Part shown: positions 1-64,000 of the stretch, in pieces | Layout of the letters: each line of letters opens with the position of its first letter | How positions within the stretch are numbered: the first letter of the stretch is position 1 | From: Halorubrum sp. BOL3-1 | Lineage (GTDB): Archaea > Halobacteriota > Halobacteria > Halobacteriales > Haloferacaceae | Reading direction: 5' to 3' | NCBI RefSeq assembly: GCF_004114375.1 | Contig: NZ_CP034692.1 | Location: forward strand, 2,852,001-2,916,000 | Length of the DNA: 64,000 nt | Notes under the pieces: generated by a model | The model's database searches: none | Seen by the model: only the letters and a program-made list of their open reading frames with translations | What the model was told of the DNA's origin: nothing | Program-made: the position numbers and the translations under genes

Positions 1-766
1 GGAAGTCGTGGTCGAAGCGGTCGCTCGCGGTCCACTCCGGGAGCGTCTCGCGCCGTCGGCGGACGAACGTCTCGCGGAACCCGTCGATTTCGGCGCCCGT
101 GTCCGGGTCACGAGAGGGGACCACACAGCGCTGACACGGGTTGACCCCGATCAGTTCGGTGTCACCGACCGCGACGCGGACGCCCTCCCCGCGGTCCGCG
201 AACAGCCGGTCCTCGAAGAAGGCGGGGCAGTCGTCCAACACGACGTTCGGCCGGAGCCGGCGGCGCATCTCCGTCGCGCCCGCGAGCCCGTCGAACCACG
301 ACGCGACGGTCTCCAGCGTCGCCCGCGAGACGACCGTCGGGCCGTGCGCGGCCGAGTCGTCGGGGAAGCCGCCCGCGGGGTCGCGGACGAGGTCGACCGG
401 GTATCCGAGGTACTCCCCGACCCAGTCGGCAAGCTCGTCGCCCCGGTCGGGGACCGCGAAGGTACGCTCGTCGGCGGGAGCGCGGTCCGTCGACGGCCGC
501 GAGAGCGTCACGGCAGTCGGGGTCGCGTCCGTCGGTCCGGTGAGGTCGTACTCGGCGCGGAGCCCGTGGACCGCCGGCTCGCTCTTCCCGTTCACGTAGC
601 CGCCGCCACCGCCTACCGAGGCCGTCTCGGGGTCGACGCCGGCCTCGACGAGCGCGTACGAGCGGTCGCCGCGGAGCGCGCCCTCTGGACCGATCGCGGC
701 GCGGTCGACGGCGACGCCGTCACAGGACTTCAGCGGGTAGGCGACGAGTTCACCGACGCGTGTCAT
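1..766 (-). CDS. MOSC domain protein (C-terminus runs off the window)
   Basis: The minus strand is open from an ATG at 766 to the window edge, about 255 codons. The N-terminus (GELVAYPLKSCDG) looks like a MOSC_N barrel, and a Cys-containing segment near the visible end (NPCQRCVVPSRDP) is the typical MOSC core signature. MOSC proteins relate to the C-terminal domain of molybdenum cofactor sulfurase and bind sulfur or molybdopterin ligands, as in mARC-type reductases; the actual substrate here is unknown. Little can be missing, since family members are about 260-280 residues. No neighbour in view explains its role. Confidence 0.85.
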   Translation of the reverse strand, partial: MTRVGELVAYPLKSCDGVAVDRAAIGPEGALRGDRSYALVEAGVDPETASVGGGGGYVNGKSEPAVHGLRAEYDLTGPTDATPTAVTLSRPSTDRAPADERTFAVPDRGDELADWVGEYLGYPVDLVRDPAGGFPDDSAAHGPTVVSRATLETVASWFDGLAGATEMRRRLRPNVVLDDCPAFFEDRLFADRGEGVRVAVGDTELIGVNPCQRCVVPSRDPDTGAEIDGFRETFVRRRRETLPEWTASDRFDHDF

Positions 767-901
767 GGCGGGAGTTCGGCGGCCCGGACAAAAAGCGATC
801 GGCCGACAGGGGCGTGACCCGCCGAACGGACGTCGGAGACGTCCGGAACGGCGGACGGCTCAGAACGGCCCGGCGACGAACCCGAGAGCCATGACGACGA
901 G

Positions 902-1218
902 GTGGTCGCGGAGTTCGATCGGGCCGAAGCCCGCGAGATGAAGAAGACGCGGCCGGCCGTAGTCGTTCAAAACGATATCGGAAATCGGAACTCCAGTACG
1001 ACTATCGTCGCGCCCGCCACAGGGACCTACCGCGAGTATCCGTTCGAGGTGTTCATCGGGGCAGACGGGTCACCGTTCGAAAAGGATTTCTCAGTCCGAT
1101 CAGACCAGATCCGAACCGTCTCGCTCCCGAAACGAATTCACTCGGTCGTCGTTCACTCGACGGATCCACGATGAGCGAAGTCGACGAGGCTCTGAATCTG
1201 AGCCTCGGCCTCGACTGA
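902..1218 (+). pseudogene. PemK/MazF-type toxin gene, frameshifted
   Basis: The main frame (GTG at 902, stop at 1172-1174) encodes the MazF core: KKTRPAVVVQNDIGN, then YPFEV and DQIRTV. The usual MazF tail, a VDEALNLSLGL helix, follows immediately but in another frame and ends with TGA at 1216-1218. One extra base near 1153-1156 would give a continuous GSLDGSTMSEVDEAL tail. The N-terminus also lacks the usual RGDVV strand: the GTG sits where that strand should be, and an ATG at 891 is out of frame. No MazE-like antitoxin gene is visible upstream. It is either a decayed toxin gene or one with a sequencing deletion. The family fold is an RNA-cleaving endoribonuclease. Confidence 0.75.
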
Positions 1219-1219
1219 G

Positions 1220-1513
1220 CTATCGGCTCTCCCGCTGCTCAACCTTGTTCAACTCGATCAGCAGCCGGAAGATCGCCTTCACGAGGTTGGCATCGACGTC
1301 GAACTGCTCGGCGTTCTCGCCCGCCCGCTCCATCACGCGCTCCTCTTGGCCCTCGTCGGTGGTCGGGAGGTCGCGGTCCTCCTTGACGGCCGCGACCGTG
1401 TCGGCGACGTAGGTGCGGCGGGCGATCAGTTCCACGATCTCGCGGTCGATGTCCTCGATCTCGCGGCGCAGTTCGTCGAGGCTCCGGTTCTCGGTGTTGG
1501 GTGTGTCGCTCAT
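1220..1513 (-). CDS. aroQ: chorismate mutase, AroQ type
   Basis: A 97-residue all-helical protein converting chorismate to prephenate, the entry step to Phe and Tyr synthesis, in the cytoplasm. The first helix contains the AroQ pattern LRREIEDIDREIVELIARR with the conserved Arg residues, followed by VAAVKEDR, which carries the active-site Lys. Its length fits a stand-alone AroQ domain. The gene lies 7 bp downstream of the shikimate kinase gene on the same strand, so the two shikimate-pathway steps are very probably cotranscribed. The ATG at 1513 is the only sensible start. Confidence 0.93.
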   Translation of the reverse strand: MSDTPNTENRSLDELRREIEDIDREIVELIARRTYVADTVAAVKEDRDLPTTDEGQEERVMERAGENAEQFDVDANLVKAIFRLLIELNKVEQRESR

Positions 1514-1520
1514 TGGTAGG

Positions 1521-2414
1521 TCACTCGACGGCCGCGCCGTCGTTTCTTGTGGTCGTTCGTCGCAGCGTTCCGGAGCGGCCGCCCCACGCGTCGACGACCG
1601 CGTCGAGGTCGGTCTCGGGGTCGGCGGGGTCCGCGACGGCGACGACGCTCGGCCCGGTACCCGACAGCGACACCGCGGTCGCGTGCGGCATCGCCTCGAC
1701 CGCGGGGTCGGCGTCGAAGCCGAGCGCGGCGGAGAAGGCCAGCCCGTTCACCGTCATCGCCTCGCCGTACCGGCCGTCGAGCGCGAGGTCTGCCACGAGG
1801 TCGGCCATCGGCGCCACCGCCTCGCATCGCGCCACGTCGGCGTCTGCGCTGTACGCCCGCTCCGGCGGGGTCCAGACGAGGACGTCCCAGTCGACGGTCT
1901 CGCGGGCGCGCAGCTCGTCGGCGTCGTTGTCGGTGACCGTGACGCCGCCGAGCATCGACGCCGTCGCGTCGTCGAACGCGCCCGTGACGGTGACGCCGGC
2001 CGCGCGGGCCGCCCGCACGCCGAGCCGACAGGCCTCCAGTCGAGTCACGTCGACCGCGGGGTCGTCCGGACCGTCGCCGACCGCGAGCCCGAGCGCGTCG
2101 CAGGTCGCGAGGACGGTCGCGTTGGCGGCCGCGCTGGAGCTTTTCAGTCCCGCCGCCAGCGGGACATCGCTGTCGGTTCTGACGGTCCCGCCCTCGCCGT
2201 CGCCCCAGCGCTCGGTCGCGAGGGCGACGCAGCGCTCGATCAGGTCGGTGTCGCCGTCGGCGTCCTCGGCAATTTCGCCCTCGACGAGGTCGGCAGCGGG
2301 GTCGAGTTCGACGGTCGCGCGCGTTTCGACATCGATGCCGAACGCCGCGCCCGTGCCGGTCGCGAGCGCGTTCAACACGGTACCGGCGCCGAGCGCCGCC
2401 GCCCGTCCCTCCAT
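1521..2414 (-). CDS. aroK: archaeal shikimate kinase (GHMP family)
   Basis: Phosphorylates shikimate to shikimate-3-phosphate with ATP. Archaea use a GHMP-fold enzyme unrelated to bacterial AroK. The 297-residue protein starts MEGRAAALGAGTVLNAL and has the GHMP ATP-binding motif DVPLAAGLKSSSAAANA at about residues 83-99. A C-terminal LSGTGPSVVAV segment matches GHMP motif 3. I chose the ATG at 2414 because the family begins right at this alanine- and glycine-rich strand; a longer frame begins at 2456 but adds unrelated residues. It is followed by chorismate mutase in the same operon. Confidence 0.93.
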   Translation of the reverse strand: MEGRAAALGAGTVLNALATGTGAAFGIDVETRATVELDPAADLVEGEIAEDADGDTDLIERCVALATERWGDGEGGTVRTDSDVPLAAGLKSSSAAANATVLATCDALGLAVGDGPDDPAVDVTRLEACRLGVRAARAAGVTVTGAFDDATASMLGGVTVTDNDADELRARETVDWDVLVWTPPERAYSADADVARCEAVAPMADLVADLALDGRYGEAMTVNGLAFSAALGFDADPAVEAMPHATAVSLSGTGPSVVAVADPADPETDLDAVVDAWGGRSGTLRRTTTRNDGAAVE

Positions 2415-2504
2415 GGATCCACGGCTCGCGAGCGCGGACAAAGAGGTAGCGATCACGGCGAGACTCTCGGCCGCCCGTCGCGGAGCGCGCCGGGAACGAG
2501 CCGG

Positions 2505-3149
2505 TCAGAGCGGCTCCGCGCGGCGCACCGCCGCGTCGACGACGTAGCGGTCGGGATCGGGACGAACAGACGTCTCACCGCTCTCGAACCGGATCGTCAC
2601 GTCGAACGTCCGGGAATCGGAGCCGTCGAACCGGTCGTCGGACGGGAACCGTCGCGTCGCGTCTCCGAAGCCGACGGCCTCACGCTCGTCGGACCCAGCC
2701 GGCGTCGCGTACGCGTCGACGCGGAGCTTGACGAATCCGTAGTCGAACCGACCCGCGTTCTCGACGGTCAACCGCGCCTCGACCCTCGTTCGCCCGCCGC
2801 TCTCGGTCACGTTCAGAACCGTCGTATCGGTGACGATCAGCCCCGACCCGTCGGGACCGACCTCGTCCGGCGTGGTCTCGTCGGCGTCATCGCTTCCACC
2901 GTTGCCGTCGGATCCGTCGTCTCCCGCGTCCGAGTCGTCGTTCCCGGCCTCCCCGTCGTCCGTCTGTCTGGTCGCGTCGCCATCGACGGCCTCCTCCTCG
3001 GAGGTCACGAGGCAGCCGGCGAGCAGTCCGGTGACGCCGACCGCGAGGACGCCCCGCCGCGAGGCGCGTCGGGAGGATCGATCGGCGTCGCGGCGACCGT
3101 CCGGCTCCGCGTCGGCGTCGTCGCGCTCGGGGGCGTTATCGCGGGTCAT
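2505..3149 (-). CDS. exported lipoprotein with FxLYD-like domain
   Basis: A 214-residue predicted Tat lipoprotein. A charged N-terminus with RRASRRGVLAVG precedes a hydrophobic stretch ending in a lipobox (TGLLAGC). An Asp/Gly/Ser-rich linker follows at about residues 50-95, then a beta-rich domain (TVENAGRFDYGFVKLRVDAY) resembling FxLYD domains, which usually sit outside the membrane. The start codon overlaps the stop of the upstream gene by 4 bp (ATGA), so it is translated as part of a three-gene operon with the membrane protein and the large lipoprotein encoded at 3146-4989. Function is unknown. Confidence 0.75.
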   Translation of the reverse strand: MTRDNAPERDDADAEPDGRRDADRSSRRASRRGVLAVGVTGLLAGCLVTSEEEAVDGDATRQTDDGEAGNDDSDAGDDGSDGNGGSDDADETTPDEVGPDGSGLIVTDTTVLNVTESGGRTRVEARLTVENAGRFDYGFVKLRVDAYATPAGSDEREAVGFGDATRRFPSDDRFDGSDSRTFDVTIRFESGETSVRPDPDRYVVDAAVRRAEPL

Positions 3150-3607
3150 CGCATCACCGTCCCGAGGACCCCGGTCGACGCCCCCACGGCGCCGGACACG
3201 AACGCTGTCGCGAGCGTCGGTACGAACGCGTCCGCCACCCCGTGCGCCTGTGCCGCGGCGTCGCCCTGCGACACGACGATCACCGTGACCCCGACCAGCC
3301 CGTACGCCAGCGCGCCGAGGCCGGTCCCGAGTCCGCAGGTCGTCGCGGCGGCGACGACCCCCCGAGCCCGCGACCCGACGAGGACACCGAGGACGCCGGC
3401 GAGCGGAACCGCGGCCACGAGGACGGTCGCGGTCGCGGCGAGGTACGACTGCGCGACGAACACGGGTCCGAACCGGGCCGTCTCGCCGGTCGCGGCGGTC
3501 GCCAGCGCCGCCTCGGCCCACCCCGTCGCGGCCGCGCCGACGATGCCGGTGCCGGCGCCGACGAGCGCGAACACCGCGGCCACGAGACCGATCTCGTTCG
3601 CGTTCAC
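3146..3607 (-). CDS. small four-helix membrane protein, unknown function
   Basis: About 153 residues with four predicted hydrophobic helices rich in Ala, Val and Gly (starting VNANEIGLVAAVFALVGAG). The GTG at 3607 overlaps the upstream stop as GTGA, and the gene's own stop overlaps the next start as ATGA. This tight coupling favours the GTG over an ATG at 3622, which would overlap the upstream gene by 19 bp. I recognise no catalytic motif. Context suggests a membrane partner of the two flanking lipoproteins. Confidence 0.65.
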   Translation of the reverse strand: MNANEIGLVAAVFALVGAGTGIVGAAATGWAEAALATAATGETARFGPVFVAQSYLAATATVLVAAVPLAGVLGVLVGSRARGVVAAATTCGLGTGLGALAYGLVGVTVIVVSQGDAAAQAHGVADAFVPTLATAFVSGAVGASTGVLGTVMR

Positions 3608-4989
3608 GCGCCGGTCACCCACCCGTGCCGCAGCCTGTCGTGCCAGCCGGTCCGTTCCTCCCAGGCGTCGCCGGAGAAGCCGGTCGCGAGCAGGAACTCG
3701 CCGGCGCGGACGACGTAGCCGTACTGGACGCCGGCGTGCTCGTCGAAGCCGTACCGCTCGCCTTCAGCCTCGCGGTGATAGAAGCGGTGCCACGCGGTCG
3801 GCCCGTCGTCGGTCTCCGCGTCGGTGTCACCGTCGGCGTCCGCCTCGCCGTCCGAGTCGGAGTCGGTCCCGTTCTCGGTCGCCGAGCTGTTCCCGCTGAA
3901 GTCGGAGCCGGCGAACGTCGCCTCGGGGTCGACGGCGGCGCGACCCTCGGTCGCCCCCTCGTCGAGGGCCGTCGAGAGCCGGGTAGCGGCGGTGTCGGTG
4001 TCGGGATACCGCTGGACGTAGACCGGAACGCCGTCGAGTTCGCGGGCCCAGCCCTCGAACGCCTCCCGGCGTCGACTCCCGACCGGCGGACGGTCCGCGA
4101 ACGCGACGAACAGCTCCTCGACGCGGTCCGCCGGCTGCGGGACCGGTCCGAGCCGAGCGCGCAGTTCGCGCCGACGCTCGGAGTCGAACGCGTCGCCGTA
4201 AATTCGCGGAACCCGGTCGCGGTCGAGGCCGTCGTCGTACGGTCGGTGCGCGAACGTCGAGAAACCGCGGCTCGCGACCGCGAGTTCGACGAGCGTCCCG
4301 GTCGTGACCCGGCCGCGCTCGGGGTCGTCCGGCGGGAGCGGTGCCAACAGCCGGCGGAACAGCCGGTTGTGGATCGGGTTTCGGGAGAACCGTTCCTCGA
4401 CGTAGGTGTCGGTCCCGATGCTCTTGAGTTCCTTTTCGAGGCGGTCGAGTTCCTCGAGGCCGCGGTCGACGTCGTTCCGGGGTTCGACCGTCCGCAACTC
4501 CTCGACGTGGGGGTCGACCCGCTTCCGGATCCGCGGTTCGGGCGAGAAGTGCGGTTCGAGCGCCTCGGCCGCTCGGGATGCTGCGGTCTCCCCGGCGGCC
4601 GCGACCGCGTCTACCTGCTCGCTCGTGATCGCCGCCTCCTCGTCGACGGTCGCGCGGACCGACTCGACGGTCGAGACCGCCGCGGCGACCGCGTCGCGGT
4701 AGGTCGCGACCGCGTCCGGATACTCGGTCGCGAACCACACCGCGTCGTCGACGACCGCGCGCGTCGCCGCCGCCAGCGCGGGGTTGAGTTCCGGGTTCTC
4801 GCCGTCGGCGTCCGCCGGCTCGTCGGGAGGGCCGTCGTCGGGCGGGTCGCCGGCGGAATCGTCGCCGTCGCCCGGCGCGTCGGCGCCCCCGGAGGCGTCG
4901 GGGTACTCGACGCCCTCGACGCCGAGACACCCGGCGGTTCCGACGAGGGCGACGCCGACGCCCAGAAGCGTCCGTCGCGTCCGTTCCAT
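3604..4989 (-). CDS. large acidic lipoprotein, unknown function
   Basis: A 461-residue protein. MERTRRTLLGVGVALVGTAGC gives a Tat-like twin-arginine signal and a lipobox with Cys at about residue 21. A Pro/Asp/Gly-rich linker (about 30-65) leads to a helical body with little low complexity. A second acidic spacer (DSDSDGEADADG) lies near residue 390, before a C-terminal domain with Trp, His and Tyr residues (WHRFYHREAEGERYGF). It is the first gene of an operon that ends at 2505. I do not recognise the family; the start is the only ATG next to the signal peptide. Confidence 0.75.
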   Translation of the reverse strand: MERTRRTLLGVGVALVGTAGCLGVEGVEYPDASGGADAPGDGDDSAGDPPDDGPPDEPADADGENPELNPALAAATRAVVDDAVWFATEYPDAVATYRDAVAAAVSTVESVRATVDEEAAITSEQVDAVAAAGETAASRAAEALEPHFSPEPRIRKRVDPHVEELRTVEPRNDVDRGLEELDRLEKELKSIGTDTYVEERFSRNPIHNRLFRRLLAPLPPDDPERGRVTTGTLVELAVASRGFSTFAHRPYDDGLDRDRVPRIYGDAFDSERRRELRARLGPVPQPADRVEELFVAFADRPPVGSRRREAFEGWARELDGVPVYVQRYPDTDTAATRLSTALDEGATEGRAAVDPEATFAGSDFSGNSSATENGTDSDSDGEADADGDTDAETDDGPTAWHRFYHREAEGERYGFDEHAGVQYGYVVRAGEFLLATGFSGDAWEERTGWHDRLRHGWVTGA

Positions 4990-5171
4990 AGTACGCACTC
5001 CCCGCGGCAGGGACTTAAATGTGGCACGCCGATTCTCGCGTCTGACAGCGTCCCCGACGGTCGGCGGTCGAGCCGCCTTCGCTCGGGACGGCTCGGTGCG
5101 GGACCGACCGGTTCGCTCCGGCGCGAGGCCCGAGCGCGTCCCTTTTGAGGCCGGCCGCCCGAGCGTCGCGC

Positions 5172-5630
5172 ATGTCCGCGCCATCACGAAGCGACGTGCC
5201 GCCGACGTCGATCGGCGTCGACCTCCGCGAGGAGGGTATCGTCGTCGAGTACCTCGACGGGCGGACGACCCTCTACCGGGGCGTCCCCGAGTCGACGGAG
5301 GGGTCGGTGACCGCCGGTCCCGGCAAGGAGACCCACGTCCTCGTCACCGACCCCACGGAGACGGAGGGCGTGATGACGTACGTGAACGATTACAAGACCG
5401 ACGACGAGATCCTCGAAGACTCCGGCGTCGGCCGCGTCATCGTCGATGACGGCGAGCGCGACGAGGTGTTCCCCGGCGTGATCGTCGGGCGCGAGGGGCA
5501 GCGCAACGAGGTCGTGGCCGACCCCGAGACCGCCGGCGGACGGGTGTTCGTCTTCGTCGAGGACGGCTGGACCGAGGGGAGCTACGAGATCGTCGAGGGA
5601 CCGGACGACGGTCTCGACGCGCACCGGTGA
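5172..5630 (+). CDS. DUF5796 family protein
   Basis: A 152-residue haloarchaeal protein. The core (SIGVDLREEGIVVEYLDGR, then YRGVPE and GKETHVLVTDP) matches what I remember of DUF5796, a beta-rich cytoplasmic family of unknown function restricted to Halobacteria. I prefer the ATG at 5172 because residues upstream of it read as non-coding. It stands alone between the lipoprotein operon on the other strand and the small gene at 5656, only 25 bp downstream, which may be cotranscribed. Confidence 0.82.
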   Translation: MSAPSRSDVPPTSIGVDLREEGIVVEYLDGRTTLYRGVPESTEGSVTAGPGKETHVLVTDPTETEGVMTYVNDYKTDDEILEDSGVGRVIVDDGERDEVFPGVIVGREGQRNEVVADPETAGGRVFVFVEDGWTEGSYEIVEGPDDGLDAHR

Positions 5631-5655
5631 CTGCCGTGGTATCAGATCGCCTCCG

Positions 5656-5919
5656 ATGAGCCTCGCGAAAGCGTGGCGCGACCTCGACCGCTCGACGGTC
5701 GCGAGCGCGCCGAACCGCTACGCGCCGTACGAACTCGGCGACGCCGACGGCGACACGGTCGAGTTCGAGACGGGGATCCTCCGCGACGAACTGAAGGAGG
5801 CGCTCGCGTACGGCGACGCCGCGAAGGTCCGCTGGGAGCTGGCGGAGTCGGCCGACCACGCCGAGCGACTGCTCGCGGACCACGTCGAAGAGTGGCTCGC
5901 GGACCACGCGGCCGAGTGA
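5656..5919 (+). CDS. small haloarchaeal protein, possibly DUF7508-like
   Basis: An 87-residue protein with APNRYAPYELGDADGDTVEF near the N-terminus and a C-terminal amphipathic helix (HAERLLADHVEEWLADH). The YELGDADG segment resembles haloarchaeal GIY-YIG-like small proteins, but the second Tyr-Ile-Gly strand of a GIY-YIG nuclease is not present, so I assign no activity. It follows the DUF5796 gene by 25 bp on the same strand and precedes the ferredoxin gene by 70 bp. Confidence 0.65.
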   Translation: MSLAKAWRDLDRSTVASAPNRYAPYELGDADGDTVEFETGILRDELKEALAYGDAAKVRWELAESADHAERLLADHVEEWLADHAAE

Positions 5920-5989
5920 CCGATTCCCCCCTTGCGAGCGCGCGGGAACGACCGACAGACGAAAGTCTCGCGGCCGCCGAAAGTGCGAC

Positions 5990-6367
5990 ATGAGCGACGA
6001 GGCCGAGACCGACGGCAAGGAGGCCGCGACCGACGGCGGCGACGAGGTGCTTCGCGCCAGCGACCTCGGCGGCGAGGGACCGCCGATCGAGGAGAAGCCC
6101 TACAAGATCGTCTTCGAGGCGAACAAGTGCTTCGGGGCGGGGAAGTGCGCCGAAGTCGCGGACAACTGGGTGATGGACGTGGTGAGCGGGATGGCGAAGC
6201 CGGAGACGTACTACATCGGGGAAGACGATCTGGACGAGAACGTCCGCGCGGCCGAGGCGTGCCCCGCGAAGAAGGAAGCCGGCGTGATCCACGTCGTCGA
6301 CCGTCGGACGGATGATGAGGTCGCGCCGGATCCGCACGGCGACGGGACGCTCTCGGTCGACTGGTAG
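5990..6367 (+). CDS. ferredoxin with three cluster cysteines ([3Fe-4S] type)
   Basis: A 125-residue electron carrier. After a disordered acidic N-terminus (about 1-33) comes KIVFEANKCFGAGKC, with Cys at 47 and 53, and a third Cys at 91 followed by Pro (AEACPAK). The position between the first two, where a fourth ligand would sit, is not Cys, which fits a [3Fe-4S] cluster as in P450-type ferredoxins. No P450 or other redox partner is adjacent, so the partner is unknown. The ATG at 5990 is the only good start. Confidence 0.87.
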   Translation: MSDEAETDGKEAATDGGDEVLRASDLGGEGPPIEEKPYKIVFEANKCFGAGKCAEVADNWVMDVVSGMAKPETYYIGEDDLDENVRAAEACPAKKEAGVIHVVDRRTDDEVAPDPHGDGTLSVDW

Positions 6368-6425
6368 GGCGTCCGGCCCCGTGTTCCGAAAGGGGTTTGA
6401 CTCCGCCGCCGGAAGCCGTATCCGC

Positions 6426-6510
6426 GCGGGGGTGGCTGAGCCTGGCCAAAAGCGGCGGACTTAAGATCCGCTCCTGTAGAGGTTCGAGGGTTCGAATCCC
6501 TTCCCCCGCA
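6426..6510 (+). tRNA. tRNA-Leu (anticodon TAA)
   Basis: An 85-nt class II tRNA. The acceptor stem GCGGGGG (6426-6432) pairs with CCCCCGC (6503-6509), with A as the discriminator; T at position 8 and a D-arm follow. The anticodon stem GCGGA/TCCGC encloses the loop CTTAAGA, giving TAA. A long variable arm and the T-arm (GTTCGAATC) complete it. CCA is not encoded, as is normal for haloarchaea. It reads Leu UUA/UUG codons. Its 3' end is duplicated 122 bp downstream. Confidence 0.97.
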
Positions 6511-6633
6511 TCCCGTCGCGAACAGTTCGTAAGCGACGGGTGCGGCCTGAAGGGATTCGAAGCAGGGAGCGGGAGGTGAGCGAGCGTAGCGAGCGAACGG
6601 GAGCGACCGTGGTTCGAATCCCTTCCCCCGCAT
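6489..6633 (+). repeat. duplicated tRNA-Leu 3' end with an inverted T-arm between the copies
   Basis: The last 21 bases of the tRNA plus 2 flanking bases (6489-6511) recur exactly at 6611-6633. Between them lie a perfect 8-bp hairpin right after the tRNA (CCCGTCGC 6512-6519 with GCGACGGG 6533-6540), an inverted copy of the T-arm (6549-6561, 13 bp perfectly complementary to 6613-6625), and a segment with GAGCGAGCGTAGCGAGCGA. This resembles an att-site duplication left by an integrative element, but the inverted T-arm is not explained by simple integration. A similar structure follows tRNA-Gly at 57961-58140. Confidence 0.85.
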
Positions 6634-7150
6634 TTCCGCTGTGGACTCTGTCGAAATCCAATCTTTCAGACACTGAGTAAGAGTAAAACAGCCGATCTGC
6701 GTAGAGTGTGAGTGTCGCGGGAACCGAGAGAGACTATTACAGTTATTACACAGACGGTTCGAGTAAGTCACCAAACTACCCAGTATAAAACTCCAATGAA
6801 CCTACCAACTGCTATGACACCCACGTACGGGGTCCTATTTCGAGACACCCACTCATTGAGTGTCTTTGAGACGACTGGCGTCACGACACAAAGGAGAGTA
6901 AAAAGAAGACAACAGCAGCAGTTGGATTATACGATAGAACATTTGCGACACCAAGCAAACCGAATGACAGCCCTCCCCCTATCCGGCCAATTAACCCTTC
7001 ACGAGTAGCATTATCAACATTTAGAATTTTTTAAATTAATATTAAACTATCGGCTCTGTTTAAACTCTATTCTATAGATATAATGTGGACTGAAACAGCC
7101 GCTCACTGAAGACTGGTTGTAGGACGGCTGTTTCGCGTCTAATGTTGGTG
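6634..7150. other. AT-rich gene-free stretch downstream of tRNA-Leu
   Basis: About 500 bases clearly richer in A+T than the surroundings, with runs such as AATTTTTTAAATTAATATTAA around 7025-7045. No frame shows haloarchaeal codon bias. A 98-codon frame (6712-7008) lacks the acidic composition of a real gene and resembles no family I know. A segment at 7050-7065 (GGCTCTGTTTAAAC) looks like the kind of terminus seen in haloarchaeal IS elements, but no partner end or transposase is present. It is probably the eroded remains of inserted DNA. Confidence 0.5.
7092..7134. repeat. perfect 10-bp inverted repeat (hairpin)
   Basis: GAAACAGCCG at 7092-7101 is the exact reverse complement of CGGCTGTTTC at 7125-7134, with a 23-nt loop. 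It lies at the border between the AT-rich stretch and GC-rich DNA. It could be an IS-derived terminus pair or a transcription-related hairpin; no gene ends close enough to call it a terminator. Confidence 0.6.
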
Positions 7151-7186
7151 GTATGAACGGGATCGATGCTAGCGCGGTGAACACCT

Positions 7187-7433
7187 CCGAAGCCCCAGCC
7201 GCGAGGACTCGCGCGCCTCGTTGTGCGCCTTGCTCAGTCGCTACCGCTCCTTCGCTGCGGTGCTTACTTCGGCGTGCTTCGCCCTCGCGGCTGCCCCTTC
7301 GAGTCCCACCCCGCACCGCACAGCCCCGCACCTCACGCCTCCCCGGCCTCGTCGGTCGCCGTCGCTTCGCTCGGCGACCGACTCCCTCGCGCGTGCGGTT
7401 CGCGCCCTCCGGGCGCTCGCCGGCACGCGCCAC
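7187..7433 (+). repeat. dispersed intergenic repeat, copy A
   Basis: About 247 bp starting CCGAAGCCCCAGCCGCGAG and ending near CACGCGCCAC. Most of it matches, in opposite orientation, the block at 41186-41333: shared stretches include the GAAGCCCCAGCCGCGAG start, CGAGTCCC, a CCTCCCC-GCCTCGTC-GTCGCC run, CGCTTCGCTC and CGACTGACTCCCTCG-like segments. Copy A has about 80 extra bases near its start. It contains stem-forming GGTCGCC...GGCGACC motifs. Short frames cross it on both strands but they read as low-complexity Arg/Pro/Ala and are not genes. No transposase is nearby. Confidence 0.75.
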
Positions 7434-7573
7434 AGAACCGCAAATAGACTGTTTCTCACCCTGTACTAAGCGATTCCCAGAGAACACCATACAATGTCGT
7501 CCGCGGCGACGCGCTCCGGCAAGGTCCCCGTCAGCTACGCGACCAAGCGCGGGGTCGCCGGCCGACGTCCGAC

Positions 7574-8016
7574 TCAACGACAGAACATAAACGGATAGAC
7601 CAGGGCGACGCGGTCGCCCTCCTCCAGTTTCGTGTCGAAGCCGTTCTCGTTCTCGTTGAAGTGACCGTTCACGAGGATCCGGGCGTAGGCGACGGTCTGC
7701 TCGCCGGCCGGGTTCTTCGACCACGTCCCCGGTAGCTCCTCCGGCGTCGGGGCCCACCCGCTGTGGGTCGCGTCGGACTCGGACTCCGCGATTAGTACGT
7801 CTTGGAGCTCGGAGTAGTCCTCGAACAGCTCGTCGAGGAACGCGCGGAGCGTGTCGCCCTCGAAGGCGTACTCGAACTCGCACACGCCGATCTCCGTGCG
7901 TACGTGGCCGGTACACCGGACGGTGACGGTCGTCTCCGCCTCGGTCGCGTCCGCCTCCTCTCCGGGGTCGACTCCGTTTCGGCCGGCGGCTCGGCCGTCT
8001 CGCTGGGCTGGGCCAC
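7574..8016 (-). pseudogene. MoaD/ThiS-like (ubiquitin-fold) protein gene, frameshifted
   Basis: The C-terminal frame encodes a beta-grasp protein: VRCTGHVRTEIG, FLDELFEDY, ARILVNGHFN and LEEGDRVALVYPF, the pattern of MoaD/ThiS/SAMP proteins. It ends in MFCR rather than the Gly-Gly tail used for sulfur transfer or protein conjugation. The N-terminal part (GTG at 8016, AQPSETAEPPAETESTPE) is in another frame; one missing base near 7960-7968 would join them into about 147 residues. An in-frame ATG at 8061 is an alternative start, but it falls inside a palindrome. The gene is divergent from the NO reductase gene and probably part of the same denitrification locus. Confidence 0.65.
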
Positions 8017-8054
8017 GCGGGAGCGCAGGCTCCCGTTCCGGGTAAGCCGGGTCG

Positions 8055-8066
8055 CGAACATGTTCG
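8055..8066. promoter_or_regulatory. 12-bp palindrome CGAACATGTTCG, candidate operator
   Basis: A perfect palindrome about 40 bp upstream of the GTG start of the MoaD-like gene. A related half-site (CGAACATGATAC, 8208-8219) lies 40 bp upstream of the NO reductase start. The arrangement in the divergent intergenic region suits a binding site for a regulator of denitrification genes. I recall CGAAC/GTTCG-type palindromes being proposed for the haloarchaeal regulator NarO, but have not been able to confirm this. Confidence 0.5.
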
Positions 8067-8258
8067 TTGATGTCTCGACCGGCGCGGTTCGGAGTCGGTC
8101 GGCTGCGACCGTCGAGCGTGCGGATCTCGCCTGGGGTCACGACGACACACGGCTGAAAGGGGTCGAATTCCCCGGACGGCAGCACATTCGAGCATCGGGA
8201 AACCGACCGAACATGATACCGCCAAACGCATAGGGCGTCTCGACGGTACGCACACCCG

Positions 8259-10544
8259 ATGAAGCTCACACGTAAGACGATCGCGAAGGTGATCGTCGCG
8301 GCGTTCCTGTTGAACTTGGCCGTGATGGGCGCCGGGGCGTGGTTCGCGCACCAGGAGGCCCAGCCGATACCCGACGAGGTGGTCGGTCCCGACGGCGAGA
8401 CGATCGTCACCGGGGCCGCGGTCCAAGAGGGGAAAGAGGCGTTCCAGAAGAACGGGGTGATGAACCACGGGTCGATCCTGGGTAACGGCGCGTACTACGG
8501 CGAGGATTACACCGCCGAGACGCTGGAGCTGAAGACCTAGAACATGCGGGAGTACTACGCCGACCCCGAGTACGGGGCCGCGTACGACGACCTCGACTCC
8601 GGCGAGCGGTCGCGGATCGACGCGCTCGTGCGCGACGAACTCGACACGGCCCACGACGGGAGCGGCGTCGTCGAGTACTCCGCCGCGGAGGCGTACGCCC
8701 ACGAGCAGGTGCGCGAGACGTACGTCGAGCGCTACCACGAGGGCGACCACGACCGCGGCGTCCCGGTCGAGATGATCGACTCGACCGAGGAGGCCGAGTC
8801 GTTCGCGGACTTCGCGCTGTGGACCGCGTGGTTCTCCCACACCGACCGGCCGAACGCGGAGCACCCGTACGCCAACGAGTGGCCCTACCAGCCCGGTGCC
8901 GGCAACGACGCGACCGGCTCCGCGATGGTCTGGAGCGTGACCGCGATGGTGCTGCTCGTCGGCGCCGCGGGCGCCGCGATCCTCCTGTACAAGTCGGTGA
9001 AGCTCCCCGAGCCGTCCGCGGAGTGGATCTCGGTGCCGGAACCGGGCGACGTGAGCGTCTTCCCGAGCCAGCGCGCCGCGCTCCGGTTCGTCCCGATCGC
9101 CGCGGGACTGTTCCTCGCGCAGGTGTTGCTGGGCGGCCTGCTGGCGCACTCCTACATCGAGCGGGCCGGGTTCTTTGGGATCGAACGGATCTTCGGGGTC
9201 CACATCCTCCGGCTGCTCCCCTTCGCGATCGCGAAGACGTGGCACATCGACCTGGGAATCCTCTGGATCGCGTCGACGTGGCTGGGGGCCGGCCTGTTCC
9301 TCCCGCCGCTTTTGACGGGGCACGAGCCGAAGCGACAGGGGACGTATGTGAACGTCCTCCTCGGCGCGTTAGTGACCGTCGTGGTCGGCGGGATGGCCGG
9401 GATCTGGCTCGGCCCGAACGGCTACCTCCCCGGCGAGCTCTGGTGGCTGCTCGGCAACGAGGGGCTGGAGTACCTCGAAGTCGGGAAGGTGTGGCAGTTC
9501 GGCCTGCTCGCCGGGTTCGTCCTCTGGGCGATCCTCGCGGTCCGCGGCCTCAAGCCCCTGCTCGACCGCGAGCCGGTGTACGGGCTCGCGCACATGATCC
9601 TCTGCGCGGGCGGCTCTATCACCCTGCTCTTCGTCGCCGGCTTCATGTTCACGCCGTCGACGAACATGGCCGTCACGGAGTTCTGGCGCTGGTGGGTCGT
9701 CCACATGTGGGTCGAGGGAGCGTTCGAGTTCTTCATCGTCGCGATCATCGGGGTGACGCTCGTCTCGATGAACCTGCTCTCGCGGCGCAGCGCGGAGAAG
9801 GCGGTGATACTCCGGGCGCTCCTAGTGATGGGCACCGGCGTCATCGGCGTCTCGCACCACTACTGGTGGATCGGGATGCCCGACTACTGGGTGCCGATCG
9901 GGAGCGTCTTTTCGACGCCGGAGCTGCTCCCGCTGATCTTCATCCTCTACGAGGCGATCGGCCAGTACCGCGCGATGAGCGAGACCGGGTTCCCCTACAA
10001 GCTCCCCTTCATGTTCATCGTCGCCAGCGGGGTCTGGAACTTCGTCGGGGCCGGCGTGCTCGGCTTCTTCATCAACCTCCCGCTGATCAACTACTACGAG
10101 CACGGCACGTACCTCACCGTCGCACACGCCCACGCCGCGATGTTCGGCGCGTTCGGCTTCCTCGCGCTCGGCATGGTCGCGTACATGCTCCAGCTGTCGA
10201 TCGACCCCGAGCGCTGGGACGGCTCGTGGCTCCGCGCGTCGTTCTGGTGTTGGAACGTCGGGCTGGCGCTGATGGTCGGGATCTCGCTGCTCCCGGTCGG
10301 CTTCCTCCAGCTCGAGGTCGCGTTCACCGAGGGGTACGCCGCGGCGCGCAGCCTCGAGTTCTACAACGGCGGCTTGGTCCAGACGCTGTTCTGGGCGCGG
10401 CTCCCCGGTGACACGCTGATCACCGTCGGCACGGCCATCTACATGGCCGACCTGATCCGGAAGCGGTTCGTCCTCCGGGGGTCCGAGGACGACCCCTCGG
10501 TCGACGACATGGCGGTCGCGGAGGGGGTCGTCGGGGACGACTAA
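8259..10544 (+). pseudogene. norB: quinol-dependent nitric oxide reductase (qNor) with in-frame TAG
   Basis: The frame from the ATG at 8259 encodes the qNor N-terminus (one TM helix, then GSILGNGAYYGEDYTAETLELKT) and is stopped by TAG at 8538-8540. The same frame continues without a shift from AAC and ATG (8544) as MREYYADPEYG through the whole qNor body. Heme-copper-oxidase-fold helices are intact, including AKTWHIDLGILW, VVHMWVEGAFEF, GVSHHYWWIG and TVAHAHAAMFGAFGF, which carry the heme and non-heme iron His ligands. Full length would be about 761 residues, reducing NO to N2O at the membrane. CAG (Gln) to TAG is the simplest explanation. Restarting at 8544 would yield a protein without the first helix. 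Confidence 0.9.
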
Positions 10545-10574
10545 GCGGTCCCCAGTCCTCCGATCGGGGTCGAC

Positions 10575-11486
10575 TCAGTAGTGCCACGGGTACTCCTCGA
10601 AGTCCGGCTCGCGACCCTCTAGGAACGCGTCGCGACCCTCCTGTGCCTCCTCGGTCATGTACGCGAGCCGCGTCGCCTCGCCGGCGAACACCTGCTGGCC
10701 GACCATCCCGTCGTCGGCCATGTTGAACGCGTACTTCAGCATCCGCATCGCGGTCGGGGACTTCCGCGTCATCTCGTCGGCCCACTCCAGGGCTACCTCT
10801 TCCAGTTCCTCGTGAGCGACGACCTCGTTCACCATGCCCATGTCCTCGGCCTCCTCGGCCGAGTAGGTCTTCCCGCGGAAGAACACCTCGCGGGCCTTCT
10901 TCTGGCCGATCTGTTTCGCGAGGTACGCGGAGCCGAACCCGCCGTCGAAGGAGGCGACGTCGGGGTCGGTCTGGAGGAACTTCGCGTGCTCGTCGCTCGC
11001 GAGCGTGAGGTCACAGACGACGTGTAGCGAGTGGCCGCCGCCGACCGCCCAGCCCGGGACGACCGCGACGACGGGCTTCGGCATGAATCGGATCAGGCGC
11101 TGTACTTCGAGGACGTGGAGCCGTCCGGCGCGCGCCTCGCGGACGAGGTCGTCGTCGTCGTCGTCCGCCTCGTCGTCGTCGCGGTACTCGTAGCCGGAGC
11201 CGCCCCGGACCGACTGGTCGCCGCCGGCGCAGAACGCCCAGCCGCCGTCCTCCTCCGAGGAACCGTTGCCGGTGAGGAGGACGCAGCCGACATCAGCCTG
11301 TTTGCGCGCGTGGTCGAGCGCGGCGTACAGCTCGTCGACCGTGCCCGGTCGGAACGCGTTGCGGATCCCGGGGCGGTCGAAGGCGATCCGGACCGCGGGG
11401 GCGTCGACCGCGCGGTGGTAGGTGACGTCGTCGAACTCGTCGGTGACCGGTTCCCACGCGTCGGGGTCGAAGATCTCCGAGACCAT
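10575..11486 (-). CDS. menB: 1,4-dihydroxy-2-naphthoyl-CoA synthase
   Basis: A 303-residue crotonase-fold enzyme that closes the second ring in menaquinone synthesis. It shows the MenB pattern: RIAFDRPGIRNAFRPGTVDEL, GWAFCAGGDQSVRG (oxyanion hole), GWAVGGGHSLHVVCDLT and FDGGFGSAYLAKQIGQKKARE, ending in a conserved Tyr-rich tail (EEYPWHY). A haloarchaeal acidic insertion (DDDEADDDDDDL) lies at about 130-142. I chose the ATG at 11486 (MVSEIFDPDAWEPV); an ATG at 11513 adds nine residues. No other men gene is adjacent. Confidence 0.93.
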   Translation of the reverse strand: MVSEIFDPDAWEPVTDEFDDVTYHRAVDAPAVRIAFDRPGIRNAFRPGTVDELYAALDHARKQADVGCVLLTGNGSSEEDGGWAFCAGGDQSVRGGSGYEYRDDDEADDDDDDLVREARAGRLHVLEVQRLIRFMPKPVVAVVPGWAVGGGHSLHVVCDLTLASDEHAKFLQTDPDVASFDGGFGSAYLAKQIGQKKAREVFFRGKTYSAEEAEDMGMVNEVVAHEELEEVALEWADEMTRKSPTAMRMLKYAFNMADDGMVGQQVFAGEATRLAYMTEEAQEGRDAFLEGREPDFEEYPWHY

Positions 11487-11669
11487 GCCCGGACGTACGC
11501 CCGGGCCGCTCATAAACGGCGCCGGATCGTGCGGGGAGAACCGCCGGATCGAGCGGAGGAAACCGTCGGCTCAGGCGATCAGTCCTCGGGACGCCGCGAG
11601 ACGAGGACGGGGAGCCGAGACCAGCGTCGGGGGCTGACGCCGCGGTCGCGGCTCGTCCGCCGGGACCTG

Positions 11670-11909
11670 TCAGTCGTTCTGCGCGTGCGCACCCTTCGGA
11701 TGCCCCTTGTGTTGGAGGTTCCGGTTGTCGCGTTTCCGCGTCGCGGTCGCGGGGATGATCTTGCGGGCGGGGTTGATCTCCGACCGCGGCATCCCGGTGT
11801 AGCCGTGGTCCGGGTGCTCGGAGCAGTGCGCCATCGCGTCATGTGAGCCCTCCCACGGGCCTTCGTCACAGCCGTCCGCCGTACAGACGAACACTATATC
11901 CTCTGACAT
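11670..11909 (-). CDS. small Cys/His protein, unknown function
   Basis: A 79-residue protein starting MSEDIVFVCTADGCDEG. Two Cys (CTADGC) and HCSEHPDHGYTG could bind one zinc. The C-terminal third is basic (RKIIPATATRKRDNRNLQHKG), unusual for a haloarchaeal protein, and may contact nucleic acid. The ATG at 11909 is favoured because upstream codons are AT-rich and the region (TTTATACACC in the minus orientation) looks like a promoter. Family not recognised. Confidence 0.65.
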   Translation of the reverse strand: MSEDIVFVCTADGCDEGPWEGSHDAMAHCSEHPDHGYTGMPRSEINPARKIIPATATRKRDNRNLQHKGHPKGAHAQND

Positions 11910-12013
11910 TCTAACCGGAGGTTTCGGACCGGTGTATAAAAATCTCGCACCGAAATTATCAGATCTGATTTCTTTGTGGCGATCAGAGAACAACCGACGG
12001 CGAGACCCCGCGA

Positions 12014-12787
12014 TCAGTCGCCGGCGGCGGGTACGCCGAACAGTTCGACGCTCGTCCCGTCGTGTCGACAGTCTTCGAGGGCGTGCTTGGCCGCGAAGCC
12101 GGCCTCGTGTGCGGAGGCCCCCCGGCCGACCCCGACCTGAAGCTCGATGTCGACGTCGTCGCGGACGTGTTCGACCGCCGCCGAGAACGCCGTTTCGGGG
12201 AGGTCGGGGCAGACCGCGACGACGTTGTCGCCGCCGACGAAGAAGGAGAGGGCGCCGTGCGCCTCGCGGAGGTGGCGCATCAGCGATCCGTACGCCAGCT
12301 CGACGTTAATGAACGTGTCGAACTCGTTGAGTCGGTCGGTGTACTTCCCGGTCGCGTTGACCACGTCGAAGTGCGCGACCTGGAGGTCCGACCGGTCCGT
12401 CTCCGAGAGGTACTCGCCGGCGAGCACCTCGGTCCGGCTCTCGTCTTGGGCGCTGCCCGCGGTCTGGAGCCGCCGGTTCGCCGCTTCGAGCGCGTCGACG
12501 GGGCGCTCTGCGACGGCGGTACCGAGGCTGACGCTGACCGGGTAGCGGTTGCCGATCGACTCCTGAAGGCTCGCGTGGGCCGTGCCGTCGACGCCGTTCG
12601 TCACCGCGATCATGTTGTCGAACCTGGTGAAGAAGACGTACGCGTCGCGGTGGCCCAGGAACTGCGCCACGTCGGCGAACAGTCGCGACTGGAGCGTCTG
12701 GAGGTCCATCTCGCGACGCGGCTCCGGCGTCGTCGTCCACGGACCGTAGTTGTCGATCTGGACGAGAGTCACCTGGGTCGTCGTCAC
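12014..12787 (-). CDS. gch3: GTP cyclohydrolase III (archaeal, GTP to FAPy)
   Basis: A 257-residue archaeal enzyme (also called GTP cyclohydrolase IIa) that opens GTP to a formamidopyrimidine nucleotide, an early step of archaeal flavin and deazaflavin synthesis. It begins MTTTQVTLVQIDNYGPWTT; FFTRFDNMIAVTNG and FFVGGDNVVAVCP are the two repeated GGDN-like nucleotide-binding strands typical of this fold. The length matches the family. It is monocistronic and convergent with the gene at 11670. Confidence 0.92.
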   Translation of the reverse strand: MTTTQVTLVQIDNYGPWTTTPEPRREMDLQTLQSRLFADVAQFLGHRDAYVFFTRFDNMIAVTNGVDGTAHASLQESIGNRYPVSVSLGTAVAERPVDALEAANRRLQTAGSAQDESRTEVLAGEYLSETDRSDLQVAHFDVVNATGKYTDRLNEFDTFINVELAYGSLMRHLREAHGALSFFVGGDNVVAVCPDLPETAFSAAVEHVRDDVDIELQVGVGRGASAHEAGFAAKHALEDCRHDGTSVELFGVPAAGD

Positions 12788-12957
12788 AGTAAACGTCGGT
12801 ACGGAACGCTGCCGCTTTACCCTTCCGTTATCCCGAAGGTGGTACTGGTATCGAGTTCGTGATCCGTCGGCCGCTCGCGCTCCGTGAGTGCGGACCGACC
12901 TCTGTTCACCACGATCGCGGGCGCAACCCTGACCACCGTGGCGCCCGCACGTCGGAC

Positions 12958-13737
12958 ATGGGATTCAGCGGCGCCGTCCTCGACGTCGACGGCACGGTCG
13001 TGCGCGGCGACGATCCGATCCCGGGCGCTCCCGCGGGGCACCGGCGGCTCCGCGAGGTAGGGATCGAGACGCTGTTCGTCTCGAACAACCCGACGAAGGC
13101 GCCGCCGGCGTACGTCGAACGTCTCGGGGCGGCGGGGTACGAGGTCGACGCGGACCGCGTCCTCACCGCGGGCAGCGTGACGACGCGGTACCTCCGGAGG
13201 CACCACGGCAGCGACGACCTGCTGTGTATCGCCGAGGCGGGACTCCTCGCTCAGTTCGCGGAGGCCGGACTCTCGACGACCGACGACGTCGACGCCGCCG
13301 ACGCCCTGGTCGCCTCCATCGACCGCGAGTTCGACTACGAGGACCTCTGTCGGGCGATGTGGGCCTTGGAGCGAGAGATCCCCTTCATCGGCACCGACCC
13401 CGACCTGGTGATTCCGGCCCCCGAGCGCGACGTGCCCGGGTCCGGCGCCGTGATCAACGCGATCGCCGGCGTTGCCGAGCGCGACCCCGACGCCGTCCTC
13501 GGCAAGCCGTCGGACACCGCGGTCGAGATGGTCCGCGAGCGGCTCCCCTACCCGCCCGAGGAGTGTCTCGTGGTCGGTGACCGACTCGACACGGATGTCG
13601 CGCTCGGGGAGCGCGCCGGGATGACGAGCGTCCTCGTCCGGTCCGGCGTCACCGACGCGGCCGACCTCGCGGCGTCCGACGTGTCTCCGGACTACGTGCT
13701 CGACCACCTCGGCGAGATCGACCGTGTCGTCGGCTGA
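12958..13737 (+). CDS. HAD-IIA family sugar or nucleotide phosphatase
   Basis: A 259-residue HAD hydrolase of the NagD/p-nitrophenylphosphatase type. Motif I (LDVDGTVVRGDDPIPGA) gives the Asp nucleophile at about residue 8; motif II is VSNNPTK, motif III is GKPS, and motif IV is VVGDRLDTDV. The cap is the type IIA alpha/beta insertion. The substrate cannot be told from sequence. The ATG at 12958 (MGFSGAVLDVDG) is preferred; upstream codons in frame overlap the promoter region between this gene and gch3. Confidence 0.88.
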   Translation: MGFSGAVLDVDGTVVRGDDPIPGAPAGHRRLREVGIETLFVSNNPTKAPPAYVERLGAAGYEVDADRVLTAGSVTTRYLRRHHGSDDLLCIAEAGLLAQFAEAGLSTTDDVDAADALVASIDREFDYEDLCRAMWALEREIPFIGTDPDLVIPAPERDVPGSGAVINAIAGVAERDPDAVLGKPSDTAVEMVRERLPYPPEECLVVGDRLDTDVALGERAGMTSVLVRSGVTDAADLAASDVSPDYVLDHLGEIDRVVG

Positions 13738-13806
13738 GAAATCGCCTGAGGGGTAGCCTTCGTCGCGTGGAAAACAGTTATGTACTAGCGAGTGTATCGC
13801 TCTCAC

Positions 13807-13920
13807 ATGAGTGTGGTTGACTCACACGAAGATCGGCCCGGAGACGACGAGGAGGACCCGGAGGAGTCCGTCCGCGTGCTGGAGGGACACGCCGTCCAGT
13901 TCAACGAGTACCGATACTGA
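13807..13920 (+). CDS. 37-residue acidic small protein
   Basis: An ATG at 13807 opens a 37-codon frame ending in TGA at 13918-13920: MSVVDSHEDRPGDDEEDPEE, then SVRVLEGHAVQFNEYRY. Composition and third-position GC match haloarchaeal genes, and the upstream GTTATGTACTAG could be a TATA region about 30 bp before the ATG, consistent with leaderless translation. I recognise no family; it may be a small regulatory or accessory protein. Confidence 0.45.
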   Translation: MSVVDSHEDRPGDDEEDPEESVRVLEGHAVQFNEYRY

Positions 13921-14006
13921 CGGCGTCGCCGCGCCGGCGTCCGTCCGCGGTCGACCGCCCGACGGCTGTCGGGACCGTTAAGTGGTCGTCGCGGGTAACC
14001 GAGGGT

Positions 14007-15341
14007 GTGATACGGAGGCTCCGACGCGCGAGTGCTTTCGCCGCGGTGGCCGCCCTCGCGGCCCTCGCGCCGTCGCTCGGCACCGCCGCCGCCGTGCCCT
14101 TCCTCGCCGTCGCCGGGGCCGCCTTCTTCGGCGTCCGCGACGGCGAGTGGTTCGAGACCCTCGCCCTCCCCGGCGACCGCGAGGAGGAGCGGCTCTACGG
14201 GTTCGCCTCCTTCGCGCTGGCCGGCGCCGGACTCGCCCTGTTCGCGTCGCTGCCGCGCGCCCCGTTGCCCTACGAGGCGTTCGCGGCCGCGACGCTCGCG
14301 GTCGGCGCCGGACGCTTCGGTCGGACCCTCGTCTCCCGCCGGACGACCGACGAGTTCCCCCTCGTCGCCGGCTACGTCGCCGCCGGGACGGTGGGGGCCC
14401 TCGCCGGACAGACCGCGGTCCGCCTCCAGACCGGCGCCCCCGTCGGCGCCGAGACCGTTCCCCTGTCGGTGTTTCTCGCGGCGGCGGCCGCGCTGACGGC
14501 CGCGCTCGTCCGCTCGCTAGTGTTCTCGCGGGACGCGCACATCACGGCCGTCCTCGTCGCGTTCGTGACGTGGGGGTTCATCGCTCTGGATCCGACGGTC
14601 GACGCCCCCCTCATCGCCGTCGGTCTGGCGGTGACGGGCGCGCTCGGCTACGTCTCCTTCGCCATCGGCACCGCCTCCGTCGCCGGGATGCTCACCGGCG
14701 TCGTCTCGGCGCTGCTCGCGGTCGTCCTCGGCGGTGTCGGCTGGTTCCTCACGCTCATGTCCTTCTACGCGTTCGGGGGGTTGGCCTCGAAGTACCGGTT
14801 CGACGAGAAGGCGGACCGGGGGGTCGCCCAGGAGAACGAGGGCGCCCGCGGCACCGGCAACGTACTGGCGAACTCCGCGGTCGCGCTCGCGGCGGTCGTC
14901 GGCCACGCGGCCGCGCCGCACCTCGCCGTCCCGGCCGCCCCGCTCGGTTTCGCGTTCGCGGGCGCGACCGCGACCGCGATGGCCGACACCCTCTCGTCGG
15001 AGATCGGCGGTCTCTACGACGACCCGCGGCTGGTGACGACGCTCCGACGCGTCGAACCCGGCACCGACGGCGCGATCACCTGGCAGGGAGAACTGGCGGG
15101 CCTCTCCGGCGCGCTGCTCGTCGGGGCCCTCGCCGCGGGCGGAACGCCCGTCCTCGATCCGGTCGTCGCCGGCGGCGTCGCCGCGGGCGGCGCCGTCGCC
15201 GCCGCGGGCGTCGCCGGGATGACCGTCGACAGCCTCCTCGGCGCCCTGATCGAGGGCGACCGGGTCGGCAACCAGACCGTGAACTTCCTCGCGACGCTCG
15301 CCGGCGGGACCGCCGCCGTCGCGCTCTGGGCGGTGGTGTGA
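14007..15341 (+). CDS. DUF92 family integral membrane protein
   Basis: 444 residues with about ten hydrophobic helices. The second half carries the DUF92 hallmarks: SFYAFGGLASKYRFDEKADRG, GTGNVLANS, FAGATATAMADTLSSEIGGLY and MTVDSLLGALIEGDRVGNQTVNF. DUF92 includes plant VTE6 (phytyl-phosphate kinase) and bacterial and archaeal relatives, so a prenyl-phosphate or CDP-linked lipid kinase role is plausible but unproven here. It starts with GTG at 14007. The GNAT gene follows after one base, so the two are probably cotranscribed. Confidence 0.85.
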   Translation: MIRRLRRASAFAAVAALAALAPSLGTAAAVPFLAVAGAAFFGVRDGEWFETLALPGDREEERLYGFASFALAGAGLALFASLPRAPLPYEAFAAATLAVGAGRFGRTLVSRRTTDEFPLVAGYVAAGTVGALAGQTAVRLQTGAPVGAETVPLSVFLAAAAALTAALVRSLVFSRDAHITAVLVAFVTWGFIALDPTVDAPLIAVGLAVTGALGYVSFAIGTASVAGMLTGVVSALLAVVLGGVGWFLTLMSFYAFGGLASKYRFDEKADRGVAQENEGARGTGNVLANSAVALAAVVGHAAAPHLAVPAAPLGFAFAGATATAMADTLSSEIGGLYDDPRLVTTLRRVEPGTDGAITWQGELAGLSGALLVGALAAGGTPVLDPVVAGGVAAGGAVAAAGVAGMTVDSLLGALIEGDRVGNQTVNFLATLAGGTAAVALWAVV

Positions 15342-15342
15342 G

Positions 15343-15780
15343 ATGGCAAGAGACGGCCCGGACTCGCGGGTCCGGCCCGGCCGACCGGCCGACGCCGCCC
15401 GGATCCGCGAGCTTCAGTCGCACCTCCGCCAGCCGAGTCCGGACCTCTTGGAGTACGGGCTCGCGGTGGGCGCCGCCCGCGTGAGCGTCGCGGACGGTCG
15501 CGTCGTCGGCTACCTGCTCCCGGTCGACGGACCGGACCGCTGCGGGGCCCACGTCGCGGAGCTCGTCGTCGCACCCGTTTTCAGGCGCCAGGGGCGGGGT
15601 CGCGCGCTGCTCCGCGCGGCGATCGACGACGCCGACGGACCGGTGACGCTTCAGGTCCACCCCGACAACGACGCCGCGCTCGGGCTGTACGAGTCGCTCG
15701 GATTCGCGGTCGTCGAGCGCCGACCGGACGCGTACGCCGACGGCGACGCGCTCGCCTTGCGGCTCGATCCCGACGCGTAG
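15343..15780 (+). CDS. GNAT family N-acetyltransferase
   Basis: A 145-residue single GNAT domain. The acetyl-CoA pyrophosphate loop is RRQGRGRALL at about residues 82-91, preceded by strand AHVAELVVAPVF and followed by HPDNDAALGLYESLGF, the usual C-terminal motif. The acceptor substrate is unknown. Its ATG overlaps the end of the DUF92 gene region almost directly, suggesting translational coupling. Confidence 0.87.
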   Translation: MARDGPDSRVRPGRPADAARIRELQSHLRQPSPDLLEYGLAVGAARVSVADGRVVGYLLPVDGPDRCGAHVAELVVAPVFRRQGRGRALLRAAIDDADGPVTLQVHPDNDAALGLYESLGFAVVERRPDAYADGDALALRLDPDA

Positions 15781-15867
15781 CGCCCCTCTCGACGCGCTCA
15801 CTCTTGCCCGCCCCTCCCGGCCGCCGCAGGCACAAGGACTATTCGAGCGCCACGCCTCCGGACAGCC

Positions 15868-16251
15868 ATGAGTGACGCCGACGCGGAGACCGAGTCGATA
15901 GACGTCGATTTCGGTGAGGACGGGCTGGTACCGGCGGTCGCGCAGGACGCCGACTCCGGTGAGCTGCTGATGCTCGCGTACGTCTCGCCCGAGGCCTTAG
16001 AACGCACCCGCGAGACCGGCGACGCCCACTACTACTCCCGGTCCCGCGAGGAGCTGTGGCACAAGGGCGGCACCTCGGGGCACACCCAGTCGGTCCGGGA
16101 GGTCCGGGTCGACTGCGACGCCGACGCGCTGCTGTACCTCGTCGACCAGGAGGGCGGCGCCTGCCACACCGGCCACCGATCGTGTTTCCACCGAACGATA
16201 GACGGCGAAAACGTCGGAGAGCGCGTCTTCGACCCCGACGAGGTGTACTGA
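15868..16251 (+). CDS. hisI: phosphoribosyl-AMP cyclohydrolase
   Basis: A 127-residue enzyme of histidine synthesis opening the adenine ring of phosphoribosyl-AMP. All motifs are visible: [41 protein letters not shown] and [12 protein letters not shown], which includes the metal- and zinc-binding Cys, His and Asp residues. The length is standard for a stand-alone HisI without HisE. The ATG at 15868 lies about 28 bp after an AAGGACTATTCGAG promoter-like segment. The downstream coiled-coil gene starts 3 bp after its stop. Confidence 0.95.
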
Positions 16252-16254
16252 CAG

Positions 16255-17448
16255 ATGGTCGACGCCGCCGACGGGACCGACGGCGCCCGGGCCGCCCGCG
16301 GCGACGCCGAGAGCGACGCGGACGACGCCGTCACCGACGCCGGCGAGGCGGCCGCGCGGCTCCGCGAGCGCTACGACGAGCTCCGCGGGATCGAGTCCCG
16401 GATCGACGGGCACGGTCGCGACCGCGTGGAGACCGCCGCGGACGCCTACCGACGCGCGCACCGGGTCCTCGACCGGTACGAGGGGGACGCGGTCGGCTCC
16501 GGCGACTTCGAATCGTACGTCCGGTTCCGCGGCGAGTTCGGTGACGCGGTCGACGTCGACGACGACGTTCCCGCCGGCGACGCCTTCGAGGCCGCAGACG
16601 AGGCGGTGGACAAGCGTCGGCTCTCCGACGACGACTTCGCGGCCGCCCGCGAGGCGCTGGCGTCGGTCGGGGAGTTCGTCGACCTCCTGGAGGCGTACGA
16701 CGACGCGGTCGACGATTACCGGGCGGCTCGGAAGTCGGCCCGCGAGGCCCGAAAGCGGCTCGAATCCCGGCTCGACGAGCTCCGGGAGGTCGCGGACATG
16801 GCCGACGCCGACCTCGGCGCGGACCGCTCTCGCCTCCGCGACCCGATCGAGGCGTACGACGAGTCGGTCCGGGAGGCGTTCCGGGAGTTCTTCAAGTCGG
16901 CGTCCGCCCGCGAGGTCTTCGCGTTCCTCGACCGCGCGGACGGGACGCCGTTCGTCGACGTCGACGTGCCGCCGACGGACCTCGCGGAGTACGTCGAGAC
17001 GCACGCGGCCGGCGAGGAGCCGCCGGCGACCCTCTTAGAGTACGCCGACTACACGAACTCCAAGCTGGGGCACTACGTCGACGACCCGGGGGCGCTCCGC
17101 ACCGCGGTCGCGGTCCACCGGACGTACCTCGAACGTCTCGACGGCGGGCCGCTGACGCTCGACTGGCCGCCGAAGCCGGGCGACGAGCTCGCCTACGAGA
17201 TCGACGAGCTGGTCCCGCTCGTCGGCCGGATCGCCGCCGACGACACGGTCGCGACCCTGCGATCGGTCCGCGAGCTCGCGCGGAGCGACGAGTACGAGCG
17301 GCTCCGGCGCGCGGCCGAGGTGCGCGACGCTCTCGACGGTCCCGACCTGGCCCTGATCGAGCGCGGCGAGGCCGCCGACCGGGTCGCCGCGGCCGAGGAG
17401 ACGCGCTCGGTCGTTAACGACGTGCTGGCGGAGACGGAACGGGAGTAA
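16255..17448 (+). CDS. coiled-coil protein, haloarchaeal (possibly DUF7118)
   Basis: 397 residues, strongly acidic and almost entirely helical. Long heptad-like runs occur at about residues 30-75 (AAARLRERYDELRGIESRI) and 120-190 (RAARKSAREARKRLESRLDE). A C-terminal helical region (LLEYADYTNSKLGHYVDDP, RDALDGPDLALIERGEA) is better conserved-looking. It begins 3 bp after hisI and is probably cotranscribed, although no link to histidine synthesis is known. The DUF number is from memory and uncertain. Confidence 0.75.
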   Translation: MVDAADGTDGARAARGDAESDADDAVTDAGEAAARLRERYDELRGIESRIDGHGRDRVETAADAYRRAHRVLDRYEGDAVGSGDFESYVRFRGEFGDAVDVDDDVPAGDAFEAADEAVDKRRLSDDDFAAAREALASVGEFVDLLEAYDDAVDDYRAARKSAREARKRLESRLDELREVADMADADLGADRSRLRDPIEAYDESVREAFREFFKSASAREVFAFLDRADGTPFVDVDVPPTDLAEYVETHAAGEEPPATLLEYADYTNSKLGHYVDDPGALRTAVAVHRTYLERLDGGPLTLDWPPKPGDELAYEIDELVPLVGRIAADDTVATLRSVRELARSDEYERLRRAAEVRDALDGPDLALIERGEAADRVAAAEETRSVVNDVLAETERE

Positions 17449-17523
17449 GACGGTGGGATGCGTCGGCGGGTCAGCGCCGACGCGGAGTGCGGATTTTAAG
17501 CACCGTCGGGGCCGAGCGGAGGT

Positions 17524-17922
17524 ATGACCCGATTCGACGCCGCGACCGGGGACGAGCGGCTGAAGCTGTTCGCCGACGCCGCGGCCGCGCACCGCGCGCG
17601 CTCCGGCGACGTGATGACCGTCGACGTCGACCCCGACAGCGACGACACGGAGGGCGGCGAGGTGCCGCCGTGGATCCAGCTGGCGGGCACGGAGCTGATA
17701 CTGGACTGTACCGACGACGAGCTCGAACGGCTGAAGGACCTGATCTCGGAGTTCCCCGAGTTCCGGATCGACGAGCTGGTCAGCCCGGAGGAGGCCGAGG
17801 GGACCAACGCCGTCGTCACCGCGCGATCGGACGCGAACCGCGTCGCGGGGTTCGTCGAACGCGCCTTCCGAGAGGTGTACGAGCTCGACGCGGAGTACCG
17901 TGCGTGGGTGACGGCGATCTGA
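17524..17922 (+). CDS. haloarchaeal protein of unknown function
   Basis: A 132-residue acidic alpha/beta protein. The middle (WIQLAGTELILDCTDDELERLKDLISEF) and end (SDANRVAGFVERAFREVYEL) look like a compact folded domain. I do not recognise the family. It has its own likely promoter (GATTTTAAGCACC about 30 bp upstream) and ends just before the convergent small membrane protein gene. Confidence 0.7.
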   Translation: MTRFDAATGDERLKLFADAAAAHRARSGDVMTVDVDPDSDDTEGGEVPPWIQLAGTELILDCTDDELERLKDLISEFPEFRIDELVSPEEAEGTNAVVTARSDANRVAGFVERAFREVYELDAEYRAWVTAI

Positions 17923-17962
17923 CGCCGAGCGGCCCGGGTCGCCGCCGCCACCGCTCAGCGTG

Positions 17963-18130
17963 TTACTTCGCGAAGTAGCTCGTGAAAAAGCCCGAGAGGA
18001 ACGAGCTAATCGCGACCGCGACGAGGAGGTCAGCCGTGTCGTGCTCCCCGTCGCCGGCCGCGAGCCAGGTGACTGCGACGCCGATGCCGAGCGAGATCAC
18101 GCCGTTCGCGGTGTCCGCTTTGAGTCCCAT
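17963..18130 (-). CDS. 55-residue two-helix membrane protein
   Basis: ATG at 18130, TAA at 17963-17965. The sequence MGLKADTANGVISLGIGVAV opens a first hydrophobic helix, and LLVAVAISSFLSGFFTSYFAK is a second at the C-terminus, separated by an acidic turn (AAGDGEHDTAD). Its codon bias matches genuine genes here. It is too short for function assignment; it could be a membrane accessory subunit. It is convergent with the gene at 17524. Confidence 0.55.
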   Translation of the reverse strand: MGLKADTANGVISLGIGVAVTWLAAGDGEHDTADLLVAVAISSFLSGFFTSYFAK

Positions 18131-18217
18131 ACGCCACGTTGGCGTCGCAGCGACAAAACCGATGCGACGGGCGGGGTCCGGTTCGGCCCGCGGAGAGACG
18201 GACGGTCGCGCCGAGAG

Positions 18218-18765
18218 TCAGTGGAACCCGCGGTCGACGTCGTCCTCGTCGATCGGGTCGTCGAGCTCCGACGTGAGCAGCTCCTCTGCCTCCTCGAAGG
18301 TGTCCGACAGCTCGTCGAGCTCGTCGGGCCGCCCGTCGAACTCGTACTCCATCGGGCCGAACGCGGGCGAGTCGACCGCTTCCATCACGTCCTCGAAGAG
18401 GTGGTTCGGGTCGGTCGGCGCCTCGGCGTGGACACGCAATGTCTCCGTGAGCCGCGTCGCCATCTCCTCCGCGTGGTCCTCGTCCTCCGGCGCCGACCGG
18501 ACCGCGAACCGCCCGTCGCTCTCGGCGTCGGGGAGGAGCGGGTCGAGCTGGTCGTCGACCTTGCGAGCGACGCGCGTCCCGACGCCCCGGAGGTCGCGGG
18601 GGTTCTTCGCGTACGTCTTCAGGTGGTAGAGACCGGCGCTCGGGTGGCCGAAGTAGAGGTCTTCTCCGAGCCCTTCGCGCCGGGAGCCGGCGACCGCGCG
18701 CCAGCCGTCGGGACCGATCGCGTCCCTTGCGACATCCGCGAGGATGTCGTCTCAGTCTCGTACAC
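18218..18765 (-). pseudogene. haloarchaeal conserved protein gene with disrupted start
   Basis: The readable frame gives DDILADVARDAIGPDGWRAV, YFGHPSAGLYHLKTYAKNPR, GVGTRVARKVDDQLDPLLPD and a C-terminus EFDGRPDELDELSDTFEEAE, about 178 residues. It has no ATG or GTG before 18463. An in-frame ATG at 18769 is cut off by TGA at 18752-18754. A GTG at 18765 reads VYETE and would join the protein if one base were added near 18752. So the gene has either a nonsense change at codon 6, a one-base deletion, or an internal restart giving only the last 81 residues. The family is unknown to me by name. Confidence 0.6.
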
Positions 18766-18909
18766 GCATATCGGACGCGGGTAGCGGCGGCGGCCGCATG
18801 AGCGTGTCGGTGGCGGCGGAGCGCGCACGGCGGACGCATCGTCGCTTCGGCCGCGACCGCCGACCGCGGCCACCGACAGCGTTTTTCGCCGCGGCCGCCG
18901 AGCGGGACC

Positions 18910-21630
18910 GTGAACGTTCGGGGGCCGATCGTCTCCGTCGGAGAGGCGCGGACGGTGTCGACGTCGTACGGCGAGCGCGACCTCCGCGAGGTGCGGATCC
19001 GGCCCGACCGCGGCGCGGGCGACCCGGTCGACGTGACGCTGTGGGGCAAGTGGACGGAGACGGCCGAACACGCCGAGCCGGGGATGGGGCTGCTCGTCAC
19101 CGACCCCGAGGAGGACGAGTATCGCGGGGAGGCCGGGTACGCGACGACCGACGAGTCGTGGGTCGTCCTCGAACCCGACTTCCTCGTCGACGTGACCGGG
19201 ATCCGGTCGTGGGTCCAGTGTCCGCGGATGTACTACCTGAACAAGCTCTCCGGGATCCCGCTCAACTACCCGGTCGTCAAGGGGACGATCGTGCACGAGG
19301 TGTTCGGTGACCTGCTGCGCGGGATGGACCTGGAGGCGTCGGTGACCGAGCGCGTCGCGGAGGCCGGACTCGAACTCGGTCTGCTGGGGTACGAGCGCGC
19401 GGAGGTCGAAGACGAGGTGCGCCGCAACGCCGCCGCGGTCGAGGGGTGGCTCGCGCAGGGGACGCTCTCCGACGAGGACACGTGGCGCTCGGAGTTCACG
19501 CTCATTTCGCCAACGTTCGGGCTGAAAGGGCGGGCAGACGCGCTCCGACGCGGCACCCCGGTCGAACTGAAGACAGGGAAAAACACCAAGCGGGAGCCGC
19601 GCTTCCACGACAAGGTCCAGGCGGCCTGCTACGCGCTCATGCTCGACGAGCGCGGGGTCGACCCTGACATCGGGACGCTGCTGTACACGAAAAACACCGC
19701 CTTAGACCGCAACGAGGAGTCAGGTGACCTGGCGCCCGCCAAGGAGTTCACGGTCGGACGCGGGTTCTTAGAGTTCGTCGTGCGCGAGCGCAACGCCCTC
19801 GCGGCGATGGAGTGGCGCGCGCTCAACGACCCGGGCGAGCGCCCCGCGGTGCCGACGGGGTACGAGGCCGACGCGAACTGTAGCTACTGCTTCGAGCAGG
19901 ACGCCTGTATGGTCGTCTCCGGGCGGCTCGACCAGGAGTCGAAGGCGGGACAGGTCGGGACGGCGGTCCCCGACGAGGAGCGCGACTACTTCGACCGGTT
20001 CTACACCGCGATCGAGGAGGAGCGCCGCGAGACCCACGCCGAGTACCGGAAGCTGTGGGAGCAGACGCCGGAGGAACGGGCCGCGGACGACCGCGCGCTG
20101 ATCGGGTTGGAACCGGTCGCGCAGACGGAGATCGACGACGCCCGCTGGGAGCTTCGCGCCCGCAAGCCGGGCGACGCCGTCTCGAAGCTCCGCGAGGGCG
20201 ACGTGGCGCTCGCGAGCGACGGCGACCCCGTCTCCGGCCACGCCGAACTCGGCCGGATCACCGAACTCGGGGGCGACGAGGTGGTCGTCGAGACCGACGA
20301 GCCGGTCGAGCTGCGCCGCCTCGACGTCTACCCCTCGGAGATCTCCGTCGACCGGTCGCTCACCGCGCTCCACGACGCGGTCCTGAAGGGCGACCCCGAC
20401 CGCAAGGACGTGCTGTTCGGCCGGCGAGAGCCGGCGTTCCGCGACCCGGCCGACCGCCCGGCAGGGAGTCCCGGAGGCGACGATCCGGACGCGTCCGACG
20501 CCTACATCGACAACAACGCGGCCCAGAACGAGGCGGTCGGACTCGCGGTCGACGCCGAGGACCTGGCGCTGATCCACGGGCCGCCCGGAACCGGGAAGAC
20601 GTACACGATCGCCCGAGCGATCCGCGCCTTGGTCGCGGAGGGCAACCGGGTGTTGCTCTCGGCGTTCACGAACCGCGCGGTCGACAACGCCATCGAAGCG
20701 CTCCGCGATCAGGGAGTTGATGAGGTGTTGCGAGTCGGGACCGAGACGGGCGTCCGCGACGACATGCGCGACGTCCGGCTCGTCCGGCGCGGCGACCCGA
20801 ACGCGAAGGCGGCGGAGCTGCGCGACGCGCCGGTCGTCGCCGCCACCACCGCGGGCTGCGGCTCTCGGGTCATGCGCGAGTGCGAGTTCGACGTGGCCCT
20901 GGTCGACGAGGCCTCCCAGCTCACGGAGCCGGGCACTCACGCCGCGATCAACCTCGCGGACCGGTTCGTCCTCGTCGGCGACCACGAGCAGCTGCCCCCG
21001 GTCGTGCGGGCCGAGAACGACCTCAATACCTCCCTCTTCCAGCGTCTCATCGAGACGTACCCCGACGCGAGCGTCATGCTCGACCGCCAGTACCGGATGA
21101 GCCAGCGGATCCAGGCGTTCGCCTCGGCGGAGTTCTACGACGGTGCGCTCCGGCCCGCCACCCCCGAGGTGGCCGGGCAGACGCTCGCGGACCTCGGCGT
21201 CGACCCCGACGTCCTCGCGCCGGAACTGACCGGCGGCGTGGGGTTCGTCGACCCCGGCGGCGAGCGCGACGGCAACCGGAACGTCCGGGAGGCCGAGCGC
21301 GTCGCGGGGATCGTCGACGCCTACGTCGCCGCCGGCGTCGACCCCGACGACGTCGGCGTGATCGCGCCGTTCCGCGCGCAGGTCGCGGAGATCGGCCGCC
21401 GGACCGACGCGACGGTCGACACCGTCGACCGTTTCCAAGGCTCCTCGAAGGAGGTGATCGTCGTCTCGCTGGTCGCGACCGGCGGCCTCGACGGTCCCAT
21501 CTTCGAGGACCACCGCCGCGTGAACGTCGCGCTCACGCGGGCGAAAAAGCAGCTGACGGTCGTCGGCGACGCCGACGCGCTCGGCTCCGACCCGTTCTAC
21601 GCGCGGCTGCTCGACTGGGCGCGACGGTAG
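18910..21630 (+). CDS. dna2: Dna2-like Fe-S nuclease / superfamily 1B helicase
   Basis: A 906-residue fusion for DNA end or flap processing. After an OB-like N-terminus comes a Cas4/Dna2-type nuclease: Cys104 (SWVQCPRMYYLNKLSG), the PD-(D/E)XK core (KGRADALRRGTPVELKTGK) and a Cys trio (NCSYCFEQDAC) that completes a 4Fe-4S cluster. The helicase has Walker A GPPGTGKT (about 557-564), Walker B ALVDEASQL, GDHEQLPPV, DRQYRM, VDRFQGSSKEV and NVALTRAKKQL. The GTG at 18910 follows a TTTTTCGCCG segment and is the best start. It is an archaeal counterpart of eukaryotic Dna2, working with flap endonuclease or in recombination. Confidence 0.92.
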   Translation: MNVRGPIVSVGEARTVSTSYGERDLREVRIRPDRGAGDPVDVTLWGKWTETAEHAEPGMGLLVTDPEEDEYRGEAGYATTDESWVVLEPDFLVDVTGIRSWVQCPRMYYLNKLSGIPLNYPVVKGTIVHEVFGDLLRGMDLEASVTERVAEAGLELGLLGYERAEVEDEVRRNAAAVEGWLAQGTLSDEDTWRSEFTLISPTFGLKGRADALRRGTPVELKTGKNTKREPRFHDKVQAACYALMLDERGVDPDIGTLLYTKNTALDRNEESGDLAPAKEFTVGRGFLEFVVRERNALAAMEWRALNDPGERPAVPTGYEADANCSYCFEQDACMVVSGRLDQESKAGQVGTAVPDEERDYFDRFYTAIEEERRETHAEYRKLWEQTPEERAADDRALIGLEPVAQTEIDDARWELRARKPGDAVSKLREGDVALASDGDPVSGHAELGRITELGGDEVVVETDEPVELRRLDVYPSEISVDRSLTALHDAVLKGDPDRKDVLFGRREPAFRDPADRPAGSPGGDDPDASDAYIDNNAAQNEAVGLAVDAEDLALIHGPPGTGKTYTIARAIRALVAEGNRVLLSAFTNRAVDNAIEALRDQGVDEVLRVGTETGVRDDMRDVRLVRRGDPNAKAAELRDAPVVAATTAGCGSRVMRECEFDVALVDEASQLTEPGTHAAINLADRFVLVGDHEQLPPVVRAENDLNTSLFQRLIETYPDASVMLDRQYRMSQRIQAFASAEFYDGALRPATPEVAGQTLADLGVDPDVLAPELTGGVGFVDPGGERDGNRNVREAERVAGIVDAYVAAGVDPDDVGVIAPFRAQVAEIGRRTDATVDTVDRFQGSSKEVIVVSLVATGGLDGPIFEDHRRVNVALTRAKKQLTVVGDADALGSDPFYARLLDWARR

Positions 21631-21785
21631 GCGGTGGGTGGCCCGGCCGGTCGGCCTCCCGCCGTTCTCGGTGTCGACCGTCGGCAGCCGATACGACCGG
21701 GAGACGGCGGTCGAGTTCGGCGGCGCAGCAATTTCGGCCCGGCCAGAGTTTAATACCGTCCCGCGTCTCCTATGACAGAAGACGA

Positions 21786-22343
21786 ATGGAAGAACTCGAT
21801 CAGGTCTTGGCAAAGTACGCCAACAGTCAGGATCTCATGGACCAGATCCGATACGTAGCCGAGGCGTTAAGCCTGGAATTCGACAAGTGGGACGACAAGT
21901 ACGTGAGCGGTCCGAGCCTGTACTTTCTGGTCGTCGCCGAAACCGACTTCGAGGAGTACACCGACCCGCTCGGAGAGAACGTCTGGCCGACCGATCGGTG
22001 TAAGATCGTGCACGACTCGCCCGAGGGGTTCCGGCGGGTCGCCGAAGATGTCGCGTTCAGTCGGGACGGCGCTATCGTCGTGACCGGAGACGGAACGATC
22101 CAGCGACAGATGGTCCGCGTCCGGAGCCCGAACCACGCGGAGGTAGCAGGGATCGCGGATCTCGAGTACCCGGACTGGATGGGGACCAAACACATGAGTG
22201 CCCTGGAGACGTCGATCCGGCAGAACGTCCTGTGGGCGATCACGCTCAGCGAGGAAGACGGTCGCGTCACCACGTACCTCGACGGCACGTATCAGGACTA
22301 TCCCCGCGAGGAGATCGGCGGCCGATGGCGACCCGAACAGTAG
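21786..22343 (+). CDS. diadenylate cyclase (DisA_N) domain protein
   Basis: A 185-residue protein. The C-terminal half holds the DAC fold signatures: DGAIVVTGDGTI at about 95-106 (DGA motif) and DWMGTKHMSALETSIR at about 128-143 (the GTRH-like motif, here with Lys in place of Arg), then WAITLSEEDGRVTTYLDG. DAC domains make cyclic di-AMP, which in Haloferax is produced by DacZ. The N-terminal 85 residues are helical and acidic. Whether this is DacZ itself or a second DAC protein cannot be decided. The ATG at 21786 follows a TTTAATACC promoter-like segment. Confidence 0.75.
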   Translation: MEELDQVLAKYANSQDLMDQIRYVAEALSLEFDKWDDKYVSGPSLYFLVVAETDFEEYTDPLGENVWPTDRCKIVHDSPEGFRRVAEDVAFSRDGAIVVTGDGTIQRQMVRVRSPNHAEVAGIADLEYPDWMGTKHMSALETSIRQNVLWAITLSEEDGRVTTYLDGTYQDYPREEIGGRWRPEQ

Positions 22344-22401
22344 CGACGGCCCCGTCGGTCGGAGCAGTCCGCGGAACGGGTCACACCGGCACCGCCCCGC
22401 C

Positions 22402-23118
22402 TTACTTCCCGTCCGCTTCGGGGTCCGCCTCGGCCACGATCCCCGGCTCCTTGCTCGCGATCACGACCATCCGGTCGGTCAGGTCCTCGACCGTGTTCGC
22501 GAGCTCGTCGAGGAGGATCGCGAGTTCCCGGTAGACGAGGGGCTGGCCGGTCTCGTCGTCCGCGAACGCGGTCTCGATCGCGTCGTTCCGGAGGTCGTCG
22601 CACTCGCTTTCCAAGTCGCGGATCGCCTCGATCCCCTCAGTCAGCGTCTCCGCGGCGTCGGCGCGCGCGAGCCCGCGGACGAACCGCTCGACCACGTCAC
22701 CGAGGAGGGCGACCATCTCGACGATGCGGGTGGCCATCTCGCGCATGTCGTCGAAAGAGTCGACGCCCGCGTCGGGGCGCATCATCGTCACTTCCTGTGC
22801 GGTCCGTTCGGTGTGGTTCGCGACCACGTCCAACTCGTTGTAGAAGTCGAGTAGAGCGGACTCGTTGAAGTTGATCCGGGTGTTCAACAGCCCGATATCG
22901 TCCGGGCCCGCGTCCGTGATGAGCGCCCTGAGGTCACGGACCAGCTCGTCGCACTCGCTTTCGACCGCGGCGATCTCGTCGACGGTCTCGCGGAACGGGC
23001 CGTCCTCGGCGTACTCGTCGAGGGCCCGGGGGAGGAGGGCGACGCAATCGTCGATCCGGTCGAGGTACGTCTCGGTGCGTGACTCTAACCGCGCTCCGAA
23101 ACCGGCGTCGGTGGACAT
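22402..23118 (-). CDS. DUF47 (PhoU-like) family protein
   Basis: A 238-residue all-helical protein. Repeats of acidic helices with ExxxD metal-binding patterns (AAVESECDELVRDLRALI; RDLESECDDLRNDAIETAF) are the DUF47/PhoU hallmark, binding metal clusters. DUF47 genes often sit beside PiT-type phosphate transporters and modulate them; the PiT gene of this window is 33 kb away, so any link is indirect. The ATG at 23118 (MSTDAGFGARLES) is preferred over 23130 by family starts. Confidence 0.85.
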   Translation of the reverse strand: MSTDAGFGARLESRTETYLDRIDDCVALLPRALDEYAEDGPFRETVDEIAAVESECDELVRDLRALITDAGPDDIGLLNTRINFNESALLDFYNELDVVANHTERTAQEVTMMRPDAGVDSFDDMREMATRIVEMVALLGDVVERFVRGLARADAAETLTEGIEAIRDLESECDDLRNDAIETAFADDETGQPLVYRELAILLDELANTVEDLTDRMVVIASKEPGIVAEADPEADGK

Positions 23119-23203
23119 GTTTCGGTCCACGCGCGTCGGGAGTAAAGAGGTTCCCTCGCGTTTCGTCGATCGTGAGGATTCTATCTGTAGTTCTCAGTCC
23201 GGA

Positions 23204-24297
23204 TCAGCGGTCGCGGTCTCCCGTCATGTCGTCGACCGCGTCGAGCGCCGTCTCGACGCCGGGGACGTCGAACCAGTCGCGGCCGGTGTACGCGTTCGTC
23301 CCGGCCGCGTACAGGTCCGAGACCGCGTCGACGACCGCCGGAGGAAGCGGGTCGGGACCCGGCTCGCAGAGCCCGCGCCAGTCGTCGGTGTCGCGGTCGG
23401 CGACGGCCGCCTTCGCCTCGGTGACGGCCGCGACCCAGTCGGGGTCGTTCGCCTTGTACCACTGGCGGACGACCTCCTTCGAGATCCCGCGCCCGCCGCG
23501 GGAGAACCGGTTCTCGTCGAAGGTGCCGACCACGTCGGCGACGCGGAGTTCGCCGTCGGCGTAGAGGCACTCGATCTTCCCGTCCTCGTGGACGAACCCG
23601 GCCGCCTCGGCGCGCTCGGTGACGACGCGGTTCACCTCTCGCGCGAGGGATTCGAGGGCGTCGACGTCGGCGGCACCCGCGATCTCGTCGGCCTCGGCGC
23701 GGGTCAGATACCGGTCCTGCTGTTCGTACTTCGTGGAGAACTCCACGACCGGCTCGGAGAGGTCGACCGGCTCGTCCGGCCACTCGTCGGCGTCGACGCC
23801 GAGGGTCGAGGCGAGCCCGAAGTCGGCGGGCGCCGCACGCGTCCGCAGGCTGGACCCGACCGGGACCCGGTTGCGGAAGACGACCTCCAGCGGGACGAGG
23901 TAGTTTCCGCCGCCCGCGGCGTGGAACGCGTCGTAGTCGTAGCCGGAACGGGGGCCCCGTACGGCAGGTCGGGTACCTGCGTCAGGTCGATGGCCATCTC
24001 GGTCGGCGGGGCGGTCGCCTCGTCGAGCGGGACGACTTCGGTCTCCTCCGACGCGGTCGCGTCGGCGTTCCGGCCGGGGTCCGCGACGCCGCGGTAGTGA
24101 GTCGGGACCCCCTCGCGTTCCAGTAGCTCGAAGTTGAACGCCCCCATCGCACACAGGCTCGCGCCCTTGTTCGGGATCGCGTCGGGCATCTGCCCCCAGT
24201 CGAACACCGAGTAGGCGTCCGTGAAGACGAACCGCCCCCGACCGAGTCCGTCGGCGGTCGCCGGCTCGTCGACGCGGAACTCCTTGACGCTCGTCAT
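23204..24297 (-). pseudogene. purC: SAICAR synthetase gene with one-base frameshift
   Basis: The N-terminal frame (ATG 24297, [39 protein letters not shown]) reads to [15 protein letters not shown] and then loses sense. The neighbouring frame picks up at [20 protein letters not shown] and runs through [11 protein letters not shown] and [13 protein letters not shown] to the stop at 23204. The span is 1094 bp, one short of 365 codons, and one G added near 23943-23950 restores the haloarchaeal PurC sequence. The enzyme joins CAIR and aspartate in purine synthesis and should be essential unless purines are supplied, so a sequencing deletion is the most likely cause. Confidence 0.85.
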
Positions 24298-24366
24298 GGC
24301 TCACACCGCGACCGCCTAACACATGAATCTTTCAGTTACGTGGTCACCTCGATGGTTCTTTCTTCA

Positions 24367-24392
24367 ATTTGATCCAAACATGCGGATCAAAT
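24367..24392. promoter_or_regulatory. 9-bp inverted repeat between purC and trm56
   Basis: ATTTGATCC (24367-24375) and GGATCAAAT (24384-24392) are exact reverse complements with an 8-bp spacer. It lies 70 bp upstream of purC and 74 bp upstream of the trm56 ATG, almost central in the divergent promoter region. Its symmetry and AT-rich arms suit a dimeric repressor site; a purine-responsive regulator would make sense but nothing in the sequence proves it. Confidence 0.55.
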
Positions 24393-24465
24393 CGGGTGCG
24401 GCGAGGGATGTCGACCGCGCGGTCACATCGAAAGCGACACCCGGATCGGCCTCCCATCGCGTGGC

Positions 24466-25122
24466 ATGAAAGACGCGCGAGAGGTCGTCGTCCTCCGCTA
24501 CGGCCACCGGCCGGGGCGCGACGACCGCATGACGACGCACGTCGGTCTCACGGCGCGGGCGCTCGGCGCGGACCGGGTGGTGTTCCCCGACAACGCCGGC
24601 CAGTCGGCGGAGACGGTCCGCGAGGTTACCGACCGGTTCGGCGGCCCGTTCGACGTGGAACTGCGCGGCGACCAGAAGGCGGTCGTCCGGGGCTTCGACG
24701 GGGTCGTCGTCCACCTCACGATGTACGGCGAGCGCGTTCAGGACGTGGAAGGGGAGATGCGCGAGGCGGTCGGACTCGACGACGCGACCGCCGGCGGCGC
24801 GCCGCCGTCCCCCCGAGACCTCCTGGTCGTCGTCGGCGGCGAGAAGGTGCCGTGGGCGCTGTACGAGCGAGCCGACTTCAACGTGGGCGTGACGAACCAG
24901 CCGCACTCCGAGGTCGCCGGGCTGGCGGTGTTCCTCGACCGGCTGTTTGAGGGGACCGAACTGGACCGCGAGTGGGCGGACGCCGACCGCCGGGTGGTTC
25001 CGGAGGCGACCGGCAAGACGGTGGTCGACGCCGACGAGGGGTCGGGAGCAGAGCGGGGGGCGAGACCCCGACGGGACCCGAAGCCGACGGCCGCGACTGT
25101 CACACAAATGAGTAGTTCTTAG
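24466..25122 (+). CDS. trm56: tRNA (cytidine-56 2'-O)-methyltransferase
   Basis: A 218-residue archaea-specific SPOUT methyltransferase that 2'-O-methylates C56 in the T-loop of all tRNAs. Typical segments: VVLRYGHRPGRDDRMTTHVG, the VVHLTMYGERV strand, and the knotted SAM site LVVVGGEKVPWALYERADFN followed by VTNQPHSEVAGLAVFLDR. The last 40 residues are a variable, charged tail. It is divergent from purC and shares the inverted-repeat promoter region. Confidence 0.92.
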   Translation: MKDAREVVVLRYGHRPGRDDRMTTHVGLTARALGADRVVFPDNAGQSAETVREVTDRFGGPFDVELRGDQKAVVRGFDGVVVHLTMYGERVQDVEGEMREAVGLDDATAGGAPPSPRDLLVVVGGEKVPWALYERADFNVGVTNQPHSEVAGLAVFLDRLFEGTELDREWADADRRVVPEATGKTVVDADEGSGAERGARPRRDPKPTAATVTQMSSS

Positions 25123-25149
25123 TGGGTTCCACCCCTCGTCAGAGAGGAG

Positions 25150-26682
25150 ATGAACTCGGACTCGGACCCGGTGTTCGGCACCTCCGGCACCGGCGGGTCC
25201 GCGAGGCGCGAGGGGCACAGCGGCTCCGGTCCCGGCGGTGCCTCGACCTTCGATCCCGCCCCTGACGGCGTCCCGACGGCGGACCGCGACGCGGTCGTCT
25301 TCCTTCTGATGGACGCCGACCGCGACCGCGAACTGCTCGCCGAGGCACTGGGCGAGCGGTACCGGGTCCGAACCGACGCCGACCCGGCGGCACTCGACGG
25401 CGAGTTCGACTGCTGTGTCCTCGACGCGCGCGCCTTCGCCGCCGTGGGCGACGCGATGGACGCCCGGCGCGACCGCGCCGATCCCGCGTTCCTGCCGTTC
25501 GTGCTGCTGGTAAGCGAAGGGGGGCGGGGACAGCCGGGCGACCGCGCGTGGGAGCGCGTCGACGACGTGATCGAACTCCCGGTGAGGCGGCGAGCGCTGC
25601 TCACGCGCGTCTCGAACCTGATCGAGCGGCGGATGACCTCGCTCCGGCTCAGGCGCACCGTCGCGGAGCTGCGGCTCAAAGAGCGGGCGATGGACGAGGC
25701 GCCGGTCGGCATCAACCTCGCCCGGGCGGCGCCGGGCGACGACGACCCGCTCGTGTACCTCAATCGGGAGTTCGAGGCGCTCACCGGCTACGGCGATGGG
25801 GTGCTCGGAGAGAACTGCCGGTTCCTGCAGGGACCGGACACGAGCGACGAGACGCGGGCGGCGATCCGCGAGGCGATAGCCGACGAACGACCGGTGTCTG
25901 TCGACATCCTCAATTACCGGGCGAACGGGCAGAAGTTCTGGAACCAGGTGACGATCGCGCCGGTTCGGGACGAGACGGGGACCGTGACGCACTACGTCGG
26001 CTTCCAGACCGATATCACCGACCGGAAGATCCGCGAGCGACGACTGGAGGTGATGACGCGGGTGCTCAGACACAACCTCCGGAACAAGATGAACCTGATC
26101 GAGGGGTACGCCGACTTGGTCCACGACGGGATCGACGACGAGGAACACCGACGCTCGCTGTCGGTTATCTCGGAGACCGCCGCGGACCTCATAGGCATCA
26201 CCGAGGCGGTCGGGCGGGTCGACGAGACCCTCTCGGAGCCCGAGTCGACGACGTCCGTCGACTTGACGGACCGACTCGTCGAGATCTGCGACCGGCTACG
26301 GGACCGATACCCGGACGCGACGGTGACGCTGTCGCTGCCGGACGACGACCGGATCGACGTGACGGTGGTCGGGCTGGAGGTCGCGGTCACGGAGGCCGTC
26401 GAGAACGCGGTGAAGCACAACCAGGCGGCGCACCCCTCCGTTCACCTGCGCGTCGAACGGCGGCCTCCCGAGTGGATCGCGATCGAGGTCGAGGACGACG
26501 GCCCGGGGATCCCCGACCACGAGACGCAGGTGTTGGAGTCCGGCGAGACGCCGCTGACTCACGCCGACCGACTCGGTATGTGGCTCATGTACTGGGTCGT
26601 GGCCAAGGCGGGCGGCGAGTTCGATATCGACACGGGAGAAGACGGGACGACGGTCCGGCTGGAAGTCCCGAGACACCCCTGA
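25150..26682 (+). CDS. LOV-domain sensor histidine kinase with pseudo-receiver
   Basis: A 510-residue soluble kinase. Residues about 45-165 resemble a response-regulator receiver (AVVFLLMDADRD, FDCCVLDA) but the usual conserved Lys near its end is absent (DDVIELPVRRRAL). Residues 180-295 form a PAS domain with the LOV signature ENCRFLQG (Cys223, the residue that forms the flavin adduct under blue light), LNYRANGQKFWNQ and GFQTDITDRK. Then come a HisKA-like H-box (LRHNLRNKMNL, His about 308) and HATPase motifs ENAVKHN and DDGPGIP. Haloarchaea use similar LOV/PAS kinases for light or redox signals. It starts 27 bp after trm56. Confidence 0.9.
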   Translation: MNSDSDPVFGTSGTGGSARREGHSGSGPGGASTFDPAPDGVPTADRDAVVFLLMDADRDRELLAEALGERYRVRTDADPAALDGEFDCCVLDARAFAAVGDAMDARRDRADPAFLPFVLLVSEGGRGQPGDRAWERVDDVIELPVRRRALLTRVSNLIERRMTSLRLRRTVAELRLKERAMDEAPVGINLARAAPGDDDPLVYLNREFEALTGYGDGVLGENCRFLQGPDTSDETRAAIREAIADERPVSVDILNYRANGQKFWNQVTIAPVRDETGTVTHYVGFQTDITDRKIRERRLEVMTRVLRHNLRNKMNLIEGYADLVHDGIDDEEHRRSLSVISETAADLIGITEAVGRVDETLSEPESTTSVDLTDRLVEICDRLRDRYPDATVTLSLPDDDRIDVTVVGLEVAVTEAVENAVKHNQAAHPSVHLRVERRPPEWIAIEVEDDGPGIPDHETQVLESGETPLTHADRLGMWLMYWVVAKAGGEFDIDTGEDGTTVRLEVPRHP

Positions 26683-26709
26683 TCGGCCGGGTTCGCGTCC
26701 CGAGACCCC

Positions 26710-27675
26710 TCACAACGCTCGCTTCGAGCGGAGCCGCGCGAGGCGCGTCCGGGCCTCCTGACGGCTCGTGCCGCGCACCCGACCCGTCTCGGCGTCGGCC
26801 ATCGAGACGAGCGAGAGGCGGTCGAGGAGGGGCGGCCAGTCGCCGGCGCCCGCGGCGTCGCTGGCGAACGCGACCGCGTTCCCGAGCCCCTCGCGCTCCT
26901 CGGTCCCGGTCCGGGAGACCAGCGCGTCCGCGGCCCGGCGTCCGCCAGCGACGGAGAGCCGGTCTCCGAGCGTCGCGGGAACCCACGCCGGAAGCAGCGC
27001 CACCCAGAGCAGGACCCCGGCGATAACGTAGGCCCACGACGGGACGCGCTCGCGGTCCGGCTCGTACCCGTGGATCCGGTTGACGCGCCGGTCGGCGGCG
27101 GTGCGGTCCGCGCGGCGCCCCACGAGCAGCGTCGCGAGCAGCGCCGCGGTCTCGACGGCGGCCAGCGCCGGGAGCGTCGCGGTCGTGAGCAGCGCCTGCC
27201 GCGTCCGGATCCTGACTAGGGCGTGGCGCAGCGCGGCGTCGCGGTCGGCCTCGGGAAGCCCGAGCAGCCGCGTCGAGACGACAAGCCGGGAGCCGCGGTA
27301 GCCGTCCGCGACGGCGACGTTCGCCGCGTCGACCCGGACCGCGGTCACTTCGGGAGCGTTGACGCCGACGTCGGCCGCGAGCGCCTCGACGCGGTCCGCG
27401 ACGAAGTCGGCGCGTCGATCGTCCAAGTCGGCGTCCGGGAGCCGCTCGATCCGCCGGTCGACGAGGGGTGGACCGAGGAGCGCGGCGGCGACGGGGCCGA
27501 CGGCGGCGGCCGCGAGCAGTCCCCCCGGCGCGCCGAGCGGGACCGCGTCGAGTCCGCCGGGACCGAGCAGCGCGGCGACCGGGAGCAGCGGTACCGCCGC
27601 CAGCACGACCGGGACCGCGAGGAGCGCGACGGCGCCGAGCGCGCGTCGCGCCCGCCCGTCGACCGAGTCCGTCAT
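26710..27675 (-). CDS. degenerate M48 (HtpX-like) peptidase homologue
   Basis: A 321-residue membrane protein with two N-terminal and two central hydrophobic helices in the HtpX layout. VDAANVAVADGYRGSRLVVS matches the M48 strand preceding the zinc helix. Where active members have HExxH, this one reads RDAALRHALVRIRTRQ, so the catalytic Glu and second His are gone. The later GRRAADALVSR segment fits the third-ligand helix, without Glu. It is probably a non-proteolytic relative in membrane protein quality control, or a pseudoenzyme. Confidence 0.75.
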   Translation of the reverse strand: MTDSVDGRARRALGAVALLAVPVVLAAVPLLPVAALLGPGGLDAVPLGAPGGLLAAAAVGPVAAALLGPPLVDRRIERLPDADLDDRRADFVADRVEALAADVGVNAPEVTAVRVDAANVAVADGYRGSRLVVSTRLLGLPEADRDAALRHALVRIRTRQALLTTATLPALAAVETAALLATLLVGRRADRTAADRRVNRIHGYEPDRERVPSWAYVIAGVLLWVALLPAWVPATLGDRLSVAGGRRAADALVSRTGTEEREGLGNAVAFASDAAGAGDWPPLLDRLSLVSMADAETGRVRGTSRQEARTRLARLRSKRAL

Positions 27676-27822
27676 ACCACCGAGTGTGAGCCACGGACGG
27701 TAAAGCTCTGCCGGACCCGTCGGTCGTTGGCGTCCCGGGACGACGATCTCTTCCGGACAGCGGAGCCGTCGCGACCGCGCCTTTCGGAGGTTTTAACCCG
27801 ATTCCACCATCAAATTACCGTA

Positions 27823-28347
27823 ATGGCTTTTGAGGATCTACTGAACGACCCCGTCATCCAGAAGTACCTCCACGAGTTGGTGGGACCGACGGGGATGCCG
27901 GTCGCGGCCGCGCCGCCCGACGGCGAGGTCACCGACGAGGAGCTGGCCGAGGAGTTGGGCTTAGAGCTCAACGACGTGCGGCGCGCGCTGTTCATCCTCT
28001 ACGAGAACGACCTGGCGACGTACCGCCGCGTCCGCGACGAGGACTCCGGGTGGCTCACGTACCTGTGGACGTTCCACTACGACAACATCCCGGAGAACCT
28101 CCAAGAGGAGATGTACCGGCTGCTCGACGCCCTCGAAGAGCGCGAAGAGTACGAGCGCACCCACGAGTTCTACCTCTGTGAGGTGTGTTCGATGCGCTTC
28201 GAGTTCGGCGAGGCGATGGACTTCGGCTTCGAGTGCCCCGAGTGCGGCTCCCCGCTCGACGCGATGGAAAACGACCAGCTCCGCGACGCGATGGACCAGC
28301 GCATCGAGCGGCTCCGCGACGAACTCAACGTGGACGTGACCGGCTGA
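27823..28347 (+). CDS. tfe: transcription initiation factor TFE alpha
   Basis: The 174-residue archaeal homologue of TFIIE-alpha, which helps RNA polymerase open promoters. The N-terminal winged helix (LNDPVIQKYLHELVG, VTDEELAEELGLELNDVRRAL) is followed by a linker helix and a zinc ribbon with four Cys (YLCEVCSMRF ... FECPECGSPL). The ATG at 27823 is 30-40 bp from TTTTAACCC, an archaeal promoter-like box. The stop overlaps the start of the DUF2110 gene (TGATG), so the pair is translationally coupled. Confidence 0.96.
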   Translation: MAFEDLLNDPVIQKYLHELVGPTGMPVAAAPPDGEVTDEELAEELGLELNDVRRALFILYENDLATYRRVRDEDSGWLTYLWTFHYDNIPENLQEEMYRLLDALEEREEYERTHEFYLCEVCSMRFEFGEAMDFGFECPECGSPLDAMENDQLRDAMDQRIERLRDELNVDVTG

Positions 28348-29042
28348 TGGTCGTCCTCGCAACCAAGTGCTACGTCGAGGGCGACGCCCGCGACCGCGCG
28401 CTCGACGGTATGAACTCGCTCGCCGCCAACGATGTCGGGGAACTCGACGTCGACTGGCAGGCGGGCGTCCGCGACGACGGCTTCGTTCAGGTCGACGTGA
28501 CGGGCGAGGACGCCCCGGTCGCGCGTAACGTCCTCGCGGAGACGTGGGGCGAGATCGTCGCCCACGACGGGGGACTGGATGCGGGCGAGACGTACGTCGG
28601 CACCCTCGAATCGTGGGACGACGACGGGTTCACCCTCGACGCCGGAGTCGACGTGCGGATCCCGGCCGACGAGATCGGCCTCGGAAGGGGGTCGCCCGAG
28701 CAGGTCGTCGAGCGGTTCGGGCTGGTCCAGCACCTCCCGGTGCGGTTCGTCTACGGCGGCGACGCCGGCGATCCCGATTCGGAGCCCAGCCGGCTCGCGG
28801 ACGCCGAGCGCGACCGCCTGTACGACTGGCAGCGCGGGGACGGGCGCGTGAACGTCAACTCCGCGACCCGCGGCGAGACGCGGGCGACGGTGAACCGCGC
28901 GGGCCACGCCCAGGACATCATCACCGTCGAGCGGCTGGGACTCCTCGAACAGAGCGTCGTCTGCGCCGAGGGGACCGACCCACCGGGGCTGCTCGCGGCC
29001 ATCGGCTCGTACGTCCCGGCGGAGATGCGCTGTGTCGTCTAA
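28347..29042 (+). CDS. DUF2110 family protein
   Basis: A 231-residue archaeal family commonly found beside tfe. The N-terminus (MVVLATKCYVEGDARDRAL) and the strand-rich middle (GTLESWDDDGFTLDAGVDVRI, DEIGLGRGSPEQVVERFGL) suggest an S1/KOW-like nucleic-acid-binding barrel, but that is an inference. Start and stop are fixed by overlap with tfe and 12-bp spacing to the next gene. Function is unknown; the context points to transcription. Confidence 0.85.
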   Translation: MVVLATKCYVEGDARDRALDGMNSLAANDVGELDVDWQAGVRDDGFVQVDVTGEDAPVARNVLAETWGEIVAHDGGLDAGETYVGTLESWDDDGFTLDAGVDVRIPADEIGLGRGSPEQVVERFGLVQHLPVRFVYGGDAGDPDSEPSRLADAERDRLYDWQRGDGRVNVNSATRGETRATVNRAGHAQDIITVERLGLLEQSVVCAEGTDPPGLLAAIGSYVPAEMRCVV

Positions 29043-29054
29043 CCCGACCAAACC

Positions 29055-29834
29055 GTGAACAGACGCTTCGCGCTCGCGGTGGCGGCGGTCGCCCTCCTCG
29101 CGGTCAGCGCCGGCTGCCTCGGCTACGCGACCGGGGGAGGGGAGGTGACGAACGAGACGCTCGACGCCGAGCCGCCCCGCGAGTACGACTTCGACACGGA
29201 CCGGGACGCCGCGTTCGACCTCTCGACCGACGGAACGTACACCGTCGTGTACGCGGTCGGCGACCGGGAGGAGATGCGGCTGTACCGGCAGACGCCGTAC
29301 TCGGGCGACGAGCCGATGGAGTTCGATGCGCTCCGGTACCGGTACCCCGACGGCGAGGTGATCACGGGCAGCGAGTTCCGCGAGCGCGGCGGCGAGGTCG
29401 AGCGGACGACCGACGAGACGTGGATCCGCTTCGCGGACGACATGGCGGGCGGAGAGCTCGCGTTCTCCGGCGACGGGTCGCCGCGCCGGTTCAGCATGCG
29501 CGCGTACGTCGAGGGGTCGTACACCGTGACGCTCCCGCCGGATTTCAGCACGGACGTGCCGATCGTCGGCCACGTGTCGCCGCGCGATCACTCGGTCCAG
29601 ACGGTCGGGGACAGCGACCGGATTGTCTGGGACGAGGTGACGTCCGGATCGATCGTCGTCCAGTCGTACCGCGAGGGCGACCTGGTGGTGTTCGGTGTCA
29701 TCCTCGTTATCGCCGCGATCGCCGCAGTCGCCGGGACGCTCTACTTCCGGCGGCAGCTGGAGGCGCTCCGCGAGCGCCGCCGCGACCTCGGGCTGAGCGT
29801 CAACGAGGACGACGAGGACGACGGCTGGCTATGA
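29055..29834 (+). CDS. DUF5803 membrane-anchored protein
   Basis: A 259-residue protein with a lipobox-type signal (LLAVSAGC at about 14-21), an extracytoplasmic beta-rich domain (YTVVYAVGDREEMRLYRQTP, FSMRAYVEGSYTVTLPPDF) and one C-terminal TM helix (VVFGVILVIAAIAAVAGTLYF) with a short acidic cytoplasmic tail. It starts with GTG 12 bp after the DUF2110 gene, so it is third in the tfe operon. An IS200/IS605-type element begins directly after its stop codon. Confidence 0.82.
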   Translation: MNRRFALAVAAVALLAVSAGCLGYATGGGEVTNETLDAEPPREYDFDTDRDAAFDLSTDGTYTVVYAVGDREEMRLYRQTPYSGDEPMEFDALRYRYPDGEVITGSEFRERGGEVERTTDETWIRFADDMAGGELAFSGDGSPRRFSMRAYVEGSYTVTLPPDFSTDVPIVGHVSPRDHSVQTVGDSDRIVWDEVTSGSIVVQSYREGDLVVFGVILVIAAIAAVAGTLYFRRQLEALRERRRDLGLSVNEDDEDDGWL

Positions 29835-29835
29835 C

Positions 29836-31075
29836 AACCTCCTCGGCGTGAACGCCGAGGTTTCCTCGCGCTGGGGGTATCGGTCACCGACCCACGGAGG
29901 CAACTTGCGGGTTCGTATGCTCCTCGTTGGGAACTGAGCGTGGTGAATCTGACCATTCGTGGTCGTCCCACTTGAGGCATACAGGCCGTTCTATCGACCG
30001 TGTTACCGTCGTCTGCCGTCTCAAGAACGTCTCTGACGCTGTGAGGTCCGCGTGCCCCTCAATCCACACGGACACATCAGCGTGTCACGGTGGCGTGTCG
30101 TGTCCTCCGTCGAACCGCAGTTCGGACACTCTTGGCTCGTCCATGCCTCGAATCGTACCTCGACCGACATACCGTATTCCTCAGCGGTACATACCAGCCG
30201 ATTCACGAACGCTCTGAACGCCCAGAAATTGTGCGTCTTCGCGTTTGTCTCCACCGACCAGTAGGTATCGAGTACATCAGTTAACGCTCCGACGTACACT
30301 GTCGAAACGCCCTCATAGTACAGGCGTTCGATGATGTTACGGGCGAGTGTATTTTGCGCATGGTCACGTCGCTTCGTGCGTCGGTCGTACAGGCGTCGGA
30401 TACGGTGACTACTGTATCGGCCTTCCTCCAAGAGCGATTGGAGTCGGGCGATTTCTCGCGTGGTTTCGCGGAACCTGTCGAAGAGGTCGCGTCCTTCGTA
30501 CAGGTATTGCTGGCCGGTCGTGGTTGTACGGGCAACGAGGTTGTTCGCACCGATGTCCAGAGCGGCTTCTTCCGAAGCCAGTGGTTGTGCCAGCCGAGAA
30601 GTGTCGACGGCGACTGGCTGAAAGGCCCTGAATCTCCGTGCGGTCTCGTCCCAGAACAACTCTAATCGACCCTGCTTGTCGTACTCTTTCCAGTTGGGGT
30701 CGCCTCGAACTTCGAGCCGGAGGCGTTCGCGGTGTCCCAGTCCGTACTCGTTTTTCAGGTCTTTGCCGACGAGAATTTCGAGGCGGGAGTATTCACCCCA
30801 CTCAACGGAGTACGACGTGTCGCGGATGTACGTGCGGAGTTCTCTCCCGTCTTCCGAGTTGCCCCAGAATCCGGGTTTTCCGTTTGCTTCGCCTTTCTTT
30901 TTGAGGCTGAAGAAACTGAAGAAGCACCGTGGATTGACCTGGAAGGGGTTGCTCCTCGAAGGCGAAAAGAAAGTTAGGGAGGATACCCCAGACTAACCGT
31001 CGAACGTGGATTGTGAAGCGGAGTGTCGGATTCACGCCCGCGCTAAAGGGCGGGACTCTCTCCTCGATTCAGGTA
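29836..31075 (-). mobile_element. decayed IS200/IS605-type element (tnpB only)
   Basis: The right end is a perfect hairpin with a TGAA loop (CCTCGGCG 29841-29848, CGCCGAGG 29853-29860) immediately after the DUF5803 stop. The left end carries CGCCC...GGGCG (31035-31052) in the AAAGGGCGGGACTC context typical of these elements. No tnpA is present. Such elements insert without target duplication. A guide-like omega RNA would be expected to overlap the tnpB 3' end near 29836-30000, but cannot be delimited by eye. Confidence 0.7.
29884..30936 (-). pseudogene. tnpB: TnpB (IS1341-type) remnant, N-terminally truncated and frameshifted
   Basis: Readable from [20 protein letters not shown] through [13 protein letters not shown] (RuvC I, first Asp), the [18 protein letters not shown] zinc knuckle and DTLMCPCG. 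At about 30047-30051 the frame shifts by one base (GGATTG; GGATTTG expected), and the tail [15 protein letters not shown] ... [10 protein letters not shown], including the last RuvC Asp, continues in the next frame to 29884. Family members are about 420 residues; about 80 N-terminal residues are missing and the frame before 30992 is closed. TnpB is an RNA-guided nuclease; this copy should be inactive. Confidence 0.82.
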
Positions 31076-31134
31076 GCGGGCGACTCCCGCCCGACGCCGC
31101 GGTCCTTTTCTACCGCGCGCCGCTTGAGTCGGGT

Positions 31135-31872
31135 ATGAACGCCGCCGTCGTCACCGTCGGGGACGAGCTCCTCGTCGGCGACACCGAGAACACGAACGCC
31201 ACCTGGCTCTGCGACCGCCTCGACGCCCGGGGTGTCAGGGTCCGTCGGGTGACCGTCGTACCGGATGAGGTCGCCGAGATCGCGCGAGTAGTCAACGAGT
31301 ACTACGCCGAGTACGACGCGGTGGTCGTCACCGGCGGTCTCGGGCCGACGCACGACGACGTGACGATGGAGGCGGTCGCGGCCGCGTTCGGGCGCGACCT
31401 CGTCGAGAACGAGGAGGCGGCCGGGTGGCTCGCGGACCGGGGATACAGCGGCGGCGACCTCGCGGCGGAGACGACGCACCTCCCCGCCGACTGCCGGCCG
31501 CTCCCGAACGAGGCGGGAGTGGCGCCCGGCGCCGTCGTCGAGTCCGTCTACGTCCTTCCCGGGGTCCCGAACGAGATGACGGCAATGTTCGAGTCGGTCG
31601 AAGGCGAGTTCGCCGGGACGCGGACTCACGTGGTCACGGTCGACGTCGACGAACCGGAGAGCGAGCTTCTCGACCGGGTCGCGTCGCTGCGCGAGGGGTT
31701 CAACGTGCGGGTCGGCTCGTACCCGGGCGAGGTCGTGACCGTGAAGATCACCGCCGAAAGCGAGGCGGAGGCCGAGCGCGCTGCGGCGTGGGTCCGCGAA
31801 CACGCGGACGCGGTCGACGGCGATGTCGTCGAAGGTGAGAGAGCGGAGTCGGTCGGGGACGAGTCGGTCTGA
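31135..31872 (+). CDS. CinA-type molybdopterin-binding domain protein
   Basis: A 245-residue protein of the competence/damage-inducible CinA N-terminal family. It shows NAAVVTVGDELLVGDTENTN, YDAVVVTGGLGPTHDDVTMEA and VYVLPGVPNEMTAMFE, the MoCF-fold signature. Bacterial CinA is an NMN deamidase/ADP-ribose pyrophosphatase; archaeal short versions lack the C-terminal deamidase domain, as here, so ADP-ribose hydrolysis is the more likely activity. The ATG at 31135 is preferred; an upstream ORF extension overlaps the IS end. Confidence 0.87.
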   Translation: MNAAVVTVGDELLVGDTENTNATWLCDRLDARGVRVRRVTVVPDEVAEIARVVNEYYAEYDAVVVTGGLGPTHDDVTMEAVAAAFGRDLVENEEAAGWLADRGYSGGDLAAETTHLPADCRPLPNEAGVAPGAVVESVYVLPGVPNEMTAMFESVEGEFAGTRTHVVTVDVDEPESELLDRVASLREGFNVRVGSYPGEVVTVKITAESEAEAERAAAWVREHADAVDGDVVEGERAESVGDESV

Positions 31873-31899
31873 GCCGCCGGCCGCGGCGCGACGAGTCGG

Positions 31900-32013
31900 C
31901 TACCGGTACAGGTACGCGAGCCACACGACGATGAGGCTGAGACTCACGAGCAGGACGGCGCCGGCGGTCGCGCTGATCGGCAGCGGCTCCGTCACGGCGG
32001 CTTCGAGGATCAT
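31900..32013 (-). CDS. 37-residue single-pass membrane protein
   Basis: ATG at 32013 to TAG at 31900-31902: MILEAAVTEPLPISATAGA, then a hydrophobic helix (VLLVSLSLIVVWLAYLY). The promoter is convincing: in gene orientation TACTTAATA (32037-32045) lies 24-32 bp before the ATG, the spacing of a TATA box for a leaderless transcript. No family recognised. Many haloarchaeal membrane complexes have subunits of this size. Confidence 0.6.
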   Translation of the reverse strand: MILEAAVTEPLPISATAGAVLLVSLSLIVVWLAYLYR

Positions 32014-32157
32014 GTCTGCGGGTTGTTCTGGAGGTCTATTAAGTATTAGTTCTCGACGAGACGGGCGCTGACGAGCGGACGGGCGACGGCGCGCGAACGC
32101 GGGTCGCCCTCGACCGAACGCGTCTCGCTTAAGAGGCCGGCGCGGTGAACGTCGGGT

Positions 32158-33291
32158 ATGTACGTCGGGATCGCGGTGAATCCGGTCGCCGGGATGGGCG
32201 GCCGCGTCGGACTGAAGGGGACCGACGGGAAGGTGACCGAGGCGATAGAGCGCGGCGCGGAGCCGCGGGCCCCGGACCGAGCGAGACGGACGCTCGACCG
32301 GTTGGCCGCGGTCGCGCCCGAGACGCGCGTCTCCGTCGCCGCCGACCCGATGGGGGAGTCGATCGCCCGCGAGGCCGGGTTCGACCCGGTCCGCGTCGTC
32401 GACCCGTTCGACGGTGACGCGCCCGGTCCGACGGCGACGACCGCGGCACACACCGCCGCGGTCGTGCGGGCGTTCGCCGGAATCGACGGACCGGACGCGG
32501 GAGACGACCCCGAGAACCCCGCCGCCGGCCCCGTCGACCTCGTTCTGCTCGTCGGGGGCGACGGGACCGCCACGGACGTCGCGGCGGCGCTGGAGGGCAC
32601 GGACGTCCCGATTCTCGGTGTCCCCGCGGGCGTGAAGGTGTACTCGTCGGTGTTCGCGGTGTCGCCGGAGGACGCCGCCGAGGTCGCGGCGTCGTTCTCG
32701 CGGACCGAGCGCCGCGAGGTGATGGACATCGACGAGGACGCCTACCGCGAGGGCGAGGTGAACCCGGAGCTGCGGGGGGTCGCGCACGTCCCCGTGGCCG
32801 ACGACCTCCAGTCGTCGAAACAGACCGCGAGCGGGACCGTCGAGTCGCTGGCGGAGGGGGTCGCGGCCGACGTCCGCGACCGCGACGGCGAGGGCGTCAC
32901 GTTCGTCCTCGGTCCGGGGTCGACCGTGGGGGCGATCAAGGACGAACTCGGCTTCGAGCCGTCCCCGATCGGCGTCGACATCCGGCGCGACGGCGAGGTC
33001 CCCGTCCGCGACGCGACGGAGGCGGAGATCCTCGACGCGCTCGGGGAGGAGAACGTCGTCGTCGTCTCGCCCATCGGCGGGCAGGGGTTCGTCTTCGGGC
33101 GCGGCAATCCCCAGATCTCGCCGGCCGTGATCCGGCGCTGTGACCTCCGCATCGTCGCCTCGCGGGCGAAGCTCGACGACGTGCGCGCGCTCCGCGTCGA
33201 CACCGACGACCCCGACCTCGACGCGGAGCTTTCGGGGTGGGTCCGCGTCCGCGTCGGGAAGTTCGAGACGCGGATGATGAAGATCGTGTGA
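32158..33291 (+). CDS. ATP-NAD kinase family protein
   Basis: A 377-residue protein of the archaeal AcoX/NAD-kinase-like family. The N-terminus GIAVNPVAGMGGRVGLKGTD and the GGDGTATDV nucleotide motif (about residues 139-147) are diagnostic, with GVPAGVKVYSSVFAV next. The C-terminus has SPIGGQGFVFGRGNPQISP. The acceptor may be NAD or a small metabolite; acetoin-type or lipid substrates cannot be excluded. It starts with ATG at 32158 after a CTTAAGAGG promoter-like box. Confidence 0.87.
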   Translation: MYVGIAVNPVAGMGGRVGLKGTDGKVTEAIERGAEPRAPDRARRTLDRLAAVAPETRVSVAADPMGESIAREAGFDPVRVVDPFDGDAPGPTATTAAHTAAVVRAFAGIDGPDAGDDPENPAAGPVDLVLLVGGDGTATDVAAALEGTDVPILGVPAGVKVYSSVFAVSPEDAAEVAASFSRTERREVMDIDEDAYREGEVNPELRGVAHVPVADDLQSSKQTASGTVESLAEGVAADVRDRDGEGVTFVLGPGSTVGAIKDELGFEPSPIGVDIRRDGEVPVRDATEAEILDALGEENVVVVSPIGGQGFVFGRGNPQISPAVIRRCDLRIVASRAKLDDVRALRVDTDDPDLDAELSGWVRVRVGKFETRMMKIV

Positions 33292-33346
33292 CCGCCCCTC
33301 CCGCCGCGACGGACAGACTGATGTCGCTCGCCGCGCCGCGGGGCGT

Positions 33347-33910
33347 ATGGCACGACAGAAAGAGCGGATGGTCGCCGGCGAGGCGTACGACCCGACGGCC
33401 CCGGAACTCGTCGCGGACCGCCGGCGGGCGAGCGAGCGCTGCCGCCGCTACAACGCCACCGCCGCGACGGAGACCGACCGGCGGGAGCGACTCCTCTCCG
33501 AGCTGTTCGGCGTGGTCCGCGGCGACGCGGTCGTCGAACCCCCGATCCGCTGCGACTACGGGTACAACGTCGGCGTCGGCGACGGCTTCTTCGCGAACTA
33601 CGGCTGCGTCTTCCTGGACGCCGCGCCGATCGCGTTCGGGGAGAACTGTCTGCTCGGGCCAGGCGTCCACGTATACACTCCGACGCATCCGATCGACCCC
33701 GAAGAGCGCGCGACCGGCCGGGAGTTCGGTGAGCCGGTGACGGTCGGCGACGACGTCTGGATCGGCGGACGGGCGGTGATCACGCCCGGCGTTGAGGTCG
33801 GAGACGGCGCGGTCGTCGGGGCCGGCGCCGTCGTGGTTGACGACGTGCCGGCGCGTACGGTGGTCGGCGGGAATCCAGCCGAGGTGATCCGGCGGATCGA
33901 CGGAGCATAG
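33347..33910 (+). CDS. maltose/galactoside O-acetyltransferase family protein
   Basis: A 187-residue left-handed beta-helix acetyltransferase. The N-terminal Mac domain (KERMVAGEAYDPTAPEL) precedes hexapeptide repeats (PPIRCDYGYNVGVGDGFFANYGC, LLGPGVHVYTPTHPID with the catalytic His, VWIGGRAVITPGVEVG, VVGAGAVVVDDVPARTVVGG). It forms trimers and acetylates sugars from acetyl-CoA. The exact sugar is unknown. Confidence 0.9.
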   Translation: MARQKERMVAGEAYDPTAPELVADRRRASERCRRYNATAATETDRRERLLSELFGVVRGDAVVEPPIRCDYGYNVGVGDGFFANYGCVFLDAAPIAFGENCLLGPGVHVYTPTHPIDPEERATGREFGEPVTVGDDVWIGGRAVITPGVEVGDGAVVGAGAVVVDDVPARTVVGGNPAEVIRRIDGA

Positions 33911-33937
33911 GCGGAGCCGTCGTCGCAGACCGACTGA

Positions 33938-34798
33938 TCAGGCCGGATCCAGCGCGTCGGCCACGGCGGGTGCGACGCTGACGACGCTACAGCCCCGCTC
34001 GACGGTGTCGCTGCCGACGATCCGGTCGACGCCGGCGGCGCGGAGCTTCGTCACCGCGTTGGCGGCGAGGACCGGATGGACGCAGGCGGTGAGCACCCGC
34101 GCGGCACCGCGGTCGGTGAGGACGGCGACCGACTCGCTCATCGTCGATCCGGTCGCGATGATGTCGTCGACGACGACCACGTCCCGGTCCGCGACGGAGG
34201 CGTCGGAGGGGGACACATCTATCTCGCCCGTGTCGCGGTCGCGGCGCTTCTCGAAGTAGTCCGTCTCGCCGGCACCGTACGCGTCGCGGACGGTGGCGGC
34301 CACGTCGGTGGCGCCCTCGTCGGGCGCCAGGAAGAGCGGGTCGTCGAGGTCGGCGGGGAGCGGCGCCGCGAGGACGCCCGCGGCGTCGACCGTCTCGACC
34401 GGGACGTCGTAGAACTCCGCGACGGTCGCCTCGTGGGGGTTGACGAGGACGACGCGGTCCGTCCCGGTCGAGATCGCTCGCGCCATCGCGCGGGCGGACA
34501 CCGGTTCGCCGTCCCCGAACGAGGCGTCCTGCCGCGCGTACCCCACGTACGGAACCACGGTCGTCACGTCGGTCGCGCCGGCCTCGCGGACCGCGTCCTG
34601 TAGCTGGAGCAGTTCGACCCACGCCTCGTCGGAGTCGGTCGCGGCGACGATCACGGCCTCGTCGCCGTCGAAGTCGGGCACCGCGGCGAGCCCCTCCCCG
34701 TCCGGGAACCGGTCGTAGGTGGGCGTCGCGAGCGCCCGGCCCGTCCCCTCGGCGAGCGCGGCCGCGAGCAGCTGCGAGCTGGACCCGGGTACGATCAT
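33938..34798 (-). CDS. prs: ribose-phosphate diphosphokinase
   Basis: A 286-residue PRPP synthase, supplying purine, pyrimidine, His and Trp synthesis. It shows the family signatures MIVPGSSSQLLAAALAEGTG, FPDGE, VVPYVGYARQD, VLVNPHEATVAEFY and the PRPP loop DVVVVDDIIATGSTM. The archaeal class is about 285 residues, which fits the ATG at 34798; an ATG further upstream at 34909 would add residues unlike the family. Confidence 0.95.
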   Translation of the reverse strand: MIVPGSSSQLLAAALAEGTGRALATPTYDRFPDGEGLAAVPDFDGDEAVIVAATDSDEAWVELLQLQDAVREAGATDVTTVVPYVGYARQDASFGDGEPVSARAMARAISTGTDRVVLVNPHEATVAEFYDVPVETVDAAGVLAAPLPADLDDPLFLAPDEGATDVAATVRDAYGAGETDYFEKRRDRDTGEIDVSPSDASVADRDVVVVDDIIATGSTMSESVAVLTDRGAARVLTACVHPVLAANAVTKLRAAGVDRIVGSDTVERGCSVVSVAPAVADALDPA

Positions 34799-34949
34799 GG
34801 GCGTTCGTTTTCCGGACACCGATAAACCAGTTTCCTTACCGCTCGAACGCGCCACCCCCTCCCCCGCGGCGGCCGCGCGCCACGCGACCGCGGCCCACAC
34901 CGACCCCACAGGGGCGGATATTTACGCCCGCGGCGGGTACGACGGCGTA

Positions 34950-35606
34950 ATGAGCGACATCGAGTCCGGAGACCGCGTCGGCCTCCCCTGTCCGTCGTGT
35001 TCCCCGTCCGAGCCGACCGTCCACGAGGTCCTGCGACCCGGCGGGCAGGCCACCGTGCGCTGTACCGAGTGCGACCACACGCACAAAAGCGAGATCCCCG
35101 AGGAGGAGACCGTCGCCGTGACGGTCGTCGTCTCGCAGGACGGCGACTCGTTCACGACGACGATGGACATCCCCGCGGAGGGTGCCGTCGCGACCGGCGA
35201 GGAGTTCGTCGTCGACACCGACGAGGCGCTGATGCAGGTGCGGATCACGGGGATCGAACTCGGTCCCGAAGAGCGCGTGGAGGAGGCGGAGACCACCGAC
35301 GTGGAGACGCTGTGGACCCGCGCGGTCGACAACGTCGCGGTCCCCGTCACGCTCCATCCGAAGGACGGCGACGCGGACCAGACGCGGTCGCTGCGGGTGA
35401 ACGTCCCCGGCGACTACGAGTTCACCGTCGACGAGACCGTCGAGTTCGGGGACGAGCAGTTCACCGTCGAGGGGCTCCAGATCCGCGAGGACGCCCCCGA
35501 GTACCGCCACGAGAAGCTCGACCATCCCGGCGACCTCGCCTACGCAAAGGACCTCAAGCGGGTGTACGCCCGCGACGAGAGCCTCACCGCGTGGTCTGCC
35601 TGGTAG
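34950..35606 (+). CDS. HVO_0476 family zinc finger protein
   Basis: A 218-residue protein. The N-terminal zinc ribbon (LPCPSCSPSEPTVHEVL ... TVRCTECDH) is followed by a beta-rich domain (VAVTVVVSQDGDSF, VQVRITGIELG-like strand) and a conserved C-terminus DLAYAKDLKRVYARD. This matches the haloarchaeal HVO_0476-type family as I remember it; function is unknown but nucleic-acid binding is plausible. A TATTTACGCC box lies 30 bp upstream of the ATG. Confidence 0.82.
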   Translation: MSDIESGDRVGLPCPSCSPSEPTVHEVLRPGGQATVRCTECDHTHKSEIPEEETVAVTVVVSQDGDSFTTTMDIPAEGAVATGEEFVVDTDEALMQVRITGIELGPEERVEEAETTDVETLWTRAVDNVAVPVTLHPKDGDADQTRSLRVNVPGDYEFTVDETVEFGDEQFTVEGLQIREDAPEYRHEKLDHPGDLAYAKDLKRVYARDESLTAWSAW

Positions 35607-35726
35607 GGCCGAACCCCTCCTCCGGTAGCGGGTCGGGCGGTAGCGACTCCCTCCCCCCGGCGATCCTCATACCAACATAAACGATTATGAAGGATACGCG
35701 CATTACGTGAGTTGTGCCGACCGTAG

Positions 35727-35984
35727 TACACGACTGACGCACGCTCGACGTCGGGGACGGCAACCGGTCCCGGCGGTCCGAGCACGCGCGAGGCGACGGA
35801 GACCGAACCGGCGACCGACCAATCGGGTCCATCGACGAATTCGAACGGCGACGACGCGACCGACGATCTGCCGACCGCCGCCGAGGCGGTCGCACAGGCG
35901 GCGGGGACGTTCGACCCGTCGGACACCCGCCGGATAGCGAACGGGACCGACCGCTGGAACGCCTACGCCGGCTCGTCGCACTGA
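35727..35984 (+). other. possible small gene or gene fragment without a start codon
   Basis: The 589-bp gap between 35607 and 36195 holds one suspicious frame: after TAG at 35724-35726 it runs 85 codons to TGA at 35982, with a Thr/Gly/Ser linker and a folded-looking tail (DDLPTAAEAVAQAAGTFDPS, then GTDRWNAYAGSSH). Codon bias is gene-like, but there is no ATG or GTG in frame. A GTG at 35707 would connect if one base were added. It could be a frameshifted small gene or the end of a lost gene. Nothing else in the gap looks coding. Confidence 0.35.
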
Positions 35985-36195
35985 GGCCGCGACGGCCGGG
36001 ACGCGACGCGGTCGGGCCTTTTTAGGCTTCTCCGCCGCTACCGACGAGCGGCCGATGACGAGCCACCGCTCCGAGCCGGACTCGGCACCCGGCGACGACG
36101 AGCCCTATGAGTGCCGAGGCCGACGCTCCGTCCGTACCGTCGCGGGGCGACGCGAGCGATCCACATAGCACCGCGTCCGCCGCGACCGAAGGCGA

Positions 36196-36798
36196 TCAGA
36201 CCTCGACCGGGCAGCCGTTGATCTCCCCGCCGCGCATCCCGTCGGCGAGCCAGTAGATCGAGAGGGTCAAGACGACGAGCGCACCCAGCGCGAACTCCAG
36301 CCCGTCCAGCGGGAGGAAGAGCAGCGAGGTCGAGACGCCCAGAAGCGAGAGCAGCCCGAGCAACACCGCCGAACCGCAGGCCGCACAGCCCGCACCCAGC
36401 GTCCCGAGGACGACGCCCGCGGCGCCGGCGCCGCCCTGCTGGAGGTCCAGCCCGTGTTCGCGGAAGTGGTACGTCGCCATCGCAATGTCGAGACCGGTCG
36501 CCAGCGCCACGACGACGAGCAGGCCCCCCTGCGCGGGACCGAAAGAGGTGCCCACGAAAGGATAGAGCTCGGTCAGGATTGTCAGCCGACTCCCGAGCGG
36601 GAGCGAGCCGCCGACGACGACGTCCGTCACGAGCGGGACGTTCAGCGACACCACGAACGCCGTCAGCGAGAGGACGGCCGCGAGGACCGCGACGGCGGCG
36701 TAGACTGGCAGGGTCAGGACCAGCCGCGCGGTCCGACCCATCAGCCGCAGGTCCTCGCGCCCCGTGGGAAGCCGCACGCCGCGACTGAGGGCCCCCAT
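36196..36798 (-). CDS. membrane protein with CAACGS motif, partner of DsbA-like protein
   Basis: 200 residues, about five TM helices. A Gly/Ala-rich helix contains TLGAGCAACGSAVLLG, a Cys pair in the membrane (about residues 136-139), reminiscent of mercury- or thiol-handling membrane proteins and VKOR/CcdA-like redox partners. The ATG at 36798 overlaps the stop of the DsbA-like gene by one base (TGATG), which fixes the start and implies coupling. Likely function: passing reducing or oxidising equivalents to the lipoprotein. This is an inference. Confidence 0.72.
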   Translation of the reverse strand: MGALSRGVRLPTGREDLRLMGRTARLVLTLPVYAAVAVLAAVLSLTAFVVSLNVPLVTDVVVGGSLPLGSRLTILTELYPFVGTSFGPAQGGLLVVVALATGLDIAMATYHFREHGLDLQQGGAGAAGVVLGTLGAGCAACGSAVLLGLLSLLGVSTSLLFLPLDGLEFALGALVVLTLSIYWLADGMRGGEINGCPVEV

Positions 36799-37463
36799 CA
36801 GCCGTCGACCCCAAGCGTCTCCGCGATGAGGTCGTAGCTCACGCTCCCGTTGGCCGAGGTGACGTACTCGCCGTCCCGGAAGAGCAGGACGACCGGCGTG
36901 GTCCGGCCGAGACCGGCGTCGTCGGCGGCGGCGAGGTTACCTCGGACCGCCTCGTCGTGGGTCTCGCTCTCGGCGTCCGCGACGACCGCGCCGCCGTCGA
37001 GGTCGGTCTCAGCGCCGAGGAACGCCTCCGTTCGATCGAGGACGTCGTCCGCTTCGAACTGGCCTTGGTTGGTGAAGTAGTGGTCGAGCAGCGACCAGAA
37101 GGCGGGGTCGCTCCGGGCGTACGTCGACGCGAGCGCCTGCGTCGCCGGCTCGCCCCACGGGTAGACGACCGGGTAGGTCCGGAGGATGTACGCCCCCTCG
37201 CCGGGATCGACGACGTTCGACCGTATTTCGGGAACGACATCCTCGTGGAAGGCGCGACACCGCGAGCAGGACGGGTCCTCGAAGGTGAGCACCGCGTGTC
37301 CGTCCAGCGGGCCTCGACGGGGCAGCGCGTCCAACCCCGCGGCGGCCGGATGCTCCCGGAGCGACTGGCCGCCTTCGCCGGCCGACCCGCCGCTGCCGCC
37401 ACACCCCGCGAGCGAGCCGACCGCGCCCGTGCCGGCGAGGGTCAGGAACCGTCTTCGTTGCAT
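36798..37463 (-). CDS. DsbA-like thioredoxin-fold lipoprotein
   Basis: 221 residues with a Tat-type signal (MQRRRFLTLAGTGAVGSLAGC), a lipobox Cys and a thioredoxin fold of the DsbA/DSBA-oxidoreductase group: LTFEDPSCSRCRAFHEDVVP carries the CxxC at about residues 66-69, then YPVVYPWGEPATQALAS (helical insertion) and the cis-Pro loop GRTTPVVLLFRDG. It acts outside the membrane on disulfides. It forms an operon with the membrane protein encoded immediately downstream. Confidence 0.87.
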   Translation of the reverse strand: MQRRRFLTLAGTGAVGSLAGCGGSGGSAGEGGQSLREHPAAAGLDALPRRGPLDGHAVLTFEDPSCSRCRAFHEDVVPEIRSNVVDPGEGAYILRTYPVVYPWGEPATQALASTYARSDPAFWSLLDHYFTNQGQFEADDVLDRTEAFLGAETDLDGGAVVADAESETHDEAVRGNLAAADDAGLGRTTPVVLLFRDGEYVTSANGSVSYDLIAETLGVDG

Positions 37464-37565
37464 GGTCCGACGTTCGATACGAGGGCTTTTAGCGCTTGTT
37501 CAAACTCAGGTCAAAAAGTATCGACCAGACCAACCGTTCTCAGGCTACCCCGCGAGTCCGCGGCG

Positions 37566-37769
37566 ATGAAGCATCGCTGCCCCGACTGCGGCGTCACGAT
37601 GGAAGAAGTCGAGTTCAGCATGGGCGACGCGTGGAACGCGCACATCACGACCGGCGAGAAGCGGTCCGGGCTGCTCAGCGAACTCGGGACGAACGAGCGG
37701 AAGGACCTGACGACGGTGCTGTGTCCCGAGTGCGGACTCGTCCGCCACTACGCCGGGTTCGAGGAATGA
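37566..37769 (+). CDS. small double-CxxC zinc protein
   Basis: 67 residues. HRCPDCGVTMEEVEFSMGD and LTTVLCPECGLVRHYAG provide two CxxC pairs for one zinc ribbon. The middle (HITTGEKRSGLLSELGTN) looks like a mobile loop. Such stand-alone ribbons are common and mostly uncharacterised in haloarchaea. ATG at 37566; GGT gene 80 bp downstream on the same strand. Confidence 0.72.
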   Translation: MKHRCPDCGVTMEEVEFSMGDAWNAHITTGEKRSGLLSELGTNERKDLTTVLCPECGLVRHYAGFEE

Positions 37770-37849
37770 GCGATCCGGTCGAGCGCGCGTGACCGACACC
37801 GGACACATCCGGTCGGGACTTTATTCTCCCGGCCGCCGCAGGGGTGTGT

Positions 37850-39508
37850 ATGGAGCCAGACTTGGACCGATTCACGTCGCGCCGGTCGACCGTGTACGGC
37901 CAGCGCGGCGTGGTGGCGACCAGTCAGCCCCTCGCGAGCCAGGCGGGAATCGAAGTCCTGCGAGAGGGCGGGAACGCGTTCGACGCGGCGGTCGCGACCG
38001 CGGCCGCGCTCAACGTCGTCGAGCCGACCTCGACCGGACTCGGCGGCGACGTGTTCGCGCTGTACCGGACCGCCGACGGCGAGGTCGGCGCGATGCGCTC
38101 CTGCGGCGGCGCGCCCGCGGACGCGACGATCGAGAACGTCCGTGCCGCGCTGGCGGCGGACGACGACGCGGACTCCTACTACCCCGACGACGGCGGCTAC
38201 GCGGTCGACGACGCGGGCGAGGCCGGGATGCCCTTCTACGGCCCGCACGCGGTCACGGTCCCCGGGACCGCCCGCGGCTGGGAGGCGACCGTCGAGGAGC
38301 TGGGCCGGCTGAGCCTCGCGGACGCGCTCTCGCCCGCCATCCGCTACGCGACCGAGGGGTACCCGGTGTCGGAGGTGATCGCCTCTTACTGGGCGAGCGC
38401 CGACGCGCTGTTCACCGACGACCACGCCCGCGAGGCGTACCTGTTCGACGACGAGCCGCCGAGCGTCGGACAGACCGTGACGATGCCGCGCCTGGGCGAG
38501 TCGATGCGGACGATCGCCGAGGAGGGGGCCGACGTCGTCTACGAGGGCGAGATCGCCGAGGCGATCGCCGAGGAGGTCCAGTCGCAGGGCGGGTTCATGA
38601 CCGTCGACGACCTCGCGGAGTTCGAGGTCGAGTGGCCCGACCCGGTGTCGACCACCTACAACGGCGCCGAGGTGTACGAACTGCCGCCGAACAACCAGGG
38701 GCTGATCGCCTTGGAGGCGCTCAACGTCGCCGCCGAACTCGGCGCGGGCGAGCACGAGTACGACTCGCCGGAGCGCGTCCACTGCTTCGCGGAGGCGACC
38801 AAGCGGGCCTTCCACGACGGCCACCGCTACATCACCGACCCCGACTACGAGGGGATTCCGCCGCTGGGGTCGAGCGAGTGGGCGGCCGAGCGCGCGGTCG
38901 GCGTGGGCGAGACCGCCTCGCACGACGTCTCCTTCGGCGTGCCGAACGCGAACGCCGAGGACGCCGACACCGCACTCCTCACCGTGGCCGACGACGCGGG
39001 CAACGTCGTCTCGTACATCAACTCGCGGTTCGCCGGCTTCGGCTCCGGACTCGTCGCCGGCGACACGGGGATCGCCCTCCAGAACCGCGGGGCGTCGTTC
39101 TCGCTCGACGCCGAGCATCCGAACGCGCTCGAACCCGGTAAGCGGCCCTTCCACACCCTCATCCCGGGCGTCGTCCGATTCGACGAGGACGACTGGGCCG
39201 CGTTCGGCGTGATGGGCGGCTACATGCAGCCGCAGGGCCACGTCCAGGTGATCTCGAATCTCGTCGACTACGACATGCCCCTCCAGCGCGCGCTTGACGA
39301 GCCGCGGTGGCGGTACCGCGAGAGCGGCGATCTCGCGGTCGAACCGCACTTTGACGACGACGTCGCGGCCAAGCTGGTCCGGAAAGACCACGACGTGCGG
39401 ACGCTCTCGCCGGTCATGTTCGGCGGCGCACAGATCACCCGGAACCGGGAGGGCGTCCTCTCGGCCGCCACCGAACCCCGGAAGGACGGAAACGCGCAGG
39501 GGTACTGA
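37850..39508 (+). CDS. gamma-glutamyltransferase family protein
   Basis: 552-residue Ntn-hydrolase proenzyme that cleaves or transfers gamma-glutamyl groups. It shows GVVATSQPLASQAGIEVLREG, GNAFDAAVATAAALNVVEP, GGDVFALYR and, in the middle, the autoprocessing Thr374 (DADTALLTVADDAGN). The small subunit has FGSGLVAGDTGIALQNRG and PFHTLIPGVV. No signal peptide is seen, so it is probably cytoplasmic; haloarchaea use gamma-glutamylcysteine instead of glutathione. The ATG at 37850 is 30 bp after CTTTATT, a TATA-like box; a GTG at 37844 is an alternative. Confidence 0.9.
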   Translation: MEPDLDRFTSRRSTVYGQRGVVATSQPLASQAGIEVLREGGNAFDAAVATAAALNVVEPTSTGLGGDVFALYRTADGEVGAMRSCGGAPADATIENVRAALAADDDADSYYPDDGGYAVDDAGEAGMPFYGPHAVTVPGTARGWEATVEELGRLSLADALSPAIRYATEGYPVSEVIASYWASADALFTDDHAREAYLFDDEPPSVGQTVTMPRLGESMRTIAEEGADVVYEGEIAEAIAEEVQSQGGFMTVDDLAEFEVEWPDPVSTTYNGAEVYELPPNNQGLIALEALNVAAELGAGEHEYDSPERVHCFAEATKRAFHDGHRYITDPDYEGIPPLGSSEWAAERAVGVGETASHDVSFGVPNANAEDADTALLTVADDAGNVVSYINSRFAGFGSGLVAGDTGIALQNRGASFSLDAEHPNALEPGKRPFHTLIPGVVRFDEDDWAAFGVMGGYMQPQGHVQVISNLVDYDMPLQRALDEPRWRYRESGDLAVEPHFDDDVAAKLVRKDHDVRTLSPVMFGGAQITRNREGVLSAATEPRKDGNAQGY

Positions 39509-39548
39509 GGTGTCGGCGACCGCGTCCGCGATGCCGACGCCGTTCATA

Positions 39549-39561
39549 TCATTTCAAATGA
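39549..39561. promoter_or_regulatory. palindrome TCATTTCAAATGA
   Basis: A 6-1-6 perfect inverted repeat in AT-rich sequence 40 bp after the gamma-glutamyltransferase stop and 155 bp upstream of the permuted binding-protein gene. It could be an operator or part of a terminator. No further copy is apparent nearby. Confidence 0.35.
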
Positions 39562-39682
39562 ATAAACCCGTTTCGCGCTCGGCCGTCACTCAGTGAAACG
39601 GCTATAGAGCGCACCAAACGAGCGGAAACCCCGTCTGGACCGTTCGAGTTCCGACGGTGTCGTATTTGTGGTCGTGGATACA

Positions 39683-39689
39683 CTTATAA
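39683..39689 (+). promoter_or_regulatory. TATA box CTTATAA of the binding-protein gene
   Basis: CTTATAA ends 26 bp before the ATG at 39716, the position expected for an archaeal TATA box serving a leaderless mRNA. The gene is therefore probably transcribed from its own promoter and is not an assembly chimera at its 5' end. Confidence 0.6.
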
Positions 39690-39715
39690 CGATTCGTATG
39701 GTATAGGGTCACAGG

Positions 39716-41113
39716 ATGACGCGAAGAATCCAGCGACGCGACGTACTCAGGGGCGCCGGAGCTGTCGGGATCGCGGCCGTCGCCGGCTGCTCGACCGAGA
39801 GCGGCGACGGTGGCGACGGCAGTGACGGCGGAGACGGTTCCGACGGCGGGGACGGTTCCGACGGCAGTGACGGCGAGGACGGGGACGGTTCCGACGGCAG
39901 CGACGGGGGATCGGTCCCGGACGCCGTGATGGTCGTCGGGTTCCCGCAGTCCGGTATCCAGCTGTTCCGCGACTTCTACTCGGAGTTCGCAGACAGCGCG
40001 CCGGACCTCGACATCATCGTTCCCGACGGGCTGATCGACGGCGACCTCCCGGGTGAGGTCGACAACGACATGAACAACGTCATCGGCACGGCGCCGTCGG
40101 CCGGCGGTCCGGGTGCCGACTTCTTCGCCGAGTCGTACCAGGAAGAGTACGACGAAGAGCCGGGCGTGTTCACCTCGCAGGCGTACGACTCCATGGCGGT
40201 CGAGATCCTCGCGGCCACGGCGGCGGGGGAGAACAATGGGGAAGCGATCCGCGACCGCGTCCGAACGGTCGCCAACCCCGGGGGTGAGGAGTTCGGTCCC
40301 ACGGACCTCACGGAAGCGGTCGAGACGGTCGCCGCCGGTGACCCCGTCCACTACGTGGGCGCGTCCTCCAGTGTCAACTTCGACGTCAACGGCGACATGG
40401 CCACCGCCGCGTACGACATCGTCGACTTCCAAGACGGCGAACTCGTCACCCTCGACACCGTCGAGTTCGGGAACGAGCTCTCCGACGAGGACCTGAACGC
40501 GACGGCCGAAGACCCCGTCGGCGTCGACTCGTTCACCGCTCGTGTCGGCGTACTGATGCCCGAGACGGGCGACCTCGGTCCGCTGGGCGGACCGATCCGC
40601 GACGGCGCGCTGCTGGCCGCCACGCAGGTCAACGACGCCGGCATCAACGTCGAGGTCGACACCCGCGTCGAGGACACCCAGACCGACCCGCAGGCCGGTA
40701 TCTCCGGCGCGAACGCCCTCGTCAACGCCGGCTACGGTGCCGTCGTCGGCCCGGCATCGTCGAACGTCAACCTCCAGGTCTCGGACCAGGTGTTCATCCC
40801 GAACGGCGTCGTGGGCATCTCGCCGTCGTCGACGGACCCGAACGTGACGGACTTGGACGACAACGGCTACATCTTCCGCACGGCTCCGTCCGACCTGCTT
40901 CAGGGACCGGCAATGGCCGACCTCGCGGTCAGCGACACGGTGGGCGCGGAGACGTCCGGCACGCTGTACCTCAACGACGCGTACGGGCAGTCGCTCGAAG
41001 GGTCGTACGTCAACGCCTTTGAGAAGCGCGACGGCACTATCGACCAGCGCGCCTCCTTCGAGCCGAACCAGGCGACGTACACCAGCCAGTGGTCGAGCGT
41101 GCTGAACCAGTAG
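39716..41113 (+). CDS. LivK-type substrate-binding lipoprotein, circularly permuted
   Basis: 465 residues. MTRRIQRRDVLRGAGAVGIA and AVAGC give a Tat lipoprotein signal; a Gly/Asp/Ser linker runs to about residue 66. Then comes the C-terminal half of a type I binding protein (PDAVMVVGFPQSGIQLFRDF at 68, PGVFTSQAYDSMAVEILA, ending TLDTVEFG near 258). After a new linker (NELSDEDLNATAEDP) the N-terminal half follows (FTARVGVLMPETGDLGPLGG at about 273, VGPASSNVNLQVSDQVFIP) and the protein stops at SQWSSVLNQ. In ordinary homologues that last segment leads straight into DPDAVMVVG. All expected parts are present once. It should bind branched-chain amino acids or similar; the livH-livM permeases begin at 62655. 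Confidence 0.88.
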   Translation: MTRRIQRRDVLRGAGAVGIAAVAGCSTESGDGGDGSDGGDGSDGGDGSDGSDGEDGDGSDGSDGGSVPDAVMVVGFPQSGIQLFRDFYSEFADSAPDLDIIVPDGLIDGDLPGEVDNDMNNVIGTAPSAGGPGADFFAESYQEEYDEEPGVFTSQAYDSMAVEILAATAAGENNGEAIRDRVRTVANPGGEEFGPTDLTEAVETVAAGDPVHYVGASSSVNFDVNGDMATAAYDIVDFQDGELVTLDTVEFGNELSDEDLNATAEDPVGVDSFTARVGVLMPETGDLGPLGGPIRDGALLAATQVNDAGINVEVDTRVEDTQTDPQAGISGANALVNAGYGAVVGPASSNVNLQVSDQVFIPNGVVGISPSSTDPNVTDLDDNGYIFRTAPSDLLQGPAMADLAVSDTVGAETSGTLYLNDAYGQSLEGSYVNAFEKRDGTIDQRASFEPNQATYTSQWSSVLNQ

Positions 41114-41185
41114 GCGCCCGTTAGCGTCCGATCCTTCCTCCAATTTTTCGCCTGCCCGCGTACCGGAACGGTCGCGCTTAGTGCG

Positions 41186-41333
41186 GTGGCGCGCGCCTCC
41201 GAGGCCGCACCGCGGCCGAGGAGCACGTACGAGGGAGTCAGTCGCCGGAGCGAAGCGGAGGCGACTGACGAGGCTGGGGAGGTACGAGGTGTGGGGCCGC
41301 GCGGGGCGGGACTCGCGGCTGGGGCTTCGGCGG
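41186..41333 (-). repeat. dispersed intergenic repeat, copy B
   Basis: About 148 bp related, in inverted orientation, to 7187-7433. Read on the minus strand it starts CCGAAGCCCCAGCCGCGAG, passes through CCTCCCCAGCCTCGTCAG and CGACTGACTCCCTCG and ends GGCGCGCGCCAC. It fills most of the 318-bp gap between the permuted binding-protein gene and tfs; the remainder has a T-run (AATTTTTC near 41143) that could terminate transcription of the former. Confidence 0.75.
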
Positions 41334-41431
41334 TCTCGATCGGAGAGTCGGTCGCGACGCGGTCGCGCCACAGATCGTAGCGATCGCGGAACACGGAACC
41401 TAAACCGCTCGCTCCCGTATCAAAAACATAT

Positions 41432-41761
41432 ATGCAGTTCTGTGACGACTGCGGCTCGATGATGGTCTCTCGCGACGGGGAGATGGTGTGTCAGAACGAC
41501 GACTGCGGCGCCACGACCGAGCGCGACGAGGCGCTCGCCGCCGAGTTCGAGTCGACGACCGAACAGACCGGCGAGGAGGTGATCGAGACTGAAGAGGGCG
41601 CGAACTTCGAGGGGAAGCCCACCGCGGACGACATCGTCTGCGACGAGTGCGGCCACGGCGAAGCGTGGTACACGATCAAACAGACCGGCGCCGCCGACGA
41701 GCCGCCGACGCGATTCTTCAAGTGTAAAGAGTGCGGCCACCGGTGGCGCGGGTACAACTGA
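41432..41761 (+). CDS. tfs: transcription factor S (TFIIS-like)
   Basis: A 109-residue archaeal transcript-cleavage factor. The N-terminal zinc ribbon (MQFCDDCGSMMVS ... CQNDDCGA) resembles RpoM/Rpb9; the C-terminal ribbon (VCDECGHGEAWYTIKQTG ... FFKCKECGHRWRGYN) has the acidic hairpin AADEPPTRFF whose Asp-Glu pair reaches into the RNA polymerase active site. The start is preceded by AAAAACATAT, an AT-rich promoter segment directly upstream. Confidence 0.95.
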   Translation: MQFCDDCGSMMVSRDGEMVCQNDDCGATTERDEALAAEFESTTEQTGEEVIETEEGANFEGKPTADDIVCDECGHGEAWYTIKQTGAADEPPTRFFKCKECGHRWRGYN

Positions 41762-41766
41762 CCGCG

Positions 41767-42306
41767 ATGGTCGAGACCGAGCGACCTGCTCGCCGGTGGC
41801 CGCGCGCGCTCTACGCCCTCGCCGCGGTCGCGGTGACGGTGTCAGTCGCTCTCCTCTTCGGTCGTGCGCTCGGCTTCTGGCGCGTCAGACTCGCGGTCGG
41901 CAAACTGCTCGCGCTGCTGCCGGACGACGGCGTTCCGGACCACGTCCGAGTGCTCCCGCCGCCGGACGACGAGTACGCCGGGACGCTGCCGACGACGCCC
42001 GCGGAGACCCGCGAGCGACTCCCCCAGCGAGGCTTTTCTGAACTCGTCCGGGCGTACTTCCACGCCTACGAGCGAGACGGCGAGACGGTCCACGAAGTCG
42101 GGAGCTTCGTCCACCGCCCCGAGGGGCTCACCGGGGACTGGCAGGTCCATGTGCGACTGTTCCGCGCGCCTGACGGCTCGACCGAGGTCTGGGCTCACTG
42201 GGAGCGAAACCCGTACGTGGCGCCGCTGGCGCACCTGCGGATGGAGGGGTACGACCCCGCCCGCGGCGAGCGGATGGCGGCGGAGTTGATCGACAACCTA
42301 CGGTAG
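41767..42306 (+). CDS. membrane-anchored haloarchaeal protein, unknown function
   Basis: 179 residues with one N-terminal TM helix (ALYALAAVAVTVSVALLFG) and a soluble domain (RVLPPPDDEYAGTLP, GDWQVHVRLFRAPDGSTEVWAHWERNPYV, MEGYDPARGERMAAELI). No catalytic motif recognised. It begins 5 bp after tfs and is probably cotranscribed. Start at the ATG at 41767; the upstream in-frame extension lies within tfs. Confidence 0.75.
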   Translation: MVETERPARRWPRALYALAAVAVTVSVALLFGRALGFWRVRLAVGKLLALLPDDGVPDHVRVLPPPDDEYAGTLPTTPAETRERLPQRGFSELVRAYFHAYERDGETVHEVGSFVHRPEGLTGDWQVHVRLFRAPDGSTEVWAHWERNPYVAPLAHLRMEGYDPARGERMAAELIDNLR

Positions 42307-42312
42307 GCGCTC

Positions 42313-42951
42313 TCAGGCGTCCCGCAGCCGCGGCACGAGGAACGCTGCGACCGCCTCCCCCACGTCACCGGCCCGCCCGACGAAGAAGTGGTCCGATTCG
42401 AACGCGACCGTCTCGACTCCCAGTTCTCCCGCCCGCTCGACGACTGGCTCCCAGTCGGCGGTCGAGTCGCGCGTCGCGTACAACACGCGGACCGGTACGC
42501 CGCGCTCGACGACCTCGCTGAGCGCCTCGGCCGCGTCGGCGTCGGGATTCAGACGCCCGGTCGGCGCGAGCGCGCAGACCCCCGCGAGGTCGGGGCGCGA
42601 CGCGGCCGCGACGAGCGCGACCGTGCCGCCGAACGAGAAGCCGAACAGCCCGACGCGGTCGTAGCGCTCGGCCGCCCACCCGACCGCCTCGTTCGTGTCG
42701 GTACTCTCACCGTATCCCTCGTCCCAGTCGCCGTAGTCGAAGCGGAGGCAGTCGATCCCCCGCTCGGTCAGGGCGCCGCTGGCGGCCACCAGTCGGTCGT
42801 CGCCGCGGTGGCCGCGCCGCTGCGGGTGGGGAGGACACGCGACGGCGACGGCGTCGGCACGCTCGCCGGCGCTATCGACGTCGGTCGCCGAGGCGAGGTC
42901 GAGGCTGGCGCGCACGTCGCGGCCGCCGGGGATCAGGATGGTGTCGGACAC
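42313..42951 (-). CDS. alpha/beta hydrolase (dienelactone hydrolase-like)
   Basis: 212 residues. AVACPPHPQRRGHRGD is the oxyanion region, RFDYGDWDEGYGES follows, the nucleophile elbow is GLFGFSFGGTVAL (Ser about 107), and the Asp/His partners lie in LYATRDSTADWEP and FESDHFFVGRAGD. The HPQ.GG-like pattern places it with the short alpha/beta hydrolases often called hydrolase of the alpha/beta superfamily (YpfH or KANL3-like). The substrate is unknown. Confidence 0.85.
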   Translation of the reverse strand: MSDTILIPGGRDVRASLDLASATDVDSAGERADAVAVACPPHPQRRGHRGDDRLVAASGALTERGIDCLRFDYGDWDEGYGESTDTNEAVGWAAERYDRVGLFGFSFGGTVALVAAASRPDLAGVCALAPTGRLNPDADAAEALSEVVERGVPVRVLYATRDSTADWEPVVERAGELGVETVAFESDHFFVGRAGDVGEAVAAFLVPRLRDA

Positions 42952-42981
42952 GGTGTCGGAGACCGTCGCGACGCTCGACGA

Positions 42982-43380
42982 TCAGGGCACCCGCGTCACG
43001 CGGTCGACGCCGTCGAGGTCCACCAGGTCCGCCGCGAGCGCCTCTTGATCGACGTTGGCCTCGTAGTAGAACACGAGGTCGAAGGCGCCGTCGCGGAGCA
43101 GCTGCTGGCACTCCCAGACGAACGCCTCGTCGTCGAGCGTCAGCCCCTGGAACTGGTTCGACGAGAAGCCCGTGTCGTCGTTGCCGGCCTCGATGTACGT
43201 CTCGCTTTTCCCCGCGTGGTCGGCGATGACGTCGTTGGCGGCGACCGTCAGTTCGTGCATCTCCAAGTCCTGCTGGCCGTCGAGATTCGTGTGGACGATG
43301 CAGCCCACCAGCTCGATGTCGCCCGGCTCTAACAGGGCCTTCGTGCGGGTGTACAGGTCTGAATCGACGGTCTCACTCAT
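42982..43380 (-). CDS. DUF5778 family protein
   Basis: 132 residues, haloarchaea-specific. DLYTRTKALLEPGDIELVGC, QQDLEMHELTVAANDVIADH and FDLVFYYEANVDQEALAADL fit DUF5778 as remembered. A compact alpha/beta cytoplasmic protein of unknown function. It lies 30 bp upstream of the hydrolase gene on the same strand. Confidence 0.82.
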   Translation of the reverse strand: MSETVDSDLYTRTKALLEPGDIELVGCIVHTNLDGQQDLEMHELTVAANDVIADHAGKSETYIEAGNDDTGFSSNQFQGLTLDDEAFVWECQQLLRDGAFDLVFYYEANVDQEALAADLVDLDGVDRVTRVP

Positions 43381-43455
43381 GACCTGTCCTTCCGGCTCCC
43401 GTAATAAACGGGTGACGGTTCTCGCGCCGGATCGGACGCCCGCGGAACCCGCGTC

Positions 43456-44418
43456 TCAGCGCCGGAGCGACACGACAACGTCGTCGCCGACCGTGTCCGT
43501 CTCGACCAGTCCGTCGTCCCCGAGATCGCTGACGAGTCCGCGAAGCCACTCCCGGCCGTGTTCGCCGTCCGGCGCGTAGTCTACTCGGATCCGATGGCCG
43601 AGCGCGTCCAGGCCCATCTCGTCGTGCTCGCCGAGCAGTCGGACGATCCGCCCGCGGAACTGCCGCCGGCTCCCCTCGAAGCTCGGCTGTTCGGGCACGT
43701 CGGGCGCGGTGAAATCCCCCGTCTGGTACGCGTGACACCACTCGCGCCACGGGCAGCCGGCCTCGTCGCATCGAGGCTTCTTCCCGCAGGCGACGCCGCC
43801 GAGTTCCATGACCGCGTTGTTCCACACTCGCGACTCGCCCGCCGGCATGATCCGAGACGCGACCCGCTCGAACGCGTCGTCGTCGTCCGGCACGTCGAAC
43901 GCGCGGTACAGCACTCGCTTCACGTTGGTGTCGACGACGGCGTCGCCGTCGTTGAACGCGAACGACGCCACCGCGTTGGCGGTGTAGGGGCCGACGCCCA
44001 TCAGCTCCCGCAGCTCGTCGGGCGTCTCCGGAAACGTCCCGCCGTACTCGGTCTCGACCTGCCCGGCCGCCTCGTGGAGGTACTTCGCGCGGTTGTTGTA
44101 CCCCAGCGAGTGGTCCGACCAGAAGGCGACCACGTCGGCGCGGTCGGCCGCCGCGAGCGGCGCAGTCGTCGGCCACTCGTCGAGGAAGTCCTCCCACGCC
44201 GGCACGACCCGGTCGAGCTGCGTCTGCTGGCTCATCACCTCGCTGACGAGGACCTCGTAGGGGTCCTCGGTCCGGCGCCACGGGAAATCCCGATGGTCCG
44301 TCTCGTACCAGTCGACGAGCGCGTCGCGGACCGCGCCGAGGTCGGCCGGGAGATCCGACATCTCCCCACCGTCGGTCTCGGCGACGTCGTCCGCGGCCGC
44401 ACCGTCCGAATCGGTCAT
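43456..44418 (-). CDS. mutY: A/G-specific adenine DNA glycosylase
   Basis: 320 residues removing A opposite 8-oxoguanine. It shows VSEVMSQQTQLDRVVPAWED (catalytic Glu), LMGVGPYTANAVASFAF (HhH), AVVDTNVKRVL (catalytic Asp) and the iron-sulfur loop with four Cys (CGKKPRCDEAGCPWREWC). The bacterial C-terminal NUDIX-like domain is replaced by about 80 residues ending in a winged-helix-like part (LDALGHRIRVDYAPDG, GLVSDLGDDGLVETD). The four Cys spacings (5-4-5) differ from the usual 6-2-5. Confidence 0.92.
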   Translation of the reverse strand: MTDSDGAAADDVAETDGGEMSDLPADLGAVRDALVDWYETDHRDFPWRRTEDPYEVLVSEVMSQQTQLDRVVPAWEDFLDEWPTTAPLAAADRADVVAFWSDHSLGYNNRAKYLHEAAGQVETEYGGTFPETPDELRELMGVGPYTANAVASFAFNDGDAVVDTNVKRVLYRAFDVPDDDDAFERVASRIMPAGESRVWNNAVMELGGVACGKKPRCDEAGCPWREWCHAYQTGDFTAPDVPEQPSFEGSRRQFRGRIVRLLGEHDEMGLDALGHRIRVDYAPDGEHGREWLRGLVSDLGDDGLVETDTVGDDVVVSLRR

Positions 44419-44442
44419 ACCTCCGGTCCGGCCGGCGGCGGT

Positions 44443-45087
44443 TTATCGGTGCTGGTCCCCATCGGTGCGGGCCGCCGTCATCGTCCGCGGGTCGCGGTCG
44501 GGACCGGGGTACTCCCCGCCGACCGCCTCCGGGTAGAGCTTCGCCGGGTCGAACACCGTCGCGAACGCGCGCGGCTCTCGGACGCTCACGGGCAGGCGGT
44601 CGCGCAGCCCGGCGGCGGCCCCCGGTCCGGTCAGCGAGGGATCGAGGCTCACGACCTGCATCGCGCCGCCCCGGTACGCGGACGCCAGCGCGGGGTGGTC
44701 GCCCGGCGGCTGGGCGACCGGCTCGCGCCACGCCGCGACCGCGGTACGCCACTCCGCCGCCACGTCCGGGTCCGAAATCGACGCGATCACCGCCTCGGCG
44801 TCGTCGAGCAGTCGGTCGCTGGCGACGAGCGTCGTCCACGCGTGCGACCGGAGGGAGTCGAGGGCGCCACGGGTAGCCCCCCCGACGAGGAGGTCCGCGG
44901 CGAGCGCGTCCGCGTCGACGACGACGCGGGCCGGACTCGGCTCTGACGGCTCGGAGACGGCGGCGTCCGCGGGCCCGTCGTCCGCGGTCGGTGCCGACCG
45001 CACGTCGTCGAGCGCGCGGCGCACGTCCGCCTCGTCGAGGCCGCCGGCGACCGCGTCTGTGCGCTCGAACAGGTCGACAAAGGTCAT
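44443..45087 (-). CDS. haloarchaeal PIN-like protein (possibly DUF7384)
   Basis: 214 residues. The central ARVVVDADALAADLLVGG and LVASDRLLDDAEAVIASI resemble the first strand and helix of a PIN domain with its acidic residue, and HPALASAYRGGAMQVVSLDP resembles the later DxxLxxAA-like segment. It could be a nuclease or a degenerate relative. It lies directly upstream of mutY (24 bp) on the same strand and may be cotranscribed, suggesting a nucleic-acid role. Confidence 0.68.
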   Translation of the reverse strand: MTFVDLFERTDAVAGGLDEADVRRALDDVRSAPTADDGPADAAVSEPSEPSPARVVVDADALAADLLVGGATRGALDSLRSHAWTTLVASDRLLDDAEAVIASISDPDVAAEWRTAVAAWREPVAQPPGDHPALASAYRGGAMQVVSLDPSLTGPGAAAGLRDRLPVSVREPRAFATVFDPAKLYPEAVGGEYPGPDRDPRTMTAARTDGDQHR

Positions 45088-45220
45088 GCCCTCGGGTCGG
45101 TGCCCCGTCCGTATCGCCCTTGCGGCCGCGACGCGGTAGGCGCCGGCCTCGCGGTAGCCCCGCCTCCAGAGTCGGTCTCCGGGCCCGGACGTTATCGGTC
45201 ACCGTGCCGAAGACGGCGAC

Positions 45221-45965
45221 GTGAGCGATCGACCTACCGACGAGCCGATCACCGACGATCCGACCGTCGCCGTTCCACAGCTCCCGCTTGCCGACCTCGA
45301 CGTCGAAGCGAACGTCGACCGGATCCGGGACCGAGCCGCCGACGCGGGTCCCGCGGTCGACCTCGTCGTCTTCCCCGAGTACGCGCTCACGGGGTTCGCG
45401 GCCGACGACCGGCTCCGGGAGGCGGCGCTCTCGCGGAACGAGGCGCGCGCACGGCTCGAAACCGTCGCGGAGGCGGCCGGCGCGGCGGTCGTCGCCGGCT
45501 ACGCGGAACGGGACGGCGACTCGGTGTACAACGCGAGCGCGTACGTCCCGGTCCCGGACCGAGCCGCGAGCGGCGGCCGCGGAGCGTTCTCCGTCTACCG
45601 CAAGCGACACCTGTGGGACGAGGAGGGCGAGTGGGTCGAGCCGGGGGGCGACCGCGTGGTCGTCGAGACGCCCGCCGGCCCGACCGGCTCGTTGACCTGT
45701 TACGACCTCGATTTCGTCGGGAGAGCGCGTGTTTCACCGAACGCGCGGTCGACGCGCTGATCGTCGTCGGTGCCGGTCGGACCGGGACCGCGGGCGGCGA
45801 ACGGCCGACCGCGGAGTCGACGTACGCCGGGAACTCCCTCGTCGCGCGCCCAGACGGGGCGGTCACGCCCGACTGGGGCGGGAGTCGACGACGCTGACCG
45901 CGACGCTCGACCGCGACACGCCGTCCGCACAGCGGGACCTCGTCGACGCGGTGGACGATACTTAG
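45221..45965 (+). pseudogene. nitrilase/carbon-nitrogen hydrolase gene, broken
   Basis: The N-terminal part is intact: LVVFPEYALTGFAADD (catalytic Glu), SVYRKRHLWDEEGEWVEPGG (catalytic Lys) and GSLTCYDLDFV (Cys). Just after the Cys the frame changes; the next frame reads SACFTERAVDALIVVGAG, skips the usual WP..R..HW region, continues STYAGNSLVARPDGAVTPDWGG, and a third frame ends STTLTATLDRDTPSAQRDL to the stop near 45965. So there is at least one internal deletion of about 25-30 residues plus two frame changes: a true pseudogene. The intact enzyme would hydrolyse an amide or nitrile. Confidence 0.8.
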
Positions 45966-46022
45966 AAAATAATTTTGTTAATATTGAAAAAGTAGTTTTC
46001 ATAATAGGAATAATTAAGTAGG
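45961..46022 (+). promoter_or_regulatory. AT-rich promoter region of dpsA
   Basis: About 60 bp of strikingly AT-rich sequence in GC-rich surroundings, containing the palindrome AAAATAATTTT (45966-45976) and further TTAATATTGAAAA and AATAATTAAGTA boxes. The latter lies 30-35 bp upstream of the dpsA ATG and may serve as TATA element. The density of AT-rich symmetrical sequence suggests binding by a regulator such as an iron-dependent DtxR-type protein. Confidence 0.5.
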
Positions 46023-46045
46023 TCCCGCACGTATGTATAGTTGAG

Positions 46046-46594
46046 ATGAGTACCCAGAAGCAGGCCCGTCAACAGTACGGCGACGTTCACGAAAGCGAAG
46101 CGCTCGGCGTCCCCGAGGAGAAGGCCGAACAGCTCGTCGACGCGCTCAACACCGACTTGGCGGCGACGTACGTCCTCTATCACCAGGTCAAAAAGCACCA
46201 CTGGCTCGTCGAGGGCGCCGAGTTCCTCGGCATCCACGAGTACCTCGGCGAGGTCGCGGCCGATCTTGAAGAGGGCGCGGACGTGCTCGCGGAGCGCGCG
46301 CAGGCGCTCGGCGGCGTGCCGCTCTCCGGCGGCGCGAACTACGAGGAGCACGCGCCGGTGACCCCCGAGGACGCCGACGCCTACGACATCCGCACCTCGC
46401 TGGAACACGACCTCGAGATCTTCGGCGACATCACCGAGCAGCTCCGCGAGCACATCCAGCTCGCCAACAATCTCGGTGACTACAACACCGAGGAACAGCT
46501 CCGCGGGACCCTCGAAACCGTCGAGGAACACGGTCACCACATCGAGCACTACCTCGAAGACGACACGCTCGTCACGAGTAAGACGCTCGAATAG
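46046..46594 (+). CDS. dpsA: DNA-protecting ferritin-like protein DpsA
   Basis: 182 residues of a Dps-type dodecameric ferritin that oxidises and stores iron and protects DNA. VLYHQVKKHHWLVEGAEFLGIHEYLGE and LEEGADVLAERAQALGGVPL carry the inter-subunit ferroxidase residues (His, Asp, Glu). The C-terminus is a helix with His (EEHGHHIEHYLEDD). Very similar in layout to Halobacterium DpsA. It follows an AT-rich control region. Confidence 0.95.
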   Translation: MSTQKQARQQYGDVHESEALGVPEEKAEQLVDALNTDLAATYVLYHQVKKHHWLVEGAEFLGIHEYLGEVAADLEEGADVLAERAQALGGVPLSGGANYEEHAPVTPEDADAYDIRTSLEHDLEIFGDITEQLREHIQLANNLGDYNTEEQLRGTLETVEEHGHHIEHYLEDDTLVTSKTLE

Positions 46595-46686
46595 ACCGAC
46601 TGCGGCGGGCCGCCGGCGAGCCGATCCGGACGTCGATTCCGACTTTTCGACCGACCTTCCCGCTCAAAGAGAGACAGCCGTGCCGA

Positions 46687-47232
46687 TCAGTCGAGATTCG
46701 GCGTCCGCTCGCCGGCCGGGATCACGATCTCCAGCCAGTTCTCTTCCGGCGGGAGCGGACAGGAAAACGTCTCGTTGTAGGCACAGAACGGGTTGTACGC
46801 GAGGTTGAAGTCGACGGTGACGCTGTCGCCGTCGGTGAGGTCCCGCTCGGGTGCCAGTTCCATGTACCGGCCCTGGCGGTACGTCTGCTGTCCCGTCGTC
46901 TTGTCGCGGAACGGGACAAAGATGGCGCCGTCGTCGCCCTCCTGTCGGTACCCGGCGAGCGTGTGTTCCTCGCCGTCGACCTCGAGCGCGAAGGCGACGA
47001 CCCGGAGGTACCGGACCGGGTTGCTCGCGGTCGTCTCCATCTCGACCGGCTCCGGTTCGTCGCGGACGGTGACGGTCGCCTCGACGCGGTAGATGGGGTC
47101 CGGCTCGAAGTAGTCGAGCCCGTCGAACTCGTCGCGCTGTGCCGGCGGAATCGGTGACTGTTGGTGTTCGGCGAAGAACTCGTCTTTCTCCCGGCGGTTC
47201 GCGCGGAGCCGCTCGGCGTAGTCGTCGTTCAT
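46687..47232 (-). CDS. DUF1684 family protein
   Basis: 181 residues. AERLRANRREKDEFFAEHQQ followed by SPIPPAQRDEFDGLDYFEPD is the DUF1684 opening, and DFNLAYNPFCAYNETFSCPL with PPEENWLEIVIPAGER is its conserved end, containing two Cys. The family is found in bacteria and haloarchaea with unknown function. Start at ATG 47232; a longer frame upstream is not supported by the family. It lies 106 bp downstream of the HTH regulator gene on the same strand. Confidence 0.88.
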   Translation of the reverse strand: MNDDYAERLRANRREKDEFFAEHQQSPIPPAQRDEFDGLDYFEPDPIYRVEATVTVRDEPEPVEMETTASNPVRYLRVVAFALEVDGEEHTLAGYRQEGDDGAIFVPFRDKTTGQQTYRQGRYMELAPERDLTDGDSVTVDFNLAYNPFCAYNETFSCPLPPEENWLEIVIPAGERTPNLD

Positions 47233-47338
47233 AGGCGGTTTGACGGGCGCCCGCGGTTTCAGGGCCGCGGTTCCGTCGCCGACGGGGGCAGCGCAGACGG
47301 TGCGGTCGGTGGGGTTAGCAGTGTCGAAATCACCGGGA

Positions 47339-48040
47339 TCAGAGCGTCTGGAGGTCTGCGAGGCAGTCGTCGAGGTCGCGGTTCGACGTCGCCAGCGAAA
47401 ACCCGTCGGCACGGGCGAGGTCGCCGGCATGGTCCCACAGGTCGCCGTCCTCGATCCCGTGGAGGACGACCGCGTTCGGCGTCGGACTCACGACACGCAG
47501 CGCCACGAGCGGAGACTCGCCGCGGGTCACCCGCGTGAACACGAGCGCGCGGTTCGTCGACTGGCCGTACAGCCGGTAGAACTCCTCGCTCGACAGCCGG
47601 GTGATCGCCTGGATCGAGTCGATGACGGTGTGGCCGTTCACATGGTCGTGGTCGCCGCGGACGACCTCCGTCGCGCCCATCACCTCGTGGAACTCTTCGA
47701 GGGGGACCGCAGTCGAGTACTCCCGGAGGTCGTGAACGATGTCGCTCTCGAAGCCCGCAGAGAGGACCCGGGCGTGCTGGCGGAGGCGGCCGCCGCCGCG
47801 GCGCTCGTCGATGTCGAGAAGCCCCTCGACGGTTCGGCGGACGACCCCGATCCCCGGGCTCTCGCGGCGACCGCTCTCGTAGTCGGAGACGACCGACGAG
47901 GAGACGTCGAGATGGTCGGCTAACTCGGTCTGCGAGACGTCGAAGTCGGTCCGCCACTTCCGGAGGGTCGCCCCCGGATCGTCGCTCAGCGTTATCTCGC
48001 CGGCGATCCGCCGGGAGAGCTCCTCGCGTGCGTCGCTCAT
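47339..48040 (-). CDS. archaeal XRE-type transcriptional regulator
   Basis: 233 residues. An HTH_XRE domain at about 22-72 (LRKWRTDFDVSQTELADHLDVSS and SVVSDYESGRRESPGIGVV) is followed by a conserved archaeal C-terminal domain (VPLEEFHEVMGATEVV, DHDHVNGHTVIDSIQAITRL, VVLHGIEDGDLWDHA). The same architecture is found in archaeal regulators of unknown ligand. It probably acts as a repressor; its target may be itself or the divergent DNA downstream. Confidence 0.82.
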   Translation of the reverse strand: MSDAREELSRRIAGEITLSDDPGATLRKWRTDFDVSQTELADHLDVSSSVVSDYESGRRESPGIGVVRRTVEGLLDIDERRGGGRLRQHARVLSAGFESDIVHDLREYSTAVPLEEFHEVMGATEVVRGDHDHVNGHTVIDSIQAITRLSSEEFYRLYGQSTNRALVFTRVTRGESPLVALRVVSPTPNAVVLHGIEDGDLWDHAGDLARADGFSLATSNRDLDDCLADLQTL

Positions 48041-48103
48041 ACCGCGAATCGACGACCGAGCGCCGCAAAAGGCTACCGTTCGTCGCGCGCGGCGTCGGGG
48101 ACC

Positions 48104-48382
48104 CTACTCCAGGTACAGCGAGTAGACGATGACGGCGAACCCGACCGCCGTGAGGAGACCGTCGATCGCGATGCCGACCGCGAGGTCGGCGCCGATGATC
48201 TGGTGGGAGACGCCGCCCAGCAGCGCGCCGACGGTGACGACGCCGAAGCCGACGCCGAGCTCCCGGAGCGACCGGTCTCCGGTCCGGTCGTACGCGCGGA
48301 GCGCGTAGTAGGTGATGCTGCCACCGAGCACCAGGATGGCGGTCTTTGCGGCGATGATCGTTAGGTCGATATACGGGTTCAT
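48104..48382 (-). CDS. three-helix membrane protein (DUF7521-like)
   Basis: 92 residues with three TM helices (IAAKTAILVLGGSITYYALR, VGFGVVTVGALLGGVSHQII, AVGIAIDGLLTAVGFAVIVYSL). The ATG at 48382 overlaps the stop of the wHTH gene by 4 bp (ATGA). Haloarchaea often pair an ArsR-like wHTH gene with such a small membrane protein; the pairing suggests a one-component membrane-linked sensor, but this is unproven. Confidence 0.72.
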   Translation of the reverse strand: MNPYIDLTIIAAKTAILVLGGSITYYALRAYDRTGDRSLRELGVGFGVVTVGALLGGVSHQIIGADLAVGIAIDGLLTAVGFAVIVYSLYLE

Positions 48383-48777
48383 GTTTCCTCTCGTAGCTCC
48401 GACCACAGGTCTGCGAGCCGCTCGTCTCGGGTCCGTTCCGGCCGGGAGAACGCTACGTCGAACTCGCGGCGGTCCTCGTCGTTCTCGGCGCCGTCGTCGA
48501 CGGAGACGGTGACGGCGTCGAACGACACCGAATACCGCGCCGTGTGCTGTCCGTCCCGCCGGATGTCGGTCGATTCCGACAGCAGGGCGGCGTCGGTGAG
48601 CTTCTCCAGTTTCCGGTAGGTCGTCGACAGGGGGATGTCACACTCCTCGGAGAGTTCGCTCGCGGTCTTCGGCTCGGTGAGCGCCGCGACGATCCGACGG
48701 GCCGCGTCGTCGGCCAGCGCGTCAAGTACCTCTTCGACCGGCGGTGGCTCCGGCTCTCGCGACGGGTCCCGCACCAT
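48379..48777 (-). CDS. ArsR-like winged-helix transcriptional regulator
   Basis: 132 residues. The wHTH domain occupies about 15-85: EVLDALADDAARRIVAALTE, KTASELSEECDIPLSTTYRK (recognition helix) and a wing with DGQHTARYSVSFD. The C-terminal 40 residues are acidic and probably disordered. It is the first gene of a two-gene operon with the membrane protein. No metal-binding Cys cluster is visible. Confidence 0.85.
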   Translation of the reverse strand: MVRDPSREPEPPPVEEVLDALADDAARRIVAALTEPKTASELSEECDIPLSTTYRKLEKLTDAALLSESTDIRRDGQHTARYSVSFDAVTVSVDDGAENDEDRREFDVAFSRPERTRDERLADLWSELREET

Positions 48778-49081
48778 GCGTGACGGTTCGGCCCCCGAAA
48801 CTTAAACCATCGAAGTTCCGTTCGACGCGGCGGCGGTTCGATCGCCGGACCGCAGGACCCGTGCCCCCTAGCGACGCCAGTCTCCCGGTTTCGCGTCGCG
48901 CCGTCGTACGGTGACCCGGTGGACACATTGAAGCGCTGGGTTATCAGATCCGCCGGGTCGGTCGTCGCCGGCACCGACGAGGGGGTCCGCGCGTTCGAGC
49001 GCGCGTTCGAGCGGGACCGCTCCTCCGGCGCAGCCGGGACGAGTCGAACGCTTCAAGTATTCGCTGGCTGTTCATATCCGT
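48778..49081. other. 304-bp intergenic region before rps8e
   Basis: No convincing gene. A GTG at 48919 opens a frame (MDTLKRWVIRSAGS...) that runs into rps8e in another frame and turns Arg/Pro-rich, so I reject it. The rps8e promoter probably lies near CTTCAAGTATTCG (49050-49062), about 25 bp upstream of its ATG. Confidence 0.45.
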
Positions 49082-49453
49082 ATGAAAGACCAGGGACGCT
49101 CCACGCGCAAGCGGACCGGCGGCCGACTCAAACACGCCTCGAACAAGAAGCTGCACCAGCTCGGCCGCGAGCCCGCCGAGACGACGGTCGATGAGACGCG
49201 CCTCCAGTACATCGACTCCCGCGGTACCGGAAAGAAGGTCCGCGCGCTCTCGACGAACGTCGCGCAGGTCGCGGACGGCGGCGATGTCAGCGAGGCCGAC
49301 ATCGAAAACGTCGTCGACAACCCGGCGAACGTCAACTACGTCCGCCGGAACATCGTCACCAAGGGCGCGGTCATCGAGACGTCCGCCGGCCGCGCGCGCG
49401 TCACCTCGCGCCCCGGCCAGACCGGCCAAGTCAACGCGGTCCTGATCGACTGA
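49082..49453 (+). CDS. rps8e: 30S ribosomal protein S8e
   Basis: The 123-residue archaeal/eukaryal-type small-subunit protein. Sequence start KDQGRSTRKRTGGRLKHASN, a basic N-terminus binding rRNA, then KKVRALSTNVAQVADGG and NVNYVRRNIVTKGAVIETS, ending in TGQVNAVLID. Length and all segments match family members. It is followed 82 bp later by rnhB. Confidence 0.97.
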   Translation: MKDQGRSTRKRTGGRLKHASNKKLHQLGREPAETTVDETRLQYIDSRGTGKKVRALSTNVAQVADGGDVSEADIENVVDNPANVNYVRRNIVTKGAVIETSAGRARVTSRPGQTGQVNAVLID

Positions 49454-49535
49454 CGGCAGCGCGCTCCTAGTCGGCCGACGGTCTCGGCCGACGCCTTCCT
49501 GAAAGTATTTCCTCTCGCCTACCCGCTACCCACGC

Positions 49536-50267
49536 GTGTACCTCGGCGTCGACGAAGCCGGAAAGGGACCCGCGCTCGGACCGATGGTCGCGGCGGCGGC
49601 GGTCGCTGACCCGGCGAGCCTGCCGGCCGACGTGGACGACTCGAAGCGGATAGCGCCGACCGAGCGCGAGGCGATGGCCGCGACCCTCAGGGAGGACCCG
49701 GACGTCGCCGTCGGCGTGGCCCGCGTTGAACCGACCGAGATCGACCGACCGGACACCGACATGAACACGCTCACCGTCCGCGGACAGGCGCGGGCGGTCC
49801 GGGCCGCGCTCACCGACCTCCCCCCTGGAACCGCCGAACCGGTCCGCGTCGTCGCGGACGCGGGCGACACCAGCGAGGAGCGGTTCGCGCGGCGCCTCCG
49901 CGAGTCCGTCGCGGCGGGCGGCGAAGACGGACCGCCGGACGACCGGGACGAATCTTCGGACGACGACGAACGCCTCCCCTCGGTCGACGTGACGGCCGCG
50001 CACGGTGCCGACGCGGACGATCCCGTCGTCGGCGCCGCGAGCGTCGTCGCCAAGGTGGTTCGCGACGCCGCCATGGTCGATGTCGACGCCGCGTACCACG
50101 AGTACGACGACCTCGGCAGCGGATACCCGAGCGACCCGAGTACCCGGGAATTCCTCGCCGCGTACGTGGGCGATCACGGATCGCTTCCCGACTGCGCGCG
50201 CGAGTCGTGGGCCACCTGCGAGGACGCGCTCGCGGCCGCCGAGCAGTCGGCGCTAGACGAGTTCTAA
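49536..50267 (+). CDS. rnhB: ribonuclease HII
   Basis: 243 residues removing RNA from RNA-DNA hybrids and single ribonucleotides. GVDEAGKGPALGPMV holds the first Asp-Glu pair (with Lys in place of the usual Arg), VADAGD the third acidic residue, and GAASVVAKVVRDAAM the last Asp. An Asp/Ser-rich insertion (GPPDDRDESSDDDE) at about 131-145 is a haloarchaeal addition. It starts with GTG at 49536, about 30 bp from AAGTATTTCC. Confidence 0.93.
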   Translation: MYLGVDEAGKGPALGPMVAAAAVADPASLPADVDDSKRIAPTEREAMAATLREDPDVAVGVARVEPTEIDRPDTDMNTLTVRGQARAVRAALTDLPPGTAEPVRVVADAGDTSEERFARRLRESVAAGGEDGPPDDRDESSDDDERLPSVDVTAAHGADADDPVVGAASVVAKVVRDAAMVDVDAAYHEYDDLGSGYPSDPSTREFLAAYVGDHGSLPDCARESWATCEDALAAAEQSALDEF

Positions 50268-50290
50268 CGACCGAGAGGGTGTCCCACCGC

Positions 50291-51004
50291 TCAGAACAGC
50301 CCGGCGACGAGACCGCCGACCGCGCCGACGAACGTCTCCCAGACGGAGAACCCGGTCGCGATCGACAACACCGTGTCCGCGCCGAAGAAGGCGAATAGCA
50401 GCGCGGACGCGAAGTGCGCCAGCCGCATGTCGACGCTGCCGGCGAACCGGTGGAAGAAGTACGCGTTCGCGAGGCTGACCGGGATGATGGCGAGCATCTC
50501 CCCGGCCCAGATCGCGGAGGTCGCGCCGTACTGGACCGCTAAGCCGATGGTGACCAGCTGCGTCTTGTCGCCGAACTCCCCGGTCGCGGTCAGCGCGAAG
50601 ATGGGAAGGAAGCCGCCGAGCGACCCGGAGTACCGGTCGAGCCGACCGGGTAACGAGAGGTCGTCGAACGCCGCCAGCCCGCCGTCGGTGCGCTCTCCGC
50701 CGGCCGCCTCGGGCGACGCCGACCCGGGCGACGGCGCGGAGCGGTACAGTAGGACCGCGAAAATGAAGAACAGTACCGCGGTCACCGCGTCCAACACGAC
50801 CGGCGGAAACGCCGACTGGAGGGCCTGCCCGAACGCGATCTCGACCGCGGTCCAGCCGGCGAACGCGGACCCGGCGGCGGCGACGACGACCTTGGGGTCG
50901 TACTTCGTCGAGAGCCCGGCGATCATCAGCTGGACCTTCTCGCCCGGTAACACCGCGAGCTGGGTGGTGAACGCGATGACGACGATCTCGGCGTAGCCGG
51001 TCAT
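50291..51004 (-). CDS. GDT1/TMEM165-family transporter (UPF0016)
   Basis: 237 residues, six or seven TM helices in two repeats. The second repeat has the signature ALTATGEFGDKTQLVTIGL (ExGDKT). The first repeat has only a diverged form (AVLPGEKVQLMIAGLS, without the Glu-x-Gly-Asp). Family members move Mn2+ or Ca2+ out of the cytoplasm. Its ATG overlaps the end of the DtxR-family gene by 4 bp, so manganese-responsive control is likely. Confidence 0.87.
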   Translation of the reverse strand: MTGYAEIVVIAFTTQLAVLPGEKVQLMIAGLSTKYDPKVVVAAAGSAFAGWTAVEIAFGQALQSAFPPVVLDAVTAVLFFIFAVLLYRSAPSPGSASPEAAGGERTDGGLAAFDDLSLPGRLDRYSGSLGGFLPIFALTATGEFGDKTQLVTIGLAVQYGATSAIWAGEMLAIIPVSLANAYFFHRFAGSVDMRLAHFASALLFAFFGADTVLSIATGFSVWETFVGAVGGLVAGLF

Positions 51005-51705
51005 ACGTCGCTCGCCTCTTGACCGTCGGTCGCGGCCGTCGAGTCCGCCGCGTAACGGACGTACACGCGGTTCGCCACCGCTTTCGGGAGGTCGTGTGTA
51101 TCCCCGCCGCCCGTCCGAACGGTGACTAAGCCGAAGGAGGTGACATCGACGACCTCGACGGTCGTTTCGGGCGTGATATCCGCGTCAACGAGGAACTCCA
51201 GCACGTCGGAGTCGCGGTCGCTCACCCGGACGACCGTCCCCCGCTCGCCGGGTTCTAACGCCGCGACGAGCGTCGTTCCGGCGTCTTCCGGCGTCGACAG
51301 GTCCGCCGGCGGGATCGGGTCGCCGTGCGGGTCGGCGGTGGGGTAATCGAGGAGCCGTTCGACCCGCCGCGTGAACTCCTCGCTGACGTGGTGTTCGAGC
51401 GCGTCGGCCTCGTCGTGGACCTCGGTCGGCTCGTAGTCCAACTGCTCGGCGAGGAACGCCTCGATCAGCCGGTGTCGGCGCACGACCTCTAACGCGGCGA
51501 CCTCGCCGGCGGGCGTGAGTTCGACGCCCGTGTACTTCTCTCTGGAGAGGAGTCCCCGGTCGGAGAGCGTCTCTACCATGCTCGTCACGGTCGCCGGCGT
51601 CTTGTCGAGCGCCTCCGCGATCTGCGAGGTCGAGACGGGTGGTCCCGCCCGCGACTCGATCCGATGGATCGCCTTGAGGTAGTCTTCGACTGCGTCGGTC
51701 GGCAT
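51001..51705 (-). CDS. DtxR-family metal-dependent regulator
   Basis: 234 residues. N-terminal wHTH (DAVEDYLKAIHRIESRAGPP, TSQIAEALDKTPATVTSMVE), dimerisation domain with metal ligands (ALEVVRRHRLIEAFLAEQLD, EVHDEADALEHHVSEEF) and a C-terminal SH3-like/FeoA domain (GTVVRVSDRDSDVLEFL). This is the MntR/SirR layout. It overlaps the downstream GDT1-type gene (ATGA), pointing to Mn or Fe sensing. Start ATG at 51705. Confidence 0.92.
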   Translation of the reverse strand: MPTDAVEDYLKAIHRIESRAGPPVSTSQIAEALDKTPATVTSMVETLSDRGLLSREKYTGVELTPAGEVAALEVVRRHRLIEAFLAEQLDYEPTEVHDEADALEHHVSEEFTRRVERLLDYPTADPHGDPIPPADLSTPEDAGTTLVAALEPGERGTVVRVSDRDSDVLEFLVDADITPETTVEVVDVTSFGLVTVRTGGGDTHDLPKAVANRVYVRYAADSTAATDGQEASDV

Positions 51706-51901
51706 AGACGTTTTTGATTGGTCTAAACTAATAGTTTGTCGGATCGATCCACCGATCGCGACGGACTCTGCTCATCGACCCGTCTCGGTTGACAAATGCG
51801 GTGTTTCTCTCCGCAACAGCTCGATAATTCGATCGCGCGTAACCCGAGTGTTCCCAAGACGGCTCGAAAATAGCGGCGGGACGAGGGCGGTCGGCCGCCG
51901 T

Positions 51902-53491
51902 TCAGCGGACCGTCAGCAGGCGGCGCAGGATGTCTCCGTAGGCGGGTCGGGTGATCAACACGCCGATCAGCACGCCGAGGATGGTGAAAATGGCGAACCC
52001 GGAGAGGTCCCCGAGCGAGAGCACCATCAGCGGCGACATCGCGATGATGGTCGTGGCCGCGGCCGCGCCGATGACCCAGAAGGCCTGACGGAACCGCGAG
52101 TCGAACACCTTCCGAGAGTTCACGTCGCCCTCGCTCATCACCTGGTCCGCGATGATGACGAGGTCGTCGACGCCGGTCCCGACGACCGCGATGAAGCCGG
52201 CGATCACCGCGAGTTCGAGCGGGTACCCTAACAGCGCGGCGAACCCGAGCAGGGCGTACACCTCCGTCAGCGCCGTGACGATCATCGGCAGCGCGACGCG
52301 GGGCTCGCGGTAGCGGAGGAACACCATTCCCGCGACGGCGAGTACCGAGAGGATCCCGATAACGAGCGAGTACGTCCGGAAGTTCTCCCCCTGCGAGGCC
52401 GAGATGGACGAGGAGGTCCCCTCGCCGCTGACGTCGAGTTCCGCCGGGAGCGCGCCGGCGCGGAGGTTCAGCGAGATTGTCTGGGCCTCGCTGAACTCGC
52501 CGGTCGTGAGCCGGAACTGACCGGTCTCCGCCCACGAGCCGGCGGCCATGCCGTCCGCGAGCCCCGAGTCCATCCCGAAGGAGTTGACGACCTCGTCGTT
52601 GACGACGAGCAACAGGCAGGGGTTCCGCTCACCGGTGAGCGATCCGTTGACGTACTCGCACCGGTCGGTCCGAGTCTCGTACGCGCCGGGGAAACCCCGC
52701 TCGACCACGGCGTCTTGGAAGGCGGTGGCCGGTGACTGGCCGCTCTCGCCGGTGTTACGGACCGTGACGGGTACGTACGCCCCCGTGCCCTGGTCGCTCT
52801 GTGACGCGGTCCCGATCTCGTCGAAGTTCTCCTGGACCAACACGCCCTCGTCGACGCCGGTCTCGTTGCCGTCGGCGTACGCGATGTCGATCCGGACGGT
52901 TCCACGCTCTTCGAGGAGGTCGACCACGTCCTGCCGTCCCTCGCCCGGGACTTCGACGAGGATGAAGTACTCGCCGGTGATCGACTGGACCTGTTGGACG
53001 CTGCCGCCGGAGAGTCCGGCCTCGTTGATCTTCCCTTCGATGACGTTCATCGTCTCGTCGCGCGTCTCCTGTGTGACGCCCGAGCGAACGTTGCCGTACT
53101 CGTAGCCGCTGGCGTCCATCGCGGCGCGGAACTCCGCTTCGGTCACCGCCGGGTCCGTGACCTCAACCGCGCGCTCGTCGGCGACCGCGCCGACGTTCCG
53201 GGCGGAGGTGTTAGGTAACTCGTCGGCCACCGCCCGCGCGACCGTCGCCGGATTGTCACCCCCGAACGCGACATCGGTCGCGGTGTGTCCCGACAGCGGC
53301 GCGCGTATCCGCGTCCCGCCCGCCAGGTCCAGCCCGTACTGGAGGTTCGTGATCCCCGATCGGGCCTCGTTCGCGGTCTCGCCGGGCGCCGGCTCCGGTC
53401 CGAACCCGGGCGCGAACAGCGCCACCGACGCCCCGATCACGACGGCGACGATCAACAGGATCCGCCAGTTGTCCTTGATCGGTTCGAGCAT
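51902..53491 (-). CDS. secD: preprotein translocase subunit SecD
   Basis: 529 residues. First TM (WRILLIVAVVIGASVALF), then LQYGLDLAGGTRIRAP (the D1 signature), a large extracytoplasmic domain, and five C-terminal TM helices with LAVIAGFIAVVGTGVDDLVI and the RND-type core. Uses the ion gradient to pull exported proteins; haloarchaea lack SecA. Start ATG at 53491 overlaps the secF stop by one base (TAATG). Cotranscribed with secF, which comes first. Confidence 0.95.
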   Translation of the reverse strand: MLEPIKDNWRILLIVAVVIGASVALFAPGFGPEPAPGETANEARSGITNLQYGLDLAGGTRIRAPLSGHTATDVAFGGDNPATVARAVADELPNTSARNVGAVADERAVEVTDPAVTEAEFRAAMDASGYEYGNVRSGVTQETRDETMNVIEGKINEAGLSGGSVQQVQSITGEYFILVEVPGEGRQDVVDLLEERGTVRIDIAYADGNETGVDEGVLVQENFDEIGTASQSDQGTGAYVPVTVRNTGESGQSPATAFQDAVVERGFPGAYETRTDRCEYVNGSLTGERNPCLLLVVNDEVVNSFGMDSGLADGMAAGSWAETGQFRLTTGEFSEAQTISLNLRAGALPAELDVSGEGTSSSISASQGENFRTYSLVIGILSVLAVAGMVFLRYREPRVALPMIVTALTEVYALLGFAALLGYPLELAVIAGFIAVVGTGVDDLVIIADQVMSEGDVNSRKVFDSRFRQAFWVIGAAAATTIIAMSPLMVLSLGDLSGFAIFTILGVLIGVLITRPAYGDILRRLLTVR

Positions 53492-54372
53492 TAGCGTTTT
53501 ACCCCCTCGAACTTGTACCAGCGAAGCAGCGAGACGTTCATCAGATACGTGTTCATCAGGTCGGCGCACAGCCCGACCGCGAGGATGATCCCGATGTCGC
53601 GGAGGAGTCCGATACCGAACAGCGCGGCGACGACCGCCATCACGACCATCGCCGCGATGGAGGTCAGCGTCATCGTCACCCCGGTCCGCATCGCGCGGCT
53701 GACCGACTCGTAGAACTCACCGGTCCGGCGCAGCACCGAGTCGTTCAGCAGGATGTCCGAGTCGACGCTGTACCCGATGATCATCAGAAGCGCCGCGATC
53801 GTTCCGAGCGTCATCTGGATGCCGAGCAGGTTCATCGCCGCGATCGGGATGACCAGATCGGAGAACGCGGACGCGACGACCGCCAGCGAGGGGACGAACG
53901 TCCGGAACAGCGCGAACACGAGGACGCTCATCCCGAGGAAGGCGAGGGCCACGCCAAAGAGGGCAGTCCGCGCGGTGTCGCTCGCGAAGCTCGGCGACAC
54001 CTGGTCGACCGCGGTCGTCGTCAACCCGGCCGCGCTCGCCTGATCCTCCAAGTCGTTCGCGAGCCCGTCGGGGTCGTCCTCGGCCGCTTGGAACGTTGCG
54101 ACGACGACGTCGTCGCCGGGGATCGTGCGGACCGAGTCCGGCTCCCGCTCGAAGGCCGTCTGAATCTGTTCTTCGACGTCTCCCCCGTCGTCCGCGATTC
54201 GCAGCTCGACGCCGCCGGTGAACTCTAACCCGAGATTCGCCGGCGCGCCGGTGGCGACGACCCACCCGCCGATTATCGCCAGCGCGAGGACCAGAAACGC
54301 GAGCGGCACCGCCGCAAGCTGCCGGTTCGAGTAGTCGGTGTAGTCGACCGCCGGCACCTCGATCGCTACCAT
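53491..54372 (-). CDS. secF: preprotein translocase subunit SecF
   Basis: 293 residues, six TM helices. ATGAPANLGLEFTGGVELRI is the D1-type signature and LLMIIGYSVDSDILLNDSVL the conserved TM4 motif. Partners SecD in one membrane complex. The order secF-secD is the haloarchaeal arrangement and the two genes overlap by one base. ATG at 54372 lies about 30 bp from a TTCTTATACGCC segment in the upstream region. Confidence 0.95.
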   Translation of the reverse strand: MVAIEVPAVDYTDYSNRQLAAVPLAFLVLALAIIGGWVVATGAPANLGLEFTGGVELRIADDGGDVEEQIQTAFEREPDSVRTIPGDDVVVATFQAAEDDPDGLANDLEDQASAAGLTTTAVDQVSPSFASDTARTALFGVALAFLGMSVLVFALFRTFVPSLAVVASAFSDLVIPIAAMNLLGIQMTLGTIAALLMIIGYSVDSDILLNDSVLRRTGEFYESVSRAMRTGVTMTLTSIAAMVVMAVVAALFGIGLLRDIGIILAVGLCADLMNTYLMNVSLLRWYKFEGVKR

Positions 54373-54440
54373 AAATACCGCTTCCTCCGCGGGCGCGAAT
54401 AAGCCTTCTTATACGCCCAGCGGACGACGCTCTCACGCGC

Positions 54441-54623
54441 TCAGAGAACGATGCTCTTGATCCGGAGGTACGCCTCGATGCTCGTGTCGATCCCCTCCCG
54501 ACCGATGCCGGAGTCGCCGTTCCCGCCGAAGGGGATGTCACCGAGTCCGTGGCTCGGCGCGCCGTTGATCCGGACGGCACCAGCGTCGATCCGTTCCGTG
54601 ACGCCGAGCGCGCGGTCGTAGTC
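54441..54623 (-). pseudogene. C-terminal fragment of an aldehyde dehydrogenase gene
   Basis: 61 codons ending at the stop at 54441-54443: DYDRALGVTERIDAGAVRIN, GLGDIPFGGNGDSGIGREG and YLRIKSIVL. These are the last strands of an NAD(P)-dependent aldehyde dehydrogenase, including the PFGGNGDSGIGREG motif. The catalytic Cys and all upstream parts are absent; sequence before 54623 no longer resembles the family. A relic of a deletion. Confidence 0.8.
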
Positions 54624-54684
54624 CGCGTGAGGTGGGTCGCGCTCGACAACAGCCGACGAAGAGAACAGGAGCGACAGCGTCGCT

Positions 54685-55155
54685 TCAGGGGAGGTAGCGA
54701 ACGGCGACGACCCCCGGCTCGGACCGGATCTCGACGCGGTTCACGCCCAGACGTGCCGCCCGCGAGAGCGTCCCCTCGCGGTCGTCGATCACGTCGGCGA
54801 CCGCCTCGTCCGTCTCCGGCTCCGGCGGCGTCAACACGTGGACCTCACCGACGCCGGCCCGCGGCTCTTGGGCGAGTTCGCCGGTCGGGGTCTCGGCGGC
54901 GAGTTCCCGCTCGTGGACCGTCGGTGGCTCCGGGCTCTCCTCGATCGACACCGAGCGACGCTCCGCGACCTCGATCACCTGATAGGTGACCTCCATCGGC
55001 GGGTCGGGGGCGACCGTCGCCTCGACGGCGTCGTCGACGTCGAGCCCGGGGTTCGAGCCGAGCGTGTGAACCTGTCCGTCGTGGACGTCTTTCAGCACGG
55101 CCGAGTCGCCCTCGGCGTGTGTGACGAGGAACGTGCTCTCCTTCTCGTCGGTCAT
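54685..55155 (-). CDS. DUF5812 family protein
   Basis: 156 residues, haloarchaea-specific. The N-terminus (KESTFLVTHAEGDSAVLKDV, HTLGSNPGLDVDDAVEAT) forms a small beta domain; the C-terminus (LSRAARLGVNRVEIRSEPG) ends the protein. An acidic linker lies in between. Function unknown. ATG at 55155. Confidence 0.8.
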   Translation of the reverse strand: MTDEKESTFLVTHAEGDSAVLKDVHDGQVHTLGSNPGLDVDDAVEATVAPDPPMEVTYQVIEVAERRSVSIEESPEPPTVHERELAAETPTGELAQEPRAGVGEVHVLTPPEPETDEAVADVIDDREGTLSRAARLGVNRVEIRSEPGVVAVRYLP

Positions 55156-55235
55156 CGGCCGCCGGTAAGCGCTCGCGCGACTTCTGGCTTTCGAGCCGGA
55201 GTCGATGGCCGGTCGGCGGAGACCGCGTCCTTCCG

Positions 55236-55760
55236 CTACGTCGCGTCGTCTCCGGAGCCGCCACGGAGACGGAAGTGCGCCGCGAAGACGGCGAGCGCGG
55301 CCGTGATCGGCGGGACGACGCCGGCCGGTCGCGGGAGCGCGTAGAGCGCCTCGACGACGACTGAGCCGCTCGGGTCGCGGAGACCGGCCGGCGCGGTGAC
55401 GACCAGCGCGAGGTAGATCGAGAGGAGGAACGCGAAGCCGGCGACGCCCATCCACCGGTCGTAGCCGGCCGCGACAGCGTCACCTCGGCGGTGTCGGCGG
55501 GCGACGAACAGGATCGGTGCGAGCAGCGGGCCGACCATCGCGAGGCCGGCGACCACGTACAGCGACCGCGAGAAGAGGAACGTCCCGCTCTGGACCGACG
55601 CCGTCTCTCCCATCCAGACGACGAGCGCGAGGCCGATGACGAGCGTGACGAATCCGGCCGCTAGGGCCCCGATCGCGGCGTACGCGCGCATCGTCCGCGA
55701 CTCGGTCGCGCGGAACGCGTAGGGGATCGCGCCGAACACCCCGCCGTAGCTGTCTGCCAT
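55236..55760 (-). CDS. haloarchaeal membrane protein, unknown function
   Basis: 174 residues with five TM helices (AAIGALAAGFVTLVIGLALV, LYVVAGLAMVGPLLAPILFV, GVAGFAFLLSIYLALVVTAP and others). N-terminus VFGAIPYAFRATESRTMRAY resembles other haloarchaeal multi-pass proteins of unknown role. It is 80 bp upstream of the DUF5812 gene on the same strand and divergent from the prenyltransferase-like gene at 55840. Confidence 0.75.
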   Translation of the reverse strand: MADSYGGVFGAIPYAFRATESRTMRAYAAIGALAAGFVTLVIGLALVVWMGETASVQSGTFLFSRSLYVVAGLAMVGPLLAPILFVARRHRRGDAVAAGYDRWMGVAGFAFLLSIYLALVVTAPAGLRDPSGSVVVEALYALPRPAGVVPPITAALAVFAAHFRLRGGSGDDAT

Positions 55761-55839
55761 CGCCTCCGATAGGTGCGTCGACGAATTAAACCCCTCGTCG
55801 GCGGGAAGCCATTTATACGCCCGAGCGGATCCCTCTGAC

Positions 55840-56490
55840 GTGGGTCTCTACGACGCGTACCTCGCGACGCGCCACCGCCTCCACGACGCCGAGCCGCCGG
55901 CGCACGTCGCGCTCGTCCTCACGGAGCGCGACCTCCTCGTCGACGGCGCGTTCGACACGTTGTCGTCGGCGCTCGGCTGGGCGTTCGAGTACGGGGCGGA
56001 GCGTGTCACCGTCTCCGTCTCCGTTCTCGACCGGGCGGTCGCGCCGACTCTGGTCCGGGAGCTGCGTCGGCTCGACGCCCCCGCGGAGACCGTGGTCCGC
56101 GGTCCGAACGCTGACCGACCGGCGGCAGAATCGACCGACTGCTCGCCGGGCATCGGCGGTGGGGCGGACGCGCCGGTCCGGATCTTGGTCGGCCTCGGCG
56201 GGAAGGCGGAGTTCGCCGGCGCGGTCCGCGAACTGGCGAGCGACGTCGCGGCCGGCGAGATAACGCCCGAAGCTATCGAAGAGGCCGACGTCGCCGACCG
56301 CCTGCTGTTCCCCGAGGAACCCGACCTCGTGATCAAGACCGGCGCCGAGCGGCTCTCCGACTTCGCCATCTGGCAGTCGGTGTACGCGGAACTCTACTTC
56401 ACTGACGTGAACTGGCGGGACTTCCGCAGACGCGAGTACCTCCGCGCGGTCTTGGACTTCCAAGACAGGCAGCGTCGGTTCGGAAGGTGA
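55840..56490 (+). CDS. undecaprenyl diphosphate synthase-like protein, catalytic Asp region absent
   Basis: 216 residues. The C-terminal third is plainly that of cis-prenyltransferases: EPDLVIKTGAERLSDFAIWQ, SVYAELYFTDVNWRDF and LDFQDRQRRFGR. The N-terminal DGNxRWA diphosphate-binding motif of active enzymes is not present; the corresponding part reads VALVLTERDLLVDGAFDTLS. Length is also about 30 residues short. It may be a pseudoenzyme or a NgBR-like partner of the active synthase needed for dolichol synthesis. Starts with GTG at 55840. Confidence 0.75.
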   Translation: MGLYDAYLATRHRLHDAEPPAHVALVLTERDLLVDGAFDTLSSALGWAFEYGAERVTVSVSVLDRAVAPTLVRELRRLDAPAETVVRGPNADRPAAESTDCSPGIGGGADAPVRILVGLGGKAEFAGAVRELASDVAAGEITPEAIEEADVADRLLFPEEPDLVIKTGAERLSDFAIWQSVYAELYFTDVNWRDFRRREYLRAVLDFQDRQRRFGR

Positions 56491-56519
56491 TCGCCTCCGG
56501 TGGCTCCCCCGAGATCGGC

Positions 56520-57686
56520 CTACCAGACGAAGGTGAAGAGGGCGCTGAACGTCACCAGCGCGCCGACCGTCGAGAGGATCGGCACGACGTTTTGCATCAA
56601 CACGACCCGCGCGCTCGTTCCCGGGTTGAACAGGTCGGACGCCGAGGGGATGTCGCTCGCGTTGCCCTCCCCGATCGCCGGCATCTCGTCGGCCGCCAGC
56701 GCGCCGACGGAGACCGTCGGCTCCTTCTCGCCGCTGATCCCCTGTCGGACCGTCACCGTGCGGGTCGCGCGCCCCCAGCCCAGTCCGACGATCGACATCG
56801 TCGCGATGATCACGAAGGAGGCGGGGATCCCGACCGCAGAGAGGCTGATGACGATCCCGGAGGAGACGACCGCGACGACGATGGCGGCCGTCAGCGGGAG
56901 GTCGGTAATGTCGTTACCGAGCGTGTCGAGCGTCCGCCGGGCGATGGTGAACGCGCCGACCGCGACCGCGGCGCTGCCCAGCAGGATCATCGGCGTCATC
57001 TCGACGCCGTCGAGCGCGACGAGCGGCGCGATGGCGTTCGCGATGTTCGAGGTCCCCGACGAGAACGCCATCAGACAGCCGATGGTAATAACGATGACCC
57101 CGCCGGTCAGCTCCCGCCGCGTCGTGTTCGGTCCGAGGACCGGCCGCGGGATCAGCCCCGACCGGTCGAATTCGAACAGCGCGCCCTCGGTGCTTTCGAT
57201 CGCCACCCAGCTGTCGATGGCCGAGTACAAGTAGCGGCCGACGACGCCCGACACCCAGAACCCGATGATCGGGGCGACGAGCCACCAGATCGCGATCTCG
57301 CCCATCACGGCCCAGTCGAGGGTGTTCGTCGCGACTCCCAGCCCGGCGATGGAGCCGACCGCCGTCATCGATGTTGACGCCGGGACGCCGGCGAAGTTGC
57401 CGACGAACAGCGCGCCGCCGATGAAAAAGAGGACGACGATGCTCGTCTCCAGCGTGAACACGCTCGCGCCGGTAACGAGGTCCTCGCCCAGCGTCTCGAC
57501 CACGCGCTGGCCCAGCGTTCCCGCGCCGATGAAAAAGAACACCGACATCAGCGCCGCCGCGCCCGACTTCGATAACACGTCCGCGCCGACCGCCGGCCCG
57601 AACGCCGGTCCCGTCGTCGCCCCGCCGATATTGTATCCGACGAACGCCGCCACCGTGACCCCGACGAGAAGAAGAGCTTCGATCAT
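56520..57686 (-). CDS. PiT-family inorganic phosphate transporter
   Basis: 388 residues, about ten TM helices in two inverted repeats. The repeats carry VGYNIGGATTGPAFGPAVG and SSGTSNIANAIAPLVAL-type signatures, corresponding to the GxNDxAN motifs of PiT proteins. Takes up phosphate with Na+ or H+. Haloarchaeal PiT genes often pair with DUF47 genes; the DUF47 gene here is at 22402. The ATG at 57686 is supported by the TATA box at 57713. Confidence 0.9.
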   Translation of the reverse strand: MIEALLLVGVTVAAFVGYNIGGATTGPAFGPAVGADVLSKSGAAALMSVFFFIGAGTLGQRVVETLGEDLVTGASVFTLETSIVVLFFIGGALFVGNFAGVPASTSMTAVGSIAGLGVATNTLDWAVMGEIAIWWLVAPIIGFWVSGVVGRYLYSAIDSWVAIESTEGALFEFDRSGLIPRPVLGPNTTRRELTGGVIVITIGCLMAFSSGTSNIANAIAPLVALDGVEMTPMILLGSAAVAVGAFTIARRTLDTLGNDITDLPLTAAIVVAVVSSGIVISLSAVGIPASFVIIATMSIVGLGWGRATRTVTVRQGISGEKEPTVSVGALAADEMPAIGEGNASDIPSASDLFNPGTSARVVLMQNVVPILSTVGALVTFSALFTFVW

Positions 57687-57712
57687 ATATGTAAATAGAG
57701 CACGCACGCGCG

Positions 57713-57718
57713 CTTAAA
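57713..57718 (-). promoter_or_regulatory. TATA box (TTTAAG) of the PiT gene
   Basis: On the minus strand GTTTAAGC lies about 27-32 bp upstream of the ATG at 57686, which begins in CATATATG. The spacing fits a leaderless archaeal transcript. Confidence 0.5.
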
Positions 57719-57805
57719 CGGATAGGATTCGCCGTTCTGCTAGCGTTAACCCCGCGGCGTTCTCGGCGGCGATCCCGACGCGGCCGCGACGCGGCCGCTC
57801 CGCTC

Positions 57806-57837
<32 letters not shown>

Positions 57838-57860
57838 CCGGTCTTGTACCGCTGTGATCT

Positions 57861-57953
57861 CTCATTTCGCCCGACAAGATACGTCGGCCGGGGCACGACT
57901 GAAATGAGTTTGTCGAACGGACTGAGACAAACGTCGACTGACGGAATCAGTCG
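57861..57953. ncRNA. candidate structured RNA: consecutive perfect stem-loops
   Basis: Three adjoining perfect stems: CTCATTTC/GAAATGAG (57861-57868 with 57901-57908, enclosing CCGAC/GTCGG), GTTTGTC/GACAAAC (57908-57914 with 57926-57932) and CGACTGA/TCAGTCG (57935-57941 with 57947-57953). CGACAA (57872-57877) could alternatively pair with TTGTCG (57910-57915). No coding frame fits. It lies next to an IS-type end hairpin, so it could derive from an omega RNA or be an independent RNA. Strand and expression are unknown. Confidence 0.45.
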
Positions 57954-57960
57954 GAAGTGT

Positions 57961-58091
57961 ACCGGCCGAGATTTGAACTGGGGAAAAACGGTCCCGCTCG
58001 CTTCGCTCGCCGCTGCGCCTTTCTGAGTTCAAATATCTCTCTGCGATCTTCCTCGCTTCGCTCGGAAAATGCACCGGCCGAGATTTGAACT
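57961..58091 (-). repeat. partial duplication of the tRNA-Gly 3' end with inverted T-arm
   Basis: A 19-bp segment of the tRNA 3' part (58073-58091) recurs exactly at 57961-57979. Between them is an inverted T-arm with one extra base (GAGTTCAAATATCTC, 58025-58039) and a CGCTCGCTTCGCTCG block (57995-58010). Order and spacing match the structure behind tRNA-Leu at 6489-6633. Confidence 0.8.
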
Positions 58092-58140
58092 CGGGTTGCA
58101 ACCATGGCAAGGTTGCGTGATACCACTACACTACCGGTGC
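58070..58140 (-). tRNA. tRNA-Gly (anticodon GCC)
   Basis: 71 nt. Read on the minus strand, acceptor GCACCGG (58140-58134) pairs with CCGGTGC (58077-58071), A is the discriminator. Anticodon stem CAACC/GGTTG encloses TTGCCAT, giving GCC. T-arm GAGTTCAAATCTC is canonical. No encoded CCA. Confidence 0.97.
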
Positions 58141-58225
58141 GAGCTTCGCACTTCACGTTTTTTCAGGGACTCACTTAATTCTGTCACATCCGGACGGCGG
58201 AGCGGTTCGGTCGCCGCCGCACCGC

Positions 58226-58933
58226 TCACCCGTCTCTCCGACGCGCGATATCCGTCGCGTGGCTCTCATGAAGTTCGCCGAACGCCGCCGCCTCCGCGCG
58301 TTCCTGCGCGTCGTCCTCCCGGTGGTCGCGGATACGGCACTTGATCGCCGCGAGCGCGTCGGACCCACCCGCCGCGATCTCGTCGGCCACCGACCGGGGG
58401 TCGTCGACGACGCGAGAGACGAGTCCGGTTCGCAGCGCGGCCTCGGCGTCGAGGACCCGCCCCGACAGCGCGAAGTCGAGCGCGTCGCCCTCCCTCATGA
58501 CGCGCGGGAGCCTGACCGTCCCGCCCCAGGCGCCGAACAGCCCGAAGTCGACGCCCGGCTCCCCGAACGTCGCTCTCGGGGTCGCCACGCGGACATCGGC
58601 CGCCAGCGCCAGTTCGACGCCCCCGCCTCGGGCCGCGCCGTCGACCCCGCAGACGACGACCGACGGGGACCCCTCGATGGCAGCGGCCGCGCGCTGGCCC
58701 CGCCGCGCGAAGGCCTCGGGGTCGTCGAGGTCGACGACTGCGTCGAGGTCGGCGCCGGCACAGAAGGCGTCGCCCGCGCCGCGAAGATACGTCACCGGCG
58801 GGGACTCTCCGCGTCCCCGCTCCTCGAAGACTTCCCGGAGGGAACGCAGGTCGTCGGGTCGAAGCGCGTTGCGCGACTCGGGGCGGTCGAGCGTGACGAC
58901 GCGCACGTCGCCCTCGGTTCGGGTCCGGATCAC
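58226..58933 (-). CDS. enoyl-CoA hydratase/isomerase family protein
   Basis: 235 residues of crotonase fold. VVTLDRPESRNALRPDDLRS, GAGDAFCAGADLDAVVDLDD (oxyanion hole), VCGVDGAARGGGVELALAAD and FGEPGVDFGLFGAWGGTVRL. The hydratase Glu pair: one Glu is at GGGVELALAAD, the second site reads FGLFGAWGG without Glu, so isomerase or other chemistry is possible. The GTG at 58933 keeps it clear of the divergent gene's promoter; an ATG at 58993 would overlap the neighbour's start. Confidence 0.85.
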   Translation of the reverse strand: MIRTRTEGDVRVVTLDRPESRNALRPDDLRSLREVFEERGRGESPPVTYLRGAGDAFCAGADLDAVVDLDDPEAFARRGQRAAAAIEGSPSVVVCGVDGAARGGGVELALAADVRVATPRATFGEPGVDFGLFGAWGGTVRLPRVMREGDALDFALSGRVLDAEAALRTGLVSRVVDDPRSVADEIAAGGSDALAAIKCRIRDHREDDAQERAEAAAFGELHESHATDIARRRDG

Positions 58934-58992
58934 GGTACGGGATCCCGTTCGTTTCCAAAGGTCTTTGCCCTTCGATCGCCTACCGAACGACA

Positions 58993-59655
58993 ATGGACGA
59001 TGCCGCGCGAGCGCGTGACGCCGCGCGCGAGGCGCTCGCGGACGTCGAACCCGAACAGCTCCGCGAGGCCCTCGACTCCCGACTCGTCGACGCGGCGGTG
59101 ACTCCAGGCGTGTTGGCGCTGGTCACCGCCCGTGCCGTCGGCCCCGGAGTCGACCTCGACGGCGTGGACGACCGCTCCGCGGGCGTGCAGCTCATCTACG
59201 AGGGGCTGCGACTCACCCGCACGATCGCCCGCGAGGAGCCGTGGGTGACCGCACCGACCGCCGACGACATCGACGCCGACATGGACGTCCTCGCCGCCGA
59301 CGTGCTCGTCTCGCGGGGGTTCTCGTTGCTCGCGTGTACCGGCGCGGCTCGGCCCGCGGTCGACGTGGTGCGCGCGTTCGGCCGCGACCAGACGCTGCGA
59401 GACCGCGAGGGAACCGACGCCGCGGCGGCGGCCGAACTCGACCGCAACCTAGAGGTGGACGCGCTCGAACTCGCCGTCGTTGCCGGCACCACCGCGGTCG
59501 GCGGCGACCCGCCCGAGGAGCTGCTCGCGTACGCCCGCGACCTCGCGGCCGACTGCGACGGCGAGTTCCCGCCCGCCGGGCGCGCCCTGTCGGACGCGAC
59601 CGCCGACCGCATCGCCGACATCTCGGACCGGGCCGTCAGCGCGACGGACCGGTGA
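58993..59655 (+). CDS. haloarchaeal helical protein (possibly DUF7114)
   Basis: 220 residues, all helical. VQLIYEGLRLTRTIAREEPW, DADMDVLAADVLVSRGFSLL and DVVRAFGRDQTLRDREGTDA resemble the topology of polyprenyl-synthase-like or heptaprenyl-synthase component proteins, with acidic pairs in the middle helix, but no complete DDxxD motif. Function unknown; DUF number from memory. It ends 91 bp before tRNA-Thr. Confidence 0.72.
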   Translation: MDDAARARDAAREALADVEPEQLREALDSRLVDAAVTPGVLALVTARAVGPGVDLDGVDDRSAGVQLIYEGLRLTRTIAREEPWVTAPTADDIDADMDVLAADVLVSRGFSLLACTGAARPAVDVVRAFGRDQTLRDREGTDAAAAAELDRNLEVDALELAVVAGTTAVGGDPPEELLAYARDLAADCDGEFPPAGRALSDATADRIADISDRAVSATDR

Positions 59656-59746
59656 GCCGACAGGGACGACGGGGCGGAGTCGATCTCCCGACGCCGCGTC
59701 GCCGAATCGAAACCCCTAAAGTCGATTCCGCGCAACGGTGAATTGC

Positions 59747-59818
59747 GCCTGGGTAGCTTAGCGGTAAAGCGCGTCCTTGGTAAGGACGAGACCCCGAGTT
59801 CAAATCTCGGCCTAGGCT
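59747..59818 (+). tRNA. tRNA-Thr (anticodon GGT)
   Basis: 72 nt. Acceptor GCCTGGG (59747-59753) pairs with CCTAGGC (59811-59817) with one G-T pair; T is the discriminator. Anticodon stem CGTCC/GGACG encloses TTGGTAA, giving GGT. T-arm GAGTTCAAATCTC is canonical. Unlike the other two tRNAs of the window it has no 3'-end duplication. Confidence 0.96.
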
Positions 59819-59878
59819 CTCTATACCCGAACTCGTCGACCCGTTACTCGGTCGATCGACTGGACCGAGGCGTCGACC

Positions 59879-60334
59879 TCAGACCGGATACGTCCCTTCG
59901 AGCCGGGCCTTCCCGACCACCTGCCCGGTCATCGCGTCGACGAGGTCCTCCGTGTCGGCGGACGGCGACAGGCCGAGGGGTTCCTCGACCGCGTACAGCC
60001 GGAACCGGTAGGTGTGCTCTCGGTCCGGCGGGTTCGGGCCGCCGTAGCCGTGTTCGCCGTAGTCGTTCTGGCCCTCGGTCGCCGCGGTCGGCGACCAGTC
60101 TTCGGGGACCGTCTCTCGGTCGGGGTCGACGTCCCAGACGAGCCAGTGGTCCCACACCGTTCCCGCCGGTTCCTCGGCGTCCGGGTCGTCGACGATGAGG
60201 ACGAGCGCGCCCGCCGACTCGGGGGCTCCCCCGATCGACAGCGGCGGATTGGCGTTGCGCTCCGTGTAGCCGTACTCGTCGGGGATGCGCTCGCCGTCGT
60301 CGAACGCCGGACTCGATAGCGTAAAGTCGCTCAT
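59879..60334 (-). CDS. YbhB/YbcL family (PEBP, Raf-kinase-inhibitor-like) protein
   Basis: 151 residues of phosphatidylethanolamine-binding-protein fold. LSSPAFDDGERIPDEYGYTE, NPPLSIGGAPESAGALVLIV, DDPDAEEPAGTVWDHWLVWD (ligand-pocket Asp and His), YGGPNPPDREHTYRF. Bacterial and archaeal relatives have unclear roles. ATG at 60334. Confidence 0.92.
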   Translation of the reverse strand: MSDFTLSSPAFDDGERIPDEYGYTERNANPPLSIGGAPESAGALVLIVDDPDAEEPAGTVWDHWLVWDVDPDRETVPEDWSPTAATEGQNDYGEHGYGGPNPPDREHTYRFRLYAVEEPLGLSPSADTEDLVDAMTGQVVGKARLEGTYPV

Positions 60335-60492
60335 GTGATGACCGGTCCGTCCGGACGGGAGGAAGTTGGTGGGTGGCCGACAAAAGCGTTCGGCGCGGCG
60401 GGCCGCGCTCGGGCGCTCCCGACCCGGGATTCTCCCGCAGTGCGCGGGTTTTGTGCCGGGTTTTTATTCTCTCGTTTCCGATCGCCGCCCGT

Positions 60493-61494
60493 ATGGGAAA
60501 ACACGAGCGTGGCTGGGCCGAGGCCACGGAGCGGCTGACCGCGCAACTCGCAAACGGAACGGAGCCGGACGACGACCTCGGGGAAGAGGGCCGCCCCGAC
60601 CTCGCTGCGGCCTTGGCCGAGCGGATCCGACGCGACTCCCCGGACCGGACCGCAGTGCGTCACGCCGGCAACTCCTACGACTCGCTCGGGGACCTCATCG
60701 TCGAGTCGCCCGCCGGAGAGACGTTCCTCGAAGCCAAGTTCGTCGCCAGCGGCGGCACGCGGGCGAACCTCGGGCAGGACACGCTGACCGAGTTCGGACT
60801 GTTCGAGGACGCGACGGCGTGGAGCGAGTTCCGCGAGGAGATCGGGTTCCCCGAGGACCGACAGGTCCTTCTTCAGCAGTTCGACGACTACCCGGACGAC
60901 GTCCGCGACTGGTCGTACAAGTCGGCGGTGTACGACCGTGCGAAACACCTCAAGAACGTCGTCGACGTGTCGCGGGGACAGAACACCGGGTCGCGGGCGG
61001 ACGAGGTCCTCGCCGACCCGGACGCGACGGAGACGCAGCGGACAGCCGCGCGGATCATCAATGAGATCCTCGAACTCGACAGGGAGGAGAAACTGGCGTA
61101 CTTCGACCACCTCCGGACCGCCGAGCAGGACCCCCGCGCTATCGAGACGTTCGCGCACCTGATCGCCTGCGGCTACCACACGGCCGACGCGCTCGACGAG
61201 CACTTCGACCGGGACCTCGACGAGATCAAGCGGCTGATCGAGACGGACTCCTACCGGCTGTACGAGGTGAACAGAAACAGCGGGTCGGTGACCGCCGAGA
61301 ATCCCTCGGAGCTGCTCGCGGGCTTCGAGTGGAAGGACACGCGGGTCGAGATTCCCGAGGACGGCACCTCCGTGAGCGTGGTGACGGGACCGCCGGACGA
61401 CCGGCGGCGCGTCCTCAACGTCGCGTACAACTGGAAGAACAAGTTCCAAGGGATTCAGACGCCGTCGATGAACGTCTTCGTTCCGGAGGCCTGA
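60493..61494 (+). CDS. unknown protein with possible PD-(D/E)XK nuclease core
   Basis: 333 residues. SYDSLGDLIVESPAGETFLE and EAKFVASGGTRANLGQDTLT give Asp followed 13 residues later by ExK, the spacing of PD-(D/E)XK nucleases (Asp about 70, Glu-x-Lys about 83-85). Downstream are helical parts (SYKSAVYDRAKHLKNVVDVS, HLIACGYHTADALDEHFDRD) and a C-terminal beta domain (NVAYNWKNKFQGIQTPSMNV). It could be a stand-alone restriction-type enzyme, but no methyltransferase is adjacent. The upstream GTTTTTATTCTC is a promoter-like box; ATG at 60493. Confidence 0.6.
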   Translation: MGKHERGWAEATERLTAQLANGTEPDDDLGEEGRPDLAAALAERIRRDSPDRTAVRHAGNSYDSLGDLIVESPAGETFLEAKFVASGGTRANLGQDTLTEFGLFEDATAWSEFREEIGFPEDRQVLLQQFDDYPDDVRDWSYKSAVYDRAKHLKNVVDVSRGQNTGSRADEVLADPDATETQRTAARIINEILELDREEKLAYFDHLRTAEQDPRAIETFAHLIACGYHTADALDEHFDRDLDEIKRLIETDSYRLYEVNRNSGSVTAENPSELLAGFEWKDTRVEIPEDGTSVSVVTGPPDDRRRVLNVAYNWKNKFQGIQTPSMNVFVPEA

Positions 61495-61572
61495 GTCGTC
61501 GGATTGGGACTGGGGGGACAGCGCCGACCCGCCGACCCGCACCCTTTTGCGCTCGGACGCCAAGGGTCGACC

Positions 61573-62511
61573 ATGCAACGCGGCCGCCGGAAGCCGGACT
61601 GGCTGAAGTCGCGCCCGCCGTCCGGAAGTCGCTTCACCGAGATCAAGTCCACCCTCCGCGACCACGACCTCCACACGGTCTGTGAGGAGGCGAACTGCCC
61701 CAACATGGGCGAGTGCTGGTCCGGGAGAGACGGTCCCGGCACGGCGACGTTCATGCTCATGGGTGACCGGTGTTCGCGCGGCTGTAACTTCTGTGATGTC
61801 GAGACCGGCGGTATGGAGCCGCTCGACCCCGACGAGCCGGCGAACGTCGCGGACGCGGTCGCGGAGATCGGTCTCGACTACGTCGTCTTGACCTCCGTCG
61901 ACCGCGACGACCTCGCGGACGGCGGCTCCGCGCACTTCGCCGAGACGATCCGCGAGATCAAACGGCGCGACCCGGAGATTCTCGTCGAGACGCTCATCCC
62001 CGACTTCGGCGGCGACCCCGAGGCGGTCCGCCGGATAATCGACGCGGAGCCGGACGTGATCGCGCACAACGTCGAGACGGTCGAGCGGCTCCAGTGGCCG
62101 GTCCGGGACCGCCGCGCGAACTACGAGCAGTCGCTCGCGGTCCTCGATCATGTCGACCGCGAGTCCGAGGTTCACACCAAGACGAGTCTCATGCTCGGCG
62201 TCGGAGAGTACGACCACGAGGTGTACCGAACGCTCGGTGACCTCCGGGAAGTGGGCGTCGACGTGGTCACGTTCGGTCAGTACCTCCAGCCCTCGCGCTC
62301 GCACCTCGACGTCTTCGAGTACGTCCACCCTGACGTCTTCGAGACGTGGCGGCGGGTGGCCGAGGCGGAGTTCGACTTCCTCTACTGCGCGTCGGGCGCC
62401 ATGGTCCGGTCGTCGTACAAGGCCGGCGAGCTGTTCGTCGAGGCGCTCGTACGCGAGGGACGCTCGCCAGAGGACGCGCGGCGACGCGCACGGGCCGCGG
62501 GCGGCGACTGA
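61573..62511 (+). CDS. lipA: lipoyl synthase
   Basis: A 312-residue radical SAM enzyme inserting sulfur into octanoyl-lipoyl domains. Auxiliary cluster CEEANCPNMGEC, radical SAM CSRGCNFC (about 69-76), and the C-terminal RSSY motif (MVRSSYKAGE) are all present. VDRDDLADGGSAHFAETIRE and DVIAHNVETVERLQ are further family segments. The ATG at 61573 (MQRGRRKPDWLKSRPP) fits the family. Lipoate serves the haloarchaeal 2-oxoacid dehydrogenase and glycine cleavage systems. Confidence 0.95.
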   Translation: MQRGRRKPDWLKSRPPSGSRFTEIKSTLRDHDLHTVCEEANCPNMGECWSGRDGPGTATFMLMGDRCSRGCNFCDVETGGMEPLDPDEPANVADAVAEIGLDYVVLTSVDRDDLADGGSAHFAETIREIKRRDPEILVETLIPDFGGDPEAVRRIIDAEPDVIAHNVETVERLQWPVRDRRANYEQSLAVLDHVDRESEVHTKTSLMLGVGEYDHEVYRTLGDLREVGVDVVTFGQYLQPSRSHLDVFEYVHPDVFETWRRVAEAEFDFLYCASGAMVRSSYKAGELFVEALVREGRSPEDARRRARAAGGD

Positions 62512-62558
62512 GGCGCGGATCCGGAACTCTGAGAGGCATATTCCGGAACGCGCCTCCT

Positions 62559-62568
62559 CCGACAGCTG
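62559..62568. promoter_or_regulatory. 10-bp palindrome GACAGCTGTC
   Basis: A perfect palindrome 48 bp after the lipA stop, followed by GGCGTTTTTGAGG and CTTTTG T-runs. It may be part of a lipA terminator or an operator for the livH promoter, which has TTATTTACC near 62610. Confidence 0.35.
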
Positions 62569-62654
62569 TCAGGCGTTTTTGAGGTTTCGGCTTTTGTCCG
62601 AACAGCGAGTTATTTACCTCTCGGTGACTCACGCTGCGTTAGTGAGACGTACAC

Positions 62655-63776
62655 ATGGGATTAACTGACTCGTCGGTCGTCGACTCCGCGCGGGCTCGAC
62701 CGGGGCTTCTCTTCGTCGCCCTCCTCGCCGCCCTGCTGCTCGTCGACCTCGCGGCGAAACTCTCGGGGGTCGGTCTCGGCCCGATCGGGGGGTCGCTATC
62801 CGTCGACCGGCTCGGATCGAACCTCTGGAACGGCGTCGTTATCGGCCTCGTGATCGGGCTGGCCGGTATCGGACTCTCGATGACGTACAGCATCCTCTCG
62901 TTCGCCAACTTCTCGCACGGCGACCTCGTCAGCGCCGGCGCGTTCACGGGCTGGGGCGTGGCGTTCCTGATCGCCGGATTCGGTGACGCCTCGATCCGCG
63001 CACTAGTGACCGTCCGCGACGCGGGGAGCGCCTCGCCCGGCGACATCGGGGCGCACATCCTCACGACTCCCGGCGCGATCCTCGTCGGACTGGTCGTGGC
63101 GTTCGCCGTCACCGCACTGCTCGCGGTGGCGCTCGACCGGGCGTTCTACAAGCCGATGCGCGACCGCGACGGGATCGCGCTTCTCATCGCTTCCATCGGC
63201 GCGGCGCTGGTCGTCCGCTACCTGCTCCAGTTCGGCTACGGATCCGACCGGCGGGGCGTAACCGCCAGCGTCGACGCGTCGAACTTGGCGTTCGGTCCCC
63301 TCGGCGTGTCGGTGAACGCGCACGAACTCACCATCCTCGTCGCGGCGGTCGGACTGATGCTCGCGATGCACGCCATGCTTCAGCACACGAAGCTCGGGAC
63401 CGCGATGCGGGCGATGGCCGACAACAAGGACCTCGCGCTCATCACCGGGATCCCGGCCGAGCGCGTCGTCACCGCCACGTGGATCATCGGCGGGGGACTC
63501 GCGGGCGCCTCCGGCTACCTCTACGTCCTGCTCCGCGGCACGATCCAGTTCGACTTCGGCTGGCTCCTCCTCCTGCTCATCTTCGCGGCCGTCATCCTCG
63601 GCGGGATCGGCTCCGTCTACGGCGCCATCGTCGGCGGTCTCGTCATCGGCGTCGTGTTCACGACCTCGACGATATGGATTCCGTCGGACTTCAACCAGGC
63701 GGCGGCGTTCGCCGTGATGATCCTGATGCTGCTGCTTCGCCCCGAGGGGTTGTTCGGAGGTGTTTCGACCGCATGA
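62655..63776 (+). CDS. livH: branched-chain amino acid ABC transporter permease LivH
   Basis: 373 residues with about eight TM helices. Signature segments: GLAGIGLSMTYSILSFANFSHGDLV, here in part, ADNKDLALITGIPAERVVTA (the cytoplasmic coupling loop) and AAVILGGIGSVYGAIVGGLV. One of two permease subunits of a Liv-type importer. Its TGA overlaps the livM start (ATGA). No binding-protein gene lies upstream, where lipA is; the permuted binding protein at 39716 is a candidate partner. Confidence 0.92.
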   Translation: MGLTDSSVVDSARARPGLLFVALLAALLLVDLAAKLSGVGLGPIGGSLSVDRLGSNLWNGVVIGLVIGLAGIGLSMTYSILSFANFSHGDLVSAGAFTGWGVAFLIAGFGDASIRALVTVRDAGSASPGDIGAHILTTPGAILVGLVVAFAVTALLAVALDRAFYKPMRDRDGIALLIASIGAALVVRYLLQFGYGSDRRGVTASVDASNLAFGPLGVSVNAHELTILVAAVGLMLAMHAMLQHTKLGTAMRAMADNKDLALITGIPAERVVTATWIIGGGLAGASGYLYVLLRGTIQFDFGWLLLLLIFAAVILGGIGSVYGAIVGGLVIGVVFTTSTIWIPSDFNQAAAFAVMILMLLLRPEGLFGGVSTA

Positions 63777-64000
63777 GCGGTCCGAACAACGCGGGCGACG
63801 GCGGGACTGCCGACCCGCCTGAGAGCGCCACGGCGGCGCTGATCGCGGCCGCCAAGGAGAGCGACTTCGCGCTCGTCGTCGGGACGCTGCTCGCGGTGTA
63901 CGCAGCCGCGACGCTCCTGACGTTCACCGACGGTCTCAACAGCGTCGTCGGACTGTTGGAGACCCTGACGTTCCTCGGTCTCGTCTACGCGCTCACCGCC
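63773..64000 (+). CDS. livM: LivM-type permease (5' end only)
   Basis: 76 codons before the window ends. An acidic N-terminus (SGPNNAGDGGTADPPES) leads into the first TM helices (FALVVGTLLAVYAAATLLTF, SVVGLLETLTFLGLVYALTA). The ATG overlaps the livH stop by 4 bp, typical of the livH-livM pair; livG and livF ATPase genes are expected just outside the window. Confidence 0.8.
   Translation, partial: MSGPNNAGDGGTADPPESATAALIAAAKESDFALVVGTLLAVYAAATLLTFTDGLNSVVGLLETLTFLGLVYALTA

Follow-up and report, generated by a model that had tools for sequence, protein, structure and literature searches.

Circularly permuted LivK-type binding lipoproteins in haloarchaea and their probable repeated origin beside one livFGMH operon

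The window, i.e. the whole 64,000-nucleotide stretch of the Halorubrum sp. BOL3-1 genome that was analysed, carries a gene for a LivK-type substrate-binding lipoprotein in which the two halves of the family domain stand in swapped order. The gene is a single clean frame running from ATG at 39716 to TAG at 41111-41113. Its parts, and the other features of the window that bear on it, are as follows.

39684..39689, + strand: TTATAA, a putative archaeal TATA-box-like element read from the sequence, 27 nt before the ATG
39716..41113, + strand: permuted LivK-type substrate-binding lipoprotein gene, 465 amino acids plus stop (frame, Pfam, PDB, homologues, dN/dS)
39716..39790, + strand: signal peptide with twin arginines and a lipobox ending in Cys25, MTRRIQRRDVLRGAGAVGIAAVAGC (sequence)
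39791..39916, + strand: acidic Gly/Asp/Ser tether, residues 26-67 (sequence)
39917..40468, + strand: former C-terminal half, residues 68-251, PDAVMVVGF...DTVEF (Peripla_BP_6 189-312)
40469..40528, + strand: new linker from the old C-terminus to the old N-terminus, residues 252-271, GNELSDEDLNATAEDPVGVD (absent from canonical relatives)
40529..41110, + strand: former N-terminal half, residues 272-465, SFTARVGVLMPETG...SSVLNQ (Peripla_BP_6 2-192)
41153..64000, no strand: window part of an inversion of ~25.7 kb (blastn against three same-genus genomes)
62655..63776, + strand: livH permease (BPD_transp_2 match), whose operon adjoins the permuted gene in relatives
63773..64000, + strand: start of livM; livM, livG and livF run past the window end (C3 to about 2918773)

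The signal peptide is also matched by the Pfam TAT_signal profile, but the match (E-value 0.0055) falls short of the curated cut-off. Beyond the tether, the colinear passage from N-half to C-half that is typical of LivK-type proteins is not found. Instead, the Pfam profile Peripla_BP_6 (PF13458) matches in reversed order, with the 5' part of the gene corresponding to profile positions 189-312 (24.7 bits, by itself under the cut-off) and the 3' part to positions 2-192 (81 bits, above it). Similarly, residues 275-460 of the query correspond to residues 17-198 of the LivK-type PDB chain 3td9, and residues 128-191 to its residues 265-328; 4gnr and 4n0q likewise match the protein as two pieces in reversed order. 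The possibility of two separate repeats was rejected, as the halves match different and complementary parts of one profile. The former C-terminal half is 57% identical to the C-half of a canonical orthologue from Halorarius litoreus (locus L048), and the former N-terminal half is 68% identical to the N-half of the same protein. Judged by these alignments, the window protein is a permuted variant of the Peripla_BP_6 family and no ordinary member of it.

The position of the cut can be narrowed down by comparison with relatives. In canonical relatives 16 residues lead from a conserved S-Y to the VxGFP strand (76/76), and in 75 of the approximately 100 permuted loci this stretch is split into 10 residues at the C-terminus and 6 at the start, with the split stretch totalling 15 to 19 residues in the remaining ones. 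The residue before the 'PD' is linker-like, and hence at most about one residue was lost in the permutation. The cut falls at profile position ~189, which, by comparison with LivK and the model of the canonical protein, is the loop leading from a C-lobe helix into the strand that follows; 194 residues have been moved in the window protein. All four permuted clades described below are cut within a residue or so of one bond, and their linkers differ from clade to clade, that of the window protein being unlike those of the other clades.

An earlier note, made from the sequence of this gene, had described a circularly permuted LivK-type protein, encoded in one clean frame behind a TATA box, that had lost nothing, gained a linker and had its lipid anchor shifted. 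Pfam, PDB and the order in homologues bear out the permutation, the halves, when matched separately, falling on complementary profile parts. The frame is as described and the TATA element, while putative, is present; the linker comprises ~20 residues that have no counterpart in canonical relatives, and signal, lipobox and tether now precede the C-terminal half. The 10 + 6 split against the canonical 16 agrees with the claim of nothing lost to within about one residue. The note had also allowed that the junctions might not be real, or that this order might be the ordinary one or reflect two repeats. These doubts are removed by the occurrence of the same, conserved order in many independent related genomes, by the complementarity of the halves, and by the existence of orthologues with canonical order at this locus, next to the same operon.

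In particular, the order is shared by 25 close loci of Halorubrum, Natronomonas and Halohasta (72-93% identity over the best segment), and by two metagenome-derived loci at ~50% identity. Values of dN/dS between the permuted gene and its relatives lie between 0.07 and 0.30, indicative of purifying selection. A chimeric assembly was rejected, and is excluded even without reads because the 25 close loci sharing the order come from independent assemblies. No point was found in support of an assembly or annotation artefact or of two separate repeats; with the same order under purifying selection in dozens of independent assemblies, and with halves that match different parts of one profile, such a reading is almost certainly wrong. 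In another genome of the genus (G163, C2:2081075-2083870; locus L090) the permuted gene is interrupted, with residues 1-362 and 355-465 lying ~1.4 kb apart, which suggests an insertion.

In nearly all fetched loci with enough flank the gene lies tail-to-tail with livF-livG-livM-livH. As this holds for both topologies, the two forms represent a single gene whose locus is the same and whose topology varies. The window gene has no permease next to it, but a liv operon lacking its own binding protein begins at 62655. Comparison by blastn with three same-genus genomes of uninverted order revealed an inversion of ~25.7 kb, from 41153 to ~66810, whose ends fall exactly between the binding-protein gene and livF. 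The orphan look of the window gene is therefore a consequence of the inversion having carried livFGMH away; the LivH of the displaced operon shares 80-94% identity with its counterpart beside the permuted gene in relatives of clade I (see below). Tandem pairs of permuted genes lie beside one livFGMH operon in two loci (L098, 5799-8630; L128, 5980-8792), the only two-gene tandems of the permuted form found in haloarchaea.

The lack of an adjacent permease in the window genome, along with weak NCBIfam and Pfam scores, might be taken to indicate a permuted scaffold that has no part in transport, such as an orphan receptor for taxis or regulation. We consider this improbable, as the inversion accounts for the orphan look, the gene adjoins livFGMH in nearly all relatives, and the pocket residues are kept. 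With respect to the latter, we take the ligand contacts of LivK to be S79, T102, D121, Y150 and E226: residues at the first four positions are retained in almost every row, whichever the topology, and the fifth is replaced by D in every permuted row and in most canonical ones. The named family matches of the window protein are of the Leu/Ile/Val type, with none of the sugar-binding type among them.

Structure prediction gave a good model for the canonical protein L048 (pLDDT 84), with the LivK-type chain 3td9 as best match (TM 0.79/0.86), and a poor one for the permuted protein (mean pLDDT 54, pTM 0.61). In the latter, low-confidence model the stretch 208-400 is aligned with residues 1-192 of the LivK structures 1usg and 1z15, as expected of a permutation. 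Such a model cannot decide between one monomeric bilobed unit and a domain-swapped dimer of the halves. The dimer nevertheless appears very unlikely, in that a linker of ~20 residues would seem sufficient to span the old termini, and binding proteins permuted by engineering commonly fold into monomers. Furthermore, TpMglB-2, a naturally permuted binding protein discussed below, is monomeric (PMC4990184).

The two forms are both widespread. Among 393 sampled genomes of the taxonomic order, 160 carry the permuted form (one match running across the permuted order), 142 the canonical form (full match to L048), 24 both and 115 neither, where the classes were set by gaps in E-values and the chain order was confirmed in all loci then fetched. 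The forms avoid each other (Fisher p 1.5e-13, uncorrected for relatedness between genomes). Canonical order is seen in L048-L061 and in a paralogue within the window genome itself (C3:100908-102239). In a sample of the phylum, relatives from outside the taxonomic order match by halves only, and no permuted form was seen among them. Because of these matches by halves, and the canonical order of the paralogue, the canonical order is taken to be ancestral.

In a protein tree, for which the halves were aligned separately and re-joined in canonical order, the permuted proteins form four clades interspersed with canonical proteins. Clade I, with the window protein and its relatives from Halorubrum, Natronomonas and Halohasta, is sister to the canonical L048; clade II is large; clade III comprises L092, L093, L101 and L134, and clade IV L109 and L135. 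A single permuted clade is rejected on this tree (AU p = 4.5e-4), as is the union of clades I and II (p 1.2e-3), whereas the unions of III and IV (p 0.15) and of II and III (p 0.085) are not rejected; all these p-values are weakened by the clades having been named after the tree was seen. As III is separated from neither IV nor II, only two independent origins are firm. The tree of the transporter, whose proteins have undergone no permutation, also places permuted clade I beside canonical L048, and rejects a single permuted clade with AU p ~1e-103, a value to which the same reservation about the naming of the clades applies. Considered separately, the N-half tree needs four changes of topology; the C-half tree shows three, but is weak, alone forces just one, and places clade I apart from L048. 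In several clade I members, as in L048, the old N-terminus opens with the residues SFEA. A fusion of halves with different ancestry was considered and rejected, since the four permuted clades reappear in both half-trees; the grouping of clade I with L048, however, is confined to the N-half tree. Within Halorubrum, the neighbourhood of a gamma-glutamyltransferase gene holds a binding protein of either clade I or clade II, each accompanied by an operon of its own (L100, L104 vs L021-L044); with a LivH identity of only ~55% between these operons, it looks as though an exchange of the entire locus had taken place.

The common cut position of all permuted clades, and the failure to separate III from IV or II from III, could also be explained by a single ancient permutation from which lineages repeatedly went back to the canonical order. 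However, this would require many exact reversions, as the common ancestor of the permuted rows spans most of the canonical ones; moreover, the linkers are entirely different between clades, the outgroups are canonical, and two independent data sets each reject a single permuted clade. We regard it as unlikely. At least two permutations are thus firm, and three or four are likely. The earlier note had dealt with a single permuted gene and knew of no natural permuted member of the family: the gene stands as described, but the permuted order is common in haloarchaea and the type I protein TpMglB-2 had been published (PMC4990184), and the wide spread, the repeated origin and the livHMGF operon displaced by inversion went beyond what it contained.

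Taken together, it is very probable that the window gene encodes a working, lipid-anchored binding protein of a LivHMGF-type importer for an amino-acid-like ligand, with halves that were circularly permuted at least twice. The chain would start at the loop between the C-lobe helix and the next strand, run to the old C-terminus, pass by way of the new linker to the old N-terminus, and end at the cut helix, with the usual two-lobed type I fold as the predicted outcome. The ligand would be bound in the cleft and then handed to LivHM, and the membrane tether would be joined to the C-lobe and no longer to the old N-terminus. From a canonical order taken as ancestral, the permuted order arose in place beside the same operon and at the same position at least twice, and probably three or four times. 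Tandem duplication followed by trimming, a standard proposal for circular permutation, was probably the route; no fused tandem intermediates were found among the fetched loci, and the linker could be traced neither to read-through nor to what was left of a second gene copy. The moved tether might itself confer some benefit. We lean, with some reserve, towards a convergent circular permutation, in which one orthologous gene was permuted in place and at the same position in several haloarchaeal lineages, with selection favouring tethering through the C-lobe.

As a rule, a natural circular permutation goes back to one ancient event and is observed between distant proteins. In the present case orthologues of either topology occupy one locus next to one transporter, and the closest pair is 57-68% identical by halves. 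Given these common settings, and a change that took place repeatedly at one position, a direct comparison of sister pairs is possible, for instance of the Halorubrum protein with Halorarius L048. Consequently, the effect of chain order and tether point on folding, ligand affinity and transport becomes testable, as does the manner in which a permutation happens in a genome. Annotation by one profile alignment hides such permuted proteins.

Among known systems, the window protein resembles LivK/LivJ (HAAT family, PF13458) in the profile matches of both halves, the ligand-contact residues and the livHMGF partner operon, and other haloarchaeal binding proteins in its lipid anchor; it differs from LivK/LivJ in the halves swapped at profile position ~189, the new linker and the C-lobe tether. 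The canonical orthologues L048 and L152-L221 occupy the same locus beside the same convergent livFGMH operon, but have the canonical order and no internal linker. No published permuted binding protein of the LivK type or from haloarchaea was found in the literature searched. The nearest precedent is TpMglB-2 (Tp0684) of Treponema pallidum, a glucose-binding lipoprotein and naturally permuted type I binding protein, which binds its ligand, changes shape and has been proposed to represent a 'Type Ic / Cluster Bc' (PMC4990184). Like the window protein, it is a naturally permuted, tethered type I ABC binding protein; unlike it, it belongs to the glucose/galactose family, has ~100 residues moved, so that the canonical N-terminus now comes last, and shows reordered strands in the N-lobe with no cut in the C-lobe (PMC4990184), as against the 194 residues moved from a cut at profile ~189. 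Its group is bacterial and separate, without canonical orthologues at the same locus (PMC4990184). A link between its permutation and tethering has been proposed (PMC4990184); for the haloarchaeal case this idea alone is insufficient, because most canonical orthologues also carry a lipobox. Natural permutation in this superfamily is therefore already precedented by TpMglB-2, and it is the recurrence of the permutation that is the surprising part.
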